64,000 nt of DNA from positions 930,001 through 994,000 of the forward strand of contig NZ_CP036402.1 of NCBI RefSeq assembly GCF_004322855.1. The letters run 5' to 3'. Below the pieces are notes generated by a model. The model saw only the letters and a list, made by a program, of their open reading frames with translations. It was not told the DNA's origin and ran no database searches. Position numbers and translations under genes: made by a program. Shown here in pieces: positions 1 through 64,000 of this stretch. The DNA is from Egibacter rhizosphaerae (GTDB lineage: Bacteria > Actinomycetota > Nitriliruptoria > Euzebyales > Egibacteraceae). Within the stretch, counting starts at the first letter, position 1. Each line of letters begins with the position of its first letter.

Positions 1-400
1 GCCGGTCGTTGGGGAAGGCGGGCGAGTCCAGATCGAACGGCTCGGGATGCACCTGCGGGTGCACCCCCACCCGGTCGAGGGTCGCCAGCAGCTGGTGATA
101 GAAGTCCGCGCACGCGAGCCCATCCACCAAGTCGAACCACTCGACGGTGCCATCGTCGACGGTGACCACCAGCCGGTGATCGACGAAGTCGAAGGTGATC
201 TCCACCGTCTTGTCGCCCGACGGCATCGGTCCGGTGGAAAAGCCTCGGGTTGCCACGTGCAAGGTCACGTGCCACCAGTGGTTCTGGAACGGGACCAGGT
301 CGAGGCGCACCTTGCCGACGATCTGGGCGTAGCGGTGCAGCGTCTCCTTCGGGGCGTGCCACTCCTCAAGCGGGAGCGCCGGCCAGACCGGGGCGGGCAT
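1..400 (-). CDS. DUF5996 family protein (partial, C-terminus cut by window edge)
   Basis: The minus strand from an ATG at 400 is open for 133 codons to the window edge, so the C-terminus is missing. The translation begins MPAPVWPALPLEEWHAPKET and contains the conserved blocks IVGKVRLDLVPFQNHWWHV and ITFDFVDHRLVV, which I recognise as the DUF5996 family. Biochemical function is unknown. A GAGGAGG ribosome site lies five bases before the ATG, which fixes the start. The group II intron lies just upstream on the same strand, about 140 bases before the start, so the native promoter region may have been displaced. The gene looks intact in the part that is visible. Confidence 0.8.
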   Translation of the reverse strand, partial: MPAPVWPALPLEEWHAPKETLHRYAQIVGKVRLDLVPFQNHWWHVTLHVATRGFSTGPMPSGDKTVEITFDFVDHRLVVTVDDGTVEWFDLVDGLACADFYHQLLATLDRVGVHPQVHPEPFDLDSPAFPNDR

Positions 401-581
401 GAGTGCCTCCTCGTTGCTGGTGCGACCCACGAGCACGCCAAGAACAACCGACAGCCGCCTCACCCCGAGAGGCTACAGGACGTCGGGTCGCAGCAGCGGG
501 CCTTCCCGGCGAGGACCGCAATCTGCAAGTACTCGAAGGGAGTCGGGTAGCCCGGGGGGATCGCACCCCCGGGCCCCCACA

Positions 582-615
582 GAACCGTGCTTGAACCTCT
601 CAGCTCACACGGCTC
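582..615 (-). ncRNA. Group II intron domain V (catalytic hairpin)
   Basis: The minus strand reads GAGCCGTGTGAGCTGAGAGG and continues to GCACGGTTC, exactly 34 nt. The GAGCCGTGTGAGC and GTTCAAGCACGGTTC arms pair around a GAGA-type tetraloop region. This is the most conserved part of group II introns and holds the catalytic metal-binding core. Domain VI follows at roughly 551-580 as a G/C-rich hairpin, which should carry the branch-point adenosine. No break is visible, so the ribozyme may still be active. Confidence 0.85.
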
Positions 616-627
616 TTATCGTCCTGG

Positions 628-1881
628 TCACCAGACGGAGGGCACCCAGCGCCAGTGCTCGAACAGCCGGGGCTCCCGTTTGGTTGCTCCGGTGAACGCA
701 CGATGGGCTGGGTGGACCCCTCGGAGCCGTTTGTGCTTGCGGCGGAGCCAGCGCACCAAGTAGGCGTTGATGCGCGCGAGGAGGGGATACATCGCGGAGC
801 GGTAGAACGCTCCGTAGTAATTCATCCAGCCGCGGACGATCGGGTTGATCGCTCGGGCCAGTTCGACAAGGGTCAGGTTGGTTCGGCGGTGCAGCCGCCA
901 TCGGCGGACTTGACCGCTGATTTTGTTGAGGGCGTCTTTGCTGATCGCGGGCGCAAACCCCAGGAAGATCCTGCCGTCTTTGCGCCGCGCGCCGCGCGGC
1001 CGGAACGTGAACCCCAGGAACGTGAAACTGGTGTGCTCGTAGTCGAGCGGCCGGTTCGCGTCCTTGCAGTACACGATCTTCGTTTTGGCCGGGTGCAATC
1101 GCAGCCCAACCTGTTCCATACGCTCGGCGATCGCGGCCAGCACGTGGCGGGCCTGGCGTTCGCTGACGCAGTGCACCACCGCGTCGTCGGCGTAGCGTTC
1201 GAACGGGACACGCGGGTAGGTCCGCTGCATCCAGGCGTCGAACGCATAGTGCAGGAACAAGTTGGCCAACACGGGCGAGACCGCTGACCCTTGGGGAGTC
1301 CCTTGGTCTCGCTGCAGCAAAAACCCGTCGGGCTGCCGCATCGGCGCTTGCAGCCACCGCTTGAGGTACAGCAGCACCCACGGGGCGTCGGTGTGGGCCT
1401 CCACAGCCTTGACGATGAGGTCATGCCGGACGCTGTCGAAAAAGCTAGCCACGTCAAGGTCAATGACCCAGTCGTGCTCCCAACAACGCTTGCGGCAGAC
1501 CGCCACCGCGTCCAACGCCGCCTTACCCTGCCGGTAGCCATACGAGTCGGGGTGGAACACCGGCTCCACCCGCGACTCCAGATGCATGGCCACCACGGTT
1601 TGGGCGACGCGATCGGCGACGGTCGGGACCCCGAGGGTCCTGGTGCCGCCGCCGTGCTGTTTGGGGATCTCCACCGCTTTGACCGGAGGCGGGAAGTAAC
1701 TCCCCGACGACATCCGGTTCCAGACCTTGTACAGGTTGTCCTGCAGGTCGGCCTCGAACGCCTCGATGGTCTGCCCATCGACCCCTGGCCCGCCGCCGTT
1801 CTTCTTGACCCTCTTGAACGCCTCCCAGACGTCCCACTTCGAGATCGCAAACGGCTTGCCTTGTGATTTCAGTTTGCTCAC
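628..1881 (-). CDS. ltrA: Group II intron reverse transcriptase/maturase
   Basis: This 417-aa intron-encoded protein should copy the intron RNA at a new DNA site and help the intron fold and splice. Reverse transcriptase motifs are all present: VDGQT near residue 35, DLDVASFFDS at 141-150, QGTPQGS at 193-199 and the catalytic YADD at 230-233. A maturase (X) segment with IVRGWMNYYG follows around 345. There is no HNH endonuclease domain at the C-terminus, so retrohoming would rely on nicks made by replication, as in other En-minus introns. The start is an ATG with a GGAGGA site about seven bases upstream. No frameshift or missing catalytic residue was seen. Confidence 0.95.
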   Translation of the reverse strand: MSKLKSQGKPFAISKWDVWEAFKRVKKNGGGPGVDGQTIEAFEADLQDNLYKVWNRMSSGSYFPPPVKAVEIPKQHGGGTRTLGVPTVADRVAQTVVAMHLESRVEPVFHPDSYGYRQGKAALDAVAVCRKRCWEHDWVIDLDVASFFDSVRHDLIVKAVEAHTDAPWVLLYLKRWLQAPMRQPDGFLLQRDQGTPQGSAVSPVLANLFLHYAFDAWMQRTYPRVPFERYADDAVVHCVSERQARHVLAAIAERMEQVGLRLHPAKTKIVYCKDANRPLDYEHTSFTFLGFTFRPRGARRKDGRIFLGFAPAISKDALNKISGQVRRWRLHRRTNLTLVELARAINPIVRGWMNYYGAFYRSAMYPLLARINAYLVRWLRRKHKRLRGVHPAHRAFTGATKREPRLFEHWRWVPSVW

Positions 1882-2655
1882 CGCGACTCCTCCCAGGCGA
1901 TGCCTGGTTGGTCGGACGAACCACCACGGACGACCTGGCCCCTTCGCTCCACCCCCATTACAGGGGCTTCACCGCTACTACAAGCCAGTCCGCCAGCGCG
2001 CCACAGCGACGGTACTCAATCCCTCGCGGTTCCAGCCGCTCGGGACGCTCCCTCTCGCCGCCCTCGGGCGGTCGGTGTCAGGGCGCGCCTTCTCACGTTC
2101 CGCGTGAACGCCGCAGATCAGGCTCGCGTCGCCTTCATGCCGGACACCACCTGGCCAGTAAGCGGGCACCCGCCAGACTCATCCCAAAGCGCCAACGTCG
2201 CCTCGGTTTTGATGTCACCTAATTACGGTTGCGACACGTCATCAGCGATTCGCTTGCGCTCGCCTTCCTGATCCCTACCTGACGCCTCAAGGGCGCCTTC
2301 TCCCTCATCGCTCACCACGACAGTCTTCAGCTAACGCAGCAGAGGGCGGTTTGACGGCTCCCCCACGCAGGGCGCCGCCGGAGGGCCACAAATCCTCCAT
2401 CATCCACGCAGCATTGCTTCCAGAAGCTCTGCCTACATCAGATCAGCTCCCTTCCGCATTCGTGACGCACCATTGGGCCGCGTTGGCCTGGCACCTGCTA
2501 TCCGGGGATACCCGGTGATTCACACGCATCTCGGAGCCGAAGATCTCCTACGGGTGCCGGGCTCGGCGAACGGCGGTAGATCCGGCTACCGAGGCAGGGA
2601 TTGGGACGCCCCGGGGATGGTGGAGAGCCTGGAGTTTGGGAAGGAGAGTGGCTCC

Positions 2656-3093
2656 ATGGCTGCACCACGTAAGTACCCCGAGGAACTGAAGGCGCGGGCT
2701 GTGCGCATGGTCCGCGACATCGACGAGCGCGGCGCGATCAAGCGCGTCGCCGATCAGTTGGACATCAACCCTGAGACGTTGCGTAACTGGACCCGGCAGG
2801 CCGAGATCGACGACGGCGAGCGCGCGGGCATCAGCAGTGCTGAGCATGAGGAGAACAAGCGGCTGCGCGCGGAGAACGCCGAGCTGCGACGCGCGAAGGA
2901 GATCCTTCGCAAAGCGTCGGCGTATTTCGCGCCTACGCCCACGTCATCCCCGGCATGCAGTCCGAGGCTGCGCAGGCGCTCGCCGACAGCGTCTTCGCCA
3001 CCGACCCTGAGGAGGAGGACGACGAGACCCCCGAGCAGCACGACAGCGACGACAACGAGGAGGGCGATGCCCCGTGAGCGCGAACGGATGTGA
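2656..3093 (+). pseudogene. IS3-family transposase OrfA fragment with foreign out-of-frame tail
   Basis: The ATG at 2656 follows AAGGAGAG. The first ~90 residues are a standard IS3 OrfA: a helix-turn-helix with ADQLDINPETLRNWTRQAEI and a leucine-zipper-like tail ending AENAELRRAKEILRKASAYF. After that point the frame encodes Ser/Thr/Pro-rich nonsense, because the DNA from 2931 is the end of a tyrosine recombinase gene read in another frame. OrfB, which carries the DDE catalytic domain, is absent. The element is therefore a truncated, immobile remnant joined to an older integrase gene. Confidence 0.8.
2931..3077 (+). pseudogene. Tyrosine recombinase (phage integrase) C-terminal fragment
   Basis: The frame from 2931 to the TGA at 3075-3077 encodes 49 codons beginning AYAHVIPGMQSEAAQALADS. 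That matches the end of phage-type integrases, in which the catalytic tyrosine lies in TYAHV. The acidic tail EEEDDETPEQ follows. The rest of the integrase is missing, replaced by the IS3 OrfA. A strong hairpin and a copy of the tRNA-fMet end lie immediately downstream, as expected next to an attachment site. Inference: this is the relic of another integrated element at the same att site. Confidence 0.7.
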
Positions 3094-3137
3094 GCATCCT
3101 GTGAACATACGGCCCAGATCGAGCCGGCCGCCGAAAT

Positions 3138-3168
3138 GCGAAAACCCCCGGCTGACCAGGGGTTTCGC
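3138..3168 (+). terminator. Hairpin after the integrase fragment
   Basis: GCGAAAACCCC (3138-3148) can pair with GGGGTTTCGC (3159-3168) around a short loop. It lies 60 bases after the integrase stop codon. There is no U-run on the plus strand, so it is a probable but not classical terminator. Confidence 0.5.
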
Positions 3169-3170
3169 GG

Positions 3171-3182
3171 TGGTTGCGAGGG
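3171..3182 (+). repeat. 12-bp copy of the tRNA-fMet 3' end (candidate distal att site)
   Basis: TGGTTGCGAGGG here is identical to 57019-57030, the encoded CCA and acceptor strand of tRNA-fMet, in the same orientation. Weaker matches continue beyond it (TGAAC and TCCGGG fall at corresponding offsets). Direct repeats of a tRNA 3' end are the usual mark of integrase-mediated insertion, and an intact integrase sits beside the 57 kb copy. The repeat is short, so this remains an inference. Confidence 0.45.
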
Positions 3183-3814
3183 AAGTTGATGAACTTGCGG
3201 GCGTCCGGGCAATCAGTTGGGCAAATCCCCTGGACACGAGGGTGTGCATAGGCGACACCCAAGGCCTGCCCAAGGGCCACCGGTGTCATGGCTCCGGGAT
3301 TGTTCCGGGGAACCCGGGTGCTCCGCGCGCCGACGGCCTGCGCGTCAACTCTCGTGTTCATGGCCTCGGAGGGTAGATCAGGGAGCTGCCATCGACGCAA
3401 GACGTCTGCGAGCTGACTCTCGTCGGGCCCGGCAGGTCCCGTCCCACGGCTACTGGTTGGCGACCGCATTGTTCCTCCTGGTCAGCGGGCTGGAGGTGGC
3501 ACCTGCCCTCCCCCGCTGCCCCTCCCGGATGGGTCGGACTCAAGAAACGCTCAAGAAACGCCCGCTTCCGGATCACCATGCCACGCTATTCAGCCCTTGT
3601 CCCCCTCGAAGGGGTCGCGCGACCGCCTGGCTAGGGGCCAGCAACCCGCTGGGGACGTGGGTCGCCGCGCTCCCGACGGCCCATCAGCAGACGAACCGAT
3701 GCGAACCGCCGGCGGTTCGTCTACTACACACCGGCGCGCGATGTCGGTACGTCGCCGCTGAGTGATCGTGGAAAGGCGTAGCGGGTCCGATGGAAGCCTC
3801 GCTGATGGCTGGCC
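3183..3814. other. Gene-free region with an 18-bp perfect palindrome
   Basis: No convincing coding frame was seen in these 630 bases downstream of the large NTPase gene. A perfect palindrome, CGAACCGCCGGCGGTTCG, lies at 3702-3719, with an extra CGAACCG copy at 3692-3698. It could be an operator or a weak terminator for the convergent NTPase gene; no U-run follows it. Confidence 0.5.
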
Positions 3815-6800
3815 TCATCCTCCGCTCGGCCGAGAGATGTTCAGCAGGAACGGCCGTACTGTCAGGTCCGCCCCGAGCTGCGTCGTCTGCTCGTCGAGCT
3901 GCGTCTCCAGCGCGGCTTGGCTCCCAGGGATGGATGCCGGCCAGTCGCCGGGCCGCTGGTGTGTCGGCACCCAATACACGAGGTAGATGGCGTGGGTCGA
4001 TCCGGACGGGATCAGGTACTGCGTGACGAGTTGGTCGTGCAGCGCGGTGAGCAGACGGCGGTTGTTGAGGTGTTTGGCTTCGATGACCACGCGGGCGGTG
4101 TGGGCGGGCTGCGTGGCGGTGGTGCGGGTCGCGGTCAGGTCGATGCGGGTGCCGAGCCCACCCGGTGAGCGCCGGGCCACTTCGATCTCGCGGTCGACGA
4201 CGCTGCCCCCGCCGAGGCGGGTCTCGAGCTCGCCCCGGATCCACTCGGAGATCTCGTCTTCGCTCTTGGGGCGGGCCTCGGCTGGCCCGAGGTTCCAGAG
4301 GTAGCGGGAGGCGTGCTGGTGTTGGAGTTTACCTTCGATGGTGTGCAGATGCTCGATGACTACCTCGAGGAGGTCCGCGCTGCTTCGGATCAGCCGGGCG
4401 TCTGCGCGGGCGAGGAGGTGGAGCAGACCGTGCGGGTTGGGCGGCTCGAAGGCGAGGTCGGCGGCCCGGATGCGTGCACGTCGGGCGTACCGGCGCAGGA
4501 TGTCCCTGTCGGGGTCGGGACGGTGGGCGGCTAGTTCTCGCAGGTCGTCAAAGCGGCCGGTGTCGGCCAGGCGCTCGAGCACACGGCGGCGGGTCTCCCG
4601 GGTCTCGATCCAGGGGTTCGAGACGTACGTCGACGGCGTGGGTGGATCGTCGGCGAACGGAAACCGGTCCAGCAGGAGCCGTGCCAGCTCGTTCAGGTCG
4701 CCGCTTCCCAGCCGCTCGAGGGGAAGTTTCGGGACGACGGCGACGAGGTCGCCGGATTCCGACCGGGTGGTCGTCAGTTCAGCCACAGTTGTGGCGGGCT
4801 CGAGGCCGGCGAGGCCCTGTCGCGCCGGTAGCGCTAGCTCGGCGTCAGCGTGCGTGGCCAGCTGGCGGCAGGTTTCGACGGCACGCTCGGGTGCGTGTTC
4901 GATTAGGAGGTCGAGGATCCGGTGTGCGAGCTCGCCGTGGTAGCGACGGGCTACCAGACGGTCGTGGAGGTTGGGGGCGAGGTCGTCGACGAGATGTTCG
5001 AATCCTGTCGGCAGGAGCCCGTTGCGCTCGTGGTCTTGCCGCGCGTCGAGGTCGTTGAGCGCGGCGGCGAGGAGCGCGTCGCGTGACTCGAGGGGCGCGG
5101 CGTCGAGCAGGGCGCCACGGAGGCTGGCGTCTTCGTCACGGTCGAAGTTCCACGCCCCGATGATCGCAGGGGCCCACGGCACCCACAGCGCCGTGTCGAG
5201 GTCCGCCAGAGTCTCCGCACAGTGTCGAACCAGGGTGGTCAGCAGGTAGACGCCGGCCCAGTCGACCAGCGCTTCGCCGGTCGTGATCCGCGCCCTTCCC
5301 TGCCAGTTCAGGGGCGCGAGCCCATGTGTGCGCAGATACTCCAGTCCGACGGCGATGACTCGGTCGTGCCCCTCTTCTGTTAGCAGCTGCCATCCTGGCC
5401 GGCGCGTAAGGTCATGCGAGAACAGGGCGTCCCCTGTTGGCGGGTCCTCCCCCTGTGCGAGCCAGTAGGTGACCCGCCACCAAGCCTCAGTGTCGACTTC
5501 GGCAGCCTCCAGCGCGGCCACGAGGTGCTCCCGGCGCTCATCGGTGGTGGCGCGGGTGGCCTCAGCTTCGGCTTCGCGCTCGCGGTGGCGCCGCCAGCGC
5601 CGGGCCGGCTCAGACTGGACGGACCTGCTGCCACGAAGGTGGTCGGTGGCGAGGTAGGCGGGGTGTTGTTCAGGAAGGGTGAGCACCAGGTCTGCCGTCT
5701 TGGCTGTCGGCTGTCCGAGCAGGTAGGGCACGCAGGCCGCCAGCGGCTCGCGGGCGGTCGCGGGCAGACCGGGCAGGCTGTCCAGCAGCCATTCGACGTC
5801 CTCAGTGGTTATGAGCCGCAGGTCGAGTAATGTCAAGCATACGTCGTCGTCCGGAGCCTCGACGGCGACCGCTTCAGCGAGTCGGCGGCGCGCGTTGTCA
5901 TCGACCTGCTCCAGCCATGGGAGCGCCTCTCGAGGGGCCCACCGGTGGCTGTCGCTCGGTGACATAGCCGCGAGGAGCCGGGCCAGCGACCCCAGCACCG
6001 TGGCGATGCGACGACAGGCCCATGCGCGACGAACGAGCTGTGGGATCAGTCTGCCGTAGGCGTCCTCCTCGTCGCTGACGTGCTCGGCCGCCCACTCGAG
6101 GACATCGGGCAGGTCTTGGTCGGGGATGTGGTCGGGAAGCTGACCCAGCAGCACGAGGTAGTTGCCGACGAGATCAGGCCACCGACGGGGCCTCAGCGCC
6201 GCGAGCAACTCGCGGGTCTCCAGCTGTTGCGGGTACAACGCTGAGACGACGCCGGCGAGGAGCTGGTCGTCGGGGTCCTCGTCGGGGCCCAGGTACAGCA
6301 GCGGCGTGAGAGCGCGCCGCTGGTCGGCGTCTGCGAGCACGTCGACAGCTTGCACGCAGACGAGGCGGGCCCAAGGAGCCCACTGCGGGTCGCGGGCCGC
6401 GGCGTTGAGCTCGTCCGCCAGGTCCCGGCAGTCTCCGGCGGCAGCGAGGGCGGCGACCCACCACAGCCCACACGAGTGTGTGAGGCCGCGATCGAGTTCG
6501 GCACCGAGTTGAGCTTCGAGGCCGGAGTGTGCGAGAGGGGCGAGGTCGGCCTGCCAGGCGGGGTCAAGTTCGCCCGCCGCCGCCTGCTCCAGCAGCCGAT
6601 CGACGATGGCCGCCAACACCCCCTCCGAGGGGAGCTCGACGCCGGCCTGGACAAACGCCAGGGCGTTGGCAGCAACCAGGTCGTCCACCAGCCCCGGGTT
6701 GAGTGCGGCCAGCCACGCGGCAACGCCGACCATGGAGCCGGGCAGCACGTCGTAGTGCACGCCGAGCAGGTCGTGCAGCTGCCGACGGGTGATGCCGCGG

Positions 6801-7837
6801 CCGGTCAAGTAGGTCGCGGCGAGATGCTCGGCGTACTGTTGGTGGCGGAACTCGATCGTGCCGTCCGGCGCGGCATCGAACAGGGCCGTATCGAGGACCG
6901 CCTCGTAGTCGTCGCTGGTCAAGGGGATGCCCGGCTGCTCGGGCTCCGGGTCTGAGGGCAACGTGTGCACGCTGGTGGCGTCGACTCGTAGCGCCGTGGC
7001 GGTGGAGAATGCGCGGCTGCCGGTCAGCATGGCGATGGCACCGAGCCGAGCGGCGAGCCGGTGCTGCCGATCGGCCGGCATTGCCTGGCGACTGGACCGG
7101 ACCGAGTCGTGTTCCGCGAGTAGGTGGCGGATCTCGAACCGGATTGCCTCTAGGTGGCTGGCCGGGAGGTCACCTGAGCGTTCCCACTGCCGTGCGGCCG
7201 CGAGCAGTTGGCTCGGCGTGGCGGCCAGTCGGCCGAGCCGTGCTTCGGTGAGCGCCCGCAGGAACGCGTCAGGGTCGCTGACCACCTCCGCGGTGATCCT
7301 TCGGGCCGCCGGCCGACTCAGCGGCAACAGACGGAACTCCTCAAAGGCAGGCAGGGCTGCGCCGAGCTGCTCGGCCAAGGCCGGGTTCCAGGCAGCGGGG
7401 CGGCACGCGAGGCGCCATGGCGCGCTGCGCGCTTCAGGTGCGGCGAGGTGCTCCTGGAGGACGCGGTGGGTCGCCTCCTCGTACAGGGCCGCTTCGTCGA
7501 TGGCATCAAGGTAGATGGGCACTCCGTGAGCGGCTACCTCGACGAGCCGGTCGTGCATCCGGCTGCGGTCAAGCCGCCGCAACGGGATCTCGATCGCGTC
7601 AGGTTCGAGTGTCCGCAGCGCCTGCAGCACGGTGGTCTTGCCGACACCGCCAGGTGCCAGGAGAACGAAAGCCTGCGAGGCGGTGAGCTCCAGCGCGGGG
7701 CGAGGACGAGCAGAGGGGGTCATCCACCAGGGGTCGTCCGGTTGGGGGATGAGAAAGCCGTCGCTGTCTACCGGGACGCGCTCACCAACAGGGAGTACAT
7801 GCCGATCGAGCTCCTGTAGAGAAAAACCCGTCACCAC
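3815..7837 (-). CDS. Giant STAND/NACHT-like P-loop NTPase with helical repeats and C-terminal PD-(D/E)XK-like nuclease
   Basis: The 1,340-aa product has a Walker A motif APGGVGKTT (61-69) and a Walker B motif PIYLDAIDEA (107-116). An Arg-rich stretch around 145-170 could be the sensor region. Residues ~300-1150 are a long, Leu/Ala-rich helical region resembling HEAT-type repeats. The C-terminal ~130 residues contain RIDLTA with D1233 and VIEAKH with E1253 and K1255, the D...ExK pattern of restriction-like nucleases. This order (NTPase, sensor repeats, nuclease at the C-terminus) suggests a signal-gated DNA nuclease of antiphage type; that is inference. The start is GTG at 7837 or the adjacent GTG at 7834, after GGAGG. 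The HEPN-like gene lies 209 bases upstream on the same strand. Confidence 0.75.
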   Translation of the reverse strand: MVTGFSLQELDRHVLPVGERVPVDSDGFLIPQPDDPWWMTPSARPRPALELTASQAFVLLAPGGVGKTTVLQALRTLEPDAIEIPLRRLDRSRMHDRLVEVAAHGVPIYLDAIDEAALYEEATHRVLQEHLAAPEARSAPWRLACRPAAWNPALAEQLGAALPAFEEFRLLPLSRPAARRITAEVVSDPDAFLRALTEARLGRLAATPSQLLAAARQWERSGDLPASHLEAIRFEIRHLLAEHDSVRSSRQAMPADRQHRLAARLGAIAMLTGSRAFSTATALRVDATSVHTLPSDPEPEQPGIPLTSDDYEAVLDTALFDAAPDGTIEFRHQQYAEHLAATYLTGRGITRRQLHDLLGVHYDVLPGSMVGVAAWLAALNPGLVDDLVAANALAFVQAGVELPSEGVLAAIVDRLLEQAAAGELDPAWQADLAPLAHSGLEAQLGAELDRGLTHSCGLWWVAALAAAGDCRDLADELNAAARDPQWAPWARLVCVQAVDVLADADQRRALTPLLYLGPDEDPDDQLLAGVVSALYPQQLETRELLAALRPRRWPDLVGNYLVLLGQLPDHIPDQDLPDVLEWAAEHVSDEEDAYGRLIPQLVRRAWACRRIATVLGSLARLLAAMSPSDSHRWAPREALPWLEQVDDNARRRLAEAVAVEAPDDDVCLTLLDLRLITTEDVEWLLDSLPGLPATAREPLAACVPYLLGQPTAKTADLVLTLPEQHPAYLATDHLRGSRSVQSEPARRWRRHREREAEAEATRATTDERREHLVAALEAAEVDTEAWWRVTYWLAQGEDPPTGDALFSHDLTRRPGWQLLTEEGHDRVIAVGLEYLRTHGLAPLNWQGRARITTGEALVDWAGVYLLTTLVRHCAETLADLDTALWVPWAPAIIGAWNFDRDEDASLRGALLDAAPLESRDALLAAALNDLDARQDHERNGLLPTGFEHLVDDLAPNLHDRLVARRYHGELAHRILDLLIEHAPERAVETCRQLATHADAELALPARQGLAGLEPATTVAELTTTRSESGDLVAVVPKLPLERLGSGDLNELARLLLDRFPFADDPPTPSTYVSNPWIETRETRRRVLERLADTGRFDDLRELAAHRPDPDRDILRRYARRARIRAADLAFEPPNPHGLLHLLARADARLIRSSADLLEVVIEHLHTIEGKLQHQHASRYLWNLGPAEARPKSEDEISEWIRGELETRLGGGSVVDREIEVARRSPGGLGTRIDLTATRTTATQPAHTARVVIEAKHLNNRRLLTALHDQLVTQYLIPSGSTHAIYLVYWVPTHQRPGDWPASIPGSQAALETQLDEQTTQLGADLTVRPFLLNISRPSGG

Positions 7838-8046
7838 CGGCCTCCGTGCGCCCTGCGAGCATCCTGCCGCGAGGGTAGCCCCGACCCCAGGGATCCGTCG
7901 GTCACCGGATGCACTGTCAGAACTCCTGCCCGCTGGAATCCCTCAGCTACTGGGAGCCCCCAGCACAGTCCCACGCCCCGTCGCAGCCCGGGCGAGCGCG
8001 GCCTCTAGCTCGACTCCCGGGCCGCCTGCGTCAAGGGCGGCCACCT

Positions 8047-9804
8047 TCACTGCCCGTCGGTGCTTCCATCGTCGTTGTCTGCAGCTACTGGCAGGCGGGC
8101 CAGGAAGACCAGCGCGTGGCACACGATCGCGGCCACCTGCGGTGACGGATCGGCAAGGGCGCCGTGTGCGAAGGCGTTACGAAGATTCAGGCCGGTCGCC
8201 CTGGTGAACGCGGTGTTCAGGTAGCGCACGATGGTCTCGGGCAGCCCCAGGCCCTCCAGTGCCTCAACGAGCTTGAGCAATCCCGGGTATTGCCCTGGTG
8301 TGTCCCCGCGCTGGAGCCGGTAGATCGCCGCATCGGCCTGGAGGAGCAGCTGCCGTACCATCGCCTCGATGCGTGGGATTCCCACCGCCACCGAGGCCTC
8401 GTACTCGCCAGCCCAGAAATGCTTGAGCGCGCGACGGATGCTGCGTGCAACGTCGTCACTGACATGAGGAGCCTCCGACAGCCAGCTCTCCAGGTCGCGG
8501 AAAGGTGGAGAGCCAAAGCGCCGGGGCAACTCGCGCAAAACGTCCGCCGCGAGGTGCGCCCAGAACTGCAGATGAAACGCCTCGGTGCGGACGAGGTCGA
8601 ACTCGAACCGCTCCTCCTCGGTACTGGGGCGGTAGATGGGCATGGCGTCCGCGTCGTAGATGACGGTCGACACCATCGAGAGGAGGGGGCTGTCCTGTTG
8701 TTGCTCAGCGACCTGTCGGCGATTGCGCTCGGTGGTTCCGGTGGGCACCTGCAGGAACGCGAACCGCTCGAGTGCCTCCCGCCAGTCGCTCGCGTCGAGA
8801 TAGGCCTCGAACACCTTGCGGATCTCTTCGGCCGGGACCTGGACCTCCGTCTCGATCGTCTCCATCTCGAGGTCGTCGGCGTGGAGCTGCTGCAGGTGCC
8901 GGATCGACCGCTTGTGCAGATCTGGTAGCTGCCGGTCGCGGGCAAGCTCGGCGGCATCCTGCAATAGCCGGGCGCGCCGCATGCCGGTGTGCTGCTCGGC
9001 CTCGTCCAGGTGCCGGAGCACGAGCTGGCGGTTCAGTGGATGGCGTTCATCGCCTGCGACCCGACGTAGTTGCAGCTCGATCGTCGACTTCGTGTCCCAC
9101 AGGCTGGGCAACACGTCGCGGGCACGCTGCAGCAGTTCATCCACGCGCGGATCGTCACAGCCAACCTCGATAGTCGACCTGAGGAGCTGCAGTGGCGCTC
9201 CCGGCTTGGGCTGTGGGTGGTCGAGCTGCTCGGCAGCGAGATCAAGTGCGAGGGAGCACCCAGCGTTGACACGCTCGCTCAGTCCAACCCGCTGGCTCAG
9301 GTCCAGTGCCCGGGGAAGCAGCTCCACCGCTGCCTGGATCGTGGGCCAACGCCGTGACAGTTCCAGGTAGGCATCAACCGCCGAACTCGCTCGCTCGCGG
9401 CCGTTGTCGACGCGACGGTGGAACAACAGGTCCTGCAGTCGTGCTCGAACCGCCGGGTGCTCGGCGAAGGTGGCGACGGCCGTCCAGATGGCCAGCGTGT
9501 CCTGAGGTACTCGCTCCAGAGGCACCGGGTAGGTCCGTTCACCCATCTGCATAGCGGGGATGAACCGGCCACGTCCCTCGCCTAGCTGGTGCACGTATTC
9601 GAAGGCCTCGAGCAGCTGGTCGACGTCGTCCCTGCCTTCAGCAACGTGGCCCCTGAGAGTGGAGGCGATGTCATGCATGTCCTCGGCGTCGAGAGCCGCT
9701 TCGTCGGCGAGAGTCGCAAGCTCCCGTGCTCCCCCTGCCTCCATGAATGCGAACTCTTTCAGCGACGCAGCGGTATGCGACCGTGCAAGGGAGAACGGTG
9801 ACAT
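8047..9804 (-). CDS. DUF4209-like protein with C-terminal HEPN motif
   Basis: The 585-aa product is mostly helical. The last ~130 residues (from about HFWAGEYEASVAVGIPRIEA to LNLRNAFAHGALAD) resemble the DUF4209 C-terminus. They contain RNAFAH, with R542 and H547, the R-x4-H signature of HEPN ribonucleases. The N-terminal two thirds are not recognised. The gene precedes the giant NTPase on the same strand and probably shares its transcript, although the 209-base gap leaves room for a second promoter. A TATACA hexamer about 20-25 bases upstream of the ATG is a possible -10 box; no good ribosome site is visible, so the start may be internal (Met21). HEPN proteins in such settings often act as toxins cutting RNA, which here is inference. 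Confidence 0.65.
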   Translation of the reverse strand: MSPFSLARSHTAASLKEFAFMEAGGARELATLADEAALDAEDMHDIASTLRGHVAEGRDDVDQLLEAFEYVHQLGEGRGRFIPAMQMGERTYPVPLERVPQDTLAIWTAVATFAEHPAVRARLQDLLFHRRVDNGRERASSAVDAYLELSRRWPTIQAAVELLPRALDLSQRVGLSERVNAGCSLALDLAAEQLDHPQPKPGAPLQLLRSTIEVGCDDPRVDELLQRARDVLPSLWDTKSTIELQLRRVAGDERHPLNRQLVLRHLDEAEQHTGMRRARLLQDAAELARDRQLPDLHKRSIRHLQQLHADDLEMETIETEVQVPAEEIRKVFEAYLDASDWREALERFAFLQVPTGTTERNRRQVAEQQQDSPLLSMVSTVIYDADAMPIYRPSTEEERFEFDLVRTEAFHLQFWAHLAADVLRELPRRFGSPPFRDLESWLSEAPHVSDDVARSIRRALKHFWAGEYEASVAVGIPRIEAMVRQLLLQADAAIYRLQRGDTPGQYPGLLKLVEALEGLGLPETIVRYLNTAFTRATGLNLRNAFAHGALADPSPQVAAIVCHALVFLARLPVAADNDDGSTDGQ

Positions 9805-10149
9805 TATGAGATGGGACGACAGCAGTGTATAGATCCATACGCTTCCCGGCTACAGGTCGGCAGCATAAGACGGTCAAACGTCCTTTCCCTTCGCTGAATG
9901 CGGCCCTCGCCGGGTTGGTTGGGACCGCAAGAAGTCGTGCGGCCTCGCTCGCAGGGATGGGGCAGTCGAGCCCAATGGCCTCGTGGACTCCCGCTCTCTC
10001 TCGCCCGCAAGTGAGCCAGTGTCCTGCGAGAGCGTCCCCGCTCGGCGCTCGCGGGTTCAGGCTTCTGACCTGCGCGTTGCGGCCAGCTTCCCACCCCTGC
10101 TCGCTCAGCCATGAGGTTCCGAGCGCTACGCTGGCCGCTGATTCCCTTG
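9805..10149. other. Gene-free region, possible decayed HTH gene on minus strand
   Basis: This is the region upstream of the HEPN-like gene. One minus-strand stretch (about 9900-9970) reads PIPASEAARLLAVPTNPARA, which resembles the first helices of an excisionase-type DNA-binding domain. It has no usable frame on either side, so I treat it as a possible remnant only. Confidence 0.3.
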
Positions 10150-10296
10150 TTAGCAGCGGCGATACCGTGTCTGATGACCTGCCCCGCACTTACCGCACGG
10201 CGGGAGCCGATCATCCGCATCGTCGAGCTTGACTGACCAGTCACAGTTCACGCAGCAGTAGCGGCCAACACCAGGTTGCTCGCCGACGTTGTGCAT
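10150..10296 (-). CDS. Small zinc-ribbon protein
   Basis: This 48-aa protein carries CCVNC and CGKC pairs spaced like a rubredoxin-type zinc ribbon (YCCVNCDWSVKLDDADDRLP, then PCGKCGAGHQTRY). Similar tiny zinc-ribbon proteins occur widely in bacteria without an assigned role. The ATG at 10296 follows GAGGAGG by about seven bases, which selects it over longer upstream starts. It stands alone, with no operon partner apparent. Confidence 0.7.
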   Translation of the reverse strand: MHNVGEQPGVGRYCCVNCDWSVKLDDADDRLPPCGKCGAGHQTRYRRC

Positions 10297-10536
10297 AGCA
10301 TCCTCCTCGTGCAGGCGGACGCCGACATCCTCGCCGATGGGTGTGACATGGTCACCAGAGTTAGGTGGCGGCGGCGATTCCACGCGAGCGCGAACGGCAA
10401 GTCCACTGTCCTGCATCGTCCCGGCCGAGGGCGATAGTGGCCGGGTTGGTTTAACCGTGGTGGGGCAGGCCGGCATTCAGCGTTGGGGACGAGGCGGTCC
10501 TCAATCTCGTTGAGGTCGCTGTCGATGGGCTTCGGC

Positions 10537-10713
10537 ATGAGCGACATTGAGGTGCAGCGGTGGCGGCGCTACGGCCATGACCGGTTGTACGTCGACGACG
10601 CACACGGCCGCCGCCTTGGCTGGTGCGACCTGCACGGGCGCGAAGATTGCCTAAGGTCAGGGCGACAAAGCGTCCAGTACGCGGGCGAGTCGGCGCTCTC
10701 GGTCGGCAGCTGA
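10537..10713 (+). pseudogene. N-terminal fragment of a NERD-type (nuclease-related) protein
   Basis: From the ATG at 10537 the frame reads MSDIEVQRWRRYGHDRLYVD and GRRLGWCDLHGRE, the typical opening of actinobacterial NERD-domain proteins, which continue for 200 or more residues. Here the similarity stops after about 38 residues and the frame ends at 10713. The rest of the gene is missing. It is probably a stump left by recombination. Confidence 0.45.
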
Positions 10714-10809
10714 GTAGGCGCGGTGGACCGTGTCGACGTGGGTGGTCAGGGCGAACGGTCGCAGATGACCTCGTCCTAGAGCGCAGCAGCGGGGGCAGCG
10801 CGAACCCAT
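10657..10809 (-). CDS. Possible 50-aa zinc-finger-like protein
   Basis: The frame from ATG 10809 encodes MGSRCPRCCALGRG followed by HVDTVH and an Arg/Ala-rich helix (ADRERRLARVLDAL). The CxxC and HxxxH spacing could bind one zinc and the tail could bind DNA. No clear ribosome site precedes it, and it overlaps the NERD stump on the other strand. It may also be the end of a longer frame. Weak call. Confidence 0.25.
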   Translation of the reverse strand: MGSRCPRCCALGRGHLRPFALTTHVDTVHRAYSAADRERRLARVLDALSP

Positions 10810-11171
10810 CTTGATGGGGATTGCTGAGGACGCCCGGTACGTGGTCGCACACCAACGAAGCGCGCCTACTCGGCGTCCGAGCGCGACCACGACGCTCGCG
10901 ACGTCTTCCGCGACCACCCCATCGCGCCAGCACGCTCCGCCTCCGACGCCGAAGGTCCCCCCCTTCGCGGTCTGGTTCGACCGCCACGGCGGCCGAGGCC
11001 GCCGCGCTAGCAGTCCCCTCCCCCAGCGCGCAGCCCGACCCCGCCACTGCGAGTTCCGACCGTTGGCGGTGTCGGCGGTTGTCCCGAACATCGGGATCGG
11101 CACGGTCGCTTGACAACCAAGTTCACACCAGCCCGCGGTGAGGACAACCAAGTTGTCGAGGAGGCCAGACG
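10810..11171. other. No supported gene
   Basis: Frames on the minus strand are open here but Arg/Ala-rich and without recognisable motifs. The region probably holds the promoter of the HTH gene at 11172. Nothing else could be supported. Confidence 0.4.
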
Positions 11172-11453
11172 GTGGATCGCTACCGCGCCGCTGACCGCGC
11201 CGAGCTCGCGGTCCGCCGAGCACTGACCCACGCTGACGTCGTCGAGATCGAGGACCGCCTCGCCGTCGTCGCCGAGCTCGTCGCGCGGCTGCAGCGCCAG
11301 CAAGACCGCGACGCCGTCGACGCCCTGCGCTACGGCGCCTCGTGCGCCCACGTCGCACGGCTGCTCGGCCTCTCCCGCCAGGCTGTGCGCCAGCGACTGC
11401 TGCCGCGAGCCCAGCACGACCCTGCACCCCTGTCTGGCCGCCGGGGCCTGTGA
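11172..11453 (+). CDS. Small helix-turn-helix protein
   Basis: This 93-aa protein starts at GTG 11172. An N-terminal helical region (residues 1-45, Arg/Asp/Glu-rich, possible dimerisation helix) is followed by AVDALRYGASCAHVARLLGLSRQAVRQRLL at about 48-78 (shown here in part), a clear sigma-70-region-4-like helix-turn-helix. The role is probably transcriptional regulation. A second tiny gene begins 39 bases downstream on the same strand and the two may be co-transcribed. No target operator can be pointed to. Confidence 0.55.
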   Translation: MDRYRAADRAELAVRRALTHADVVEIEDRLAVVAELVARLQRQQDRDAVDALRYGASCAHVARLLGLSRQAVRQRLLPRAQHDPAPLSGRRGL

Positions 11454-11492
11454 CCGGGACCCGGCAGGAGACAGTGAGCGGAGATCTGCTCG

Positions 11493-11648
11493 GTGACCGA
11501 GGATGTCCGCCACGGCGCGACGGGTATGTCAGGCCACGCCGAGGCGCCACACGTGCTCGTGTGCGACGGCCTCGGGCACTGGGGCTTCGGCGCGTTCGAG
11601 GCCACCGACCTTCGCCGAGGCAGTGCGCTGGCTACGGCCTCACGCTGA
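11493..11648 (+). CDS. 51-aa protein of unknown function
   Basis: GTG at 11493 opens a 51-codon frame beginning MTEDVRHGATGMSGHAEAPH and containing VLVCDGLGHWGFGAFEA. A GGAG lies about nine bases upstream. It follows the HTH gene closely on the same strand, the layout of a small regulator pair. The product is not recognised; existence depends on codon pattern and context only. Confidence 0.3.
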   Translation: MTEDVRHGATGMSGHAEAPHVLVCDGLGHWGFGAFEATDLRRGSALATASR

Positions 11649-11873
11649 GTGACCCGAGCCATTGGTGGGTGGCCCGCGCAGCTCGATTACCGTGAGCTGC
11701 GTCGGTGAGGCACCTCAGCCGCCCCAGCGCCTCCACCACATCCCGGGACACTAAGGAGAGCAGCAGCCGGGAGAGGCGGCGACTGCATTCCCCCCCGACA
11801 GTGGGACCGTGTGGCACCCTCTGCTTCCAGAGTATCGAAAACGGTAGGCTACGAAGTAGCAGGAAGGTCACTA

Positions 11874-14663
11874 TTGCGTGCTAGTGAGCAGGAGCAGACT
11901 GGCGGCGCCGGGGCCAGCGAAGTCAGTGCCAAGTTTCAGCGCATCGGCTGGGGTCCCGTCCCGAATGATGCGCATGATCTCGGCACTGATCTCCTCGTCG
12001 AAGCGCGCGACCACCGTCTCTTCGACCGTGGCTTGATAGTGGGGGCACAAGTCAAGGCCGGCTCGTCATGGTTCGATCACGAAGTTCGCGATGAGAATGG
12101 TGAAATAGCGGGATGGTGGTATTACGAGCCCGAGGCGACCCACTTCGATGACTGGGTCGCACATGGTCTACCGCACCTGCTCGTACTTCACGATCTCGAT
12201 CACAATGTCTCCCACTGGGCGCACGTAACAGCCGAGCATGTCATCTCCACGGGCAAGGGTTGCAAGATCTTCGTTCCGCGGGAGCAGTCCATCGATGAGG
12301 AGCACCTTGACGAACTCCTTGCCGTCGCAGCCCAGCAGAAGGCTGCCCCCGAACTTGAGGGGACGTCATTCACAGCGTCAGCGGACGCCGTCCCCCCTGG
12401 CCGCCGCCTCCGGTACGCATTGCTTGCCCCCCGGCTCGTCGCGCCCCACCCCAACATCGGGCACGAGGCACCCATAGCGGCGGAAGAAGCGCTCGCACTT
12501 TGCGCCCAAGGCAGGTTCCTAGATCTTCAGCGCTTCGCTGACGCGCACGGCTCAGTTCCGGATCCTCATCAGCCCTACGTTGGCCGCGACTGGAGATGGT
12601 CCCTCGTCCGGGCCGTATGCACGTGGGCATTCGATGATGCCCTGGATGGCCTCGAACACGCAGCCGCTACGGCACCGACCGCAGAGGCGAAGGCCGCAGT
12701 TGGCGTCGTCTTGGCCTGCGTGCTTCTCAGGGCGGACCGCCTCACCCAGGCATGCTCAGTGCTTGACCGCCTTGTCGAGGAGGACAGCCTAGGACCTGTG
12801 GATCAGGGGTGGGTGCTCGTCCAGCGGGGCCGGATACGCGCCGAGGTCGGCGATCTGGTCGGTGCACGGGCCGACGCAGTCGAAGCTCAGCGGCAGTTCC
12901 CAGGAGACGCCGATGATGTCACTGTTTCCGGGCTGGCCAGTGCAGCCGCGTGGCTGTTGTTTAGGATCGCTGGATTCGCCTCCGGCGACTTGGCCGGAAC
13001 GTTGACCGCGGCAGACAACGCGATTATGTGGTGGCGATCACAGACCATCGCCTCGGCACTCACAAATACAGTTGAGCGCGCTTTCCACAGATGGTCGCAG
13101 GACACCACCAGTCGCTGGACTGTTGAGGACCGGGAGGAAGTCAACCTGTTCGCGGCCGAACTCAACGCCGACCTAACAGCTGAGCACGGGGCTTGGAGTA
13201 CGATTGCTTCACTATCCTCTAGGCAGCTTTTGATGCGACGGCACGCCGTGGGGGATGCCGAGGGGATAAGCCACAACCTGCACAGCCTACGGCGGAGTGG
13301 AGATCACGCTTCGCTGAAGTTGGCAGTTGACCACGTGCGGCGCGTCGGCCCAATAGAATCCCTAGTTGCTTTGCTGCATGGTATCGGTCCTGAAAGTTGG
13401 ACTCACACCACAGCCAAGTCCAACCTCGAAGTCCTGGCCAGAGTTGGTGACCTCGCCGACGAATCCATGGCCGCTCAATGGATCGGCATGCTATTGACCG
13501 TTCTACGCGATCCTACGGACTTCAGGGACCGAGTCGTTCCCTTCTTCTGGGTCGATCTGGCCGTCGTCGAGGCGGTCCGCGGTCTGTTACCAGCTGGAAG
13601 TCCGCAGTCTCGGCTACTCGCAGCCGAGTGTCTCGCATCTCACGAGGGCCCTGTCGACGAAGTGCTTGCGTCAACGTTAACGGACTGGATTGAAGAGTTC
13701 AGTTCGGAAGAGCTCACTAACGAGGTCCGGAGGGGTCTTCGTCGACTCGCTGAAGGCGACCGAGGCTCGCTTGGCGCGGCCGTACTGGGCAAGCTCGCGG
13801 AACATGATGACGCGGAGGCAAAGCAAGAGGTAGTTGCACGGGCGATCAAAGGGGACCTGAACGCACTCTCAGCTATGGGTGCAGTGACCATCCTTAGCTC
13901 AGCGCAGGCCGATTCTCTCATCGTGAAGTTTGAGGCAATGGTACGTCAGACGATCGAGAGCGCAAATAGATCCAAATGGGGTTTCGGGCGCCACGACGCC
14001 GGCCTGGGCTTGGCGGTACTTAACATGTGGTTTCCAGATGTGGCGAGGTGGGATCCGCTTCTGGAACTCCTAACGCATTCCTGCGTAGCGGCCGACCACA
14101 AGCGCGGCGCCCTTGAACTTATCGCGAACGAGTACGAGCGGATACCGGATGAGGTCCTTGATCGCCTAGCCGCCGCGACGAGCGCTATAACAAACTCCCC
14201 CTATTTCGCAGAGATGGGCGGGCGTCCGCTCGGCGCCGCAGCCATCGCGGTTGCAATCGCCAGCGGGGCGATCGCAGATGAGGCTGCCGACATTGCCGTC
14301 ACGCAACTTTCCCTTGGGTCGGAGCACGAGCGGTGTGATGCCGCGGCAATCTTCGGGCGCGGTTGGTGCGAGCGGATGCGGCCGCTATTGGCTTCCTTCG
14401 TGGCGGATGGACGGGTATCCGTGCGTCGTGCGGCTGCCAATGCAGTGGGCCGACTCTCTGCGACCGATCCCGATCCTTTGGTCATGGAACTAGCCAGACG
14501 CCTCGTCCACGACCGAGGCGCGGTTGTGCCGCGGGCTCTCCTTGTCGGCTTGAGTCGGCAAGATGCAGATACGGCTTTGGCACGTGAAACCGCCACCGCC
14601 CTAGAGGATCACCCCTCCGCACACGTGCGAGGACTCGCGCGCGACTTCATCACGCGCCTTTAG
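11874..14663 (+). CDS. DUF4365-like (Mrr-type) nuclease domain fused to a long helical repeat region
   Basis: The N-terminus reads SEVSAKFQRIGWGPVPNDAH, then GTDLLVEARD and GAQVKAGSSWF. D and Q-x-K (residues 60 and 80-82 counted from a GTG at 11811) fit the PD-(D/E)XK-like core of DUF4365. The remaining ~700 residues are helical, with HEAT-like stretches near the end (VSVRRAAANAVGRL; SAHVRGLARDF). I prefer the TTG at 11874 because AGGAAGG lies six bases before it; the GTG at 11811 has no ribosome site. Base composition is visibly lower in GC and uses codons such as ACA, ATA and AGT more than neighbours, suggesting separate acquisition. Likely role: sensor-nuclease in defence, by inference. 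The gene stands alone. Confidence 0.7.
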   Translation: MRASEQEQTGGAGASEVSAKFQRIGWGPVPNDAHDLGTDLLVEARDHRLFDRGLIVGAQVKAGSSWFDHEVRDENGEIAGWWYYEPEATHFDDWVAHGLPHLLVLHDLDHNVSHWAHVTAEHVISTGKGCKIFVPREQSIDEEHLDELLAVAAQQKAAPELEGTSFTASADAVPPGRRLRYALLAPRLVAPHPNIGHEAPIAAEEALALCAQGRFLDLQRFADAHGSVPDPHQPYVGRDWRWSLVRAVCTWAFDDALDGLEHAAATAPTAEAKAAVGVVLACVLLRADRLTQACSVLDRLVEEDSLGPVDQGWVLVQRGRIRAEVGDLVGARADAVEAQRQFPGDADDVTVSGLASAAAWLLFRIAGFASGDLAGTLTAADNAIMWWRSQTIASALTNTVERAFHRWSQDTTSRWTVEDREEVNLFAAELNADLTAEHGAWSTIASLSSRQLLMRRHAVGDAEGISHNLHSLRRSGDHASLKLAVDHVRRVGPIESLVALLHGIGPESWTHTTAKSNLEVLARVGDLADESMAAQWIGMLLTVLRDPTDFRDRVVPFFWVDLAVVEAVRGLLPAGSPQSRLLAAECLASHEGPVDEVLASTLTDWIEEFSSEELTNEVRRGLRRLAEGDRGSLGAAVLGKLAEHDDAEAKQEVVARAIKGDLNALSAMGAVTILSSAQADSLIVKFEAMVRQTIESANRSKWGFGRHDAGLGLAVLNMWFPDVARWDPLLELLTHSCVAADHKRGALELIANEYERIPDEVLDRLAAATSAITNSPYFAEMGGRPLGAAAIAVAIASGAIADEAADIAVTQLSLGSEHERCDAAAIFGRGWCERMRPLLASFVADGRVSVRRAAANAVGRLSATDPDPLVMELARRLVHDRGAVVPRALLVGLSRQDADTALARETATALEDHPSAHVRGLARDFITRL

Positions 14664-15067
14664 CCTAGGCGGATCGTTTGGTGTGACAGCATCCTCGAGT
14701 GGCGCCAACGTGACCTCCTTAATGGTTCGAAGGTAATGCTCAACTCCATCGAAGCCGCGAATCGAGAGCCGCCCCGACAGTCCGTAAGCAGCCGCGCGCG
14801 GAACCGGGGTCAGGTGCGTAGGCTCAAGCATGACTGGACAGGTCCCATCGACGGCCAAGCACGGCCCTACACGCCACTGAGCCCTCGTCGATGCGAGACA
14901 AGCCGAAGGTGGAGTCGCGGCGACTCGTCGAAGGCCACATGCGCGGTCCCCACCTAAACGGTCACCTGCGTATCCAAGCCGTCCGGGCCCAGCGCTGAGA
15001 GGTGCGTAAACCCGCACCGCCGGCGCAGCCGGGTACATTCGAGAGCCGATCAACCGGGGGTGCAGGA
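14664..15067. other. Intergenic region, one doubtful minus-strand frame
   Basis: The minus-strand frame 14601-14831 reads MLEPTHLTPVPRAAAYGLSG then RLSIRGFDGVEHYLRTIKEV. It looks somewhat protein-like but has no ribosome site and overlaps the end of the preceding gene. The rest holds the promoter region of the DUF4062 gene. Confidence 0.3.
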
Positions 15068-16165
15068 ATGAGGGCGTTCATCTCGTCAGTGAGACGTGGC
15101 CTCGGAGAGGAGCGCGACGCGTTGCGGGGACTCATCAGCGCACTGGGGCATGTCCCGGTCCGCTTCGAGGATTTCACTGCCCAGCCCGTCCCGTCGCGGC
15201 AGGCGTGTATGGAGGCGGTGTCGAGCTGCGACATCTGCCTGTTGTTGCTCGGACCCTCCTACGGTGACCGGCTGCCCGACACCGGCGTGGCACCTACGCA
15301 CGAGGAGTTCAACGTCGCCCGCAGCCGCGGCATCCCCCTGTATGCGTTCCTCAAGCGCGGCGTCGAGATGGACGCCGACCAGCGCGCCTTCGTTTCGGAG
15401 GTGGAGCAGTATGCGACAGGCCGGTTCCGCGCCGCGTTCGACGGCGCGACGGACCTGTTGACAGCCGTCACGGCAGTCGTGCGGCAGCACGAGTCCATGC
15501 CTTCAGCGTTGGCGTGGGAACGACTACCCGGCCCCGCCCCCGCGGTGCCCTGGGTGGCCGCCGACCAGCGCCAGCTCTACGCCGGCCAGCCCGCGACTGT
15601 CGAAATGCACGTCCTACCGCTGACCCACGCGTCGCGGCTTGCGGTCGGGCAGCTCGAGGTCCTCGGGGGGACGCTCGCGGGACGCGGCAGGGAGCACGGC
15701 CTATTCACGCAGGCCCAGCCGGTAGATACGGGCACCGACGGTTCCGCAGCCTGGGCGCGCTCCGACGACTGGCGCCAGGGCGTGGCCGGCGTCCGCGTTG
15801 ACCGCGATAGCGCCATTAGCCTTTGGTGGCCGCTCCCGTCCGACGGGATGGGCGCGGTCGTCGACTCCGAGGACCTGGCCTCCGCCGTGGCGGCGAAGCT
15901 GCGCTTCGCGGCGAGCCTGGGCCTCATCGGCGGCGACCGTGCGGCGGTAGCCGCCGCTCTGTCGGGGGTCGCCATGGCCGCCGAGGGCAGCGTGGCCGAC
16001 CTCGGCAAGCGCAACAGCGTCTCCTTCGGCTTCTCGCAGCGTGAGGTGGTGCGCGTCGAGCCGGAGGACGCCGTGCCTGTCGGCGCGCTCACCAGCGGCG
16101 CCGGTGACATCGGTCGCGAGCTGGCGACGCGGCTCGTGCATGCCTTCCGCGCGTCGCGACGGTGA
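15068..16165 (+). CDS. DUF4062 domain protein (TIR-like fold) with unknown C-terminus
   Basis: The 365-aa product begins MRAFISSVRRGLGEERDALR and continues with LGHVPVRFEDF, a small-hydrophobic strand (CDICLLLLGPSYGD) and PTHEEFNVARSRGIPLYAF. This is the DUF4062 domain, a TIR/SEFIR-like fold common at the N-terminus of STAND and other defence proteins. Residues ~150-365 are unassigned but carry a strand-rich section and a C-terminal Ala-rich section. There is no P-loop. The ATG at 15068 begins the domain exactly and follows a GGGGG/AGGA purine stretch. It shares its N-terminal architecture with the gene at 46547-47655. Function, possibly signalling or nucleotide cleavage, is inferred only. 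Confidence 0.75.
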   Translation: MRAFISSVRRGLGEERDALRGLISALGHVPVRFEDFTAQPVPSRQACMEAVSSCDICLLLLGPSYGDRLPDTGVAPTHEEFNVARSRGIPLYAFLKRGVEMDADQRAFVSEVEQYATGRFRAAFDGATDLLTAVTAVVRQHESMPSALAWERLPGPAPAVPWVAADQRQLYAGQPATVEMHVLPLTHASRLAVGQLEVLGGTLAGRGREHGLFTQAQPVDTGTDGSAAWARSDDWRQGVAGVRVDRDSAISLWWPLPSDGMGAVVDSEDLASAVAAKLRFAASLGLIGGDRAAVAAALSGVAMAAEGSVADLGKRNSVSFGFSQREVVRVEPEDAVPVGALTSGAGDIGRELATRLVHAFRASRR

Positions 16166-16507
16166 TTCGGGCGTTGTCGGGCGGCCATGGCGCACTTCGT
16201 GGATCCGCAGTCAGAGAGAGCCACGAAGTACGCGGCCGGTATCTCCTGCCACCGGATGATTGCCGAACACGGCCCAACGTCCCCTCTCGGGCTCCTCCAG
16301 TGCGGCCCTCGCCGGGTCGGACAACGGGCGTCGGGACTTTGGTCGTCGACCAGTGAAGGCTTCCAACTTGCCCCCTCGGCCCGAGAGATCCCTGTGCCTG
16401 ACCGCTTTGGGGTAACGCTCGCTCGCTGCCAGCAGTCTGATGTGAACCGGTCGCGTGCGTGTGGGCAACTCCCTGCGGAACTCCACCGCGATGTGAGGGA
16501 GCTGGGG
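16166..16507. other. No gene seen; promoter region of the sigma-factor operon
   Basis: A plus-strand frame is open through this stretch but lacks motifs. A GTGAACC element at about 16441-16447 resembles the -35 (GGAAC-like) element of ECF promoters, but no matching -10 could be fixed. The region probably holds the operon promoter. Confidence 0.35.
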
Positions 16508-17407
16508 ATGGACTTCGAGGAGTTTGCCCGTGGACGGCCGGACCCGTCGCCGCCGAGTCCCGAGGTGCGGGCGCGAGCGCGTGCCACGTTGGCCGCCGCC
16601 GTGGAGCGGGAATCTGCGGCGGGCAGTAGGGAACGAGTCTCTCTGGGAGGCCGGTTCGTACCGGGCTGGCGGCTGGCGCCCGCCCTGGCCATCGCTGCGG
16701 CGGTTGCCGCGGTGGTGGTCGTGGGTGTGGGGCCAGTGACGTTCTCCGGTGATCCGGGTTCGCCGGGCGATCCCGGCAATCCGCTGGGCCCGTCGTCTGC
16801 CCAAGCGGTCGAGGCTGTCGAGCGGGACGGCTACACCGAGGTGCGGTTTCTCGAACCAACCGCCGATCCTGAGCGCATCCGCTCAGAGCTCCAAGATCTT
16901 GGAATCGACCTCGACGTGACGTTCGTGTCCAGCGACCCGTTCAGCGTCGGGCGGCTGTTGATGAACACCACGAACGAGATCGAGCCGATCGGCGAGCGAG
17001 GTAGCGAGCTCGAGGAGAGCCCGATCGGCATTCGTGTCCCCGAGGGATGGTCGGGCAGTGGGGAACTGGCGATCGGTCGCCCCGCTGAGGACGGCGAGGC
17101 GTTCCAAACCAGCATCCCGCTCAACGCCGACCGGCCCGGCGGCCCGCTGCATTGCAACAACCTTCGCGGGCTCTCGGTGGACGCCGCCGCCGACCAGGTC
17201 CGCGATCTCGGCCTGCAGGTGCAATGGCGCACCGTCACCGACGACGTCTCCGCCGCCGAGGAACCCCCCGCCGACTACGTGGTCAACCACGTCCTGTGGC
17301 ACGCCCCCGAGGTCATCATCCTCTTCGCCGGAGCGCAGTTCAACGGCGGGCTGAGCGATCAGGCCACAGCACTGGTCACCGAGGGCTGCGACGGAACCGA
17401 GCGATGA
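16508..17407 (+). CDS. Single-pass membrane protein linked to an ECF sigma factor, with PASTA-like C-terminus
   Basis: The 299-aa product has a short cytoplasmic segment (1-50, Arg/Ala-rich helix), one transmembrane segment at about 55-77 (LAPALAIAAAVAAVVVVGVG) and a large outer region. The last ~90 residues (NLRGLSVDAAADQVRDLGLQ and following) resemble a PASTA-type fold. The ATG at 16508 is preceded by GGGAGCTGGGG. Its stop overlaps the ATG of the sigma gene (ATGA), implying translational coupling. It probably restrains the sigma factor or senses the wall or outside; the sequence shows only the coupling and topology. Placing the membrane partner before the sigma gene is the reverse of the usual order. 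Confidence 0.6.
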   Translation: MDFEEFARGRPDPSPPSPEVRARARATLAAAVERESAAGSRERVSLGGRFVPGWRLAPALAIAAAVAAVVVVGVGPVTFSGDPGSPGDPGNPLGPSSAQAVEAVERDGYTEVRFLEPTADPERIRSELQDLGIDLDVTFVSSDPFSVGRLLMNTTNEIEPIGERGSELEESPIGIRVPEGWSGSGELAIGRPAEDGEAFQTSIPLNADRPGGPLHCNNLRGLSVDAAADQVRDLGLQVQWRTVTDDVSAAEEPPADYVVNHVLWHAPEVIILFAGAQFNGGLSDQATALVTEGCDGTER

Positions 17408-17997
17408 ACGGCGACGACGCCGACGTCATCCGCGAGTCGCTGACCCACCCCCAGTCGTTCGGCGCGATCTTCGAGCGCCACGTCGACGCGGTGCACGGCT
17501 ACCTCGCCCGACGCGCCGGACGCGACGTCGCTGACGATCTCACCGGCGAGGTGTTCCGAGCAGCTTTCGAAGGCCGCGGTCGCTTCCAGTCCGACCGCGC
17601 CTCGGCGCGGCCGTGGTTGTACGGCATCGCCGGCAACCTGTTGCGCCGCTACTGGCGCGACCAGCGCCGTCGACGGTCAGCGTACGAGCGGCTGCGGGGC
17701 CGCGGAACGGTCGACGAGGACCCCGTCGAGACCGCCCCAGTCCGCCTCGACGCACAGACGCAAGCAGCCGGGCTGTCAGACACGCTCGCGGCCCTCTCCC
17801 GCAAAGACCGAGAAGTCGTGCTCCTGTACTCCTGGGAAGGGCTGTCCTACACCGAGATCGCAGAGGCACTGCGCATCCCCACCGGCACCGTGCGTTCGCG
17901 CCTCAACCGCGCCCGACGCATCCTCACCAAACACCATGCCCTGGGCGCGGCCAACGCGCAGCTCACGGCAGCCGACCCCACCACCGACAGCGGCTGA
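17404..17997 (+). CDS. ECF-family RNA polymerase sigma factor
   Basis: The 197-aa protein shows region 2 (FGAIFERHVDAVHGYLARRA at about 20-39, then DVADDLTGEVFRAAFE, then RPWLYGIAGNLLRRYWRDQR) and region 4 (LAALSRKDREVVLLYSWEGL then YTEIAEALRIPTGTVRSRLN). This is the standard -10 and -35 recognition pair of an extracytoplasmic-function sigma factor. It starts at the ATG inside the ATGA overlap with the membrane-protein gene. Length is normal for the family. It probably controls its own operon and possibly element genes; no target promoter is evident. Confidence 0.9.
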   Translation: MNGDDADVIRESLTHPQSFGAIFERHVDAVHGYLARRAGRDVADDLTGEVFRAAFEGRGRFQSDRASARPWLYGIAGNLLRRYWRDQRRRRSAYERLRGRGTVDEDPVETAPVRLDAQTQAAGLSDTLAALSRKDREVVLLYSWEGLSYTEIAEALRIPTGTVRSRLNRARRILTKHHALGAANAQLTAADPTTDSG

Positions 17998-18322
17998 CGC
18001 GCCCCACCAGCGCCCCCGGCCGCCAGAACGCTTCACGACACCCGCAACCCATAGCCACAGGCGCATGGATCCGGACCCGGTGGACGATTGCCACAACGGA
18101 GGCCTTGGCAGCTGTCCCTGGTGGGTGCTCTCCGCCCCCAGCCCGAAGGCAGCAACGTGGCAGGGACGACGGTGCGCCAAGCGAGCCCAGGACGGCCCCA
18201 GCGCGGTCCTACACCCCCGCGCCATCTCCTTCAACTTCCACTCTCACCGGAAAGGGCGGCGCGGCGATGGATGGTGTGTCCGGGGTCGCTGGGTTGCGTC
18301 GGGGCTGGGCCAGGCCGTGGGC
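17998..18322. other. No supported gene
   Basis: No frame with recognisable features was found between the sigma factor and the PD-(D/E)XK protein. There is no clear terminator hairpin. Confidence 0.4.
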
Positions 18323-18328
18323 TAGACT
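18323..18328 (+). promoter_or_regulatory. -10 box TAGACT for a leaderless transcript
   Basis: TAGACT is followed by six bases and then the ATG at 18335. That spacing places the expected transcription start on the A of the start codon. The gene also lacks a ribosome site. Actinobacteria commonly use TANNNT boxes at this distance for leaderless mRNAs. Confidence 0.6.
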
Positions 18329-18334
18329 CCGTCT

Positions 18335-19114
18335 ATGGGGGGATCTTCACTTCAGGGGTGGCTGAAGCCGCCGGGAGCGTTCTCGACGTTCAACCGGGAG
18401 GAACGCAACGCGGTCGCGATGCTGTACGCCGCGCTGCTGCACAGCGGCAACCTGGAGCGCTTCGCCGATGCCATCGGCTGGGACGGTCTCGGGCAGCCGG
18501 CTGCCGCCGAGGTGTTTGTCGAGTGGACCTACGCCCGCGACCTGTGGAGCCTGCACGAGGATCCCGAGCAACGGCGTGACGCCATCGTCGGCCTGCTGGC
18601 ACCCGCGAACGCCGACTGGCTGCGCCACTGCGCCGTCGAGCAGTTCAACACGTTCTTCGGCGCCACCCCGCGAGCCTCGAGCCACGAGATCCAGTACCCC
18701 GGGCGTTGGAGCGTGCGCCGGTTCGCGGCGAACATCCCCGACAACGATGAGTTCCGGCGCACGTGTGTGTTCAAGTGGGCGTTCAACAGCAAGCCCGACC
18801 TGGTGATCCACGGGTCACCGGACAGGGTGCTGTGGATCGAGGCGAAGTGGACCTCGGGTGAGGGCTCTTACCCGTCGTCGTCTGGCGAGAAGCGAGAGTT
18901 CGCCCGCCGTGGCCTGCACGCCGTGAGCCAGACCGACGTGCAACGCTTCCTGGTCACCGAGCTGTTGGGCTTCGACGCCACCTTCGCCTACCTCGTCAAG
19001 ACCGGGACGGCCGCCTCAGCCAGCCACCCCACCCTCACGTGGCGCGACGCCTTCTCCCAACTCAGCACCGAGTCGCTGCCGCCCTTCGTGCGCGAGTGGA
19101 TCCACCACCTGTAG
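18335..19114 (+). CDS. PD-(D/E)XK nuclease-like protein
   Basis: The 259-aa product contains NSKPDLVIHG (P154, D155) followed by VLWIEAKW (E169, K171), the catalytic D...ExK pattern of restriction-like nucleases. An N-terminal helical segment with FNREERNAVAMLYAALLHSG precedes it. No DNA-recognition domain is recognised. The ATG lies six bases after a TAGACT box, so the mRNA is probably leaderless. No methyltransferase is adjacent, which argues against a simple restriction pair. It could be a solitary defence nuclease. Confidence 0.6.
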   Translation: MGGSSLQGWLKPPGAFSTFNREERNAVAMLYAALLHSGNLERFADAIGWDGLGQPAAAEVFVEWTYARDLWSLHEDPEQRRDAIVGLLAPANADWLRHCAVEQFNTFFGATPRASSHEIQYPGRWSVRRFAANIPDNDEFRRTCVFKWAFNSKPDLVIHGSPDRVLWIEAKWTSGEGSYPSSSGEKREFARRGLHAVSQTDVQRFLVTELLGFDATFAYLVKTGTAASASHPTLTWRDAFSQLSTESLPPFVREWIHHL

Positions 19115-19459
19115 CCCGCTGCCACCTGCTACTGCGGCCCTACACCCATCCGAACACGACTCGACTTCAACCCACGCCGGGATGGGCGCGTTCGATCGAT
19201 GCGGGACAACCGATGTCGGCGACCGGACCCTAGCCCAGGGGACGTTTGGCCCTACCGCGGCCCCGAGCGAGAGGGGATCGTTGCTCTGGTGGTCGCGCGT
19301 CCGGCTCGTCTTCGAGCTGGTAGCGGCGCAACAGGCCGCCGTTTGGCGATCGTGTCGGCGCGGAGGTGGGCTGGGCGCGGTAGCGCTCAGCGGCGGTGGT
19401 GTTCGGATGCATGGCACGATCGGTTGTGGAAGCGTCGGCGGCGGCAAGGGGGCGAACCG
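19115..19459. other. No supported gene; probable promoter of the antitoxin-like pair
   Basis: Neither strand shows a motif-bearing frame. The plus-strand frame that runs into the antitoxin-like gene from 19199 is Arg/Trp-rich and not convincing upstream of 19460. Confidence 0.4.
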
Positions 19460-19648
19460 GTGGGTGACGCGAAGCGCGACATCGGCGCGGTGCTCGGCGA
19501 CAGCCTCACCCGCCGCGGCATCGCCCAGTGGTGGCAGACGCCGAACCGGCTGCTGAACGGTCGTCGCCCGCTGGACGCGATCGCCGACGGCGACCGCGAC
19601 GGGGTGCGCGAAGCCGCGGACGCGTTCGACGCGGGGACCTACCAGTGA
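19460..19648 (+). CDS. Small antitoxin-like protein (DUF2384/MbcA-type C-terminal segment)
   Basis: GTG at 19460, preceded by AAGGGGG, opens a 62-aa protein containing WWQTPNRLLNGRRPLDAIAD and DRDGVREAADAF. The pattern 'W..TPN..L.GRRPLDA...GD...V..AA' is that of the DUF2384 toxin-binding segment of MbcA/Xre/ParS-type antitoxins. It lacks the upstream DNA-binding part, so it is a minimal version or a truncated gene. Its stop overlaps the start of the next gene (GTGA). A classical RES-domain toxin is not next door. Confidence 0.5.
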   Translation: MGDAKRDIGAVLGDSLTRRGIAQWWQTPNRLLNGRRPLDAIADGDRDGVREAADAFDAGTYQ

Positions 19649-20073
19649 ACGGAGAGCCGGTGGCAACGGTCTTCGTGGACTACAGCCGAGTCGGTCACGC
19701 CGAGCAGTTCTCAGTGAACCTGACCGGGCCCGAGCTCGCGCAGGTGCGTGAGGGCGACATGATCGGGCTGCGCGGCGACGATGTCGCTGCCGCGACGGCG
19801 CGGGTCACCAGCATCGACGGTGCTCGGGCACGCGTGGTCGTCTTGGACCATCCGGTGGTGGAGGTCACGCCGCGGTTGCTACGTCAGCTCCGGGAGCGCG
19901 GCGAGGCGACGATCCACGAGGCACAGCTCGACGGCGATGACGGCCTCGAGGCCAGGTCGCAGCTGTGGTTGCATGACGGCGGGCGCGGTTGGTGGCTGGC
20001 GACGGTGCGCGAGCGAGACGGTGACCGGTACCGCTTGGACGTGCAGTCCGAGGGCACTGCTCCGAGGCGCTAG
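19645..20073 (+). CDS. 142-aa protein translationally coupled to the antitoxin-like gene
   Basis: The GTG at 19645 sits in a GTGA overlap with the previous stop. The product has several beta-type stretches (VATVFVDYSRVGHAEQFSVN; GLRGDDVAAATARVTSIDG; QLWLHDGGRGWWLATVRER), which suggests a small barrel. No family is recognised. The coupling and the partner suggest a toxin or accessory protein of a toxin-antitoxin-like pair. That role is inference from context only. Confidence 0.5.
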   Translation: MNGEPVATVFVDYSRVGHAEQFSVNLTGPELAQVREGDMIGLRGDDVAAATARVTSIDGARARVVVLDHPVVEVTPRLLRQLRERGEATIHEAQLDGDDGLEARSQLWLHDGGRGWWLATVRERDGDRYRLDVQSEGTAPRR

Positions 20074-20172
20074 ACCCAGTCGCAGGTGATCCTCGAGGTC
20101 GATGAGGTGCTCGGCGGCCTCGCTCGACGCTTGGTGACGCCAGCCGGGTCTGGATTCGGCGGGCCGCGGTGG

Positions 20173-20718
20173 TTACGGGTCGACCGACTGTGGCTGGCTG
20201 TAGTAGGTGCAGCCGTCTGAGCTGCAGCGCACATCGCCGGGCACGGCGGCGTGCGGCTCGTCGGGCTCGTCGGCAGCGAAAGGCTGCAGGTCCGGGCACT
20301 GGCACTGGGGCGCGAGCTGCGGATTGCCGCACTGGCACTCGGGCACCACGGCCAGCGGGTCACCGAAGCTGCGGCAGCGGCCCACCGGCTGGTGGGGTGA
20401 CCAGACGCACTCCACAGTGCGGGCGACGAGCTCACCGACGATGGCGGCGACCTGCCCGCCGCGGGGCGCGTCGGGGCACACCGCGGCCTGAACGATCGGG
20501 GTCACGCCGGCAGCGACCGCGTCCGCCGTGTCCGCGTTCCAGTCGAGCGGCTGGTCGCTGCGTAGCAGCTGCTCGACCTGCGCGCGAGCGGCGACGGTGG
20601 CCAGTTCAACCACCGTGCCCGCCGACACCGGCAGCGCCGGCGGCGTGTTCTCCACGAGCGAGTCCAGGACGGTGATCCAGTCGCAGGCCTCGTCGATGCT
20701 GTAGCGGATGGGTTCCAT
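20173..20718 (-). CDS. Cys-rich hypothetical protein
   Basis: The 181-aa product begins MEPIRYSIDEACDWITVLDS, with GGAG about nine bases before the ATG. The C-terminal third holds paired cysteines (CQCG, CQCP, RCSSDGCTYY), so a metal site is likely. The N-terminal part is helical. I do not recognise the family. It stands alone on the minus strand among small element genes, and a role in the mobile element is only a guess. Confidence 0.5.
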   Translation of the reverse strand: MEPIRYSIDEACDWITVLDSLVENTPPALPVSAGTVVELATVAARAQVEQLLRSDQPLDWNADTADAVAAGVTPIVQAAVCPDAPRGGQVAAIVGELVARTVECVWSPHQPVGRCRSFGDPLAVVPECQCGNPQLAPQCQCPDLQPFAADEPDEPHAAVPGDVRCSSDGCTYYSQPQSVDP

Positions 20719-21221
20719 GGGTCGCAGCTCCAAGCTTTTCAGCGGGCCAACCATCCACGTCGCCGCGTAGAGGCGCGACGCGGGGCGGTTGATCCGCAAA
20801 CGGTCGGGCGTCGCCGAGCACCGGCCAGCGGCAACACCCCCAGGGGAACCGCGGCGCACCCGCGACGAGGCCGGCCGTTACGACAACCCCGACCATGTGC
20901 CCCGCTCGCCCCACGACAGCCAGCCACCACCCCGAACCGGCCCAGAGGCCCGTGCGAAGCGGCCGGCCAGGGGGAACTTGGTGGCCCCCGAGCGAGCATC
21001 CCGGCGATCCCACCACGAGACCTGGAATGCGCGCCGTGCCCTGCGGGGCAGCGGGGACCACGAGGGTGCTCGCTCAAGCCGGCCTGGGCACTGCCGGGCT
21101 GCAGTTCGTCGGTGATGGCAGGGGTGCCGCCGACCCCTCGACATTGACCGTCTGGGCGTGCTCGAACGTCGACGCGAGCGTCGGGGTGTGCGCCGCCGAG
21201 CGGGGCCGGCACGGTACGAGC
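20719..21221. other. Divergent intergenic region, no supported gene
   Basis: The region lies between two divergently transcribed genes. Open frames here are Arg/Pro-rich. A TTGACC hexamer at about 21145-21150 could be a -35 element for the plus-strand gene, but no good -10 follows at the right distance. Confidence 0.4.
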
Positions 21222-21749
21222 ATGCACCCCAACGACGCGCCCACGAATCCGGTACGCGATGCCGACATCGAAGCGTTCGCCGCCGCGTTCACCGACGGCC
21301 TCGATGGTCTGCACGGTGACGAGCCGGCCCCGCTCGTTATAGCCGCAGATCGGTCGGACGACTTCCTCGACGTCGCCCTCCTCGACCCCGACCGCACCGA
21401 GGTCGTCGCGGCGATCGACCAGGTCACCTCGGGCGCGCGGCGCATCCTGGGGACGGCCTCGCGGGTGGCCTGGTCCCCCACCCCGGATGGGGCGAGCAGC
21501 CCGGCATGGCTGGTCGTCGTGGTGGGCGTCGCCCGCCCGGTGTTCGCGGCGGTGCGCTGTGACCAGGACACGCGGTGGCAGTTGCTCACCCCCGACCAGC
21601 TGCCGTGGTTCGCACTGTCGACAGCCGCAGGGCTGCGCGGAGCGGTCGAACGCGGCGAACCGCTACGACTCAAGGTCGGCAGCGACCCGGGGCTGTTCCG
21701 ACGCCCGGACGAGGGAGAGCCCCCCGTCGACGAGCACGGCAGCCTCTAA
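21222..21749 (+). CDS. 175-aa hypothetical protein
   Basis: The frame from ATG 21222 reads MHPNDAPTNPVRDADIEAFA and includes two hydrophobic strands (PAWLVVVVGVARPVFAAVRC) followed by WQLLTPDQLPWFALSTAAGL. Codon use is normal for the island. No catalytic motif or known domain is recognised. The hydrophobic stretch is too short and Arg-flanked to be called a membrane segment with confidence. Confidence 0.45.
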   Translation: MHPNDAPTNPVRDADIEAFAAAFTDGLDGLHGDEPAPLVIAADRSDDFLDVALLDPDRTEVVAAIDQVTSGARRILGTASRVAWSPTPDGASSPAWLVVVVGVARPVFAAVRCDQDTRWQLLTPDQLPWFALSTAAGLRGAVERGEPLRLKVGSDPGLFRRPDEGEPPVDEHGSL

Positions 21750-21898
21750 CCCACGGGCCTCCCGACACCGGCTTGCCCGGGTCGGTGACCCAGCCTGTTG
21801 GTCGCGAAGGCCAGCAACGCGCCGGCGAGACACGACCCGTCGCCGGATCTGTACGGGCTCCTGGGCGCGTGAACCGCAGTCGGGCACCATTCGCTGGC

Positions 21899-22006
21899 AT
21901 GTGGTGCGCGGAGCCGCTGCCGATGGCAGTCCAGCTGGTCGGCGGCGGCCTCGCGGCGTGGGGCCTGGTACGCACCTACCGCTACCTCGGACGCCTACCG
22001 GGGTAG
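21899..22006 (+). CDS. Possible 35-aa membrane peptide
   Basis: ATG 21899 opens MWCAEPLPMAVQLVGGGLAA and continues WGLVRTYRYLGRLPG. It has one short hydrophobic segment and a basic tail. No ribosome site is evident. Weak call, included because small hydrophobic peptides are easily missed. Confidence 0.2.
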   Translation: MWCAEPLPMAVQLVGGGLAAWGLVRTYRYLGRLPG

Positions 22007-22155
22007 CGCAACGGGTTCGCGGTCTCGCCCAGGCGGCATCTCGTCGGATGGGCCGGCTGGCCGGGAGGGCGGTCAACCAGGGGCGGCGAGTTCTTTGGCT
22101 CCCGGGGCGCACACGCACGGTGAGTTTGTCCAGCTCCTTGTCCGCCACCGCGTCG

Positions 22156-22467
22156 ATGAGTGCGCGCGGCAGGGTCCACCGGTACGGACGGCGTGACCGC
22201 TGGCCGCACCGCGAGCTCGTCAAGCTGCGCGCGGACTTGCAGGACCTCGAGGGCCGCGTGCTCGACGTCCGCGACCAGCTCGAGGACACCCGCGCCGAGG
22301 TGCACCGCGAGTTCGCCGAGGAGCGCCAGGCCCGCGTCGACGGGGACCGGGAGGCGCGCGAGCACGCCGATGAGCGGATCGCCGAAGCGCTGGGCCTCGA
22401 GGCGCTCGCGGCCTTCGTGATCCTCGTCGGGCTCGTTGTTGCCACCGCGCAGATGGTGTGGTGCTGA
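22156..22467 (+). CDS. Coiled-coil protein with C-terminal membrane anchor
   Basis: The 103-aa frame from ATG 22156 has a basic start, a heptad-patterned charged helix (LVKLRADLQDLEGRVLDVRD and on to about residue 80) and a final hydrophobic segment (LAAFVILVGLVVATAQMVWC) that could insert in the membrane tail-first. No ribosome site is obvious, so the true start may be later. The function is unknown. Such tail-anchored coiled coils occur in phage-derived and plasmid gene sets. Confidence 0.5.
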   Translation: MSARGRVHRYGRRDRWPHRELVKLRADLQDLEGRVLDVRDQLEDTRAEVHREFAEERQARVDGDREAREHADERIAEALGLEALAAFVILVGLVVATAQMVWC

Positions 22468-22624
22468 ACACGGTCGAGGCCCCGTCGTCGACGGGATCGC
22501 GGCACGTCAGGCTCCGCGAGGCTTCCCGGCGCGCGAACGTACGGCAGTTGGCCCCCCGGGCTGGCCGAGGCTCTCAGGGACGCGCGCCGCGGTGACCAGC
22601 CGAGTTCGACGACGTGGTCCGAGC

Positions 22625-22809
22625 GTGGCCGAGTTCGTCGCCGTCGTTGCCCGGCTCTGCGCACTGATGATCGAGAGCAGCGTCTCTGAGTGGCTGCTCA
22701 CGCCCTTGCCGGTACTCGGGAGCGCTGTCCCGTTGATGCCCTGGCCGCCGGCGACGACCGCGCCGCCAGCCGGCTGCTCGCCGGCCTCGAATCACCCACC
22801 GGTGCCTGA
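22625..22809 (+). pseudogene. Frameshifted antitoxin-like remnant
   Basis: One frame gives VAEFVAVVARLCALMIESSV followed by SEWLL; the next frame gives RERCPVDALAAGDDRAASRL and LAGLESPTGA to a stop at 22809. Joined, these resemble the helical part and 'RxPVDALAAGD' block of MbcA/Xre-type antitoxin C-termini. A single frame change near 22690-22720 would restore it. Low confidence because each half is short. Confidence 0.3.
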
Positions 22810-22879
22810 CGCGGCGCCCGGCGGACATCGCCGGTGCTCTCTGGGCTAGCACCGCAGCACCTGTACCGTGCGCCCTCGT

Positions 22880-25573
22880 TCACGCCGGTGGGGTACATCC
22901 GCTGCCGGCCTCATAGCGCTGGTAGGGGTCGGCGGGCCAGTGCAGGCCGGCGAGGTCGTGGCGGCAGGCGCGGCAGATGGCGTGGAGGGGTTCGGGGATC
23001 TCGGGGAGGGTCCAGTCGAGGGCGCCGCAGCTGCAGGCGCGGAGTTGGTAGCCGCGTTTGAGGTGGGTGGTCCACAGGTCGGTGGTTGCGCGCAGCTCGG
23101 CGGCGAGGTTGTAGACCTGCGCGGCGCTGACGCGGGCGCGTTCGGCGGCGTCCGCGGCGGTGACGTGGCCGCCGTTGACGACGGCGAGGTCGTACAGCGC
23201 TCGCAGCCCGGGCGGCGGGGGTTGTCGCCAGTTTCTGCGGGCCAGGGGCTCGAGGTGGATCTCGCGGATGCGCGCGACCAGGGCGGGCGAAACGTCGAGC
23301 TCGCTGGCGAGGGCGGCGTCGGGCTGCTTGGGGTCGAGGTGCAGGCGGGTGGCGATGGCGGTGATGGTCGGGTCACTGCAGCCCATCACCAGCGGGGGGC
23401 GCCCCTCGCTGGTGAGCAGCTGGGTCAGTCGCGGGCGCACCTGGCGCCAGCGGATGGCGTCGGGATGGGGTAGCGGCTCGCCGGCGCGCATGCGTTCGAG
23501 GTGGGCCTGGGCGAGATCGTCGAGGCGTTGCGGCAGCCGTGAAGCGGCACCGGTGCGCCAGCGGCCGTGCACGGGGATGTCGTAGGTGTGCTCGCCGTCG
23601 GTGAATCGCAGCGTGGCGGTGACTTCAACGTGCCAGCCGCGCGCGGAGCCCTCACGTAGCCGCGTGGTGGTGATCTCGAGGTCGCACAGCGAGGTCTTCC
23701 ACAGCCCGTTGAGGGTGCTGTCGGCGGGGTCGCCGAGGCGCTCGACCAGGTGCAGCAGTTGGTCGTGGCCGGCGAGGGTGGGGTCGGGGGCGAGGGTTTG
23801 GTCGAGGTGGGCGCGGGCTTGGGCGGCGCGGCGCTCGAGGTCGGGGATGGTCTGCTCGGCCAGGGTGTTGTAGCGGGTGTTGAGTCGGTCCAGCAGCGCG
23901 CCGGTGACCCGGGGGGCGCCGTGTTCGTCGGTGTCCTCCAGGCGGGCTTCGAGGCGCTCGAGGTCGCGGCGGGCGGCGTCGAGCTCGGCGACGGCGGCGT
24001 CGAGCTCGGCTCGGCGCTGGGCGTGGTCGGCGTCGCCGAGGTCGTCGAGGCCGACGATGCGCAGCGGCAGCCCGTCGGCGTCGCGGATCGCGTCGGTGAG
24101 GATGCCGTGCAGCACCGCCCAGGGGATGCGCACATGGCCAGCGGGCGCGAGGGCGCGGTCGGGGTAGTGCGCCAGCAGCGTGAACTTGTAGCGCGGCGGT
24201 ATGTCGCGGCTAGGGCAGTGCTCGGTGAGCAGCTTCACCGCCTCGCCGTTGTAGGTGCCTTCGACGCCGGTGAGCGGCAAACTCACCGCGCGGTTGCGGC
24301 GGTCGTGGTTCTCGGCTCTCCAGCGACGGATCCGCGCGAAGTCCTCGGGCTGCGCCCACGGCCCGTCGGGGGGCATCACTCCGGTGATGTCGGGGGTGTC
24401 GAGCTCGGGGTGCAGCTCGCGGGGCAGCACCCCGGTCTCGTACACCTCGAGGTTGTGCATGATGCTGTCCAGCAGGTGCCGGTATCCGCCGGGGTAGCGG
24501 GCGTGGTCGGCGAGGGTGTAGCAGGCTGCGGGGTCCCGGCGCACCTCGCGCAGGTGCTGGGTGCTGTAGCGGCGCCGGGTGAGACCCTCGAGGACCCGGT
24601 GCATCGGCCACTGGGGGCGGCCCAGCCGCTCCAGGATCCACCGCACGTTGGCGACCTGGTCGACCGGCTGCCCGTCGGCGTCGAACACCCGCGGCAGCCC
24701 CGAGGTGACCTGCTGGGGGTCGGGGCGGCACGCGGGCGTGTCGAGGAACAGCACCCGCCGGCCCCGCCCCCCGGTGCCGTCGTCGAGGTAGCAGGTCGCC
24801 AACCCCGGCGGCACGGGGGTGCCCATGCGGTAGCCCGCCTGCCCGCTGCGCATCTCGTACTCGGACAGGTCGCGCTGGCCGCGGCGTGTCTGCAGGAACA
24901 GGTTCTTAGCGTTCTCCGCGCTCTCCCCGCCGCGCAAGAACTCGATGATGCTCCTCGCGTCATCGAACTGCTGCGGCGGCTGCTCGCCGGAGGCGAGGAA
25001 CGCGCCGGTCTGCTCCAAGCTGTCGGCCAGCGGGGCCAGCGCCCACTTCACCCGCGCCGAGCGATCCTCACGATGGCGCACCAGCAGCGCCGCCTCGTAC
25101 TCGCGGACGACCTCGGCGAGCTTGAGCACCACTGGCTGCTGGCCATCGGGCATGACCTTCGCGCCCGAGCCGGTGATCAACAACGCGACCATGCCCGCCT
25201 CGGCGCGCAGGTCGAGCACCAGCATGCGATGGCGCATCGGCTTGTCCCGCCCGCGCTCGGGGTGCGACACCGTCGGCTGCGCCGCCAGTTGCTGGACGAG
25301 CGCCTCGACGCTCGGCAGGCGGTCGCGGATCTGCAAGCCCGTGTGGCGCTCGGTCACCTCCACGGCCGTGAGGAAGTCCTCGACCGCGCTCTGCACCGCC
25401 TTCGGGCCCGAGGGGGTGCTCCACCGGCCCACGAGCGCCAGCGGGCGGCCCGCGTCCAAGAACGCGCGCAACTCCTCAGGCAGCCGCGGCTCCACCCCGT
25501 CGGCCACCAGGTCTCGCCACGCCGGCCTGGTCGCGGCGCGTGCCTCTACCTCAGCTGACTCCTGCACAGACAT
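22880..25573 (-). CDS. Divergent large serine-recombinase-like protein
   Basis: The 897-aa product starts at ATG 25573 (a second ATG lies at 25579). Near the N-terminus ALVGRWSTPSG places R50 and S52 as in the YxRxS(T) nucleophile motif of serine recombinases. KLAEVVREYEAALLVRHRED then RSAR resembles the DRxxR part of the catalytic domain. A central basic region, a coiled coil around 540-600 and a helix-turn-helix (GHVTAADAAERARVSAAQVY) follow. The C-terminus has a CSCG...CRAC zinc ribbon. The overall order matches large serine integrases, but the catalytic domain is poorly conserved, so it may be inactive or another DNA-binding protein. A 59-aa gene lies just upstream on the same strand. Confidence 0.5.
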   Translation of the reverse strand: MSVQESAEVEARAATRPAWRDLVADGVEPRLPEELRAFLDAGRPLALVGRWSTPSGPKAVQSAVEDFLTAVEVTERHTGLQIRDRLPSVEALVQQLAAQPTVSHPERGRDKPMRHRMLVLDLRAEAGMVALLITGSGAKVMPDGQQPVVLKLAEVVREYEAALLVRHREDRSARVKWALAPLADSLEQTGAFLASGEQPPQQFDDARSIIEFLRGGESAENAKNLFLQTRRGQRDLSEYEMRSGQAGYRMGTPVPPGLATCYLDDGTGGRGRRVLFLDTPACRPDPQQVTSGLPRVFDADGQPVDQVANVRWILERLGRPQWPMHRVLEGLTRRRYSTQHLREVRRDPAACYTLADHARYPGGYRHLLDSIMHNLEVYETGVLPRELHPELDTPDITGVMPPDGPWAQPEDFARIRRWRAENHDRRNRAVSLPLTGVEGTYNGEAVKLLTEHCPSRDIPPRYKFTLLAHYPDRALAPAGHVRIPWAVLHGILTDAIRDADGLPLRIVGLDDLGDADHAQRRAELDAAVAELDAARRDLERLEARLEDTDEHGAPRVTGALLDRLNTRYNTLAEQTIPDLERRAAQARAHLDQTLAPDPTLAGHDQLLHLVERLGDPADSTLNGLWKTSLCDLEITTTRLREGSARGWHVEVTATLRFTDGEHTYDIPVHGRWRTGAASRLPQRLDDLAQAHLERMRAGEPLPHPDAIRWRQVRPRLTQLLTSEGRPPLVMGCSDPTITAIATRLHLDPKQPDAALASELDVSPALVARIREIHLEPLARRNWRQPPPPGLRALYDLAVVNGGHVTAADAAERARVSAAQVYNLAAELRATTDLWTTHLKRGYQLRACSCGALDWTLPEIPEPLHAICRACRHDLAGLHWPADPYQRYEAGSGCTPPA

Positions 25574-25601
25574 CACCATCAACCTATCACTCTCGTGAGA
25601 A

Positions 25602-25781
25602 TCAATGATTGTTCGCGTTATTAGGTTCAGGACTCGGCTGAGGAACGACCTGGGACAGGCGCACCGTGAAGTCGCCGGCGCCGGCCTCGCCCGCGCGCAC
25701 CAGCTCCACGGCCTCCGCCCAGGCACGCGGCCCCTCAGGGCCCTCAGCGGTCAAGAACCGGGGTGTCGTCGTCTCGCTCAT
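25602..25781 (-). CDS. 59-aa acidic hypothetical protein upstream of the recombinase-like gene
   Basis: ATG 25781 follows GGGGG and opens MSETTTPRFLTAEGPEGPRA, then WAEAVELVRAGEAGAGDFTV. It ends 29 bases before the first recombinase ATG, so the two are probably one transcript. Small partners beside large serine recombinases can act as directionality factors; here that is a contextual guess. An imperfect inverted repeat (ATTCTC/GAGAGT) sits between the genes. Confidence 0.45.
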   Translation of the reverse strand: MSETTTPRFLTAEGPEGPRAWAEAVELVRAGEAGAGDFTVRLSQVVPQPSPEPNNANNH

Positions 25782-26124
25782 GCCCCCGACACGTGGCGGC
25801 CAGGCCGACCGAGGCAACCACCGGCCACACGTGCACGGTCCGCGGGCACCGCCACGTCCCCACGCTTACGGTGGCGATTGCCCGGCCGATGAGGATCGGC
25901 GAACGCGACGAGCGCGAGATGGCCCGCCGCCGGCCGGGCCCGGGGCCACTGCGGCCGTCGGTTGCACTCCCCACGAGCGGCCGCACATGGCCTCGCATGC
26001 GATCAGAGACGAGCACGACCGAAGAACACCGACCGACGGGCGTCGACCGCGCCGGCCCGAGCGCATCGAACCGGCCGTTGCCGCGCGCGTTCCCCTCGCC
26101 TAGCCCTGGGGCGGGTGAGCTCGG
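25782..26124. other. Divergent promoter region between recombinase-like and RepA-like genes
   Basis: No coding frame is convincing. Transcription must leave this region in both directions. No clear origin iterons or AT-rich segment were seen, despite the RepA-like neighbour. Confidence 0.45.
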
Positions 26125-27240
26125 ATGAGCGGACCCGCAGAACCTACCGATCCCAGGCCGACCGCAGCGCCGACCAGTGCATCGGATGGCGGACCCGGCG
26201 CGGACACGGCCAGCTCCCCGGCGACGCCCAGCGACGACCAGCGTCGTCTGGTGACACGGCGGCTGGCTGATGTGCCGCGCGAGGAGATCCAGCCGCTGTT
26301 CGGTGGCCGGTTGCTGCTGGGCAAGCTCTCCGCACTTGCCGGTATCGGCGGTGTCGGCAAGAGCTACCTCAGCGCCGCGCTGGCCGCCAGCGTGTCGCGC
26401 GGCGATCCCCTTCCCGGCGATGAGCACAGCGGCGGGCCCGCCGGTGTGCTGCTCGCCTCGTTCGAGGACGAAGCCGCCGACACGCTGCGACCTCGCCTCG
26501 AGGACCTGGGCGCCGATCTGACTCGCGTGTCGGTCATCGACGGGATCTGCGACCAGCGGGGCAAGGTAGCTCCGTTCACGTCCGCGGACGCCGCCGCGCT
26601 CAGCGCCGAGATCCAAGCTCGAGGCGACGTTCGCCTGGTCATCGTCGACCCCGTCGGTGGTTGGCTCGCCCCCGGCGTCGATGAGTACCGCGGCAGCGAA
26701 GTCCGCTCGGCTCTCGAGGGCCTGCGACAAGTCGCCGCCGAGCACCAGGTCGCGGTGCTGCTGGTCATGCACGTCCGCAAAGCCGAAGCCGACGTGGCGC
26801 TGCATCGGATCACCGGCTCAGCGGCGTTCGGTCAGCTCGTACGGTCGGTGCTGTTCGCCGGCACCGACCCCGACGACAACCAGCTCGCCGCCGTGGCCCA
26901 CGTCAAAGCCAACCTCACCGGCACGGCGCCAACCCTGAACTACCAGATCGAGGAACATGGCCAGTTCGCATGGCTGCACGAGCGCCCAGACCTCGACGGC
27001 GAACGCCTCGCTGGGCGCACCCCCGACGAGGAGCACGGCGCGCGCGGCGAAGCCGAGACCTTCCTCGCCGCCACACTCGAGCCCGGGCCACGCCCAGCCC
27101 GCGAGATCATCGCCGAGGCCAGCACCGCCGGGATCGCCGAACGCACCCTCAAACGCGCGAAAAAGCGGCTCGACGTCCGTTCGAACAAGCACGGCCCCGA
27201 CGGCACCTGGTCGTGGTCGCTTCCCCACCAGCAACCCTGA
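26125..27240 (+). CDS. RepA-like AAA ATPase (AAA_25 type, helicase-related)
   Basis: This 371-aa protein has a Pro/Ala-rich start, the line QPLFGGRLLLGKLSALAGIG with Walker A GIGGVGKS (73-80), the Walker B strand VRLVIVDPVGGWL and a sensor strand VAVLLVMHVRKAEAD. The C-terminal ~75 residues are a basic winged-helix-like tail (ARE II AEASTAGIAERTLKRAKKRLD in outline). This matches plasmid RepA/RecA-fold helicase-like proteins used in replication or maintenance of mobile elements. The ATG follows GGGCGGGTGAG. Its 3' end and downstream DNA recur at 32,884-33,184, showing local duplication. No origin was identified. Confidence 0.75.
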   Translation: MSGPAEPTDPRPTAAPTSASDGGPGADTASSPATPSDDQRRLVTRRLADVPREEIQPLFGGRLLLGKLSALAGIGGVGKSYLSAALAASVSRGDPLPGDEHSGGPAGVLLASFEDEAADTLRPRLEDLGADLTRVSVIDGICDQRGKVAPFTSADAAALSAEIQARGDVRLVIVDPVGGWLAPGVDEYRGSEVRSALEGLRQVAAEHQVAVLLVMHVRKAEADVALHRITGSAAFGQLVRSVLFAGTDPDDNQLAAVAHVKANLTGTAPTLNYQIEEHGQFAWLHERPDLDGERLAGRTPDEEHGARGEAETFLAATLEPGPRPAREIIAEASTAGIAERTLKRAKKRLDVRSNKHGPDGTWSWSLPHQQP

Positions 27241-28025
27241 CCAGACAAGGACGCCAAGGCTGCCACAACCAACCCGCGGCACCCTTGGCACCCTTCCGAC
27301 CCCCACTCGGACCGGCAGCCCCAGGTATCCGGCCGCGACCACCCCGCGGCTCCGGCGTCGAGGTCACACTCGTCGGCCTTGTCGCCCCGCCGTCGAGGCC
27401 ATCGCGCGCCACCAGCGCCGCACCGCGGGCTCGCCGCGACCACTTCTGCCCAGCCGCCAGCAGCGGGCCAGCGACGACCGGATCGTCGAGGGGTGAGCGC
27501 ACGCCCGCGTCCCTGCGTCGAGCGGCGCGTCGACCTGGCCGGCAGTCGGGCCGGGGCCCGCCGTCGGCGACGTGCCTGCCGCGACGCGGCGCCGGGTCGC
27601 TTCTGCTGGTGACCCGCCGAGCTTCGCTGCTTGCGCTGCTGCACTACCCCACCCACGGCGTGCAGCAGCGCGACCAGCACAGTCTCGCCCTGCCAGCGCT
27701 GGCCGATCAGCGTGCGGTGCAGCGTCATGCGCGAGATCTCGTAGCGTCGGCAGAGCGCGCCGGCGGTCGGCGCCCCGGAAGTGGTTCGCCACCGAAGCAC
27801 CAGACGGTGCTGCACGAGCGCCACATCCCGCGACACGCGGTCCCCACCTGGCGGGATGGCCGTCTCGGCGTCAGCGCGCCAACCGAACCCGAAAGGGTCG
27901 GCGAGGTAGTCGCAGGGTCGCAGCGACCGGCGATCATCCACGTGGTTGGGCGGGCGCATGCGCGGACGGTGCCGGCGCCCGCGCCCCGCGCACTCGCCGC
28001 AGACCGACGCCCGACCCCCCAGCAA
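26940..28025 (-). CDS. Possible HTH protein; only the N-terminal part looks coding
   Basis: The frame from 28025 contains MRPPNHVDDRRSLRPCDYLA, then RDVALVQHRLVLRWRTTSGA and ALCRRYEISRMTLHRTLIGQ, a plausible helix-turn-helix. Below about 27600 the frame becomes Arg/Ala-rich and then runs antisense through the RepA-like gene to a stop at 26940. The real C-terminus is probably earlier and lost by a frameshift, so treat the lower boundary as unreliable. A CGEC motif near the start could bind metal. Confidence 0.25.
   Translation of the reverse strand: MLGGRASVCGECAGRGRRHRPRMRPPNHVDDRRSLRPCDYLADPFGFGWRADAETAIPPGGDRVSRDVALVQHRLVLRWRTTSGAPTAGALCRRYEISRMTLHRTLIGQRWQGETVLVALLHAVGGVVQQRKQRSSAGHQQKRPGAASRQARRRRRAPARLPARSTRRSTQGRGRALTPRRSGRRWPAAGGWAEVVAASPRCGAGGARWPRRRGDKADECDLDAGAAGWSRPDTWGCRSEWGSEGCQGCRGLVVAALASLSGQGCWWGSDHDQVPSGPCLFERTSSRFFARLRVRSAIPAVLASAMISRAGRGPGSSVAARKVSASPRAPCSSSGVRPARRSPSRSGRSCSHANWPCSSIW
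27080..27382 (+). repeat. Source copy of a ~300-bp direct repeat
   Basis: These bases cover the end of the RepA-like gene and 140 bases beyond it. They are nearly identical to 32884-33184, differing by a few substitutions and one 2-base indel (CCGCGACCACC against CCGACCACC). The second copy forms the end of a mosaic pseudogene. Confidence 0.9.
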
Positions 28026-28117
28026 CGAGTAGCGAGCAAACGAGTCGGGAGCACGAGTACGGGGCCGCGCCTCAAGGGAACGCGACCCCGTCGCTCGTGC
28101 ACTCGCCCGGCGCGGCG

Positions 28118-28675
28118 CTAGCCGGTCGGCAGCGGGTCGATGGCGATGCGCCGCGCCGGCTCGGCGCTGACGGGCACCCAGGTGATCGCCAGCGGCGCCC
28201 CCTCGGAGGCGATGTCAAGCGCCAGCCACACGCTGCGCGCGTTGGACACCAGCGGGTCGACGCGGTCATCGAGACCCTCGGTGCGAGCGCGAGCGAACAT
28301 GCGCATGACCCGCAGCGCGTCGAACCCGCTGAACTCAGCGGGCACCCGCACGTCCCGGCTGGGATAGTGCAGCCACAACGTCCCCGCCACCGTGAGGTTC
28401 GCCGCGCCGCGTTCGGCCAGCGACTCACCGCTCTCCGCCTCGCCAGCAGGCTCGCCGCCAGCGTCCTCGCGGCCACCGATAGCGCTGCTCTCATCCGCGA
28501 AGGGCGCGTCGACCTCGTCTGACCACCCGCCACTCGAGTCGCGAGAGGACTCGTAGGGCTCGCCCTCGGCCGACTCGGCCGCATCGAACTCACCGGGCTC
28601 ACCGGGCTCGCCGGAGCCCGGCGAGAACGTGTGTCCCTCCTCGTGCTCCTGCTCATCGTCGTACTCGTCAACCAT
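28118..28675 (-). CDS. 185-aa protein with acidic disordered N-terminus
   Basis: ATG 28675 follows GGAGGA. Residues 1-90 are rich in Glu, Asp, Gly and Ser (MVDEYDDEQEHEEGHTFSPG, SGEPGEPGEFDAAESAEGEP) and likely unstructured. Residues ~95-185 look folded (ANLTVAGTLWLHYPSRDVRV, FDALRVMRMFARARTEGLDD, ITWVPVSAEPARRIAIDPL). No family is recognised. Acidic tails of this kind occur in proteins that mimic or bind DNA-binding partners, which is only a suggestion. Confidence 0.5.
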   Translation of the reverse strand: MVDEYDDEQEHEEGHTFSPGSGEPGEPGEFDAAESAEGEPYESSRDSSGGWSDEVDAPFADESSAIGGREDAGGEPAGEAESGESLAERGAANLTVAGTLWLHYPSRDVRVPAEFSGFDALRVMRMFARARTEGLDDRVDPLVSNARSVWLALDIASEGAPLAITWVPVSAEPARRIAIDPLPTG

Positions 28676-29033
28676 CCCGTCCTCCGTCCGGTCGGTTCCA
28701 CCGCTGAGGGGATCCCAGCGGCGAACCCAAAGATCAAGCGAAAGAGCTCGCGGATCGACCGTTCGGGCACCGGTGTCACAGCCATGAGCTGCGACAGAAG
28801 TCGAGCGCCGCGACCGCCCCTCCCCGCGTCCCGCGCCAGCGCCGGCCGCCCCTGGAGCTCGAGCCGCCATACCAGGCACGTCAGCCGGCCCACGCGTGAC
28901 CGCTCCGCCTCGCTCGACGCCTCGCCGCCGCGAGGCCCCGGGCCCTCTCCGCCGTTCGGTTCGGATCCCGGTCGCGGATGCGGCGCCACGGGTTGCCCGG
29001 GTCACGCAAGATGGGCGCGGCACACTCCCGCGC
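28676..29033. other. Divergent intergenic region
   Basis: A minus-strand stretch from 28785 reads MAVTPVPERSIRELFRLIFG then FAAGIPSAVEP, but its frame continues out of phase through the 28118-28675 gene, so it is not called. No other feature is supported. Confidence 0.35.
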
Positions 29034-29714
29034 ATGGACGCCACCACCGAGGTCGCGCTCGACGACGACGAGGTCGCGGCCGCAGCGCAGCGCGGCGAAC
29101 TGCCCGCCGACTTCCCGCAGCGGGTGCGCGCCGCGCTCGACTCGGGCGCGTGTTGCAACTGCGACGGGCAGCGCGACATGACGATCGTGCTGCGCGAGCA
29201 CAGCGACGAGCCGTCCCCGTGCCCCTCGTGCTGCGACCCCGAGACCGGCGAGCCGGTCACCTCGCCCCCGCCGGACGCGCAGGCGCGCGAGCTGCCCACC
29301 GCGCTGGCCGACTGCGCCGACCGCGCGGTGTACGCGCTGTCCGGAGGGCAGGCAAGCGTGGGCGTGTGGGACGCCGCCAACCGCCGCTTCGTCGTCGTGT
29401 CGAGTGCGCGTCGCAGCGCGCCGCTGGCAAGCGAACGCCACGCTGACGACGGCGGCGCCGCGACGCCGGTGACCCATCTCGGCAGCCTCGACGACGAGCA
29501 TCCACACGTGGCGGTCCAGGAGGTCTACCCGCAGATGGCGTGCCGATGGTGCGGCGAGCACGTCGGACGCGCCGACGCCGTGCCCGACGCGGACGGCTGG
29601 GCGCACGTGACCCGCACCAGCGTGCAGCAGTGCGGCGCGCCGCACCCGGAACTCGCTGTCTACCGGCCGCTGGTGGCCGCGCTCACCCGCGACTTCGAGC
29701 TGCTGGCCGGCTAG
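29034..29714 (+). CDS. Cys-rich (zinc-binding) hypothetical protein
   Basis: The 226-aa product begins MDATTEVALDDDEVAAAAQR. It contains three cysteine clusters, CCNC (about 42-45), CPSCC (about 65-69) and CRWCGEH (about 172-178), consistent with zinc binding. A central strand-rich part (AVYALSGGQASVGVWDAANR) follows. No known domain was recognised. No ribosome site is obvious before the ATG, so the transcript may be leaderless. Codon bias strongly supports coding. Confidence 0.5.
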   Translation: MDATTEVALDDDEVAAAAQRGELPADFPQRVRAALDSGACCNCDGQRDMTIVLREHSDEPSPCPSCCDPETGEPVTSPPPDAQARELPTALADCADRAVYALSGGQASVGVWDAANRRFVVVSSARRSAPLASERHADDGGAATPVTHLGSLDDEHPHVAVQEVYPQMACRWCGEHVGRADAVPDADGWAHVTRTSVQQCGAPHPELAVYRPLVAALTRDFELLAG

Positions 29715-29767
29715 CTCGCCGCGCTCGCGCCGACGCCCTCCCGCTCGCGCTCGCGCTCGCGCGTGGC

Positions 29768-30301
29768 CTACCAGTCGTAGGGGTCGTAGGGATCGCGGTC
29801 GAACCCGCCGCTGGAGCCCCACGGCGAGCTCGACCCGCCGAACCCGCCACGATCCAGCGGCGAGCTCGACCCGCCGAACCCGCCACGATCCGCAGACCCC
29901 AGCGGCGAGCTCGACTCTCCGAACCCGCCACGATCCAGCGGCGAGCTCGACTCTCCGAACCCGCCGAACCCGCCGCGACTCGAGTAATCCCGCGAGGATC
30001 CTCCGTAGGCACCGGGGTTGTGCAGCGACCCGCGGTTGGGGGTGTAGGTGTGCCCCTGCGGGTCGTGGTAGTAGTAGCCGGCGCCGACGTCGTTCTGCGG
30101 CTCGCTGGGCGCGAACCCGCCGCCTTGGTTGCCGTAGCAGTAGTGGCGCTGCGCCTCGTGGCTGTAGTAGCAGCCGGTGTCGCCAACCGCGTGCGCGTCC
30201 GGCGCAGCCAGCACCACCCCGCCCAACAGCAGCGCCAGCGCGCCGACGGCCGCGGCCAGGCGCGCACGCCCCGCCGCGCCCGCGCTGGGTGTCCTGGTCA
30301 T
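29768..30301 (-). CDS. Secreted Gly/Ser-rich repeat protein
   Basis: This 177-aa protein starts at ATG 30301 after GGAGGG. A signal peptide is clear: basic start MTRTPSAGAAGRAR, hydrophobic core LAAAVGALALLLGGVVLAA, and a likely AHA cleavage site near residue 38. The mature part opens with a Cys/Tyr-rich section (GCYYSHEAQRHYCYGNQ). It ends with at least four imperfect tandem repeats of RGGFGGSSSPLD type, then an acidic Tyr/Asp tail. It is probably exported and extended; function is unknown. The DNA repeats lie at about 29,817-29,984. Confidence 0.6.
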   Translation of the reverse strand: MTRTPSAGAAGRARLAAAVGALALLLGGVVLAAPDAHAVGDTGCYYSHEAQRHYCYGNQGGGFAPSEPQNDVGAGYYYHDPQGHTYTPNRGSLHNPGAYGGSSRDYSSRGGFGGFGESSSPLDRGGFGESSSPLGSADRGGFGGSSSPLDRGGFGGSSSPWGSSGGFDRDPYDPYDW

Positions 30302-30557
30302 GTTCGAGCCCTCCGATCCCGCCAACACCAGGTCCGCTCACGACATAGCGTAACAGGCCACCAACAGCGGTGAGAACCCCCGGATGCGCTCATGAGGGCG
30401 CGGCCCTGCTAGCGGCGGCGTTGGCGTGGCCCTCGCGGCCACCTTCGCGACCGGGCGGGCGGGAACTCGGACTACTCACCGTCGTCGGGGTTCAGGCAGC
30501 TTTGCGACCAGCGGGGATCCCACAAGCGCTCGGGTGCTCGTTCGTGCCAGTTCCCGG

Positions 30558-30887
30558 TCACCACTCGTCGGGAGCGGGGAGCTCGCGAAAGGGACGCAGG
30601 GCCACGTCAAGGAAGACCACCGGCACGGGCGTGTCGTCGACCTCTTGGTCGCTGAGCTTGATGAGCGCGTAGCAGCGCACGTGCGCGGGGCGACGCACCG
30701 GGTCGCGGTCGGGGTCGGCGTCGTCGTGCACGAGTAGTGGCTTCAGCACGTGCATCCCGTCGGGGTCGAGGCGTGCGCGAAGCTCGTCAGAGAGAACCCG
30801 GCTCAAGCCTGCCTGGTGTGCGTCGTGCGCGAGCTGCTCGAGCTGGGGCGTAGACGCCACTCGCGCTTGAAGGGTCGGTGTGCTCAT
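30558..30887 (-). CDS. 109-aa hypothetical protein
   Basis: ATG 30887 follows GGAGG at eight bases, a strong start. The product reads MSTPTLQARVASTPQLEQLA, with HAQ/DAHQAGLSRVLSDELRARL, then a strand-rich half (HVLKPLLVHDDADPDRDPVR; YALIKLSDQEVDDTPVPVVF). It looks like a small alpha/beta protein. The family is not recognised. It is flanked by gene-poor sequence on both sides. Confidence 0.55.
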   Translation of the reverse strand: MSTPTLQARVASTPQLEQLAHDAHQAGLSRVLSDELRARLDPDGMHVLKPLLVHDDADPDRDPVRRPAHVRCYALIKLSDQEVDDTPVPVVFLDVALRPFRELPAPDEW

Positions 30888-31209
30888 CGCTTGCTACCTC
30901 CGAAGTCAGGGTTCGCGGCGGTGGTGGGTTCCCGCCGCGTCGACCGACGGTCGGGCCAGCGGCCGCCGCGACAACCGTTGACACGCCCGGGCGCGCGATC
31001 CCGGCGGCAACGCCCCGCCAGCACGAGCCGCACGCGCGTCGCTGACGGTCGGTCGCGGCGCAGGTGAACCTCCGCCGAAGCGAGCATGCGGGCTAGGTGC
31101 CCGATGCGCGTGTTGACAAGAGAGTCGCCGGGCGTGAGTGTCCTATCGGACAGTGGGGCTCGGCGGGGGTTGGGCCATCTCGTCACTGTCGGACGTTGGG
31201 GGGTCGGTC
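30888..31209. other. Promoter region with a consensus -35 box
   Basis: TTGACA occurs at 31113-31118, ahead of the coiled-coil membrane protein gene. A -10 at ideal spacing is not evident (TATCGG lies 25 bases on). No gene is seen. Confidence 0.4.
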
Positions 31210-32289
31210 ATGAGCGGGGACCAAGACCACGACGGCGGCCCGCAGGGAGAGGCGGCGCAGCCGGGCGACGACCCGGAGGGCGACGAGCTTCCCAACGAGC
31301 CATCTCGTTCTCGTCTCCAGCAAGCCGCCTCAACACTCCGTCGCTTCCCACCGGTGTGGGGAGCGATCGGCCTGCTCGCGGCGGTGGCGGTTACGGGTTT
31401 TGCCCTTGCGCTTGCTGCGAGTTCCAGGGCCGCAGATCAGGAGGAAGATGCTCAACAGGAACTCGCAAACCTAGAGGAGCAGTCCCAAGAGGAACTCGAG
31501 GAACTCGAAGAGCATGCCAGCGGGCTAACCCAGGACCTCGAGGCCGCCGAGGCCGAACTCGAAGCCGCCGAGGCCGAACGGGAAGCCATCGAAGATGAGC
31601 GGGATGGACTCGCCTCGGACCTGTCCAGCGCCGAGTCCGAGGCAGCCGAACTCGAAACGGAGGCCGACAGACTCCGCGAGGAGTACGACCCAGAGATCCG
31701 CGCCGAACGTGAGCAAGAAGTCGAGGACGAGGTAGCACGAGCCTGCGCCGAGGCCGAAGACGACATCGACAGCGAGATCGGCACCCTTGTCGAGTACGAC
31801 AGCAACTGGGACCACGTCACCGACCAGGAATCGCTCGTCGCGGAAGTCGCCGCCTGCGCTGAGGACGTGCGAACCCAGACCGAAGCCGAGCGCGAAGAGG
31901 CCCGCTTAGCCGAGTGCAGCACGATCGACCGCGGTCAGGTCGAGCGCAATCCGGAGGAGTATGAAGGCGAATGCCTACACATGTTCGCTCGCATCGTGCA
32001 GTTCGACTCGGCCACCGGGCCGTGCGCCTTCCACGCGCGTGTGTCGGCTGAACACAGCAGCGGAATCGGAGACTACGACGTGCGCAGCGCCTTTGGATAC
32101 GAGGACTCGCCTATGCTGTCGGCCCTTACCGAGGACTGCCCCGACCTCGACGGGATCACCAATAACGACATCGTGGAGGTATGGGCAACCGGGCGTGGTT
32201 CCTACAGCTACGACACCACCATCGGCGGGGGCACCACTGTCCCAGCGTTCAAGATCGACACCATCGAGCTGATCGAAGCTCGCGACTAG
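31210..32289 (+). CDS. Membrane-anchored coiled-coil protein
   Basis: The 359-aa product has an acidic cytoplasmic start, a transmembrane helix at about 49-70 (PVWGAIGLLAAVAVTGFALA), a long Glu/Ala-rich coiled coil from ~75 to ~200 and a folded C-terminal part with four or more cysteines (residues ~205-355; ATGPCAFHARV and TEDCPDLDGITNNDIVEVWA). The C-terminal part likely lies outside the cell and resembles an OB-type strand pattern, unproven. ATG 31210 follows GGGGGG. A 180-bp stretch of its coiled-coil region recurs in the mosaic pseudogene at 32,479. Confidence 0.6.
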   Translation: MSGDQDHDGGPQGEAAQPGDDPEGDELPNEPSRSRLQQAASTLRRFPPVWGAIGLLAAVAVTGFALALAASSRAADQEEDAQQELANLEEQSQEELEELEEHASGLTQDLEAAEAELEAAEAEREAIEDERDGLASDLSSAESEAAELETEADRLREEYDPEIRAEREQEVEDEVARACAEAEDDIDSEIGTLVEYDSNWDHVTDQESLVAEVAACAEDVRTQTEAEREEARLAECSTIDRGQVERNPEEYEGECLHMFARIVQFDSATGPCAFHARVSAEHSSGIGDYDVRSAFGYEDSPMLSALTEDCPDLDGITNNDIVEVWATGRGSYSYDTTIGGGTTVPAFKIDTIELIEARD

Positions 32290-32478
32290 GGCCAAGGACT
32301 GCCGGGCGCGCTTGGCCCCGACCCCGCCCTCCTGCACACGTCCGCACCAGCAGACCGGTCCTCGGCCCCCGAGAAGCTCACGCCACGCGACGATGACCGG
32401 CCCGCGGGTGCCCGCCGCTGGCGCGCCTGGCCGCGGCGGGCGTGATCGTGGTTGTGCGCGTTAGGGCCGCACGGTGCT

Positions 32479-33184
32479 GCGAGTTCCGGGGCCGCAGATC
32501 GGGGGAAGCTGCTCAACAGGAACTCGCGGACCTAGAGGAGCGGACCCAAGAAGAGTTCGAGGAACTCGAAGAGCATGCCAGCGAGCTAACCCAGGAACTC
32601 GAAGCCGCCGAGGCCGAACTCGAAGCCGCCGAGGCCGAACTCGCCGGCATCGAAGATCGCCCAGAGCGCCGAGATCGAAGCTCGAGGCGACGTTCGGCTG
32701 GTCATCGTCGACCCGTCGGCGGTTGGCTCGCGCCCAGCGTCGATGAGTACCGCGGCAATGAGGTCCCCAGTTCTCATGGCTGCACCAACGCCCAGACCTC
32801 GACGGCGAACGCTCGCTGGGCGCACCCCCGACGAAGACCACGGCGCACGCGACGAAGCCGAGGCTTCCTCACCGACACACTCAAGCCCGGGCCACGCCCA
32901 GCCCGCGAGATCATCGCCGAGGCCAGCACCGCCGGGATCGCCGAACGCACCCTCAAACGCGCGAAAAAGCGGCTCGACGTCCGTTCGAACAAGCACGGCC
33001 CCGACGGCACCTGGTCGTGGTCGCTTCCCCACCAGCAACCCTGACCAAGCAAGGACGCCAAGGCTGCCACAACCAACCCGCGGCGCCCTTGGCACCCTTC
33101 CGACCCCCACTCGGACCGGCAGCCCCAGGTATCCGGCCGACCACCCCGCGGCTCCGGCGTCGAGGTCACATTCGTCGGCCTTGT
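32479..33184 (+). pseudogene. Mosaic pseudogene: coiled-coil segment joined to a deleted RepA-like C-terminus
   Basis: Bases 32479-32657 match the coiled-coil gene (31417-31596) at roughly 85-90% by eye. From about 32666 the sequence matches the RepA-like gene near 26,602, but with small indels and an internal deletion of about 250 bp. From 32884 to 33184 it is almost identical to 27080-27382. An open frame runs through to the RepA-like C-terminus by chance of several compensating shifts. The piece lacks both Walker motifs intact, so no function is expected. It lies directly upstream of the giant helicase operon. Confidence 0.8.
32884..33184 (+). repeat. Second copy of the ~300-bp direct repeat
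   Basis: Near-identical to 27080-27382 in direct orientation, about 5.8 kb away. Recombination between the copies would delete the genes between them (28,118-32,289). Confidence 0.9.
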
Positions 33185-33251
33185 AGGTCTTCGTGCTCGG
33201 ACCGCAGGTGCGATCCTCTGGGCCACGTGGCGATGTGGATCGGAGGCAGGC

Positions 33252-36200
33252 GTGAGCGTCGAGGTCGATGCCGCGGCAGCGCGTCAGCGGGTGTCGAGCC
33301 GCCTGGATGCCTTCGCGCTGCGCGACGAGGTCGTCAGGGAGTACCGCTCCTATGTGGAGGGGTTCATCAACATCGCCGACGAGCGGGTCCGCGACGTCGT
33401 CGAGGAGGCCCTCTCGTCGGAGCGGCTGTGGCCCGACCCGTGGGTGCAGATCAACCCGAAGTTCTCCCCTGGCGCGTCGGTGGCCGACCTCGTCGCCGAC
33501 GGGACGCTCGACGAGGCTTGCGAGCAGCTGTTCGCCCGCGAGACCTCGAATGGGGGCCGCGAGCCGTTTCAGCTGTACCGACACCAGGTGGAGGGCATTC
33601 GCGCGGCTGCCGCGGGCGACCACTTCGTGATGACGACGGGGACGGGGTCGGGCAAGTCGCTGACCTACATGGTCCCCGCCGTCGACCGCGTGCTGCGCGA
33701 GGGCTCGGGTCGGGGCATCCGCGCGATCGTCGTGTATCCGATGAATGCGTTGGCCAACAGTCAGCTTCAGGAGCTGGAGAAGTTCCTGCCGTACGGCAAC
33801 CTCGCCGGCCGTCTGGACGAGCAGGGGCGGCTGGACACCTCGGCGCCCGCGAGCCCGGTGACGTTCGCGCGCTACACGGGGCAGGAGCCGCGCAACGTCA
33901 AGAACGCCATCATCGAGCATCCGCCGGACATCCTGCTTACCAACTACGTGATGCTGGAGTTGATCCTCTCGCGGGTATGGGACCGCCGGCTCGTCGGCCA
34001 CGCCAGCGACCTCGCGTTCCTCGTCCTCGACGAGCTGCACACCTACCGGGGCCGCCAGGGCGCTGACGTGGCGCTGCTGCTGCGCCGCCTCGCGGAGGCG
34101 ACCGGGGCCGAGGGCGTCCAGTACGTGGGAACGTCGGCGACGATGGCCTCCGGCGGGTCGCCGGCGGATCAGCGGGCCGCGGTGGCTGATGTCGCCTCAA
34201 CGCTGTTCGGCGGGACCGTCGGTGCCGAGCGAGTGATCGGCGAGACGCTGGAGCGCACCACCAACGAGCACGCTGCCGACCCGACCGCCGCCGACGTCGA
34301 CGGATTCCGCCCACCCGCCACCTTCGACGAGCTGGCTGGCCACCCGCTGTCGGCGTGGGTCGAGTCGCAGGTCGGGGTGGCGCGCAGCAGCGAGGGCCCG
34401 CTGGTTCGCGCGCAACCGCACCAGCTGCCCGGGCTGGCCGCTCGGCTGGCGCAGGAGACCGGCGCGGAGGCTGGCGCGTGCGCGGAGGCGTTGCGCGAGC
34501 TGATCCTGGCCGGCGACCGGCTGATGGATCCGAGCACGGACCGACCGGCGTTCGCGTTCCGATTGCACCAGTTCGTCTCGCGCGGCTCGTCGGTGCTGGC
34601 GACGCTGCAGGGCGAGGCGGCGCGCCGCCTGACGATGGAGGCGCAGCAGTACGACCCCGAGTCGGACCGCACCCGTCGGTTCTTCCCGCTGGCGTTCTGC
34701 CGCGAGTGCGGGCAGGACTACTACCCGGTAGAGCGCGTCGAGGTCGACGGGCAGGTGCGCTACCACCCCCGCGACGTCGGCGACGGCCAGGGCGAGCACG
34801 GCGGCACGCTCGGGTTTCTGCACGTGTCGACGCGGGATCCGTGGCCGTCGCATTCCGAGGCCGAGGTCGTCGAGCGGGTACCCGACGACTGGGTCGAGGA
34901 GGGCCCCGACGGCGGCCGGCGGGTGGAGCGCCGCCGCGCCGCCTTCCTGCCGCAGCCGGTACGCGTCGACGGGCTCGGCTGGGAACGCAACGTCGAGGGC
35001 GAGGCGGCGCACTTCGTGCCGCGACCGTTCCGGTTCTGCCTGGCGTGCGGGATCAGCTACGGGCCGCACACGATGCAATCGGATCTCGCCAAGCTCGGGT
35101 CGCTGGGCATCGAGGGCCGGTCGACGGCGACGACGATGCTGACGCTGGCGAGTCTGCGGCATCTGCGCAGCCTCGGCGAGGTCGAGGTGCCCGCGAAGCT
35201 GCTGAACTTCACCGACAACCGCCAGGACGCGTCGCTGCAGTCGGGCCATTTCAACGACTTCGTCCAGGTGGGGCTGCTGCGCTCGGCGATCTACCAAACC
35301 GTGCGCGAGGCCGGCGCGCGGGGGGTCGGCTCGCAGGACATCGAGCAGCGCGTCCACGACCAACTCGGTCTCGACTTCGCCGACTACGCCCAGACCCCCG
35401 ACGCCTCGTACGGGCGGCGCCGCGCCATCGAGGAAGCGTTCCGCGCGGTGCTGCGCTACCGGATCTTCCACGACCTGCGTGGTGGCTGGCGGATCACCGC
35501 CCCGAATCTCGAGAACGTCGGGCTGCTACGCGTCGACTACGTCGATCTGCCCGAGCTCGCCGCCGACGACGAGCTGTGGGCCCGCCCGGACCTGTCGGCG
35601 GATGGCACGGCGACGGTGCTGACCAGCGCGACCGCGTCCCAGCGCGAAGAGGTCGGCCGGGTGCTGCTGGACTGGCTGCGGCGCGACCTGGCGATCCACG
35701 CTGACGCGCTCGACCCGCGGCAGCAGGAGACACTGGCCAGCAGAACGTTCGACACGCTGCTGGACCCGTGGCGCGTCGACGACCGCGAGAAGCTGGCGAG
35801 CTGGACCGCGGTCGTCGCCCGTCCACGCATCAAGCGTGCCAAGGGCGTGAAGGATCCCGACCCCGCCGAGTGGAAGCACGCCACCCCGGCCTCGGCGTTC
35901 GGCCGCTGGCTGGGTCGCCACCCGTTCGATGGACGGCTCTCCCAGGACGAGGTCGGCGCGGCGATCGAGCACCTGCTCGGGGTGCTGGAGCACGCCGGCC
36001 TGCTCGTCGCCGCCGGCCAGGCCGCCGACGGCGCGACGCTGTACCGCGTCGCCGCGTCGCAGATGCGCTGGACCCCCGGCGACGGCGCTCCGCAGCGCGA
36101 CCGCCTGCGGGTGCCTCGGGCGCCGGAGGCGAGCAAGTCCGCCAACGAGTTCTTCCAGCGCTTCTACGCCGCGACCGCCGACGCGCTCGCGGGGATCCGC

Positions 36201-38762
36201 GCCGCCGAGCACACCGCCCAGGTGCCCGCGGCCGAGCGTGAGGAACGCGAGCAGCAGTTCCGCGACGACCCGCCGCGCCTGGATGCCCTGTTCTGCTCCC
36301 CGACGATGGAGCTGGGCATCGACATCGCGAACCTCAACGTCGTCGGCCTGCGCAACGTGCCACCGACGCCCGCGAACTACGCGCAGCGGTCGGGGCGCGC
36401 GGGCCGTTCCGGGCAGGCGGCGTTCGTGTTCACCTACTGCTCCACGGGGTCGGCGCACGACCAGTTCTACTTCCAGAAGCCCTGGCAGATGGTCGCCGGC
36501 CACGTCGCCCCGCCGCGCATCGACCTCGCCAACGAGGACCTGGTCCAGTCGCACGTCCAGGCGATCCTGCTGGGCGCCAGCGACGCCAACCTCGACCGCT
36601 CGATGGGCGAGGTGCTCGACATCGACGACGAGCCCACCCCACCCGCCGTTGGGGTCGACGCCGAAATCGACGCGAAGCTGCGCAGCCCCACCGCCCGCGG
36701 GCAGGCCAAGCAGACCGCCGCGCGCGTCCTCGCCCGCGTCGACGACCTCGACCAGGCCACCTGGTGGGACGACGCCTGGGTCGACCGGGTCGTTGACGGG
36801 GCCGCGGATGCGTTCGCCGCCGCCACGCAGCGGTGGGCGAACCTGTACCAAGCCGCGATGGCCCAGATCCGTCAACAGCACCGGATCGCCAACGACCGCG
36901 GCCGCACGAAGCACGAGCGGGACCAGGCGTTGCGGGCCTACCGCACCGCGCGGCAGCAGGTCGACCTGTTGCTGGCCGAGGAGCACGGCAGCTCGTATAC
37001 CTCCGACTTCTACTCCTACCGCTACTTCGCCGCCGAGGGGTTCCTGCCCGGCTACTCGTTCCCGCGGCTGCCGCTGTCGGCCTACCTCCCCGGCCGGGGA
37101 CGCAGCAGCGAGGACGCCGAGATGCTCCAGCGTCCCCGGTTCGTCGCCGTCTCCGAGTTCGGCCCGCAAACCACGATCTACCACGACGGCAGCATCTACC
37201 GGGTGGTGCGCGCGATGCTGCCCGTCGACGCCGACACCATCCGCGACGACGGGGAGGCGCAGCTGCTCGCCGACGGGGCGATGTGCCGAACGTGCGGGCA
37301 CTTGCACCGCCCCGAGCGCGAGGACGCGCTGCTGCCCGACCTGTGCGTGAACTGCGGCACGCGGCTGGCCGAAGGGTTCCACTGGCACAACCTGTTCCGC
37401 ATGACCTCGGTGGCCACCCGCCGGGTGGAGCGGATCAACAGCAACGAGGAGGAGCGCAACCGGCAGGGCTACGAGCTGCGCACCGGGTTCAGCTTCGCTC
37501 GCCGCGGCGACCGGCTCGACCGCACCGCCGCCCGCGCCGAGGCCGCCGATGGGCAGCCGCTGCTCGAACTGGTCTACGGGCACACCGCGACGCTCACGCG
37601 CCTGAACCTCGGGTGGCGCCGCCGCAAGGCCGAAGAGGGCCACGGGTTCTGGCTCAATGTCGAGGACGGCCGATGGGCCTCCAAGCCCGAGCCCGATGCC
37701 ACCGTCGACAATGACGGTGATGGCGCCGCGCGCGCGGACGACGACCCGACCGGGCAGCCGATCACCAAGGTCGTCCCGTTCGTCGAGGACCGCCGCAACA
37801 CGCTCGTTGTCCGCCCCGACCCGGCGCTACTCGCGACCGCCGCCGACGAAGATGAGTACACCGAGCCGGAGCAGCGCGGCCGCGCCTCGTTGGTCGCCAC
37901 CCTGCAGGCCGCGCTCGGCACCGCGAGCCAGGAGCTGTACCAGCTCGAGGACGCCGAGCTCGCCGGCGAGCCGCTGCCCTCGGAGGACCCGCGCGAGCGC
38001 GACGCGTTCCTGCTGTACGAGGCCGCCGAAGGCGGGGCGGGGGTGCTGCGGCTGCTCGTCGACCCCGAACGGCCCGACGCGCTCGCCGAGTTGGCCCGCA
38101 CCGCGCTCGAGCGCATGCACTACCAACCCGACCCCGACGCCTCGGACGGATGGCGCGACGTGCGCCGCGCTCCGCACCGTCACTCCGACTGCGACGCGGC
38201 GTGCTACGACTGCCTGCTGTCCTACACCAACCAGCGCGACCACGAGCTGCTCGACCGCAGCGACGCGCACGGCGCGAAGTCCGCGCTCATCGCGCTCGCC
38301 AACGCCCGTGTCGTCGTCACCGACACCGGCGCCGCACCCCCATCCGGAAGCGACGGCGCCGACATCGAACTGGCCGCCGAGGACCCCGCAAGCTACGACT
38401 GGCAGCCCCTGTACAACGGCACCTCCTCCCAGCTCGAGCGCGACTGGCTCGACCTGCTGCGGGAGCGCGGCCACCGGCCGCCAACGATGGGCCAGCGCCT
38501 GGTCGAGGCTGCCGAGTGCATGCCCGACTTCATCTACGAGCCCGACGCGGGCAAGCCCACCGCAGTGTTCATCGACGGGCCCCACCACGACGGCGCCGAC
38601 CAGCAGGCCCGCGACCGCCGCGACACCGAGAACCTCGAGGACGTCGGCTACCGCGTCGTGCGGTTCCCCGCCCACCCCGGCGAGGCGTGGGAGACCACCC
38701 GGCAGCGGTGGACCGACACCCTCGACGTCCACGAGCACGTGTTCGGAAGGCCCCACGCATGA
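33252..38762 (+). CDS. Giant DEAD/DEAH helicase with DUF1998/MZB region and Vsr-like C-terminal nuclease domain
   Basis: The 1,836-aa protein has Walker [10 protein letters not shown] (128-136), motif II DELH (260-263), motif III TSATM (294-298) and motif [14 protein letters not shown]. Zinc pairs occur at [25 protein letters not shown] and CVNCG. Near the end comes [20 protein letters not shown], the DUF1998/MZB cluster. The last ~110 residues ([30 protein letters not shown]) look like a Vsr/DUF559-type nuclease fold. Size and layout resemble DruE of Druantia; DISARM DrmA/DrmB divides similar parts. GTG 33252 follows GGAGG. Its stop overlaps the next gene's start. Probable role: DNA translocation and cleavage in phage defence. 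Confidence 0.85.
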
Positions 38763-41656
38763 CCGCCACTGACACCGCCAGCGAGCCGCGCGAGTTTCCC
38801 GTCGGTTCGCTGGTCTCCGCCCGCGGCCGCGAGTGGGTGGTGCAGAGTGGCTCCACCGACCAGCTGCTGGTACTGCGCCCCATCGCCGGCGCCGACAACG
38901 AACCCGTCGGCGTGCTACCCGACGTGGAACGCGTCGAGCCCGCCCAGTTCCCCGCTCCCACCCTCGACGACCTCGGCAGCGACCGCTCCGCGCGGCTGCT
39001 GCGCGACGCGGTCCGCTTCGGCGTCGCCGACGTTCCCGGCCCGTTCCGCTCGTTCGGCCGTCTCGCGGTCACCCCCCGCGCCTATCAGCTCGTCCCGCTG
39101 ATGATGGCGCTGCGCCTGGACGAGGCGCCCGACGAGCGCGCCCACCCCGCCGCGCGGCTGCTGATCTCCGACGACGTCGGCGTCGGCAAGACCATCGAGG
39201 CCGGCCTCATCGCCGCCGAGCTGCTGGCAAGCGGCGCCGCCAACGGGCTGTCGGTGTTGTGTCCACCGCATCTGGCTGATCAGTGGACCAGCGAGCTGGC
39301 CGAGAAGTTCCACTTGCACGCCACCCCGGTGCTGGCCTCCACCGCTGCAAAGCTCGAACGCGACTTGCGCTACGGCGAGTCGCTGTTCGACCGCCACCCC
39401 GTCACCGTCGTCTCGCTCGACTACGTCAAGTCGCGACGCCGCCGAGACGACTACATCCAAACGGCCCCCGACCTGCTCATCGTCGACGAGGCGCACCTGT
39501 GCGCCAAGGACCCCGCCAACACGAGCAAGCACCTGCGTCACGAACTGCTCGAAGGCCTTGCGGCGGACCCGCGGCGCCACCTCGTGCTCGTGACCGCCAC
39601 GCCGCACTCAGGCAAGGAGGGCGCGTTCCGAAGCCTCGTCGGGCTGCTGCACCCCCAGCTGGCAGACGTCGACCCCGAGGCGGACCTCACCGGCGACCAG
39701 CGCGCCCTCTTGGCGCGCCACTTCATCGCCCGCAAGCGTCACGACGTCCGCTACGGCTACGGCGCCGACACGCCGTTCCCCGAACGCGAGGACCTCACCG
39801 ACCCGCACGGGCTCTGGCGACCCACCAGCGGCCAGGAGTCGCTGACCGAGGACGTCATCGCGTGGGCCAAGGGCGAGCTGCACCAGGCACGCGAGCGCGG
39901 GCAGCGCGACTGGCGAGTGCGCTGGTGGTCGGTGCTCGGGCTGCTGCGCGCGCTGGCGTCCTCCCCCGCCGCTGCCGCGGAGACGCTACGCAACCGCGCC
40001 GGCACCGCCGAGCTGGCCGCCGAGGCGACCGTCGACGACGTCGACGAGGCCGGCCGGCAGACCACACTCGACCTCGACGCCGTGGACGTCACTGCCGACG
40101 CTGAACTCGACATCGGCGCGCAGGTCCGCAACGACGCCGAGCTGCTGCGCGGTTTCGCCGACCGCGCCGACGAGCTCGCCGGACCCAAGGGAGACGCCAA
40201 GCTCGCCCGCGCGGTCGAGCTCGCCCGCGAACTCGTCGACGACGGGTATCACCCCATCCTTTTCTGCCGCTTCATCCACACCGCCCACTACCTCGCCGAG
40301 CACCTCGACCGACGGCTCAAGGGCGTGACCGTCGCCGCGGTCACCGGCGACACGCCATCGGATGAGCGCGAACGCGACGTCCACGAACTCGCCGGCCACC
40401 AGCCACGCATCCTCGTCGCCACCGACTGCCTCGCCGAGGGACTGAACCTACAGCGCTGGTTCTCCGCGGTGGTGCACTACGACCTGCCCTGGTCACCCAC
40501 GCGGCTGGAGCAGCGCGAGGGACGCGTCGACCGCTACGGGCAAACCGCCCCGAGAGTGCGGGTAGCGGCGCTGCACGGCGAGGACGTCGTCATCGACGAC
40601 CTCATCCTCGACGTGCTACTGCGAAAGCACCGCACCATCCTCGACCGGCTCGGCATCGCCATCCCCATCCCCGGCTCGTCCGAGGAAGTCATCGAAGAAG
40701 CCGCCGAGCGGCTGCTCGCCCAACCCTCCTGGAGTCAGCAGCAGCTCCTCGACGACGGCGCCTACCAGCAGGTCCGCGACGACATCGACCAACGCTGGGA
40801 GGACGCCGCCGACCGCGAGCAGCGCTCCCGCAGCAAGTTCGCCCAGCACGCCATCGACCCCAGCGAAGCCGTCGCCCAGCTCGACGCCGCCCAAGCCGCC
40901 GCCGGCGAGCCCGACGACCTCGCCCGATTCCTCGCCACCGCGGTCACCGCGCTCGACGGACACGCTCACCGCGACGGCGACCGGCTCACCCTCACCCTCA
41001 CCGGGCTTCCCACTCAGCTGCGCGACGAGCTCGCCGACGCGCTCCCCGACACCCAGCTGCCCGACCACATCGAGGCCAGCATCAACGGCGCGGCGCCGGC
41101 GGGCACCATCGAGCTGGTCCGCACCCATCCCTTGATAGGCACCGTCGCGCAGTACATCGTCGACGCGGCCATCGACCGCTACGAGCACGCCCCCGCCTCG
41201 CGGCTCGGGGCCATCGCCACCGACACCGTCGACACGCGCACCGTGCTCGCTACCGTCCGGTTCCGCCACGACCTGGCCACCACCCGCCGCGGCGACACCC
41301 GCACCGTGCTCGTCGAGGACGTCGCCACCATCCCGCTGCGCCGCCACGGCCCGGTCGACGACGTCGACCCCGAGCAGCTCGCCGACGCCGAACCCACCGT
41401 GAACCTGCCCGACCCCGACCGCCGCGAGGACGCCGCCTGGGCGCTCGACTGTCTCGACGGCGAGTGGCGGGAGGCGCTTGACGAGCTCGCCGACCAGCGC
41501 GCCGAGGAGCTGCTCACCGCCCACCGGCGCGTGCGCCAGGGCTTCGCCGGCGGCCGCGAGGCCGGCTTCGGGCGCTCCGCCACCCGCGCCCACCCCGACC
41601 CCGACATCGTCAGCCTGCACGTCCTGCTACCCGACCCCCGCCGGAGCGACCGATGA
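38759..41656 (+). CDS. SNF2-family helicase, DrmD-like
   Basis: The 965-aa product contains [12 protein letters not shown] with Walker A at 138-145, DEAH at 243-246, [13 protein letters not shown], and the C-terminal helicase line [18 protein letters not shown] then [12 protein letters not shown]. This is a complete SNF2/RapA-type motor of the sort named DrmD in DISARM. It starts at ATG 38759, overlapping the giant helicase stop by four bases, and its own stop overlaps the methyltransferase start by four. The three genes are therefore one translationally coupled operon. Expected role: ATP-driven movement on DNA with its partners. Confidence 0.85.
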
Positions 41657-44600
41657 GTAGCCGCACCACCGGAGAGTTCGGCACCATCGTCACCGTCGGG
41701 GGGCTGTGGGGCGGGTCGCTGCTCGCGGTGCTCCGCGACGAGCCCAGCGAGCTACCCGGCACCAAACCTGAGGCCTACGACCTGCCCGCGGCGGCAGACC
41801 TGCGCACCCCCATGCGGTCGGCGTGGACGCTGCTCAAGGCCGCGTGGGTCGACTTCACAGCCCACCGTGAGCTGCGCACCAGCGAGCACGGCACCGAGCA
41901 CTACGGCTCCGATGACTTCACTCGCGACCGGTGGCTGCGCCACCTGCTCGACCAACTCGGCTACCACCAACCCGACCCGGTGCCCGGCGGGCTCGCCGTC
42001 GACGACGCCGACCCCGACGACGAGCGCGACCGCTACCCCATCACCCACCTGTGGAGCGACCGCGTCCCGCTGCACCTGCTGCCCGCTGGCGTGCCGCTCG
42101 ACCGCACCACCCCCGGAGTCGCCGGCGCCGTGCGGCAGTCGCCGCACTCCACGCTGCAGGACTACCTCAACCGCACCAGCCGCCACCTCTGGGGCATCGT
42201 CACCAACGGACTGACCCTGCGGCTGCTGCGCAACAACGCCGCGCTCACCAGGCAGGCCTACGTCGAGTTCGACCTCGCCGCGATGCTCGGCGACGAGAAC
42301 TACCCCGACTTCGCGGTCCTGTGGGCCGCGCTGCACGCCAGCCGTTTCACCGGCCCCAGCCCCGCCGACTGCTACGCCGAGCAGTGGCAGTCCTACGCCG
42401 CCCAGACCGGCGTGCGCGCCCTCGACGAGCTCCGCCGGGGCGTGGAGGAGGCCATCACCGAGCTCGGCCAGGGCGCCATCGAGCACCCCGACAACCACGC
42501 GCTGCGCCAGCGCCTCGCCGACGGCGATCTCGACAGCACCGACCTGTACCGCCAGCTGCTGTATGTCGCCTACCGCCACGTGTTCCTCTTCGCCGTCGAG
42601 GACCGCGGCCTGCTCCATCCACCCGACGCCGACCCGGACGCCGTCGCCGCCTACCGCGACTACTACTCGACCGCGGTGTGGCGCGAGAAGGCGCGCCGCC
42701 ATACCGGCGGGCGCCACCCCGACGCGTGGGAAGCCCACAAGACCGTCACTGCTGCGCTCGGCCGCTCTGCGGGCCTGTCCGCGCTCGCGCTGCCGCCGCT
42801 GCTCGGCGACCTGTGGGATCCCGCCTCCACGCCCGACCTCGACGACGCGACGATCACCAACCGTCGCTACCTCGCCGCGCTGCGCCACCTCGCCTGGGTC
42901 CGCCGCGAAGGGACCACCCACCGGGTCGACTACCGCAACATGGGCGCCGAGGAGCTCGGCGCGGTGTACGAGGCGCTGCTCGAGCTCACCCCTACCGCTT
43001 CGGCCTCCGCGCGCACGTTCACCTTTGCCCACACCCCCGGGCACGCCCGCAAGACCACCGGCAGCTACTACACCCCCACTTCGCTGATCACCCGCGTCCT
43101 CGACGACGCCCTCGACCCCGTCGTCACCCGCACTATCGACGGCCGCGCCGGCGATGAGGCCGCCGCAGCGCTCCTCGACCTCACCGTTTGCGACCCGGCG
43201 ATGGGCTCGGCGCACTTCCTCGTCGCTGCCGCCCACCGGCTGGCCAAGCACGTCGCGGCCCACCGCACCGGTAACCCCGAACCCGACCCCACGGCGTACC
43301 GCGACGCGCTCCGCGACGTCGTCAGCCGCTGCATCCACGGCGTCGACGTCAACCCCATGGCCGTCGACCTCGCCAAGATGGCCCTGTGGCTCGAATGCCA
43401 CGTGCCTGGCAAGCCGCTGACCTTCCTCGACCACCACCTCAAGGCCGGCAACGCCGTCCTCGGCGTCGGCTTCGACCCCAGTATCGTCGACTGGCACCCC
43501 GGCGCCTCCGACCCCCGCGGGATCCCCGACGCGGCCTTCAAGGTGCTGCACAGCGACGTCCGCGCCGCAGCAAACAAGCTCAAAGCCGCGAACAAGCGCC
43601 GCCGCGAAGGCCAGCTCACCCTCGATCTCGCCGGGGCCGCCAGCGGCGACCCGACCGCTGAACTCGCCGGCGACGCTTCCCGCATCGCCGCCCTGCCCGA
43701 CGACGATCCCGACGCGCTCGCCGAGAAGCAGCGCATCCACGCCACGCTCACCGAATCCGAAGCCCTGCGACGCGCAAGGCTGCGCTGCGACGCCTGGTTC
43801 GCCACTTGGACCACCCCCAAGACTTCCACCCAAGCCGCCGCCGACGACCAACCCTTCGACGTCTACTACGACACCCACCACGGCGACCTACCCGCCGCCA
43901 GCCGCCCCGGCGTCCAACGGGTCCAGGGCCAGGCGGAGCAGCACGGCTTCTTCCACTGGCACCTCGCTTTCCCCCACATCGCTCAAAACGGCGGCTTCGA
44001 CGTCTTGCTCGGCAACCCCCCGTGGGAACGCGTGAAGGTCCAACAGCGGGAGTGGTTTGCCGCCCACGGCCGCGACGACATCGCCGACGCGAAGAACGCC
44101 GCCGCACGCAACCGCATGATCAACGCTCTGCGCGCCTCCGACGATCCCGTCGACCAGACGCTCGCCGAGGAGTGGGACGCCTCCCTTCGCGCCTCCAGCG
44201 CGCACTCCGAGCTGCTCCGCCAGTCCGGCCGGTTCCCCTTGGGCGGCGTCGGCGACGTCAACCTCTACGCCGTGTTCGCTGACCACTTCCTCCACGCCCA
44301 CAATCCCGGGGGCGCTGCCGGCTTCCTCAGTCCTACCGGGCTTGCCACCGGCGCGACCTACGCGCCGTTCTTCGCCCATCTCGTGGAAGCCCGGCGACTG
44401 GCCTCCTTCTGGTCGATCTGGAACCACGACCGGCTGTTTCCCGAAGTCAACGATCGCGTCACCTTCGCCCTCGTCACCCTTGTCGGAAGCCATCATCCCG
44501 TCGACAAGATCGGCTTCACCGGCCACGTATGGCAAGCCAGCCAGATCGACGACCCCGAGCGGCGCTACAACCTCACGCCTGAGGACATCGCCGCGATCAA

Positions 44601-45762
44601 CCCCAACACCAAGACTGCGCCGCTGTTCCGCCACGCCCGCGACGCTGAGATCACTGCCACCATCCACCGCAACGCCGGCGTCCTCGTCAACGACACCGCT
44701 TCTCCCGAGGACCCCGCGCACAACCCCTGGCGTGTCGAGCTCATGTCGATGTTCCACATGGCCAACGACTCACAGCTATTCCACGATCAGGAGACAGCGG
44801 AGGCTTCCGGCGCGCAGCTGGACGGCAACCAGCTGACCTGGCCCGACGGGAACCGGGCGTTGCCGCTGTACGAGGGCAAGCTGATCTGGTTCTACGACCA
44901 CCGCGCCGGCACCTACGAAGGCCAGACCGAGAAGCAGAAGCGCGTCAACTGGATCCCCGCCGTCAGCAGTGAAGCCAAGGCCGACCCGACCTTCGCGACG
45001 CTACCCGGCTACTGGGTCGACCAAGCCCACGTCGACGAACGGCTCACAGGCCGGTGGGGCCGTGACTGGTTCATCGGGTGTCGCGCAATCGCCAGAGCGA
45101 CGGACGAGCGGACACTCATTTGCAGCGCCCTTCCTCGTTATGCCATGAGCAGCCTAGTACTGCTACTCCCTCAAACCCTTCCAAAGCATCTGGCCACTTT
45201 GCTGGCTGGTCTTAGTAGCTTGGCGTGCGATTATGTGGCTCGCAGTGCAGTAGACGCCAACATGTCCCTATTCGTAATAAAGCAGCTCCCCCTCGGCATC
45301 GACCCCTGGACGCCACTGCCATGGGGCGAACGGCTCAATCACTTCACCGCACCGCGAGTAGCTGAGCTCACCTACACCGCCTGGGACCTCCAAGCTTGGG
45401 CCACCGACATCGGCTACCCCGGTGCGCCCTTCCGCTGGCACGACTCGCGCCGGGAGCTGCTACGTGCCGAGCTAGACGCCGCGTTCTTCCACGTCTACGG
45501 CCTCGGCCGCGACGACGTCGAGTGGGTCCTCGAATCGTTCGAGTCACTCGCCGGCAAGGAACGCAAGCCACCAGAGCGAGGCGGTTACGGCGAGTTCCGC
45601 ACCAAGCGGCTCGTCCTCGAGCGCTACGACGCCATCACTGCGGCGAGCCGACGCGGATCCGAGTACATGACGCCCTTAGATCCGCCTCCGGCAGATGAAG
45701 CCATACGTCACGACGCCGGAGGAGCCGCAGGCGCTCCCCGCCTCGCTTCCGAAGGCCTCTGA
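41653..45762 (+). CDS. Large adenine-specific DNA methyltransferase (DrmMI / Eco57I-like)
   Basis: The 1,369-aa protein has [18 protein letters not shown], motif I-like [14 protein letters not shown] (D514-P-A-M-G518), [20 protein letters not shown] and the catalytic NPPW at 788-791. These are marks of N6-adenine methyltransferases of the Eco57I/type IIG kind. The C-terminal third resembles a target-recognition region ([39 protein letters not shown]). It overlaps the SNF2 gene by ATGA. It probably marks host DNA so that the helicase-nuclease partners ignore it. Bases about 45,075-45,290 have distinctly lower GC and rarer codons than the rest, hinting at a swapped specificity segment. Confidence 0.85.
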
Positions 45763-45797
45763 CACCTCGGGGCGTCCGCTCCGTGCGGCGCAGCAGG

Positions 45798-46550
45798 TCA
45801 GAGGATGCGTGGGTCGAGACGCCCTTCGTGCTCGCCACGGCCCGCCAGGTGCCGCCGCAAGGTCGTACCGAACGCCCGCTCGAGGTCATCTCCCACGTCC
45901 ACGGCCACCGACTCCGGCTCGAAGGCTCGGTGGAGTTCGCGCCGGAGGAGCACGTAGTCTTCCAGGGCAACCTCGAAGTCGAACAACCCTTGACCTGGCT
46001 CCGCCCACCCTTCGGCGAAGTTGCCGAGCGTCGCACCGCGCGCGTTGCGCAACGCGACCAGGAGCTCATAGGGGTACTCGATCTGCCATCGCTCCGCGGC
46101 GTCGACCTGCATGCGGGTGACCGCCGCAGCCATCGAGACGGCAGTACGGAGCCTGAACACCCTGGTGTCTCTCACGACGTAGCTGATCGCCGCACCGACT
46201 TCGACGCCCCCGTGTTGATGCACCGCCACGTAGGCATCCCACCCTCGGTCCTCGCGTCGCCGTTCATAGGACACGAGAGCTTGTACGGTCGCTCGCTTGT
46301 GGTGTCGCGGCAGTACCGGAGCATTCGAGCAGTGTTCCTTCAGCCACTCCATCGTGGTGTTGTCAAGGGGTACGGCGGAATCCTCGGGATCAGCAGGCAC
46401 GAACAGCAATCGAAAATCGAGGCTCTCGACGTGCCGCGCCAGCCCCCCGGAGGCGAACTCGTCACCGAACTCGGTGTTCAACCGCTGGAGGTCCCGGTGC
46501 CGCGCCCACCGGGCACGCTGCGCCTCCACCTCGAGCATCGACATAGTCAT
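45798..46550 (-). CDS. 250-aa protein coupled to the second DUF4062 gene
   Basis: ATG 46550 overlaps the DUF4062 stop (ATGA), so translation is coupled. The product has MLEVEAQRARWARHRDLQRL, then LDFRLLFVPADPEDSAVPLD, ALVSYERRREDRGWDAYVAV and EYPYELLVALRNARGATLGN. It looks like a mixed alpha/beta protein with no recognised motif. The coupling to a DUF4062 protein suggests it is the effector or regulator of that pair; this is inference. It converges with the methyltransferase gene, 35 bases apart. Confidence 0.55.
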   Translation of the reverse strand: MTMSMLEVEAQRARWARHRDLQRLNTEFGDEFASGGLARHVESLDFRLLFVPADPEDSAVPLDNTTMEWLKEHCSNAPVLPRHHKRATVQALVSYERRREDRGWDAYVAVHQHGGVEVGAAISYVVRDTRVFRLRTAVSMAAAVTRMQVDAAERWQIEYPYELLVALRNARGATLGNFAEGWAEPGQGLFDFEVALEDYVLLRRELHRAFEPESVAVDVGDDLERAFGTTLRRHLAGRGEHEGRLDPRIL

Positions 46551-47655
46551 CCCTGACGCACTCTCCTCAACAAGGCCGTGAGGTCAGTCGCGATGCGTTC
46601 AGCGTCGTGCGTGAGCGCCTGCCGGTGCCGTCGAGCGGGTGAGAGCATCACCGCCGAGTCGGCCCCACCACCAGTGATCGACATCGTTGCCGCGTTCGGG
46701 CTCGCTTGCTGCTCAGCCCTGGTCCGCCACGGCAGATACCCGGAGCCCAGCATCCGTGCGGCGACGACGACGTCGGTGAGCCGGTGAACCGGATCGATCC
46801 TGTCGAGAACCGCACCGACGAAGCGGACAGCACGCAGCACGGCATCGAGCACATCCTCTTCGACGAGGGCAGGCAGGACGCCACCGTGCTCACGCGTCGC
46901 TTGGATAGCCCGTTGGCTGACCAGGACGCTGCCGCTTCGTCAACGGCGACCGAAGCCGTCGGCTGCTCGAGTCGGAGCGTGTGCCCGCGTGCGTGCGCCT
47001 GCGTGCCCTCAGCCGCGTCGAGCACGGGGTGCGCCCCGAAGAGTGCCTCCCGCTGGAGGTCGCGAGCCAGGGTCGGATCCTCAAGCTCGGCGGGACGAAC
47101 GACTTGCTGCTCGGGACCGCCGGCCACTGCCACGCTCATGACGGGCTGACCGGTGCTTCCGCGCTCCCCCGACAACAGCTCGTGCACTCGTGCGATCAGT
47201 TGGCCCTCGTCGACAGGTCCAGCCGAGGTCGCGAGCTCATGCTCGTGCAGCGCCCTGGTCACGGCCTTCTTCAGCTCGTCCGTACTCGAATACGCCCCCC
47301 GGAAGTGGCCAGCAGTCCACGCTTGCACCTCGCGCAGGAACTCCTCCTGGGCCGGGTCGCGCTCGACGTCGGACTCGACGAAGACGAGCACCGGCCTGCG
47401 CTCTCGAGCCTCGCGGTACTCCTCGTGAGTCGCAGAAAGACCAGACGCCTGCGGTGCGCCGTAGTCGCTACCCAGGAGCAGCACGACCACGTCGCTCTGA
47501 CGGGCTGCTTCGAGGCACGCCTGCTGCGGGGTTCCAGGCGTCGCCGGGAAGTCCTCGGCCCTGACGACGCGATGCCCCAGCGTCGCAACCGCATCTGCCG
47601 CAGCGTCACGGTAGGCCTCGTAGCCACCCACGACGGAACTGATAAACACGTCCAT
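46547..47655 (-). pseudogene. DUF4062 domain protein, frameshifted
   Basis: From ATG 47655 the frame reads MDVFISSVVGGYEAYRDAAA, LGHRVVRAEDFPATPG, VVVLLLGSDYGAPQ and SATHEEYREARERRPVLVF, a DUF4062 domain of about 150 residues. Around 46,895-46,935 the sensible reading changes frame: the first frame turns Ser/Arg-rich and ends at 46648, while another gives [20 protein letters not shown], then VLRAVRFVGAVLDRIDPVHR and a stop at 46547. One indel would restore a protein of about 370 aa. This could be decay, phase variation or a sequencing error. The restored stop overlaps the start of the next gene, supporting the joined reading. Confidence 0.65.
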
Positions 47656-48296
47656 GGGCGTAGCATGCCGCGACCCACGGTCTCTCCTCCAGGACCCGCC
47701 AGCACACCAGGGACCGGATTGCGGTGTGATGGAGTCCAAGGCCCTGACCAGGACTAACACTGGTCCAGACCCACGAAACCCCTGGTCACAGCGCTGTCAG
47801 ATGCCGTAGCTCATCACACGTCAATCCGGTCCCTGCAGCACACGTCGAGCGCTTCGAGCTGGTCGGGAGTGGTGGGACGGGCGGGCTCGTCAAGGTCTCG
47901 CAACGCGATGAGTCCTACCTGGTCACCGGCGACCTCAGCTTCGCCTCCGATGGCGTTGCCAGGGTTGGGGCGCGGTGCGTCTGTCACCCAACCGCAGCCC
48001 GACGGGGTTCGACCAGCCGCTCGATGAGCCGACGACTGCGCGACCGCGTGCGGCCACAGCGGCCCGACGAGACGAGAGCCGCAAACGCCCACATCGGCGA
48101 GCGACCAGCTACTGGTAACGCCGCCGGCGCTCGCCACTTGCCGAACCTTTGCCAACCATGCGCTAGCCAGCGCGGCGGGCAGACCGGTGCTCGACGGGTC
48201 CACACGGGATAAGATGCGTTCAGGAAATGTGAAGGCATCGTCCAGAAGAGGGCAGCAACGGGGCCAAACAGGCCCCGGATCTACTGGCCCGCCCTT
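47656..48296. other. Gene-free region ending in a long hairpin
   Basis: No coding frame is supported. At the right edge, CCAGAAGAGGGC (48242-48253) pairs with GCCCTTCTGG (48291-48300), enclosing GGGGCC-AAACA-GGCCCC (48260-48276). The hairpin abuts the helicase fragment. It could be a terminator or the folded end of a mobile unit. Confidence 0.5.
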
Positions 48297-48470
48297 CTGG
48301 ACCAAGTCGTTGAAATGGCCTGACTGCAGCGACGCGTCCTGGCGGTTGTCGGTGAGGTTGAGCAGCTTCGCGGGCACCTCGACCTCGCCGAGGCTGCGCA
48401 GATGCCGCAGACTCGCCAGCGGCAGCATCGTCGTCGCCGTCGACCGGCCCTCGATGCCCAGCGACCCGAG
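48297..48470 (-). pseudogene. Inverted 174-bp fragment of the giant helicase gene
   Basis: The minus strand encodes [20 protein letters not shown] and continues [20 protein letters not shown], matching the helicase protein with about three changes (T to P, F to L, F to L). It corresponds to 35094-35267 of the intact gene, in opposite orientation and 13 kb away. The match stops sharply at both ends. No start or ribosome site is present, so it is a relic of a second copy of the helicase or of a rearrangement. Confidence 0.85.
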
Positions 48471-48521
48471 GGCGTGGCCCCGGCGCTGGCGCGGCAAGCC
48501 GCTCGCCACCGACGGGCAGCT

Positions 48522-49067
48522 TCACGAGGCGCCCCAGTTCGTCCCCCACAGCGGGCGCAGCGGCGGGAGGTCGGCGAGGCCGGGGTTCGGGGGCGGGTCG
48601 CTCTCGCCGTCGTCGGCGCTCCAGCGTCGCCCGTACTGGTCGGGCAGCTCGCCCCAGCCCCAGAAGGGCATCGGCTCGGAGGGCTCGATCCCGAGGGTCT
48701 CGGTCGGGTCGATGCGGGCGTCCTCGACGGTGCAGCAGTGCTCCCAATCGTCGCCGAGGTCGAACGTGTAGGCGAGCTGCTCGCCGAGCGCCAGCCGATC
48801 GAGGGTCAGGGCACGACCGTCGTGCACCTCGCCCACCTGCGGGAGGTCGTCCCACGTCCCGGCGTCGACGACGAGGGCGCCGTCGGCGAGGTCGAAGGTG
48901 TGCAGGTGCGCGCGGTCCCAGCGACCGAAGGCGGTGTCGATCGCCGCGGCGAGGTCGGTGAAGGTGTGGGTCGGCGCCGCGGCGAAGACACGGCCGGGCC
49001 GCGGCCAGCAGTGCTCCCCGCGTCCGCCGACCAGCTCCACGCGGATGGACAACCAGGTTCGTGCCAT
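48522..49067 (-). CDS. pRiA4b ORF-3-like protein
   Basis: The 181-aa product contains FTDLAAAIDTAFGRWDRAHL, then HTFDLAD and LAYTFDLGDDWEHCCTVEDA. These match the pRiA4b ORF-3 family (plasmid- and transposon-borne, function unknown), which shows 'H.F......Y.FD.GD.WEH'. The ATG at 49067 follows GAGGAGG by five bases. The C-terminus is Pro/Trp-rich. The family often travels with mobile DNA, and here it sits between a relic helicase fragment and the TrlF-like gene. Confidence 0.7.
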   Translation of the reverse strand: MARTWLSIRVELVGGRGEHCWPRPGRVFAAAPTHTFTDLAAAIDTAFGRWDRAHLHTFDLADGALVVDAGTWDDLPQVGEVHDGRALTLDRLALGEQLAYTFDLGDDWEHCCTVEDARIDPTETLGIEPSEPMPFWGWGELPDQYGRRWSADDGESDPPPNPGLADLPPLRPLWGTNWGAS

Positions 49068-49295
49068 GAATGCCTCCTCGGGCGTCGGTGGCGCCCTTCG
49101 CGATTCCCGATCGAGCCTCGCCGGGCACGCCGCGGGCTACCCCGATCGAGGCGGCCGGGATGCCGGTGCGTTCGTCGATGATGGGCGACGGGCCGTTCGG
49201 TGCAAACCGGTGCGTTGCTCGCTCCGTGCTCCCCCTGCCCGTTTCGCCCAGCCACTAGCCTGTGGGCGCGAGCGTTCGACCCGGAAGGGGCTTGT

Positions 49296-52130
49296 ATGGC
49301 CGTGGCGAGGTGGCGGAGGGTCGATCTCCACGCGCACACGCCGTTCGATCACAGCCGCCGGTGGGGCGACGGCGCGAGGAAGGAACGCGACAAGGGGTTG
49401 GGGACCGTCGAGGGCCAAGCTCGGGCCTGGCTGGATCAGTGCGCCGACGCTGGACTGGACATCGTGGCGGTCACCGACCACCACATGATCGAGGGGTTCG
49501 ACCATGTCACGACCCATCTGCAGTCGTGGCATGCGGAGACGGGCCATTCGCTCGTGGTCCTGCCGGGAGTGGAGCTCACCGTCGACGGATGCCACTTCCT
49601 CGTGGTCGGCGACCCCGGTGAGCGGGACCGCATCTCGCAGCTGATCGGGCACGCCTTCCAGAACCGCAACCCGTTCCGCAGCGACGGGACTCCCGAACTG
49701 GCCTCGATCGGCATCCGGGACCTCGCCCTCTTCATCCAGGAGGCGGTGGACTCCGGCGGGAGCCTGCTCGGACTGCCGGCGCACATCGACAAGGGCAAGG
49801 GCCTCAGCGAAGAGCTGAGCGGTCTCCTGCGCCAGCACGCCTTCGCGCACCGGGCTTGGTCGGGATTCCAGGTGCGGGGCGAGGACTTCGACCAGAGCAA
49901 GGACCTGCTGCGCCTTTGGGCCGCGGCCGCGCTGTTCGGGCGTCCTCCCGGGGCCCTGAGCGACTCCCAAGCGCAACAGTTCGAGGCATTCGTGACGCGC
50001 AACGAGACGCGTGGCTCCTGGCCACTCGTCGACGCCAGCGACCCGACCAACCTCGACGAGCTCGGCGCGGTCCACACGTGGATGAAGATGAGCGCGACAG
50101 GCGTCGAGGGCATCCGCCAGGCGCTGCTCGACCCCGAGTCGCGGCTGCGCCGCCACCAGGACCCACCGCCACGGCCCCCGGAGACCTGGATCGAGCGCAT
50201 CGAGATCGAGGGGGTGGGGGTCGAGGGGCCGAGCGCGGTCGCGGCCGGCCTCGACGTGGAGTTGTCGCCGTCCCTGAACGCACTCATCGGTGGGCGCGGG
50301 ACCGGCAAGTCCACGATCATCGAGCTGCTGCGCTGGGCCCTGGACCGCGATCGCCTCGACGACCTCCCGCGTGAGGACAGCGAGGTCGGGCGACGCGTGA
50401 AGGGCTTTCTGGAAGACGTGGTCACCGCCGACACCCGCGTGCGGCTCGTCCTCCGCTGCGACGACCGGCCCGTGGAGGTCGTCCGCACCCGGGACGGGTG
50501 CGAGGCTCGGTGGGCGGACACCGACGACCCGTCCGCGGTCGCCGACGTGCGCGCCCTCGTCGAGCCGCGCATCCTGAGCCAACGGCAGATCAACGAGATC
50601 GCTGCGGGCGACGAGGCCATCCGACGAGAGATCGATCACGTGGTTGGGGACGAGCTCCGCGACCTCGTCGCGCGCCGTCGCGACCTGGTGCGACGGCTGG
50701 AGCAGCTTCAGGAGCAGCGACGCGACCTGACCCAGCGCCTCGCCGAGCGCACGACGGTCGAGACCGAGATCGAGCGTTTGCAGGGACAGGTCGCCGCCAT
50801 CGAGCAGGAGGCGGACAGCCCCACCCTCGCGACGTACCGGCAGTGCCAGCGCCAGGAGCGGTGGCTGACCGACTTGCGCGAGGCGATCGAGCAGGCTGGC
50901 GAGGCCGTCCCGGCGGACCCGTTGCTCAACGAGCAGTGGCCATCCGCCCCTCCCGACGGCCCCGCGACCGAGCCGTTGTCCGAGTTGGCCCAGAGAGCCG
51001 CGGAGCGCCGCGCCAGCATCGAGGAGGCACGGCGCGAGCTCGTGCAGCGCATCGACGGACTCCGAGAGCTCGTCACCGACGTACAAGAGGGGCCGTTCGC
51101 GGAGCTCAAGAACCCCTTGGAGGTGCAGTACCGCGAGGTGGTGGCCCGCCTGGAGGAGCAGGGGCTGGAACTCGGCCAGCTCGATGCGCTACACGCGAAG
51201 CTCGCCGTCCAGCGGCGCAAGGCGGAGGGCTTGCGCGAACTGCCGCAGCGCCTGGAGGAGTTGGAGGCAGAGCTCACCGAGACGTGGGAGAAGCTCCTCG
51301 CCCTCCACGTCGAGCGCGGCGAGCTGCGCCGGGCTATCGCCCAGCGGTTGCAGGACGCGGGCGCCGACATCCGCTTGCGCACTCTCCCATTCGGCGATGA
51401 GGAAGAGCCGGTGGCGCAGCGTGACCGATGGTTCGGCGGGACGGGCATGCGGGGACGTGACTGGGAGAACCTGGTGGCCTGGGTCCACCATGGCGACGGC
51501 CACGACGACGAGGGCTCAGATCCCGAAGTGCCCGCGAGGCGGTGGCGGCGTCTCGTCGAGGCGCTGCGGGCCGACGCCGCGCAGCTGCGCGCCGGCGCAA
51601 CCACGGCTGAACACGTGCGCGCGCTCAGCGACGGGGAACTGACGGGGAACGTCGAGGGGGCGCTGGCGAAGGTCGAGCCGGACCGCTTCGACGACATGGA
51701 GCGTTTCCTGCCCGAGGATCATGTCACCGCCCTGTTCCGCGACGGGTCGGGCGAGTTCCGCCCGATCCGGCAAGCCTCGCTCGGGCAGCAGAGCACCGCG
51801 GTGCTCTCGTTGCTCCTCTCGGTGGGCTCGGGGCCGTTGCTGCTCGACCAGCCCGAGGACGACCTGGACAACCGCTACATCTATGAGGTCGTGGTGGAAC
51901 TACTGCGTGACCGGAAGCAGGAGCGCCAGATCGTCGCCGCGACCCACAACGCCAACGTCCCGGTCAACGGCGATGCGGAGTGCATCGTCGCCCTGGACGG
52001 CTCGGAGACTGCGGACGGCGGCATGCAGGTGGGCACGCTCGAGCACGAGGGGATGAAGGCCGTGGTGAGCAACATCATGGAAGGCAGTGAGGCCGCGTTC
52101 CGGCTGCGGCGGCAGCGGTACGGGTACTGA
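49296..52130 (+). CDS. PHP domain-AAA ATPase (TrlF-like)
   Basis: The 944-aa protein opens with a PHP phosphoesterase domain (RVDLHAHTPFDHS with H12 and H14; VAVTDHHMIEGFDHV; LPGVELTV) giving a metal-binding His cluster. An SMC/RecF-type ATPase follows: Walker A GGRGTGKS (332-339), a coiled coil ~440-690, signature SLGQQS (828-833), Walker B LLLDQPEDDLDN (D851, E854) and ATHNANVPVNGD. This domain order is that of TrlF-family proteins, thought to act in defence or nucleic-acid processing. ATG 49296 follows GGAAGGGG. A frameshifted AlbA_2 gene starts four bases after its stop and was probably its partner. Confidence 0.85.
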   Translation: MAVARWRRVDLHAHTPFDHSRRWGDGARKERDKGLGTVEGQARAWLDQCADAGLDIVAVTDHHMIEGFDHVTTHLQSWHAETGHSLVVLPGVELTVDGCHFLVVGDPGERDRISQLIGHAFQNRNPFRSDGTPELASIGIRDLALFIQEAVDSGGSLLGLPAHIDKGKGLSEELSGLLRQHAFAHRAWSGFQVRGEDFDQSKDLLRLWAAAALFGRPPGALSDSQAQQFEAFVTRNETRGSWPLVDASDPTNLDELGAVHTWMKMSATGVEGIRQALLDPESRLRRHQDPPPRPPETWIERIEIEGVGVEGPSAVAAGLDVELSPSLNALIGGRGTGKSTIIELLRWALDRDRLDDLPREDSEVGRRVKGFLEDVVTADTRVRLVLRCDDRPVEVVRTRDGCEARWADTDDPSAVADVRALVEPRILSQRQINEIAAGDEAIRREIDHVVGDELRDLVARRRDLVRRLEQLQEQRRDLTQRLAERTTVETEIERLQGQVAAIEQEADSPTLATYRQCQRQERWLTDLREAIEQAGEAVPADPLLNEQWPSAPPDGPATEPLSELAQRAAERRASIEEARRELVQRIDGLRELVTDVQEGPFAELKNPLEVQYREVVARLEEQGLELGQLDALHAKLAVQRRKAEGLRELPQRLEELEAELTETWEKLLALHVERGELRRAIAQRLQDAGADIRLRTLPFGDEEEPVAQRDRWFGGTGMRGRDWENLVAWVHHGDGHDDEGSDPEVPARRWRRLVEALRADAAQLRAGATTAEHVRALSDGELTGNVEGALAKVEPDRFDDMERFLPEDHVTALFRDGSGEFRPIRQASLGQQSTAVLSLLLSVGSGPLLLDQPEDDLDNRYIYEVVVELLRDRKQERQIVAATHNANVPVNGDAECIVALDGSETADGGMQVGTLEHEGMKAVVSNIMEGSEAAFRLRRQRYGY

Positions 52131-52134
52131 GCGG

Positions 52135-53344
52135 ATGGAGATCATCGCGACCGTCGAGGAGGTCTCGAACCGGATCCTCGGTGGTGAGGACTCCCAGACG
52201 GAGTTCAAGGCGCCGCGGGTCGAGGGCAGGTCCGTGGTCGGCGAGGGAGCGAGCTCGGAGTCCTTCGCGGGCGAGATGGTCGCGTTCGCCAACGGGGTGG
52301 GTGGCGCGATCCTCGTCGGCGTCGAGGACGATCGCTCCCTCGCAGGCTACGGGGGCCGACGACGCCGAGGCGTCGGGGACTGGGTGGTCGACGTCGCGCG
52401 CAACAACGTCTTGCCGCCGCTGACCCCGGTGCTTGCGCAACGTCCCGCTCGAGGGGCCCGGCGGCGTCTCGTACGTCGTGGTCGTACATGTCGAGCGCGG
52501 CTTGGCCGCACATCGGACCACCGGTGGTCGGTGGTACCGGCGGGTGGGACGCGACAAACGCGACCTCGATGGGTTCGAGATGGAGCGGTTGCTGCACGAG
52601 CGTAGCCTGCACCACGCCTACGACGAGTCGCCCGTTCCCGACGCCTCGTTGGAGGACCTCGACCATGGGATCCTCGAGCGCGTGTTTCCGACGCGGGAGG
52701 AGTCCGACTCGCTGCGAGTTCTGCGCAACAGCCGCGTAGTGGCGGCGGAGGCCCCGACCCGACCGACGATCGCGGGGCTCGTTGCGTTCGGGTCCCAGCC
52801 GGACGCGCACCTGCCTCAAGCGGTGATCCGCGCGGTCGTGTACCGCGGGAGCCAGATGGACGGCGACGTCGTCGACGAGCACGACCTCGACGGGCCGGGG
52901 GGCCAGCAGGTCGATCGCGCGGTGGAGCTGGTGGGACGGCACATGCGACGCGGCTCATCGAAGGACGTGGGCCGTGAGGACCGACCGCAGTTCGACCTCG
53001 GCGCAGTGATGGAAGCGGTCGTCAACGCCGTCGCGCACCGGGACTACGCCGTCGTGGGGTCGCGCATCCGCCTGCTCGAGTTCGACGATCGGCTGGAGAT
53101 CGCCTCGCCGGGCGGATTACCGAACACGCTCGACGTCGAGTCGATGCGCTATCGCCAGTACACGCGCAACCAGCTGCTGGTGACCTTCCTGTCGAAGTTG
53201 ACGACGGCGCAGGGACGCCGCTACATCGAGGAGCGCGGGGAGGGCGTCGAGCGGATCGTCCAGCGCTCGACCGAGCTCTCCGGTCGGGAGCCGGAGTTCC
53301 ACCAGGACGGGCACGAGCTCCGGCTCACGATCTGGGGCGCGTAG
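52135..53344 (+). pseudogene. AlbA_2/Schlafen-like ATP-binding regulator, frameshifted
   Basis: From ATG 52135 the frame encodes an AlbA_2 start: SQTEFKAPRVEGR, then FAGEMVAFANGVGGAILVGV. At about 52,400-52,440 the sense passes to the next frame, which continues RNVPLEGPGGVSYVVVVHVE and later QFDLGAVMEAVVNAVAHRDY, IASPGGLPNT and YIEERGEGVERI, the C-terminal HATPase-like part. A single-base change splits the gene. Joined, it would be about 400 aa, typical of 'ATP-dependent DNA helicase/transcriptional regulator' AlbA_2 proteins. It lies four bases after the TrlF-like gene. Sequencing error cannot be excluded. Confidence 0.75.
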
Positions 53345-53740
53345 GCCAAGAGAAGCCGGCTAGCGTTGGGTCGCCGGGAAGGGTCCCGAGTAGCTGCTTC
53401 CAGTCGGACTGGCTTACCTGCGGGGTCGCATACAGCGCCCACACCCGCCCTTTCGCTCCCCCAGCGCTGTAGCCGTACACGCCGAGGATGTGGAAGGCTC
53501 GGCTGCGGTCGCCGGTGCGGCGATCGACGACATCGAACCAGGTGTCGTCCAGCACCACGGTCTCGGGCCACTCGCGTTCCTCCCGCGGCTGCACGACCAC
53601 TGGCCCCAGCGTCTCCACCCAGTTGGCGAACGGTGCGGCGCCGGCGCCGACCCGGTCGCGTCAGCCGCGCACCCGCATCCGGTCGGCGGTCTCGGTGTAT
53701 GACACCTCGTGCCCGACCATCACCAGCGCCTCCGGCTACC
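53325..53740 (-). pseudogene. Transposase remnant
   Basis: One minus-strand frame reads VVLDDTWFDVVDRRTGDRSR, then FHILGVYGYSAGGAKGRVWA and LYATPQVSQSDWKQLLG, typical of the catalytic centre of a DDE transposase. The upstream part is in another frame (LVMVGHEVSYTETADRMRVR, then a stop). Both ends of the gene are missing. An 11-bp inverted repeat, GCTAGCGTTGG at 53359-53369 and its complement at 53914-53924, flanks the remnant. Confidence 0.55.
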
Positions 53741-53919
53741 ATGCTGTCCCCGGTGGGTCGGCTGCACATACGCCAAACAGTTCGGGGCGGAAGCGAATCG
53801 CGGCCGGCGAGGCACGCGCGGCGCAGCAGACCGGACGGTTGACGTTGGTGCCGAGAAGGCCTTGACCGACGGGCTTCAGGACTCCGCCGGGGCTGGTTGG
53901 CGCCAGCTCGGAGCCAACG

Positions 53920-56331
53920 CTAGCGGGGCGCTGCACGGGCCTTCCCACCAGTCGCTTCGCTCGGATCCTCGTTGAGCCAGCGCTCAAGGCTGTCCACGGA
54001 GAGTTGCAGCCGCCGGCCCACGCGGACCGCTTCGAGGTGGCCGGCGTACATCAGACGCAAGAGTTCGGTCTTGCTCCATCCGCTCAGGCGGACTGCCTCG
54101 GGCAGGGGCACGGAGTTCGCCTTTGCGGTGGGTGCACTCTCGCGCTCGAGGTAGGCGGCGACCGATGCCCGGGTGATGAACTTGGCCCCGCTGCTGTCTG
54201 TCTCGGGGTCGACGACGAGCTCCCCACGGCGCACCCGCAGGTACACGGTGCTGAGCACACACCCGAGCTCCCTGCGGGCTTGCTCGGCGCTCATCGCTCG
54301 ACGGTGCAACTCGGCGACCCGATCGAGCTCGCGCCGCAGGATCGCTTCGGACTCCTCGTCGAGGACCAACCGCTGTCCGCTCCGCGGCAGGTCCAGCTTC
54401 AGTCGCTGCGCCATCTGATAGAGCTGGTGATAGGTTCGGCCCACCTCGTCAGCCAAGTCGTTGAGCGTGCGAGCTCGGTGAAGTTGCTCACGGACCCGGC
54501 GGACCTCGCTGAGGCGCGCGAATCGTTCGGTCTGGCCGAACCGGCCGGGCTCCTCGACCGTGGGCACTCTGCCCTCGCGCATCCACCGCCGCGCCGTGGT
54601 GGGCGCGAGATCCAGTTCCTCGGCCACGCGCTCAGTGCCGCAGAGTGGGTCGTCCTCGCCCTCGTCAGCGTAGGCCCGCGCCAGCACGACCTCGCTGTAC
54701 TCACGTTGGCCTGCCAGTGGGTTGCTGTGGTCGAACTGGGGCCGTTTCGTGGTCGGCACGAGCACCGAGCCGACCTCTTGCACGACGGCGTCATCGAGCT
54801 CGGCGGCCGCGCGCCGGAGCGGCTCCAGTGACGGGTCGCTGAGAACGTAGACGCGTTCGTGGACGTCGGTGCCCGCGCTGTGCCCGGCCAGACGACGGAC
54901 GAGCAGGTCGTCGAGCTCGGAGCCGTGCAGCTGGGTCACGAAGCTCTTGCGCAGGGTGTGAGGCCTCACCCGGACATCGTCGCCGTCGAGGTCAGAGAGG
55001 CCTTCGGCGGCGCCCGCGTTGCGTAACGCCGTGCGGTAGCCCTGCTGGTCGGGCTTCCAGTAGTCCTTCATGCCGGGGATCAGCGGCGCGTCGTAGGCGA
55101 TCTCCCCGGTCGCGGGATCCATGTGGTAGGCCTCGATCACCAGCCGGATCAACCGCATCAGGGTGGTAGGGACCGCCAGCAGGCGGTTTGAGGTCTCGTT
55201 CTTGGCGTCCTTCTTGTGGCGAACGGCGACGACGTCGCCGTGCTCGTCGCGGACCAGGAACGGCCTTCCACCCTGGGCGCCCGCCGCCACGATCCCGTCG
55301 GCTCCACCGTCGACGACATCGCGGACGAAGAAGCCGAAGGCCTCGCTCACGCGCAGCCCGAGGAGCCGCTGCAGCCAGAACACCAGCTGGTACACGGGGT
55401 GCAGATGGGCGGCGATGCGGCGGCACTGCCAAAGCGTGAGGGGCTTGGCCTTGGGCGACGAGCTCCTGGTGCGGGCGGCGGCGTCCCGGGGCGCCATCGG
55501 CTTGAGCCCCTCGGTGGGGTCCGAACGCAGGTAGCCGTTGCTGCGCATGAAGGCCAGGACCCGCTGGAGCACCCACAGCACCGCCGCGGAGGTTGGCTGT
55601 TGGAGTGCCTTGTGCGGTTTCTGGCCAGCGAGGAGGCCGGCCTGCGCGAGGTCGTCGACGGGGATCATGAGCCGCCCCTTCGGGCCGGGCTCAACGTCGG
55701 CATTCGGCAAACGCCCGGCACGCCGAGCGCGCATGACCGTTGACCGGCTCGTGCCCGTGAGCTCGATGGCCCGCTCGACCGTGACCACGGCTCCCTGCTC
55801 GGCGGAGCCGGCATCGGCCTCCGCGGGATCGGGGGATGGCGATGTCGAGGTTGGGCGCTCGGGGGTGCGGCCGGCCAACTGCTTGAGCAGCTGCTTGCAG
55901 TGGGCGCGCGCCTGACTGCCGGGACCGACCTCGAAGTCGCTGGCGCGCCAGCTCGCGAAGAAGGGGACGAGGTGGTTCTCCAGGGACAGCAGGACGTCTT
56001 GAGCGCGGCCTGGGCCGCCGTGCTCGAGCTCCTCGTAGTACTCGGTCCACCATTCGCGCGCCAGCGTCGCGAATAACGGGTCGGTGGTGGTGTCCTCCCC
56101 GTCGCTTGCGCCGCCCTGCGATACCACCGGGCTGCTCGGATGGCGGAAGAGCTCGGGGTCGGGCACGGCCCTGCTGGCGTCGAGCGCCTCGAGGCTCGCC
56201 TGCACCCACCGGCGGCAGTCCTCCTCGCGGGAGAACGACGCGCTGCGCTCCCGCCCGCTCGGCCCGCAGGGGACGGCACCGACCCAGCTGTTGCCCCGCT
56301 GGCGGATCTGACCGGTGCGCTGGCGCCCCAT
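53920..56331 (-). CDS. Extra-long tyrosine recombinase (integrase) with added HTH modules
   Basis: The 803-aa integrase carries the catalytic set: R327 in LLGLRVSEAFGF, H458-x-x-R461 in RPHTLRKSF, H484 in LAGHSAGT and Y495 in HERVYVLSD. Normal integrases are 350-450 aa. Here an excisionase-like HTH (TVERAIELTGTSRSTVMRAR) is inserted at 184-231 between core-binding and catalytic parts. At least two more HTH-like segments follow the catalytic domain, near 575 (ELDLAPTTARRWMREGRV) and at 745-795 (LPEAVRLSGWSKTELLRLMY). It starts in an ATGA overlap with the upstream MerR-like gene and lies 0.7 kb from tRNA-fMet, its likely attachment site. Confidence 0.85.
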   Translation of the reverse strand: MGRQRTGQIRQRGNSWVGAVPCGPSGRERSASFSREEDCRRWVQASLEALDASRAVPDPELFRHPSSPVVSQGGASDGEDTTTDPLFATLAREWWTEYYEELEHGGPGRAQDVLLSLENHLVPFFASWRASDFEVGPGSQARAHCKQLLKQLAGRTPERPTSTSPSPDPAEADAGSAEQGAVVTVERAIELTGTSRSTVMRARRAGRLPNADVEPGPKGRLMIPVDDLAQAGLLAGQKPHKALQQPTSAAVLWVLQRVLAFMRSNGYLRSDPTEGLKPMAPRDAAARTRSSSPKAKPLTLWQCRRIAAHLHPVYQLVFWLQRLLGLRVSEAFGFFVRDVVDGGADGIVAAGAQGGRPFLVRDEHGDVVAVRHKKDAKNETSNRLLAVPTTLMRLIRLVIEAYHMDPATGEIAYDAPLIPGMKDYWKPDQQGYRTALRNAGAAEGLSDLDGDDVRVRPHTLRKSFVTQLHGSELDDLLVRRLAGHSAGTDVHERVYVLSDPSLEPLRRAAAELDDAVVQEVGSVLVPTTKRPQFDHSNPLAGQREYSEVVLARAYADEGEDDPLCGTERVAEELDLAPTTARRWMREGRVPTVEEPGRFGQTERFARLSEVRRVREQLHRARTLNDLADEVGRTYHQLYQMAQRLKLDLPRSGQRLVLDEESEAILRRELDRVAELHRRAMSAEQARRELGCVLSTVYLRVRRGELVVDPETDSSGAKFITRASVAAYLERESAPTAKANSVPLPEAVRLSGWSKTELLRLMYAGHLEAVRVGRRLQLSVDSLERWLNEDPSEATGGKARAAPR

Positions 56332-56693
56332 CAGGCGGCCCGCCCTTCAAGCAGCCGGCGAAGGAACCGCCGGTCCTCGTTGGCGTCGGCCAGGCGCTCC
56401 TCGAGCGCTTCGATCCGAGCCTGGGCTCTGGCGAGCTCCTCGCGCAACTCGCTGTTCTCCCGGCCACTGCGGACCTTGGAGATGGTCTCCTCGGCGGACT
56501 CCGCCTCGCTCGCCGGGTCGTAGTGACCCGCTTCGACGAGGTCGCTCAGGGGGATCTCGCGCGTGGTGGAGCCGGCCCGCCGACGGGCGTGGGGGTACAG
56601 CCCGCGGCCCTCGTCGCGACGAACCGTGTCGTAGCTGCGCCCGACGAGGTCGGCGACCTCGTTGCGGCTGAGCCACCGCTCGTGCTCTTGCAT
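56331..56693 (-). CDS. MerR/excisionase-like HTH protein with coiled coil (candidate directionality factor)
   Basis: ATG 56693 opens MQEHERWLSRNEVADLVGRS then YDTVRRDEGRGLYPHARRR, a MerR-type winged helix. Residues ~75-115 form a coiled coil (ENSELREELARAQARIEALE). At 120 aa it is the size of recombination directionality factors. Its stop overlaps the integrase start (ATGA), so the two are made together. The coupling and fold support a role in excision control; direct evidence is lacking. Confidence 0.65.
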   Translation of the reverse strand: MQEHERWLSRNEVADLVGRSYDTVRRDEGRGLYPHARRRAGSTTREIPLSDLVEAGHYDPASEAESAEETISKVRSGRENSELREELARAQARIEALEERLADANEDRRFLRRLLEGRAA

Positions 56694-56972
56694 GGTGTTC
56701 GGGCCTCCTGCCGCCGCCCCGGTGGCGGTGACAGCAGGACCGGTGAGCGTTGGCGGCCAGGATGCAATCGCCGCCAGCGGTGACACCGCGGACTCCGGGG
56801 TGCCCAGGGCCTGCCCACCCCCGTTGGGATCGCACGGGATGCGAACGCCGGTTCGGCGCGGTTGGCAGGGGGTGTGCTGCCCAGGGCTGCCCTGGGCGCG
56901 CGGTGTCAGAAATCCCGGATCCGGCCCTCTCGATCCGGGAAATCGCGGGCCACCACGGCGTCCGGACACGCA

Positions 56973-56997
56973 GAAAGCCCGCCAGTGGCGGGCTTTC
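56973..56997. terminator. Bidirectional hairpin between HTH gene and tRNA-fMet
   Basis: GAAAGCCCGCC (56973-56983) pairs perfectly with GGCGGGCTTTC (56987-56997) around a 3-base loop. It follows the tRNA 3' end on the minus strand by about 22 bases and probably ends tRNA transcription. Confidence 0.75.
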
Positions 56998-57018
56998 CGG
57001 CGACTGCATCTGCTGTTT

Positions 57019-57095
57019 TGGTTGCGAGGGCGGGATTTGAACCCGCGACCTCCGGGTTATGAGCCCGGCGAGCTACCGAACTGCTCCACCTCGCG
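57019..57095 (-). tRNA. tRNA-fMet (CAT), CCA encoded
   Basis: The 77-nt minus-strand sequence folds into a full cloverleaf: acceptor CGCGAGG/CCTCGCA with the C1-A72 mismatch of initiators, D stem GAGC/GCTC, anticodon stem CCGGG/CCCGG with loop CTCATAA, and T arm GCGGG-TTCAAAT-CCCGC. The GGG:CCC pairs in the anticodon stem also mark an initiator. Its last 12 bases (57019-57030) recur at 3171-3182. The tRNA remains whole, as expected when an element integrates at its 3' end. Confidence 0.95.
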
Positions 57096-57110
57096 ACCTC
57101 GACACTAGCA

Positions 57111-57149
57111 CGAGGAAGGGCGGCTGCAACGCGCAGCCGCCCTTCCTCG
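57111..57149 (-). terminator. Strong terminator hairpin of the UPF0182 gene
   Basis: CGAGGAAGGGCGGCTGC (57111-57127) is the exact inverse complement of 57133-57149, with a 5-base loop. It lies 25 bases beyond the UPF0182 stop codon and 16 bases before the tRNA 5' end. Confidence 0.8.
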
Positions 57150-57173
57150 TTGTTCGTCTTCGGCCCGACGGGG

Positions 57174-60100
57174 TCAGTCGTCCAGCGCCGCGTCGTCGTC
57201 CTCGTCGAGTGCCTCCTCGCCGTCGGGCAAGGCGTCGGCGGCGGGCGATCCGCCCATCATCTGCAGTGCCTCGATGAGCAGGCGGCTGGCCTCCGCATTG
57301 CGCTCCTGGTACGTGCCGAGGTCGCCGTTGGACAGGGCCTCCTCGGCTTCCTCGAAGGCGGCACTGGCCTCCTCGAGCGTGGCCGTGGCCTGCGGATCCA
57401 TTTCGCCGGCCTCGCCGTCCGCGTCCTCGTCGACCTCCTCCTCGTCGACCTCGGGTGCTTGGGCGTCGGCGACGTCGTCTTCCTCGACCGTTCCCTCGGG
57501 GAGGGCAAGCTCCGGGGCGGCCTCGCCGAACAGCGCCGCGAGACCCTCGGTCAGGGTCTCGGCCATCTCGATCTGGTCGCCGAGGATCACCACGACCCGC
57601 TCCAGGTTGGGCAGATCGGACTGCTCGGCGCGCAGGAACAGCGGCTGCACGTACATCAGCGCCTCCTCGATGGGCAGCACGAGGAGATCGCCGTAGATAA
57701 CCCGGGAGCCGGACTGGTTCCACAGCGCGATCTGCTCGCTGATCTCGGTCTCCTGGTCGATGCGCGCCTGGATCTGCTCGGGCCCGAAGACCGTTCGTGT
57801 CGGCGGCATCTCATAGGCCTTCAGCTCGCCGTAGACCTCCGGGTCGCTACGTCCGGCCATCCACGCGATGAGGTTGTTCCGCTCGGCCGGCGTGTACGGC
57901 TGGATGAGCGCGAATTCCTCCTGATCCACGCCCGGCAGGCGCGTCAGCAAGTAGTAGGGCCGCATCTCGCGTTGCTCGCGCTGCTCGGGGTCCTGATCCT
58001 CCTGATTCTGGAAGAACGCCGCGTCCATCGGGATCTCCCAGGCGTCCTCCTGGGTGTAGAACTGCGAGGGATCCTGGATGTGGTACCGCTCGAACAGCGC
58101 GGCCTGGACGCGGAAGATGTCCTCGGGGTAGCGGAAGTGGCTGATCATGCCCTCCCCCGCGTCCTCGTACTCGCTGAACGCGTCGGGGAAGATCTCGGCC
58201 CAGGTCTGGATGATCGGGTCGTCGGGCTCGGGGACGTAGAAGTCCACCGAGCCGTCGTAGGCATCGACGACCGCCTTGACCGAGTTCCGGATGTAGTTCG
58301 CCTCGCCCTCGATCCCGGGCGCCTCGACCGTCTGCTCGACGAGGGTCAGGGTGCCGTCCTCCTGGGTGGTCGGCACGAGTTCGCGCTGCTCGGCGAGGGT
58401 GAGGTCGCCGAGTTGGACCCGCTGCGAGTACGGCAGCATGTTGCTGGTCGTGTAGGCGTCCACGACCCACTTGATCCGTCCGTCCATCGCCACCGGGTAC
58501 GGGTCGTGATCGAACTCGAGGAAGGGAGCAGCCAACTCCACCCGGTCACGGATGCGCCGATTGAAGAGCACGTCGCTGTCTTCGTTGATCAGGTTGCTGA
58601 TCAGGATGTTCGGCTCGGCGAACCGCAACGCGAAACCGAGGCGCCGCGAGATGGAGCCGACACCGACGCCGCCCTCACCCGTGTACTCGTAGACGGCCGG
58701 GCTGTCGCCTTCCTGGGGGAAGTCGAGTTCTGGGCGGTCGGTGCGCACGATGGAGTACTCGGGGCTCCGTTCGCCGTAGTACAGGCGGGGGTTGTCGACC
58801 TCGAGCTTGTCGACGCCCTGGGGAGGGATGTCGTTCACGAGGAACACCGGCTGCCCGTCGGTCCGCTTGGTCGACACCGCGCTGGAGACCAGGCCGAAGC
58901 CGTGGGTGTAGGTCAGCCGCTCGTTCTCCCACGTCTGGGCGGCGTCGAGGTTCTGCTCGTTGACCTCGCGCACGCTGATCATGACCTGCTGCAGGCCCTC
59001 GTCCTCGTCGAACTCGTACCGGTCGACGTCGACGTCCTGGAAGTCGTAGTAGGGCCGGAGCTCCTGCAGCTGCCGGTACGTGTTCTGCAGGGTCGCGGGA
59101 TCCCAGAGCCGAATGGCCTCGAACGTGCGCTGGTTCGCGTCCACGGTCTCCTCGTCGAGCTCGTCGAGCGCGGGGTACGGCTCGAACTCGACCTCGTCGA
59201 GCCCGAACCCGTACCGGGTGAGCTCGAGGTTGCGATCGATGAACTCCTCTTCGCGCTCGAGCTCCTGCGGGTCGACCTGCAGGCGCTGGATGACCGCCGG
59301 GTAGATGCCCGACAGCACGACGAACGCGATGACGAGGATCGCGACGCCCGCGGACGGCAGGAGCCAGCCCTGGAAGCGGATGTTGAGCAGGAACAGCACG
59401 ACGCACACCGCGGCGATCACGGTGAGCAGCTCGAATGCGACGAGCTGGGCGTTCGCGTCGGTGTACCCCAGTCCGGTCACCACGCCGCGCTCGGAGTAGC
59501 TCAGCATGTAGCGGTCGAGCCAGAACCCCCAGGCGCGGACCCCCACGATCAGCGCCAGCAGGATCGACAGGTGGACGTTTACCTGGGGGGTCAGCTTGCG
59601 CCCGGGTGACTGCGGGCGGATGCCGCCGAACAGGTAGTGCGCGATCGCAGTCAGCACGCCGGTGACCGCGAGCGCGGTGAACAGCCAGGAGTTCACGAGC
59701 GTCAGGAACGGGAGCGTGAACACGAAGAAGCTCAGGTCGCGCCCGAACTCGGGATCGACCTGACCGAACTCGACCCCGTTCGCGAAGAGCAGGAACCCCT
59801 CCCACTCGGGGGCGACCGAGACACCCGACAGCACACCGATCGCGACGGCGACGGTGAGGATGAGCGGCCGGCTGAAGGGCTCGATCGCCTGCCGGTAGCG
59901 CTCGATCCCCTCCTCCTGGGCCGAGGGGATGCGGTAGCTCGGGGTGAGGCGCTTCGCGAGCAGGAGATTGCCCGCGATCAGCAGGGTCATCACGAGACCC
60001 GCGGCGAGGCCCAACCCGACCTGCGTGGTCAGCACGGTCCAGAACACCGACTCGAAGCCGACGCTCTGGAACCACAGGATGTCGGTCCAGAAGGTCGCCA

Positions 60101-60188
60101 CGCGGGTGGCGAAGAGGACCAGCAGGATGAGCACACCCGCGAGCACGAGCCACCAGCGGCGGCGGAGCTCCTCGAGGAAACGACGCAT
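57174..60188 (-). CDS. UPF0182 family membrane protein
   Basis: The 1,004-aa protein begins MRRFLEELRRRWWLVLAGVL. It has about seven transmembrane helices in the first ~320 residues (for example GVLILLVLFATRVATFWTDI; AAGLVMTLLIAGNLLLAKRL), then a large region of ~600 residues expected outside the membrane (RLWDPATLQNTYRQLQELRP, LTYTHGFGL). The end is an acidic Glu/Asp/Ala-rich tail. Length and layout match the UPF0182 family, conserved in actinobacteria and of unknown function. It starts at ATG 60188 with GGAG about nine bases upstream. It is chromosomal core and marks the boundary of the island. Confidence 0.9.
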   Translation of the reverse strand: MRRFLEELRRRWWLVLAGVLILLVLFATRVATFWTDILWFQSVGFESVFWTVLTTQVGLGLAAGLVMTLLIAGNLLLAKRLTPSYRIPSAQEEGIERYRQAIEPFSRPLILTVAVAIGVLSGVSVAPEWEGFLLFANGVEFGQVDPEFGRDLSFFVFTLPFLTLVNSWLFTALAVTGVLTAIAHYLFGGIRPQSPGRKLTPQVNVHLSILLALIVGVRAWGFWLDRYMLSYSERGVVTGLGYTDANAQLVAFELLTVIAAVCVVLFLLNIRFQGWLLPSAGVAILVIAFVVLSGIYPAVIQRLQVDPQELEREEEFIDRNLELTRYGFGLDEVEFEPYPALDELDEETVDANQRTFEAIRLWDPATLQNTYRQLQELRPYYDFQDVDVDRYEFDEDEGLQQVMISVREVNEQNLDAAQTWENERLTYTHGFGLVSSAVSTKRTDGQPVFLVNDIPPQGVDKLEVDNPRLYYGERSPEYSIVRTDRPELDFPQEGDSPAVYEYTGEGGVGVGSISRRLGFALRFAEPNILISNLINEDSDVLFNRRIRDRVELAAPFLEFDHDPYPVAMDGRIKWVVDAYTTSNMLPYSQRVQLGDLTLAEQRELVPTTQEDGTLTLVEQTVEAPGIEGEANYIRNSVKAVVDAYDGSVDFYVPEPDDPIIQTWAEIFPDAFSEYEDAGEGMISHFRYPEDIFRVQAALFERYHIQDPSQFYTQEDAWEIPMDAAFFQNQEDQDPEQREQREMRPYYLLTRLPGVDQEEFALIQPYTPAERNNLIAWMAGRSDPEVYGELKAYEMPPTRTVFGPEQIQARIDQETEISEQIALWNQSGSRVIYGDLLVLPIEEALMYVQPLFLRAEQSDLPNLERVVVILGDQIEMAETLTEGLAALFGEAAPELALPEGTVEEDDVADAQAPEVDEEEVDEDADGEAGEMDPQATATLEEASAAFEEAEEALSNGDLGTYQERNAEASRLLIEALQMMGGSPAADALPDGEEALDEDDDAALDD

Positions 60189-60823
60189 GGGCTAGGACTC
60201 CGAGTCTGAGAGGCGTCCCGGGCTCGTTCGGTCGGTCGAGCCCGACGGGCGGTGGATTCGATCGATGCTTGCCGGTCTCGCGACGGCCCCGTTGCGCCAG
60301 GGATCGGCGAGGCGCGGAACCACCGCCGAGCGATGTGGCCCGGCCTCACCAGGGAGAACGGGCCTGCACGGTCGGGGGTTCCCGGGGGCACACCGTGACC
60401 GCCGTCCGCACGGTCGCACGAGACGCGAGCGACCCTGCGCCGGTACGCGCGGCCGAGCCGGTCCGCTCCGGACGGCCTCCGCCGTCCGCACGGCCGAGCT
60501 TACCGACTCATCCGGTGTGTTCAGCGTTGAGGCGACGACCCGAGCCGCGGAGGCCGCGCGCCCGACACCGTGACCGGGTCGGACGGCGCGAGGAGGTCGA
60601 ACGACGCGCTCGTCCGGAGTCACACGGTGCGCGAACGCCAAGGACACCGTCGCCACCCTTCGGTCGGTTGACCGACCAGTGTACGCACGCTGTCGGAGGA
60701 TGCGCCGCGATCGAGCGCGGCATCATCGTTGCTGGCGCCCTCGACGGGCCAGCCGCGGGCCCGGTGTCGCGGCCGCTGGGCGGAGGCGATGCCGGCGGAC
60801 GGGTCCGCCCCGGCCGTTCGCGG
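60189..60823. other. Gene-free region
   Basis: No frame shows motifs in these 635 bases. Minus-strand frames are Arg/Pro-rich. A small hairpin GGTCGG-TTGA-CCGACC lies at 60662-60677. The region should hold the promoter of the UPF0182 gene (near 60,200-60,300). Confidence 0.5.
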
Positions 60824-61201
60824 CTACGTGCGGCTGAAGAGCCGGCGCCCGGAAGCGTCGGTGCCCGTTTCGCCGGAGGCCTCGGTGCCGGGATTGGCCG
60901 CCGCGACGAGCGGCTTCGCGACCTGCGCGGCAGGAACTTCGGCAGCCCCGGTCTCCTCGGGGGTACTGCCTGCGGGCTCCTCGCTCGCCTCCGAGTGCGA
61001 GGTCGATTCTCCCCCACCGACCTCGACCTTGACGTAGGTCTTGAACTCGATCGGTACCTCGTGCATCCGGAACAACCGGACGTTCGAGGCTTCCTCGTTG
61101 TTGTGCAGGCGCTCGACGAACTTCAGGGCGTCGTCGAGGCTCTTGGCGGTGTGGTGGCCCTCACGACCCTCCGCCGACTGAAACGTGACGAGATGCTCCA
61201 C
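60824..61201 (-). CDS. 125-aa conserved actinobacterial protein
   Basis: GTG 61201 follows GGGAGG by seven bases. The first 65 residues are compact and look conserved (MEHLVTFQSAEGREGHHTAK; LDDALKFVERLHNNEEASNV; LFRMHEVPIEFKTYVKVEV). The remaining half is Gly/Glu/Ala-rich and likely disordered. I recall similar short proteins in actinobacterial genomes, without function. It follows mreB on the same strand, 140 bases away. Confidence 0.6.
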   Translation of the reverse strand: MEHLVTFQSAEGREGHHTAKSLDDALKFVERLHNNEEASNVRLFRMHEVPIEFKTYVKVEVGGGESTSHSEASEEPAGSTPEETGAAEVPAAQVAKPLVAAANPGTEASGETGTDASGRRLFSRT

Positions 61202-61343
61202 GGTTGACCTCCCGGCGATGCTCGGCGGCACTGCCCAGGAGTGGGCGTGCTCGTCGGGAGGTTCGGCGCGTCGTGCCGGCGACTTTACCCCCGGTGTGGA
61301 AGCCGATCGCCGCGAGTGCCGACAACGGGTCGGGACGCGCGCC

Positions 61344-62372
61344 CTAGCGATGCATGGCGCTCGTGCTCGTTCCCTGGAAGACCTTCTGGAGATCCCGAAA
61401 CGAGTCGAGCACCGAGCCGGCGCCAATGGCCACGGCCTCGAGCGGCTTGTCGATCACGTTGACCGTCACATGGGTCTCCTGCGCCACCCGCTCGGCGAGC
61501 CCGTGCAGCAACGCGCCACCGCCGGTGAGCCACAACCCCTCGTCGATGATGTCCTGGGTGAGCTCGGGGGGGCACTCGCCGAGGGTCTCGACCACGGCGC
61601 GCACGATCTGTCCGACCTGGTCGTCGAGCGCTGCGCGCAGCTCGGCAGAGCCCACGGTGACGTGACGAGGCAGCCCGGTCGCGAGCTCCCGCCCGCGGAT
61701 GTCGGCCTCCTGTTCGGGCTGCAGCGGCACGGCCGAACCCAGGGTGATCTTGAGTTCCTCGGCTGTGCGCTCCCCGATGGCCAGCGCGTACGCGTCACGC
61801 ACGTAGCGCTGCACGGCGGCGTCCAGATCGAAGCCACCGACACGCACGGCCCGTGACACGACGACACCGCCGAGCGCGACGATCGCAACCTCGCTGGTGC
61901 CACCACCGATGTCGACGACCATGCTCCCGAAAGGCTCCTGAACCGGAAGGCCCGCGCCGATGGCGGCGGCCATCGGCTCCTCCATGAGGTGCACCTCGCC
62001 GGCCCCGGCCTCGGTCGCGGCCTCCTCGACGGCGCGGCGCTCGACGTTCGTCACCGCGCTCGGTACGCAGATGATCACTCGGGGCTTCCCCCACCGGACC
62101 GTGCGGCCACCCTGCACCCTCTGGAACAGCAGCTTGAGCAACTTCGCGGTCGCATCGAAGTCCGTGACGGCCCCGCCGCGCAGCGGACGCTCGGCCACGA
62201 TGTGGCCGGGCGTCCTGCCGATCATCGCGTAGGCCTCGTGCCCCATGGCGAGCACTTCGCCGTTGTGATGGTTCACCGCAATGACCGTTGGCTCGTTCAA
62301 CAGCACCCCGCGACCCTGGCCGTACACCAGCGTGTTCGCGGTGCCGAGGTCGACGGCGATTCCTCGTGACAA
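61344..62372 (-). CDS. mreB: Rod-shape-determining protein MreB family
   Basis: The 342-aa product starts best at TTG 62372, giving MSRGIAVDLGTANTLVYGQG, which matches the family's phosphate-1 motif and normal length. GGAGAGG lies seven bases before it. An upstream ATG at 62411 would add 13 non-conserved residues. Other motifs: GRTPGHIVAERPLRGGAVTD, CVPSAVTNVERRAVEEA, VDIGGGTSEVAIVALGG and LTGGGALLHGLAE. It is the bacterial actin that organises wall synthesis in rod cells. Its start lies four bases after the stop of a small membrane-protein gene, implying one operon. Confidence 0.9.
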   Translation of the reverse strand: MSRGIAVDLGTANTLVYGQGRGVLLNEPTVIAVNHHNGEVLAMGHEAYAMIGRTPGHIVAERPLRGGAVTDFDATAKLLKLLFQRVQGGRTVRWGKPRVIICVPSAVTNVERRAVEEAATEAGAGEVHLMEEPMAAAIGAGLPVQEPFGSMVVDIGGGTSEVAIVALGGVVVSRAVRVGGFDLDAAVQRYVRDAYALAIGERTAEELKITLGSAVPLQPEQEADIRGRELATGLPRHVTVGSAELRAALDDQVGQIVRAVVETLGECPPELTQDIIDEGLWLTGGGALLHGLAERVAQETHVTVNVIDKPLEAVAIGAGSVLDSFRDLQKVFQGTSTSAMHR

Positions 62373-62376
62373 TGGT

Positions 62377-62616
62377 CTACCTCTCCGCGAGGCGCTCAGG
62401 CGCCGCATCACGCTGCTCGGGCACCGACCCTGACGTCACTTCCTCGTCCTCGGACGGTGCTGACGGTGCCTCCCGTGTGCGGGGCGCCAGGGCGTCGAGC
62501 GCGCGGTGGAACCCCTCGATAGATGCCTCCGGACTGCGTCCACGCAAGGCGCGGCCGAGCTGCGCGAGGAGCCACACGCAGCAGGTCACGACGGCCAGCA
62601 CGAGCAGTACGGTCAT
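62377..62616 (-). CDS. 79-aa membrane protein upstream of mreB
   Basis: ATG 62616 follows GGAAGGA. One transmembrane helix opens the protein (MTVLLVLAVVTCCVWLLAQL), followed by a charged cytoplasmic tail (GRALRGRSPEASIEGFHRAL and a Glu/Ser-rich end). It sits four bases before the mreB TTG start, so they are probably co-transcribed and coupled. It could be a small partner of the wall-synthesis machinery; the family is not recognised. Confidence 0.55.
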   Translation of the reverse strand: MTVLLVLAVVTCCVWLLAQLGRALRGRSPEASIEGFHRALDALAPRTREAPSAPSEDEEVTSGSVPEQRDAAPERLAER

Positions 62617-62838
62617 GAGCAACGGTCCTTCCGGCGCGGGACGCGCTCGAACGTGAAACGCGGGCGATCGGCGCGGCGGGATCCCCCCGACGACCGGAAC
62701 ATAGGTTCGCCGGCCGGTCCACTGCAATCTCCCCGGCGTGCCCGTCCGGGCAACCAACATCGGCCGGCGGTGGTGAGCCGGCGTCGGGATTGGCTGATAT
62801 GACCTGCCGGTAGCGGTTCCATGGGTTTCGCCTCCGGA
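62617..62838. other. Promoter region of the mreB operon and probable IS110 left boundary
   Basis: No gene is seen. The minus strand must contain the promoter of the 79-aa gene and mreB. The IS110 left end lies somewhere between here and 62839; IS110 elements lack terminal inverted repeats, so the exact end cannot be read from one copy. Confidence 0.4.
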
Positions 62839-62904
62839 GGTGTCAGAAGGGACCCGCACAGGTTCCGAGGGTCGGGCGTTGTCGCGCCTGGTTCTCCTGA
62901 CACC
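62839..62904 (+). ncRNA. Structured leader of the IS110 element (candidate bridge RNA segment)
   Basis: GGTGTCAG (62839-62846) pairs exactly with CTGACACC (62897-62904). Inside, GACCC/GGGTC and GGCG/CGCC can form two smaller hairpins. It lies in the non-coding end just before the IS110 transposase. IS110-family elements are known to encode a bridge RNA in such an end. Transcription and guide loops are not demonstrated here. Confidence 0.4.
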
Positions 62905-62921
62905 ACCGGGAGGTGGGCTTG

Positions 62922-64000
62922 ATGATGCACATGCATGGTATTCGAGCGCAGCAACTTTCGGCGCGGACGGTCGGCGTGGGGTTGGATCGGCTGGTGGCGG
63001 TGCCGGTGGATGTGGGCAAGTCGGCGGCGATGGCGATGGTGGTCGACTTCTCGGGTCGGCGGCTGGCCGCGCCGTTCGAGTTCGCTCTCGACCGGTCGGG
63101 GGTGGCGGGGTTCGTCGCTCGGGTCGAGCGGGTTCTGCCGGCGGAGACGGCGTTGGTGCGGGTGGGGGTGGAGGCGTGCGGGCACTATCATCGGCCGCTG
63201 GTCGCCTCGAGGGTGCTGCCCGGGCACTGGCAGCTGGTGGAGCACAACCCGGCGTGGGTGTCAGCCCAGCGGCGGGTCAACGGCACGGGTCGGACCAAGA
63301 CCGACCCGATCGACTTGACCGCGATCGCGGATCTGCTGCTGGCCGGCCGCGGCTACGAGGTGGCCGTCGGTGATGAGCTGCTGGTCGAGCTGAGCGCGTG
63401 GGCGGCGCATCGCCGCCGGCGGGTGCAGGCCCGCTCGGCGGTCAAGAACCAGCTGACCGGTCAGCTGGACCGCTGCTTTCCCGGGCTGGGCGCGAGTCTG
63501 TCGAGCGTGCTGGGCACCAAGGTCGGCCGCCTTGTCGCGGCCGAGTTCTCAGACCCCGATCGGCTCGCCCGGCTCGGCGTGGCCCGCTTCCGGGCGTTCG
63601 CGGCGCGCCGCGACGTGCGCGTGAGCGTGGCGCTGGCCGAGCGCCTCGTGGCCGCGGCCCGCGACGCGCTGCCCACGCCCGACGCGGCGGTGGCCCGTCA
63701 GGTCCTGGCCGCCGATCTGGCGCTGCTCGACGGCCTGGACGGCCAACTCGCCGAGGTCGACGCGCGCATCGACGCGCTCGTGCCCGCCACCCGCTACCGC
63801 GTGCTGACGTCGGGGCCGGGCTGGGGGGCGGTCCGCGCGGCCGGCTACGCCGCCGGCGTCGGCGACCCGGCACGCTGGCCCTCGCACCGGCAGGTGTACC
63901 GCGCCGCCGGGCTGAACCCCGCCCAGTACGAGTCCGCCGGACGCCGTCGTGACAGCGGCATCAGCCGGGAGGGATCGGTGCCGCTGCGCCGGGCGATCCT
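62922..64000 (+). CDS. IS110-family transposase (partial, cut by window edge)
   Basis: ATG 62922 (or 62925, 62931) follows GGGAGG. The open frame runs 359 codons to the window edge. The RuvC-like DEDD set is present: D30 in VAVPVDVGKS, E84 in VGVEACGHYH, and D128 and D131 in KTDPIDLTAI. The C-terminal Tnp_20 half has VLTSGPGWGAVRAAGYAAG, QVYRAAGLNPAQYES and the Ser-containing SGISREGSVPLRRAI. The family's usual ~400 aa means only the tail is missing. The gene reads as intact and possibly active, inserted beside the mreB operon promoter. Confidence 0.9.
   Translation, partial: MMHMHGIRAQQLSARTVGVGLDRLVAVPVDVGKSAAMAMVVDFSGRRLAAPFEFALDRSGVAGFVARVERVLPAETALVRVGVEACGHYHRPLVASRVLPGHWQLVEHNPAWVSAQRRVNGTGRTKTDPIDLTAIADLLLAGRGYEVAVGDELLVELSAWAAHRRRRVQARSAVKNQLTGQLDRCFPGLGASLSSVLGTKVGRLVAAEFSDPDRLARLGVARFRAFAARRDVRVSVALAERLVAAARDALPTPDAAVARQVLAADLALLDGLDGQLAEVDARIDALVPATRYRVLTSGPGWGAVRAAGYAAGVGDPARWPSHRQVYRAAGLNPAQYESAGRRRDSGISREGSVPLRRAI

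Follow-up and report, generated by a model that had tools for sequence, protein, structure and literature searches.

A three-gene operon from a defence island of Egibacter rhizosphaerae, very probably a minimal ARMADA Type I anti-phage system

Introduction

ARMADA Type I was first named in a 2025 preprint (Bell et al. 2025; doi 10.1101/2025.09.15.676423, PMC12458937), where it consists, in this order, of a YprA helicase carrying a Vsr-type nuclease at its C-terminus, a BrxHII-like SNF2 protein and a PglX-like methyltransferase. ARMADA is termed there the "missing link" between DISARM and Druantia, the group is placed nearer to Druantia than to DISARM, a BrxA-like domain is given as a mark of the lineage, and cyanobacterial and archaeal members with a reversed gene order are described (Bell et al. 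2025). The phage protection experiments in that work concern the four-gene Type II system of E. coli. All four of its genes are needed, the deletion of any one abolishing protection, and most motif mutations, including those in Walker A and NPPW, have the same effect; the system is non-abortive, in that infected cells survive and remain intact (Bell et al. 2025).

The neighbouring families share parts with ARMADA. In Druantia (types I-III) the giant helicase DruE lies on the same YprA branch as the helicase described below, but it is without an SNF2 or methyltransferase partner, and type III is equipped with DruH and PLD domains. The DruE of that type acts as a helicase-nuclease, loading on 3'-tailed DNA. 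Class 1 DISARM has DrmD-like and DrmMI-like proteins and a DUF1998 module; it splits helicase and DUF1998 between DrmA and DrmB and possesses a PLD nuclease, DrmC. The DrmAB complex recognises DNA structure, and DUF1998 has been proposed as an allosteric relay. PglX and BrxHII of BREX are related to the methyltransferase and the SNF2 helicase, respectively.

We describe here three genes of Egibacter rhizosphaerae which lie inside a defence island and very probably make up an anti-phage operon of the ARMADA Type I kind, reduced to its minimal set of three. The system was described recently and already has its name; the operon is a member that illustrates it well.

Results and Discussion

Organization of the operon

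The window, that is, the whole stretch of DNA that was analysed, comprises 64,000 nucleotides of contig NZ_CP036402.1 (positions 930,001 to 994,000). It contains three co-directional genes, at 33252-38762, 38759-41656 and 41653-45762, all on the plus strand. The genes, and two segments of the first of them, are as follows:

33252..38762, plus strand, GTG start: gene 1, YprA/DruE-like SF2 helicase, probable ARMADA Type I YprA homologue, 1836 aa
34128..35258, plus strand: helicase segment between the GTSAT and DNRQD motifs, helical and then beta-rich with two CxxC pairs
38202..38759, plus strand: helicase segment with the last DUF1998 cysteines (from aa 1651), a linker and the predicted Vsr-type PD-(D/E)xK nuclease
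38759..41656, plus strand: gene 2, SNF2/RapA-type helicase, BrxHII/DrmD/DpdE-like, 965 aa
41653..45762, plus strand: gene 3, PglX/DrmMI-like adenine-specific DNA methyltransferase, 1369 aa

The GTG start of gene 1 at 33252 is preceded by a GGAGG box at about 33241. The ATG of gene 2 at 38759 overlaps the end of gene 1 (GCATGACC), and that of gene 3 at 41653 overlaps the end of gene 2 (CGATGAGT); both junctions are four-base ATGA overlaps, just as an earlier reading of the bare sequence had them. A mechanical ORF list puts the start of gene 2 earlier, at 38150; since its homologues are of 922-964 amino acids, we take 38759 as the start. The window has a G+C content of 69.7%, and the third-position values of genes 1, 2 and 3 (0.93, 0.84 and 0.87) are typical of coding DNA at such a composition. 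The catalytic motifs that were looked for, as predicted from the translations, are intact in all three proteins.

The helicase core of gene 1

The giant protein specified by gene 1 matches the Pfam families DEAD (8e-22), Helicase_C (8e-13) and MZB, the MrfA zinc-binding domain or DUF1998 (3e-6). The last lies at aa 1552-1655 and scores 28.4 bits against a cut-off of 24.2, so that helicase and DUF1998 are joined in a single chain. Its motifs include a Walker A sequence GTGSGKS at aa 130, DELH at 260, GTSAT at 293 and QRSGRAGR at 1045. Cysteine pairs at aa 483, 596, 1345 and 1365 are kept in at least 90% of 14 aligned rows, those of the middle segment being the CxxC pairs C483/C486 and C596/C599. 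Judging by these pairs, the protein would possess zinc-binding modules both in the OB region and in the beta-barrel that lies between its RecA domains. A BrxA-like domain together with a zinc-binding module is expected in the segment after RecA1 (34128..35258). Residues 293-669 were modelled with AlphaFold2 (pLDDT 85); the model gave no confident match in the PDB, the best values being E 0.66 with Foldseek and Z 4.0 with VIA-align, a result of little weight for or against the BrxA-like domain since the fragment cuts through RecA2.

The Vsr-type nuclease tail

The C-terminus of gene 1, at about aa 1724-1836, carries E1729, D1759 and D1775-G..H1779, the residues of a Vsr-type nuclease, all intact. 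With the whole protein as query DUF559 was matched weakly and the Vsr-like tail fell below threshold, and the C-terminal segment alone brought DUF559 exactly to its cut-off. A family scan of 41 relatives gave DUF559 in 35, the MTES_1575 restriction endonuclease in 30 and Vsr in one. The AlphaFold2 model of the tail (pLDDT 83) yielded weak PD-(D/E)xK matches in Foldseek, and VIA-align then resolved the fold. The Vsr-like homing endonuclease I-Bth0305I aligned with a Z of 9.4 (94 residues, 3.0 A) and E. coli Vsr (1vsr) with a Z of 8.2 (97 residues, 25% identity), values to be read knowing that a Z of 7-8 can be reached from a common arrangement alone. We accept the Vsr fold because the top rows are two members of one nuclease family, the whole domain is covered and the catalytic residues are conserved. 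The tail is thus predicted, from its model, to have the Vsr fold and to be an active nuclease.

Of 73 C-termini, the one described here included, 56 keep these residues (D, D-G..H) intact. They are substituted or missing in the other 17, among them several Streptomyces systems and one each from an Agrobacterium, a Sphingomonas and an Acidithiobacillus; of the 17, at least L076, and possibly others, could be a frame error. The loci concerned are:

L014, L016, L022, L041, L047, L054, L060, L064
L074, L075, L077, L085, L093, L097, L098, L099, and L076 as the seventeenth

Since the residues are not intact in 17 of the 73, the nuclease may not be the sole effector in the family. Such non-intact Vsr residues were not seen in the main text of the ARMADA preprint (Bell et al. 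2025).

The SNF2 helicase and the methyltransferase

Gene 2 contains the Pfam domains SNF2 and Helicase_C, with a Walker A motif DVGVGKT near aa 141 and DEAH at 243. The PADLOC model DrmD matches it at 1.5e-69 and the NCBIfam DrmD model at 5e-80, the latter below its own cut-off. Gene 3 matches PADLOC DrmMI (7e-68) and Pfam Eco57I (2e-12) and N6_Mtase (1e-5); it has the motif DPAMGSAHF at aa 514 and NPPW at 788. Genes 2 and 3 are the counterparts of ArmA and ArmB, respectively, of the E. coli ARMADA Type II system.

Relatives, gene order and phylogeny

The helicase is present in four of 66 genomes of the same class, that of E. rhizosphaerae among them, and shares 35-45% identity, along almost the whole of its length, with bacterial ARMADA I members. 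A scan of species genomes produced 572 relatives, the best 80 of which were kept. Where at least 5.5 kb follows the helicase gene, the order helicase-SNF2-methyltransferase is found in 56 of 58 relatives from these best 80, a proportion which should not be taken as unbiased for the family as a whole because the 80 are the closest matches to a query alignment mostly built from such systems. Plasmid relatives with this order occur in Nocardioides, Rhodococcus (two), Deinococcus (two species), Roseomonas, Agrobacterium, Sphingomonas and Paraburkholderia. In Nostoc and Haloquadratum the helicase gene comes last (SNF2-methyltransferase-YprA, the reversed order); an E. coli plasmid has the Type II arrangement; and among the other loci is a metagenome-assembled genome with the SNF2 and methyltransferase genes upstream on the opposite strand.

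A tree of 17 helicases joins the protein to those of the Nocardioides and Rhodococcus plasmids with an SH-aLRT of 97, within the group that shares its gene order. E. coli ARMADA II (one row only) and Druantia III (two rows only) are placed outside, on long branches. On the Nocardioides JS614 plasmid (L007, 1-4599) the ARMADA Type I operon follows drmA and drmB of a DISARM system at a distance of a few kb, so that two YprA-based systems adjoin there.

Assignment to ARMADA Type I

The locus agrees with ARMADA Type I in gene content, gene order, the Vsr tail and the phylogeny of the helicase, and no difference was found that would distinguish it from that type. It is without the variable fourth gene that is common directly 3' in relatives. 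The sequence-only reading had described the three genes as a DruE-sized DEAD/DUF1998 helicase with a Vsr-like tail, a DrmD-like SNF2 helicase and a DrmMI-like methyltransferase, and had seen in them a compact restriction-like operon whose giant helicase supplies both DUF1998 and nuclease. Part by part it was right: Pfam, PADLOC, the family scans of relatives and the structural model bear out the first protein, and PADLOC and Pfam agree on the other two. The novelty that it implied, that of an unnamed hybrid of Druantia and DISARM, is not supported, since this gene set, in this order and with such a Vsr tail, had been published as ARMADA Type I; the reading had itself allowed that a named subtype with these three genes might exist. 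It had likewise allowed for a gene order conserved nowhere else, and the order recurs in the relatives described above.

The PADLOC run that the same reading had proposed returns DruE, DpdE/DrmD and DrmMI for genes 1 to 3, because the 2023 library predates the ARMADA name. A reader of sequence alone can therefore recover a defence system which PADLOC 2023 mislabels as a mixture of Druantia, DISARM and Dpd.

Each of these labels corresponds to another reading of the locus. That it is a Druantia system, defined by the giant DruE-like helicase with the other two genes as accessories, accords with the DruE models being the top PADLOC matches of gene 1 (3e-93). Those matches fall in separate pieces across the helicase core; the protein shares about 22% identity with DruE of Druantia III, compared with 35-45% for bacterial ARMADA I; both Druantia III rows lie outside its group in the tree; the tail is of the Vsr type as against the PLD type of Druantia III; and the neighbouring proteins scanned include no DruH, while an SNF2 protein and a methyltransferase adjoin the helicase. 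We consider this reading very improbable, and give no better chance to a class 1 DISARM variant in which DrmA and DrmB were fused and DrmC lost. Such a variant would account for the shared SNF2 protein (DrmD) and methyltransferase (DrmMI) and for the union in one chain of what DrmA and DrmB split. The DrmA models, however, match gene 1 over a short helicase stretch at 1.9e-13, against 3e-93 for DruE, and Bell et al. (2025) set the group on the Druantia side. Moreover, no drmA, drmB or drmC gene was found beside the operon, and the sole other DrmB-family match that the genome offers, 0.9 Mb distant, does not reach the cut-off.

Least probable of all, to the point of being negligible, is that gene 2 belongs to a Dpd system for 7-deazapurine in DNA. 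Its best PADLOC score is indeed for a DpdE model, PDLC02853, at 4.7e-197 over the full length, but the curated NCBIfam DpdE model reaches 176.7 bits against a cut-off of 500, and the scan of neighbouring proteins revealed neither DpdA nor a gene for deazaguanine synthesis. The PADLOC model was most likely built from ARMADA-type SNF2 proteins. PDLC02853, which matches an ARMADA SNF2 protein in full where NCBIfam DpdE fails, is probably an ARMADA-type SNF2 model mislabelled as Dpd.

ARMADA Type II (E. coli NCTC 12900 and ATCC 8739) has a helicase, SNF2 protein and methyltransferase homologous to those of the operon described here, the helicase of an E. coli plasmid Type II system being about 21% identical. 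Its order differs, being SNF2-methyltransferase-YprA, and it has in addition a GajB-like helicase that bears a RelE-like domain. Type II is ruled out by the gene order in the window, and no GajB/RelE-like gene follows. As regards BREX, neither PglZ nor BrxC occurs among the neighbouring proteins scanned, and the methyltransferase models for BREX give scores far short of their cut-offs.

Variable fourth genes

In many relatives an extra gene, from one of several unrelated families, lies directly 3' of the methyltransferase gene. These include LmuB/DUF2326-like SMC-like ATPases (nine loci), McrB-like AAA_5 GTPases (six loci, one similarity cluster), GajB-like UvrD helicases (two loci), an HNH protein (one locus) and others. 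A fourth gene of the McrB-like, LmuB/DUF2326-like, GajB-like or HNH kind follows in these loci:

L007, L014, L016, L017, L026, L042, L044, L054, L060
L064, L066, L068, L069, L072, L081, L083, L086, L101

No homologue of these genes was found in the window, and the next plus-strand ORF after the operon, at 45783, has no family match. The association with McrBC was reported earlier in the literature; that relatives have alternative fourth genes was not seen in the main text of the preprint, which does not name DUF2326 or LmuB (Bell et al. 2025). Because the Vsr residues, intact here, are eroded in roughly one in four of the sampled relatives, and the fourth genes differ, it is conceivable, though on balance we think it unlikely, that ARMADA Type I is a platform with an exchangeable cutting step, of which the operon described here would be the self-sufficient form with the Vsr nuclease as its sole effector.

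Proposed mechanism

By analogy with its relatives the operon would function in phage defence, and the steps proposed here for Type I are inferences of the same kind. Loading on 3' single-stranded DNA has been shown for DruE and MrfA, and the YprA helicase would likewise load where single-stranded 3' regions of the invading DNA are exposed, and translocate or unwind; it may in this way recognise unusual DNA ends or replication intermediates of the incoming phage. The DUF1998 canopy would couple DNA binding to activation, whereupon the Vsr-type nuclease of the helicase would nick or cut the DNA. The SNF2 motor and the methyltransferase might form one restriction-modification-like module which surveys the DNA and marks it, sparing that of the host, that is, a marking or licensing module. 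Since the methyltransferase motif is essential in Type II, the enzyme of that type takes part in defence and is not merely an antidote. Because the experiments in the preprint deal with the four-gene Type II, an intact Type I operon of minimal size offers a useful way of asking whether three genes suffice and which nuclease cuts.

Genomic surroundings

A TrlF-family AAA-like ATPase, related to the anti-phage protein Ppl, is specified 3.4 kb downstream of the operon, which is flanked by genes for two DUF4062 proteins. Further on, a tyrosine recombinase-like protein adjoins a 212-aa frame and a tRNA-Met. The features are:

628-1881, minus strand: group II intron reverse transcriptase (RVT_1 and GIIM)
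8047-9804, minus strand: PDC-S39-like DUF4209 protein, candidate island gene
11811-14663, plus strand: DUF4365 protein, candidate island gene
15002-16165, plus strand: DUF4062 protein
46648-47760, minus strand: DUF4062 protein
49200-52130, plus strand: TrlF-family AAA-like ATPase (NCBIfam NF045780, 457 bits against a cut-off of 350)
52433-53344, plus strand: RecG-C-terminal-like HATPase_c_4 protein with matches to Argonaute-associated models, candidate island gene
53920-57095, minus strand: tyrosine recombinase-like protein, 803 aa, with several helix-turn-helix domains

These surroundings suggest a mobile defence island. A search of the genome for an attachment-site copy of the 3' end of the tRNA-Met (20 bases, at most two mismatches) returned only the tRNA itself, and integration of the island at this tRNA is not demonstrated because there is no second copy. 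Elsewhere in the same genome a separate frame of 840 aa specifies an MZB-bearing helicase, which is probably a YprA of the repair type.
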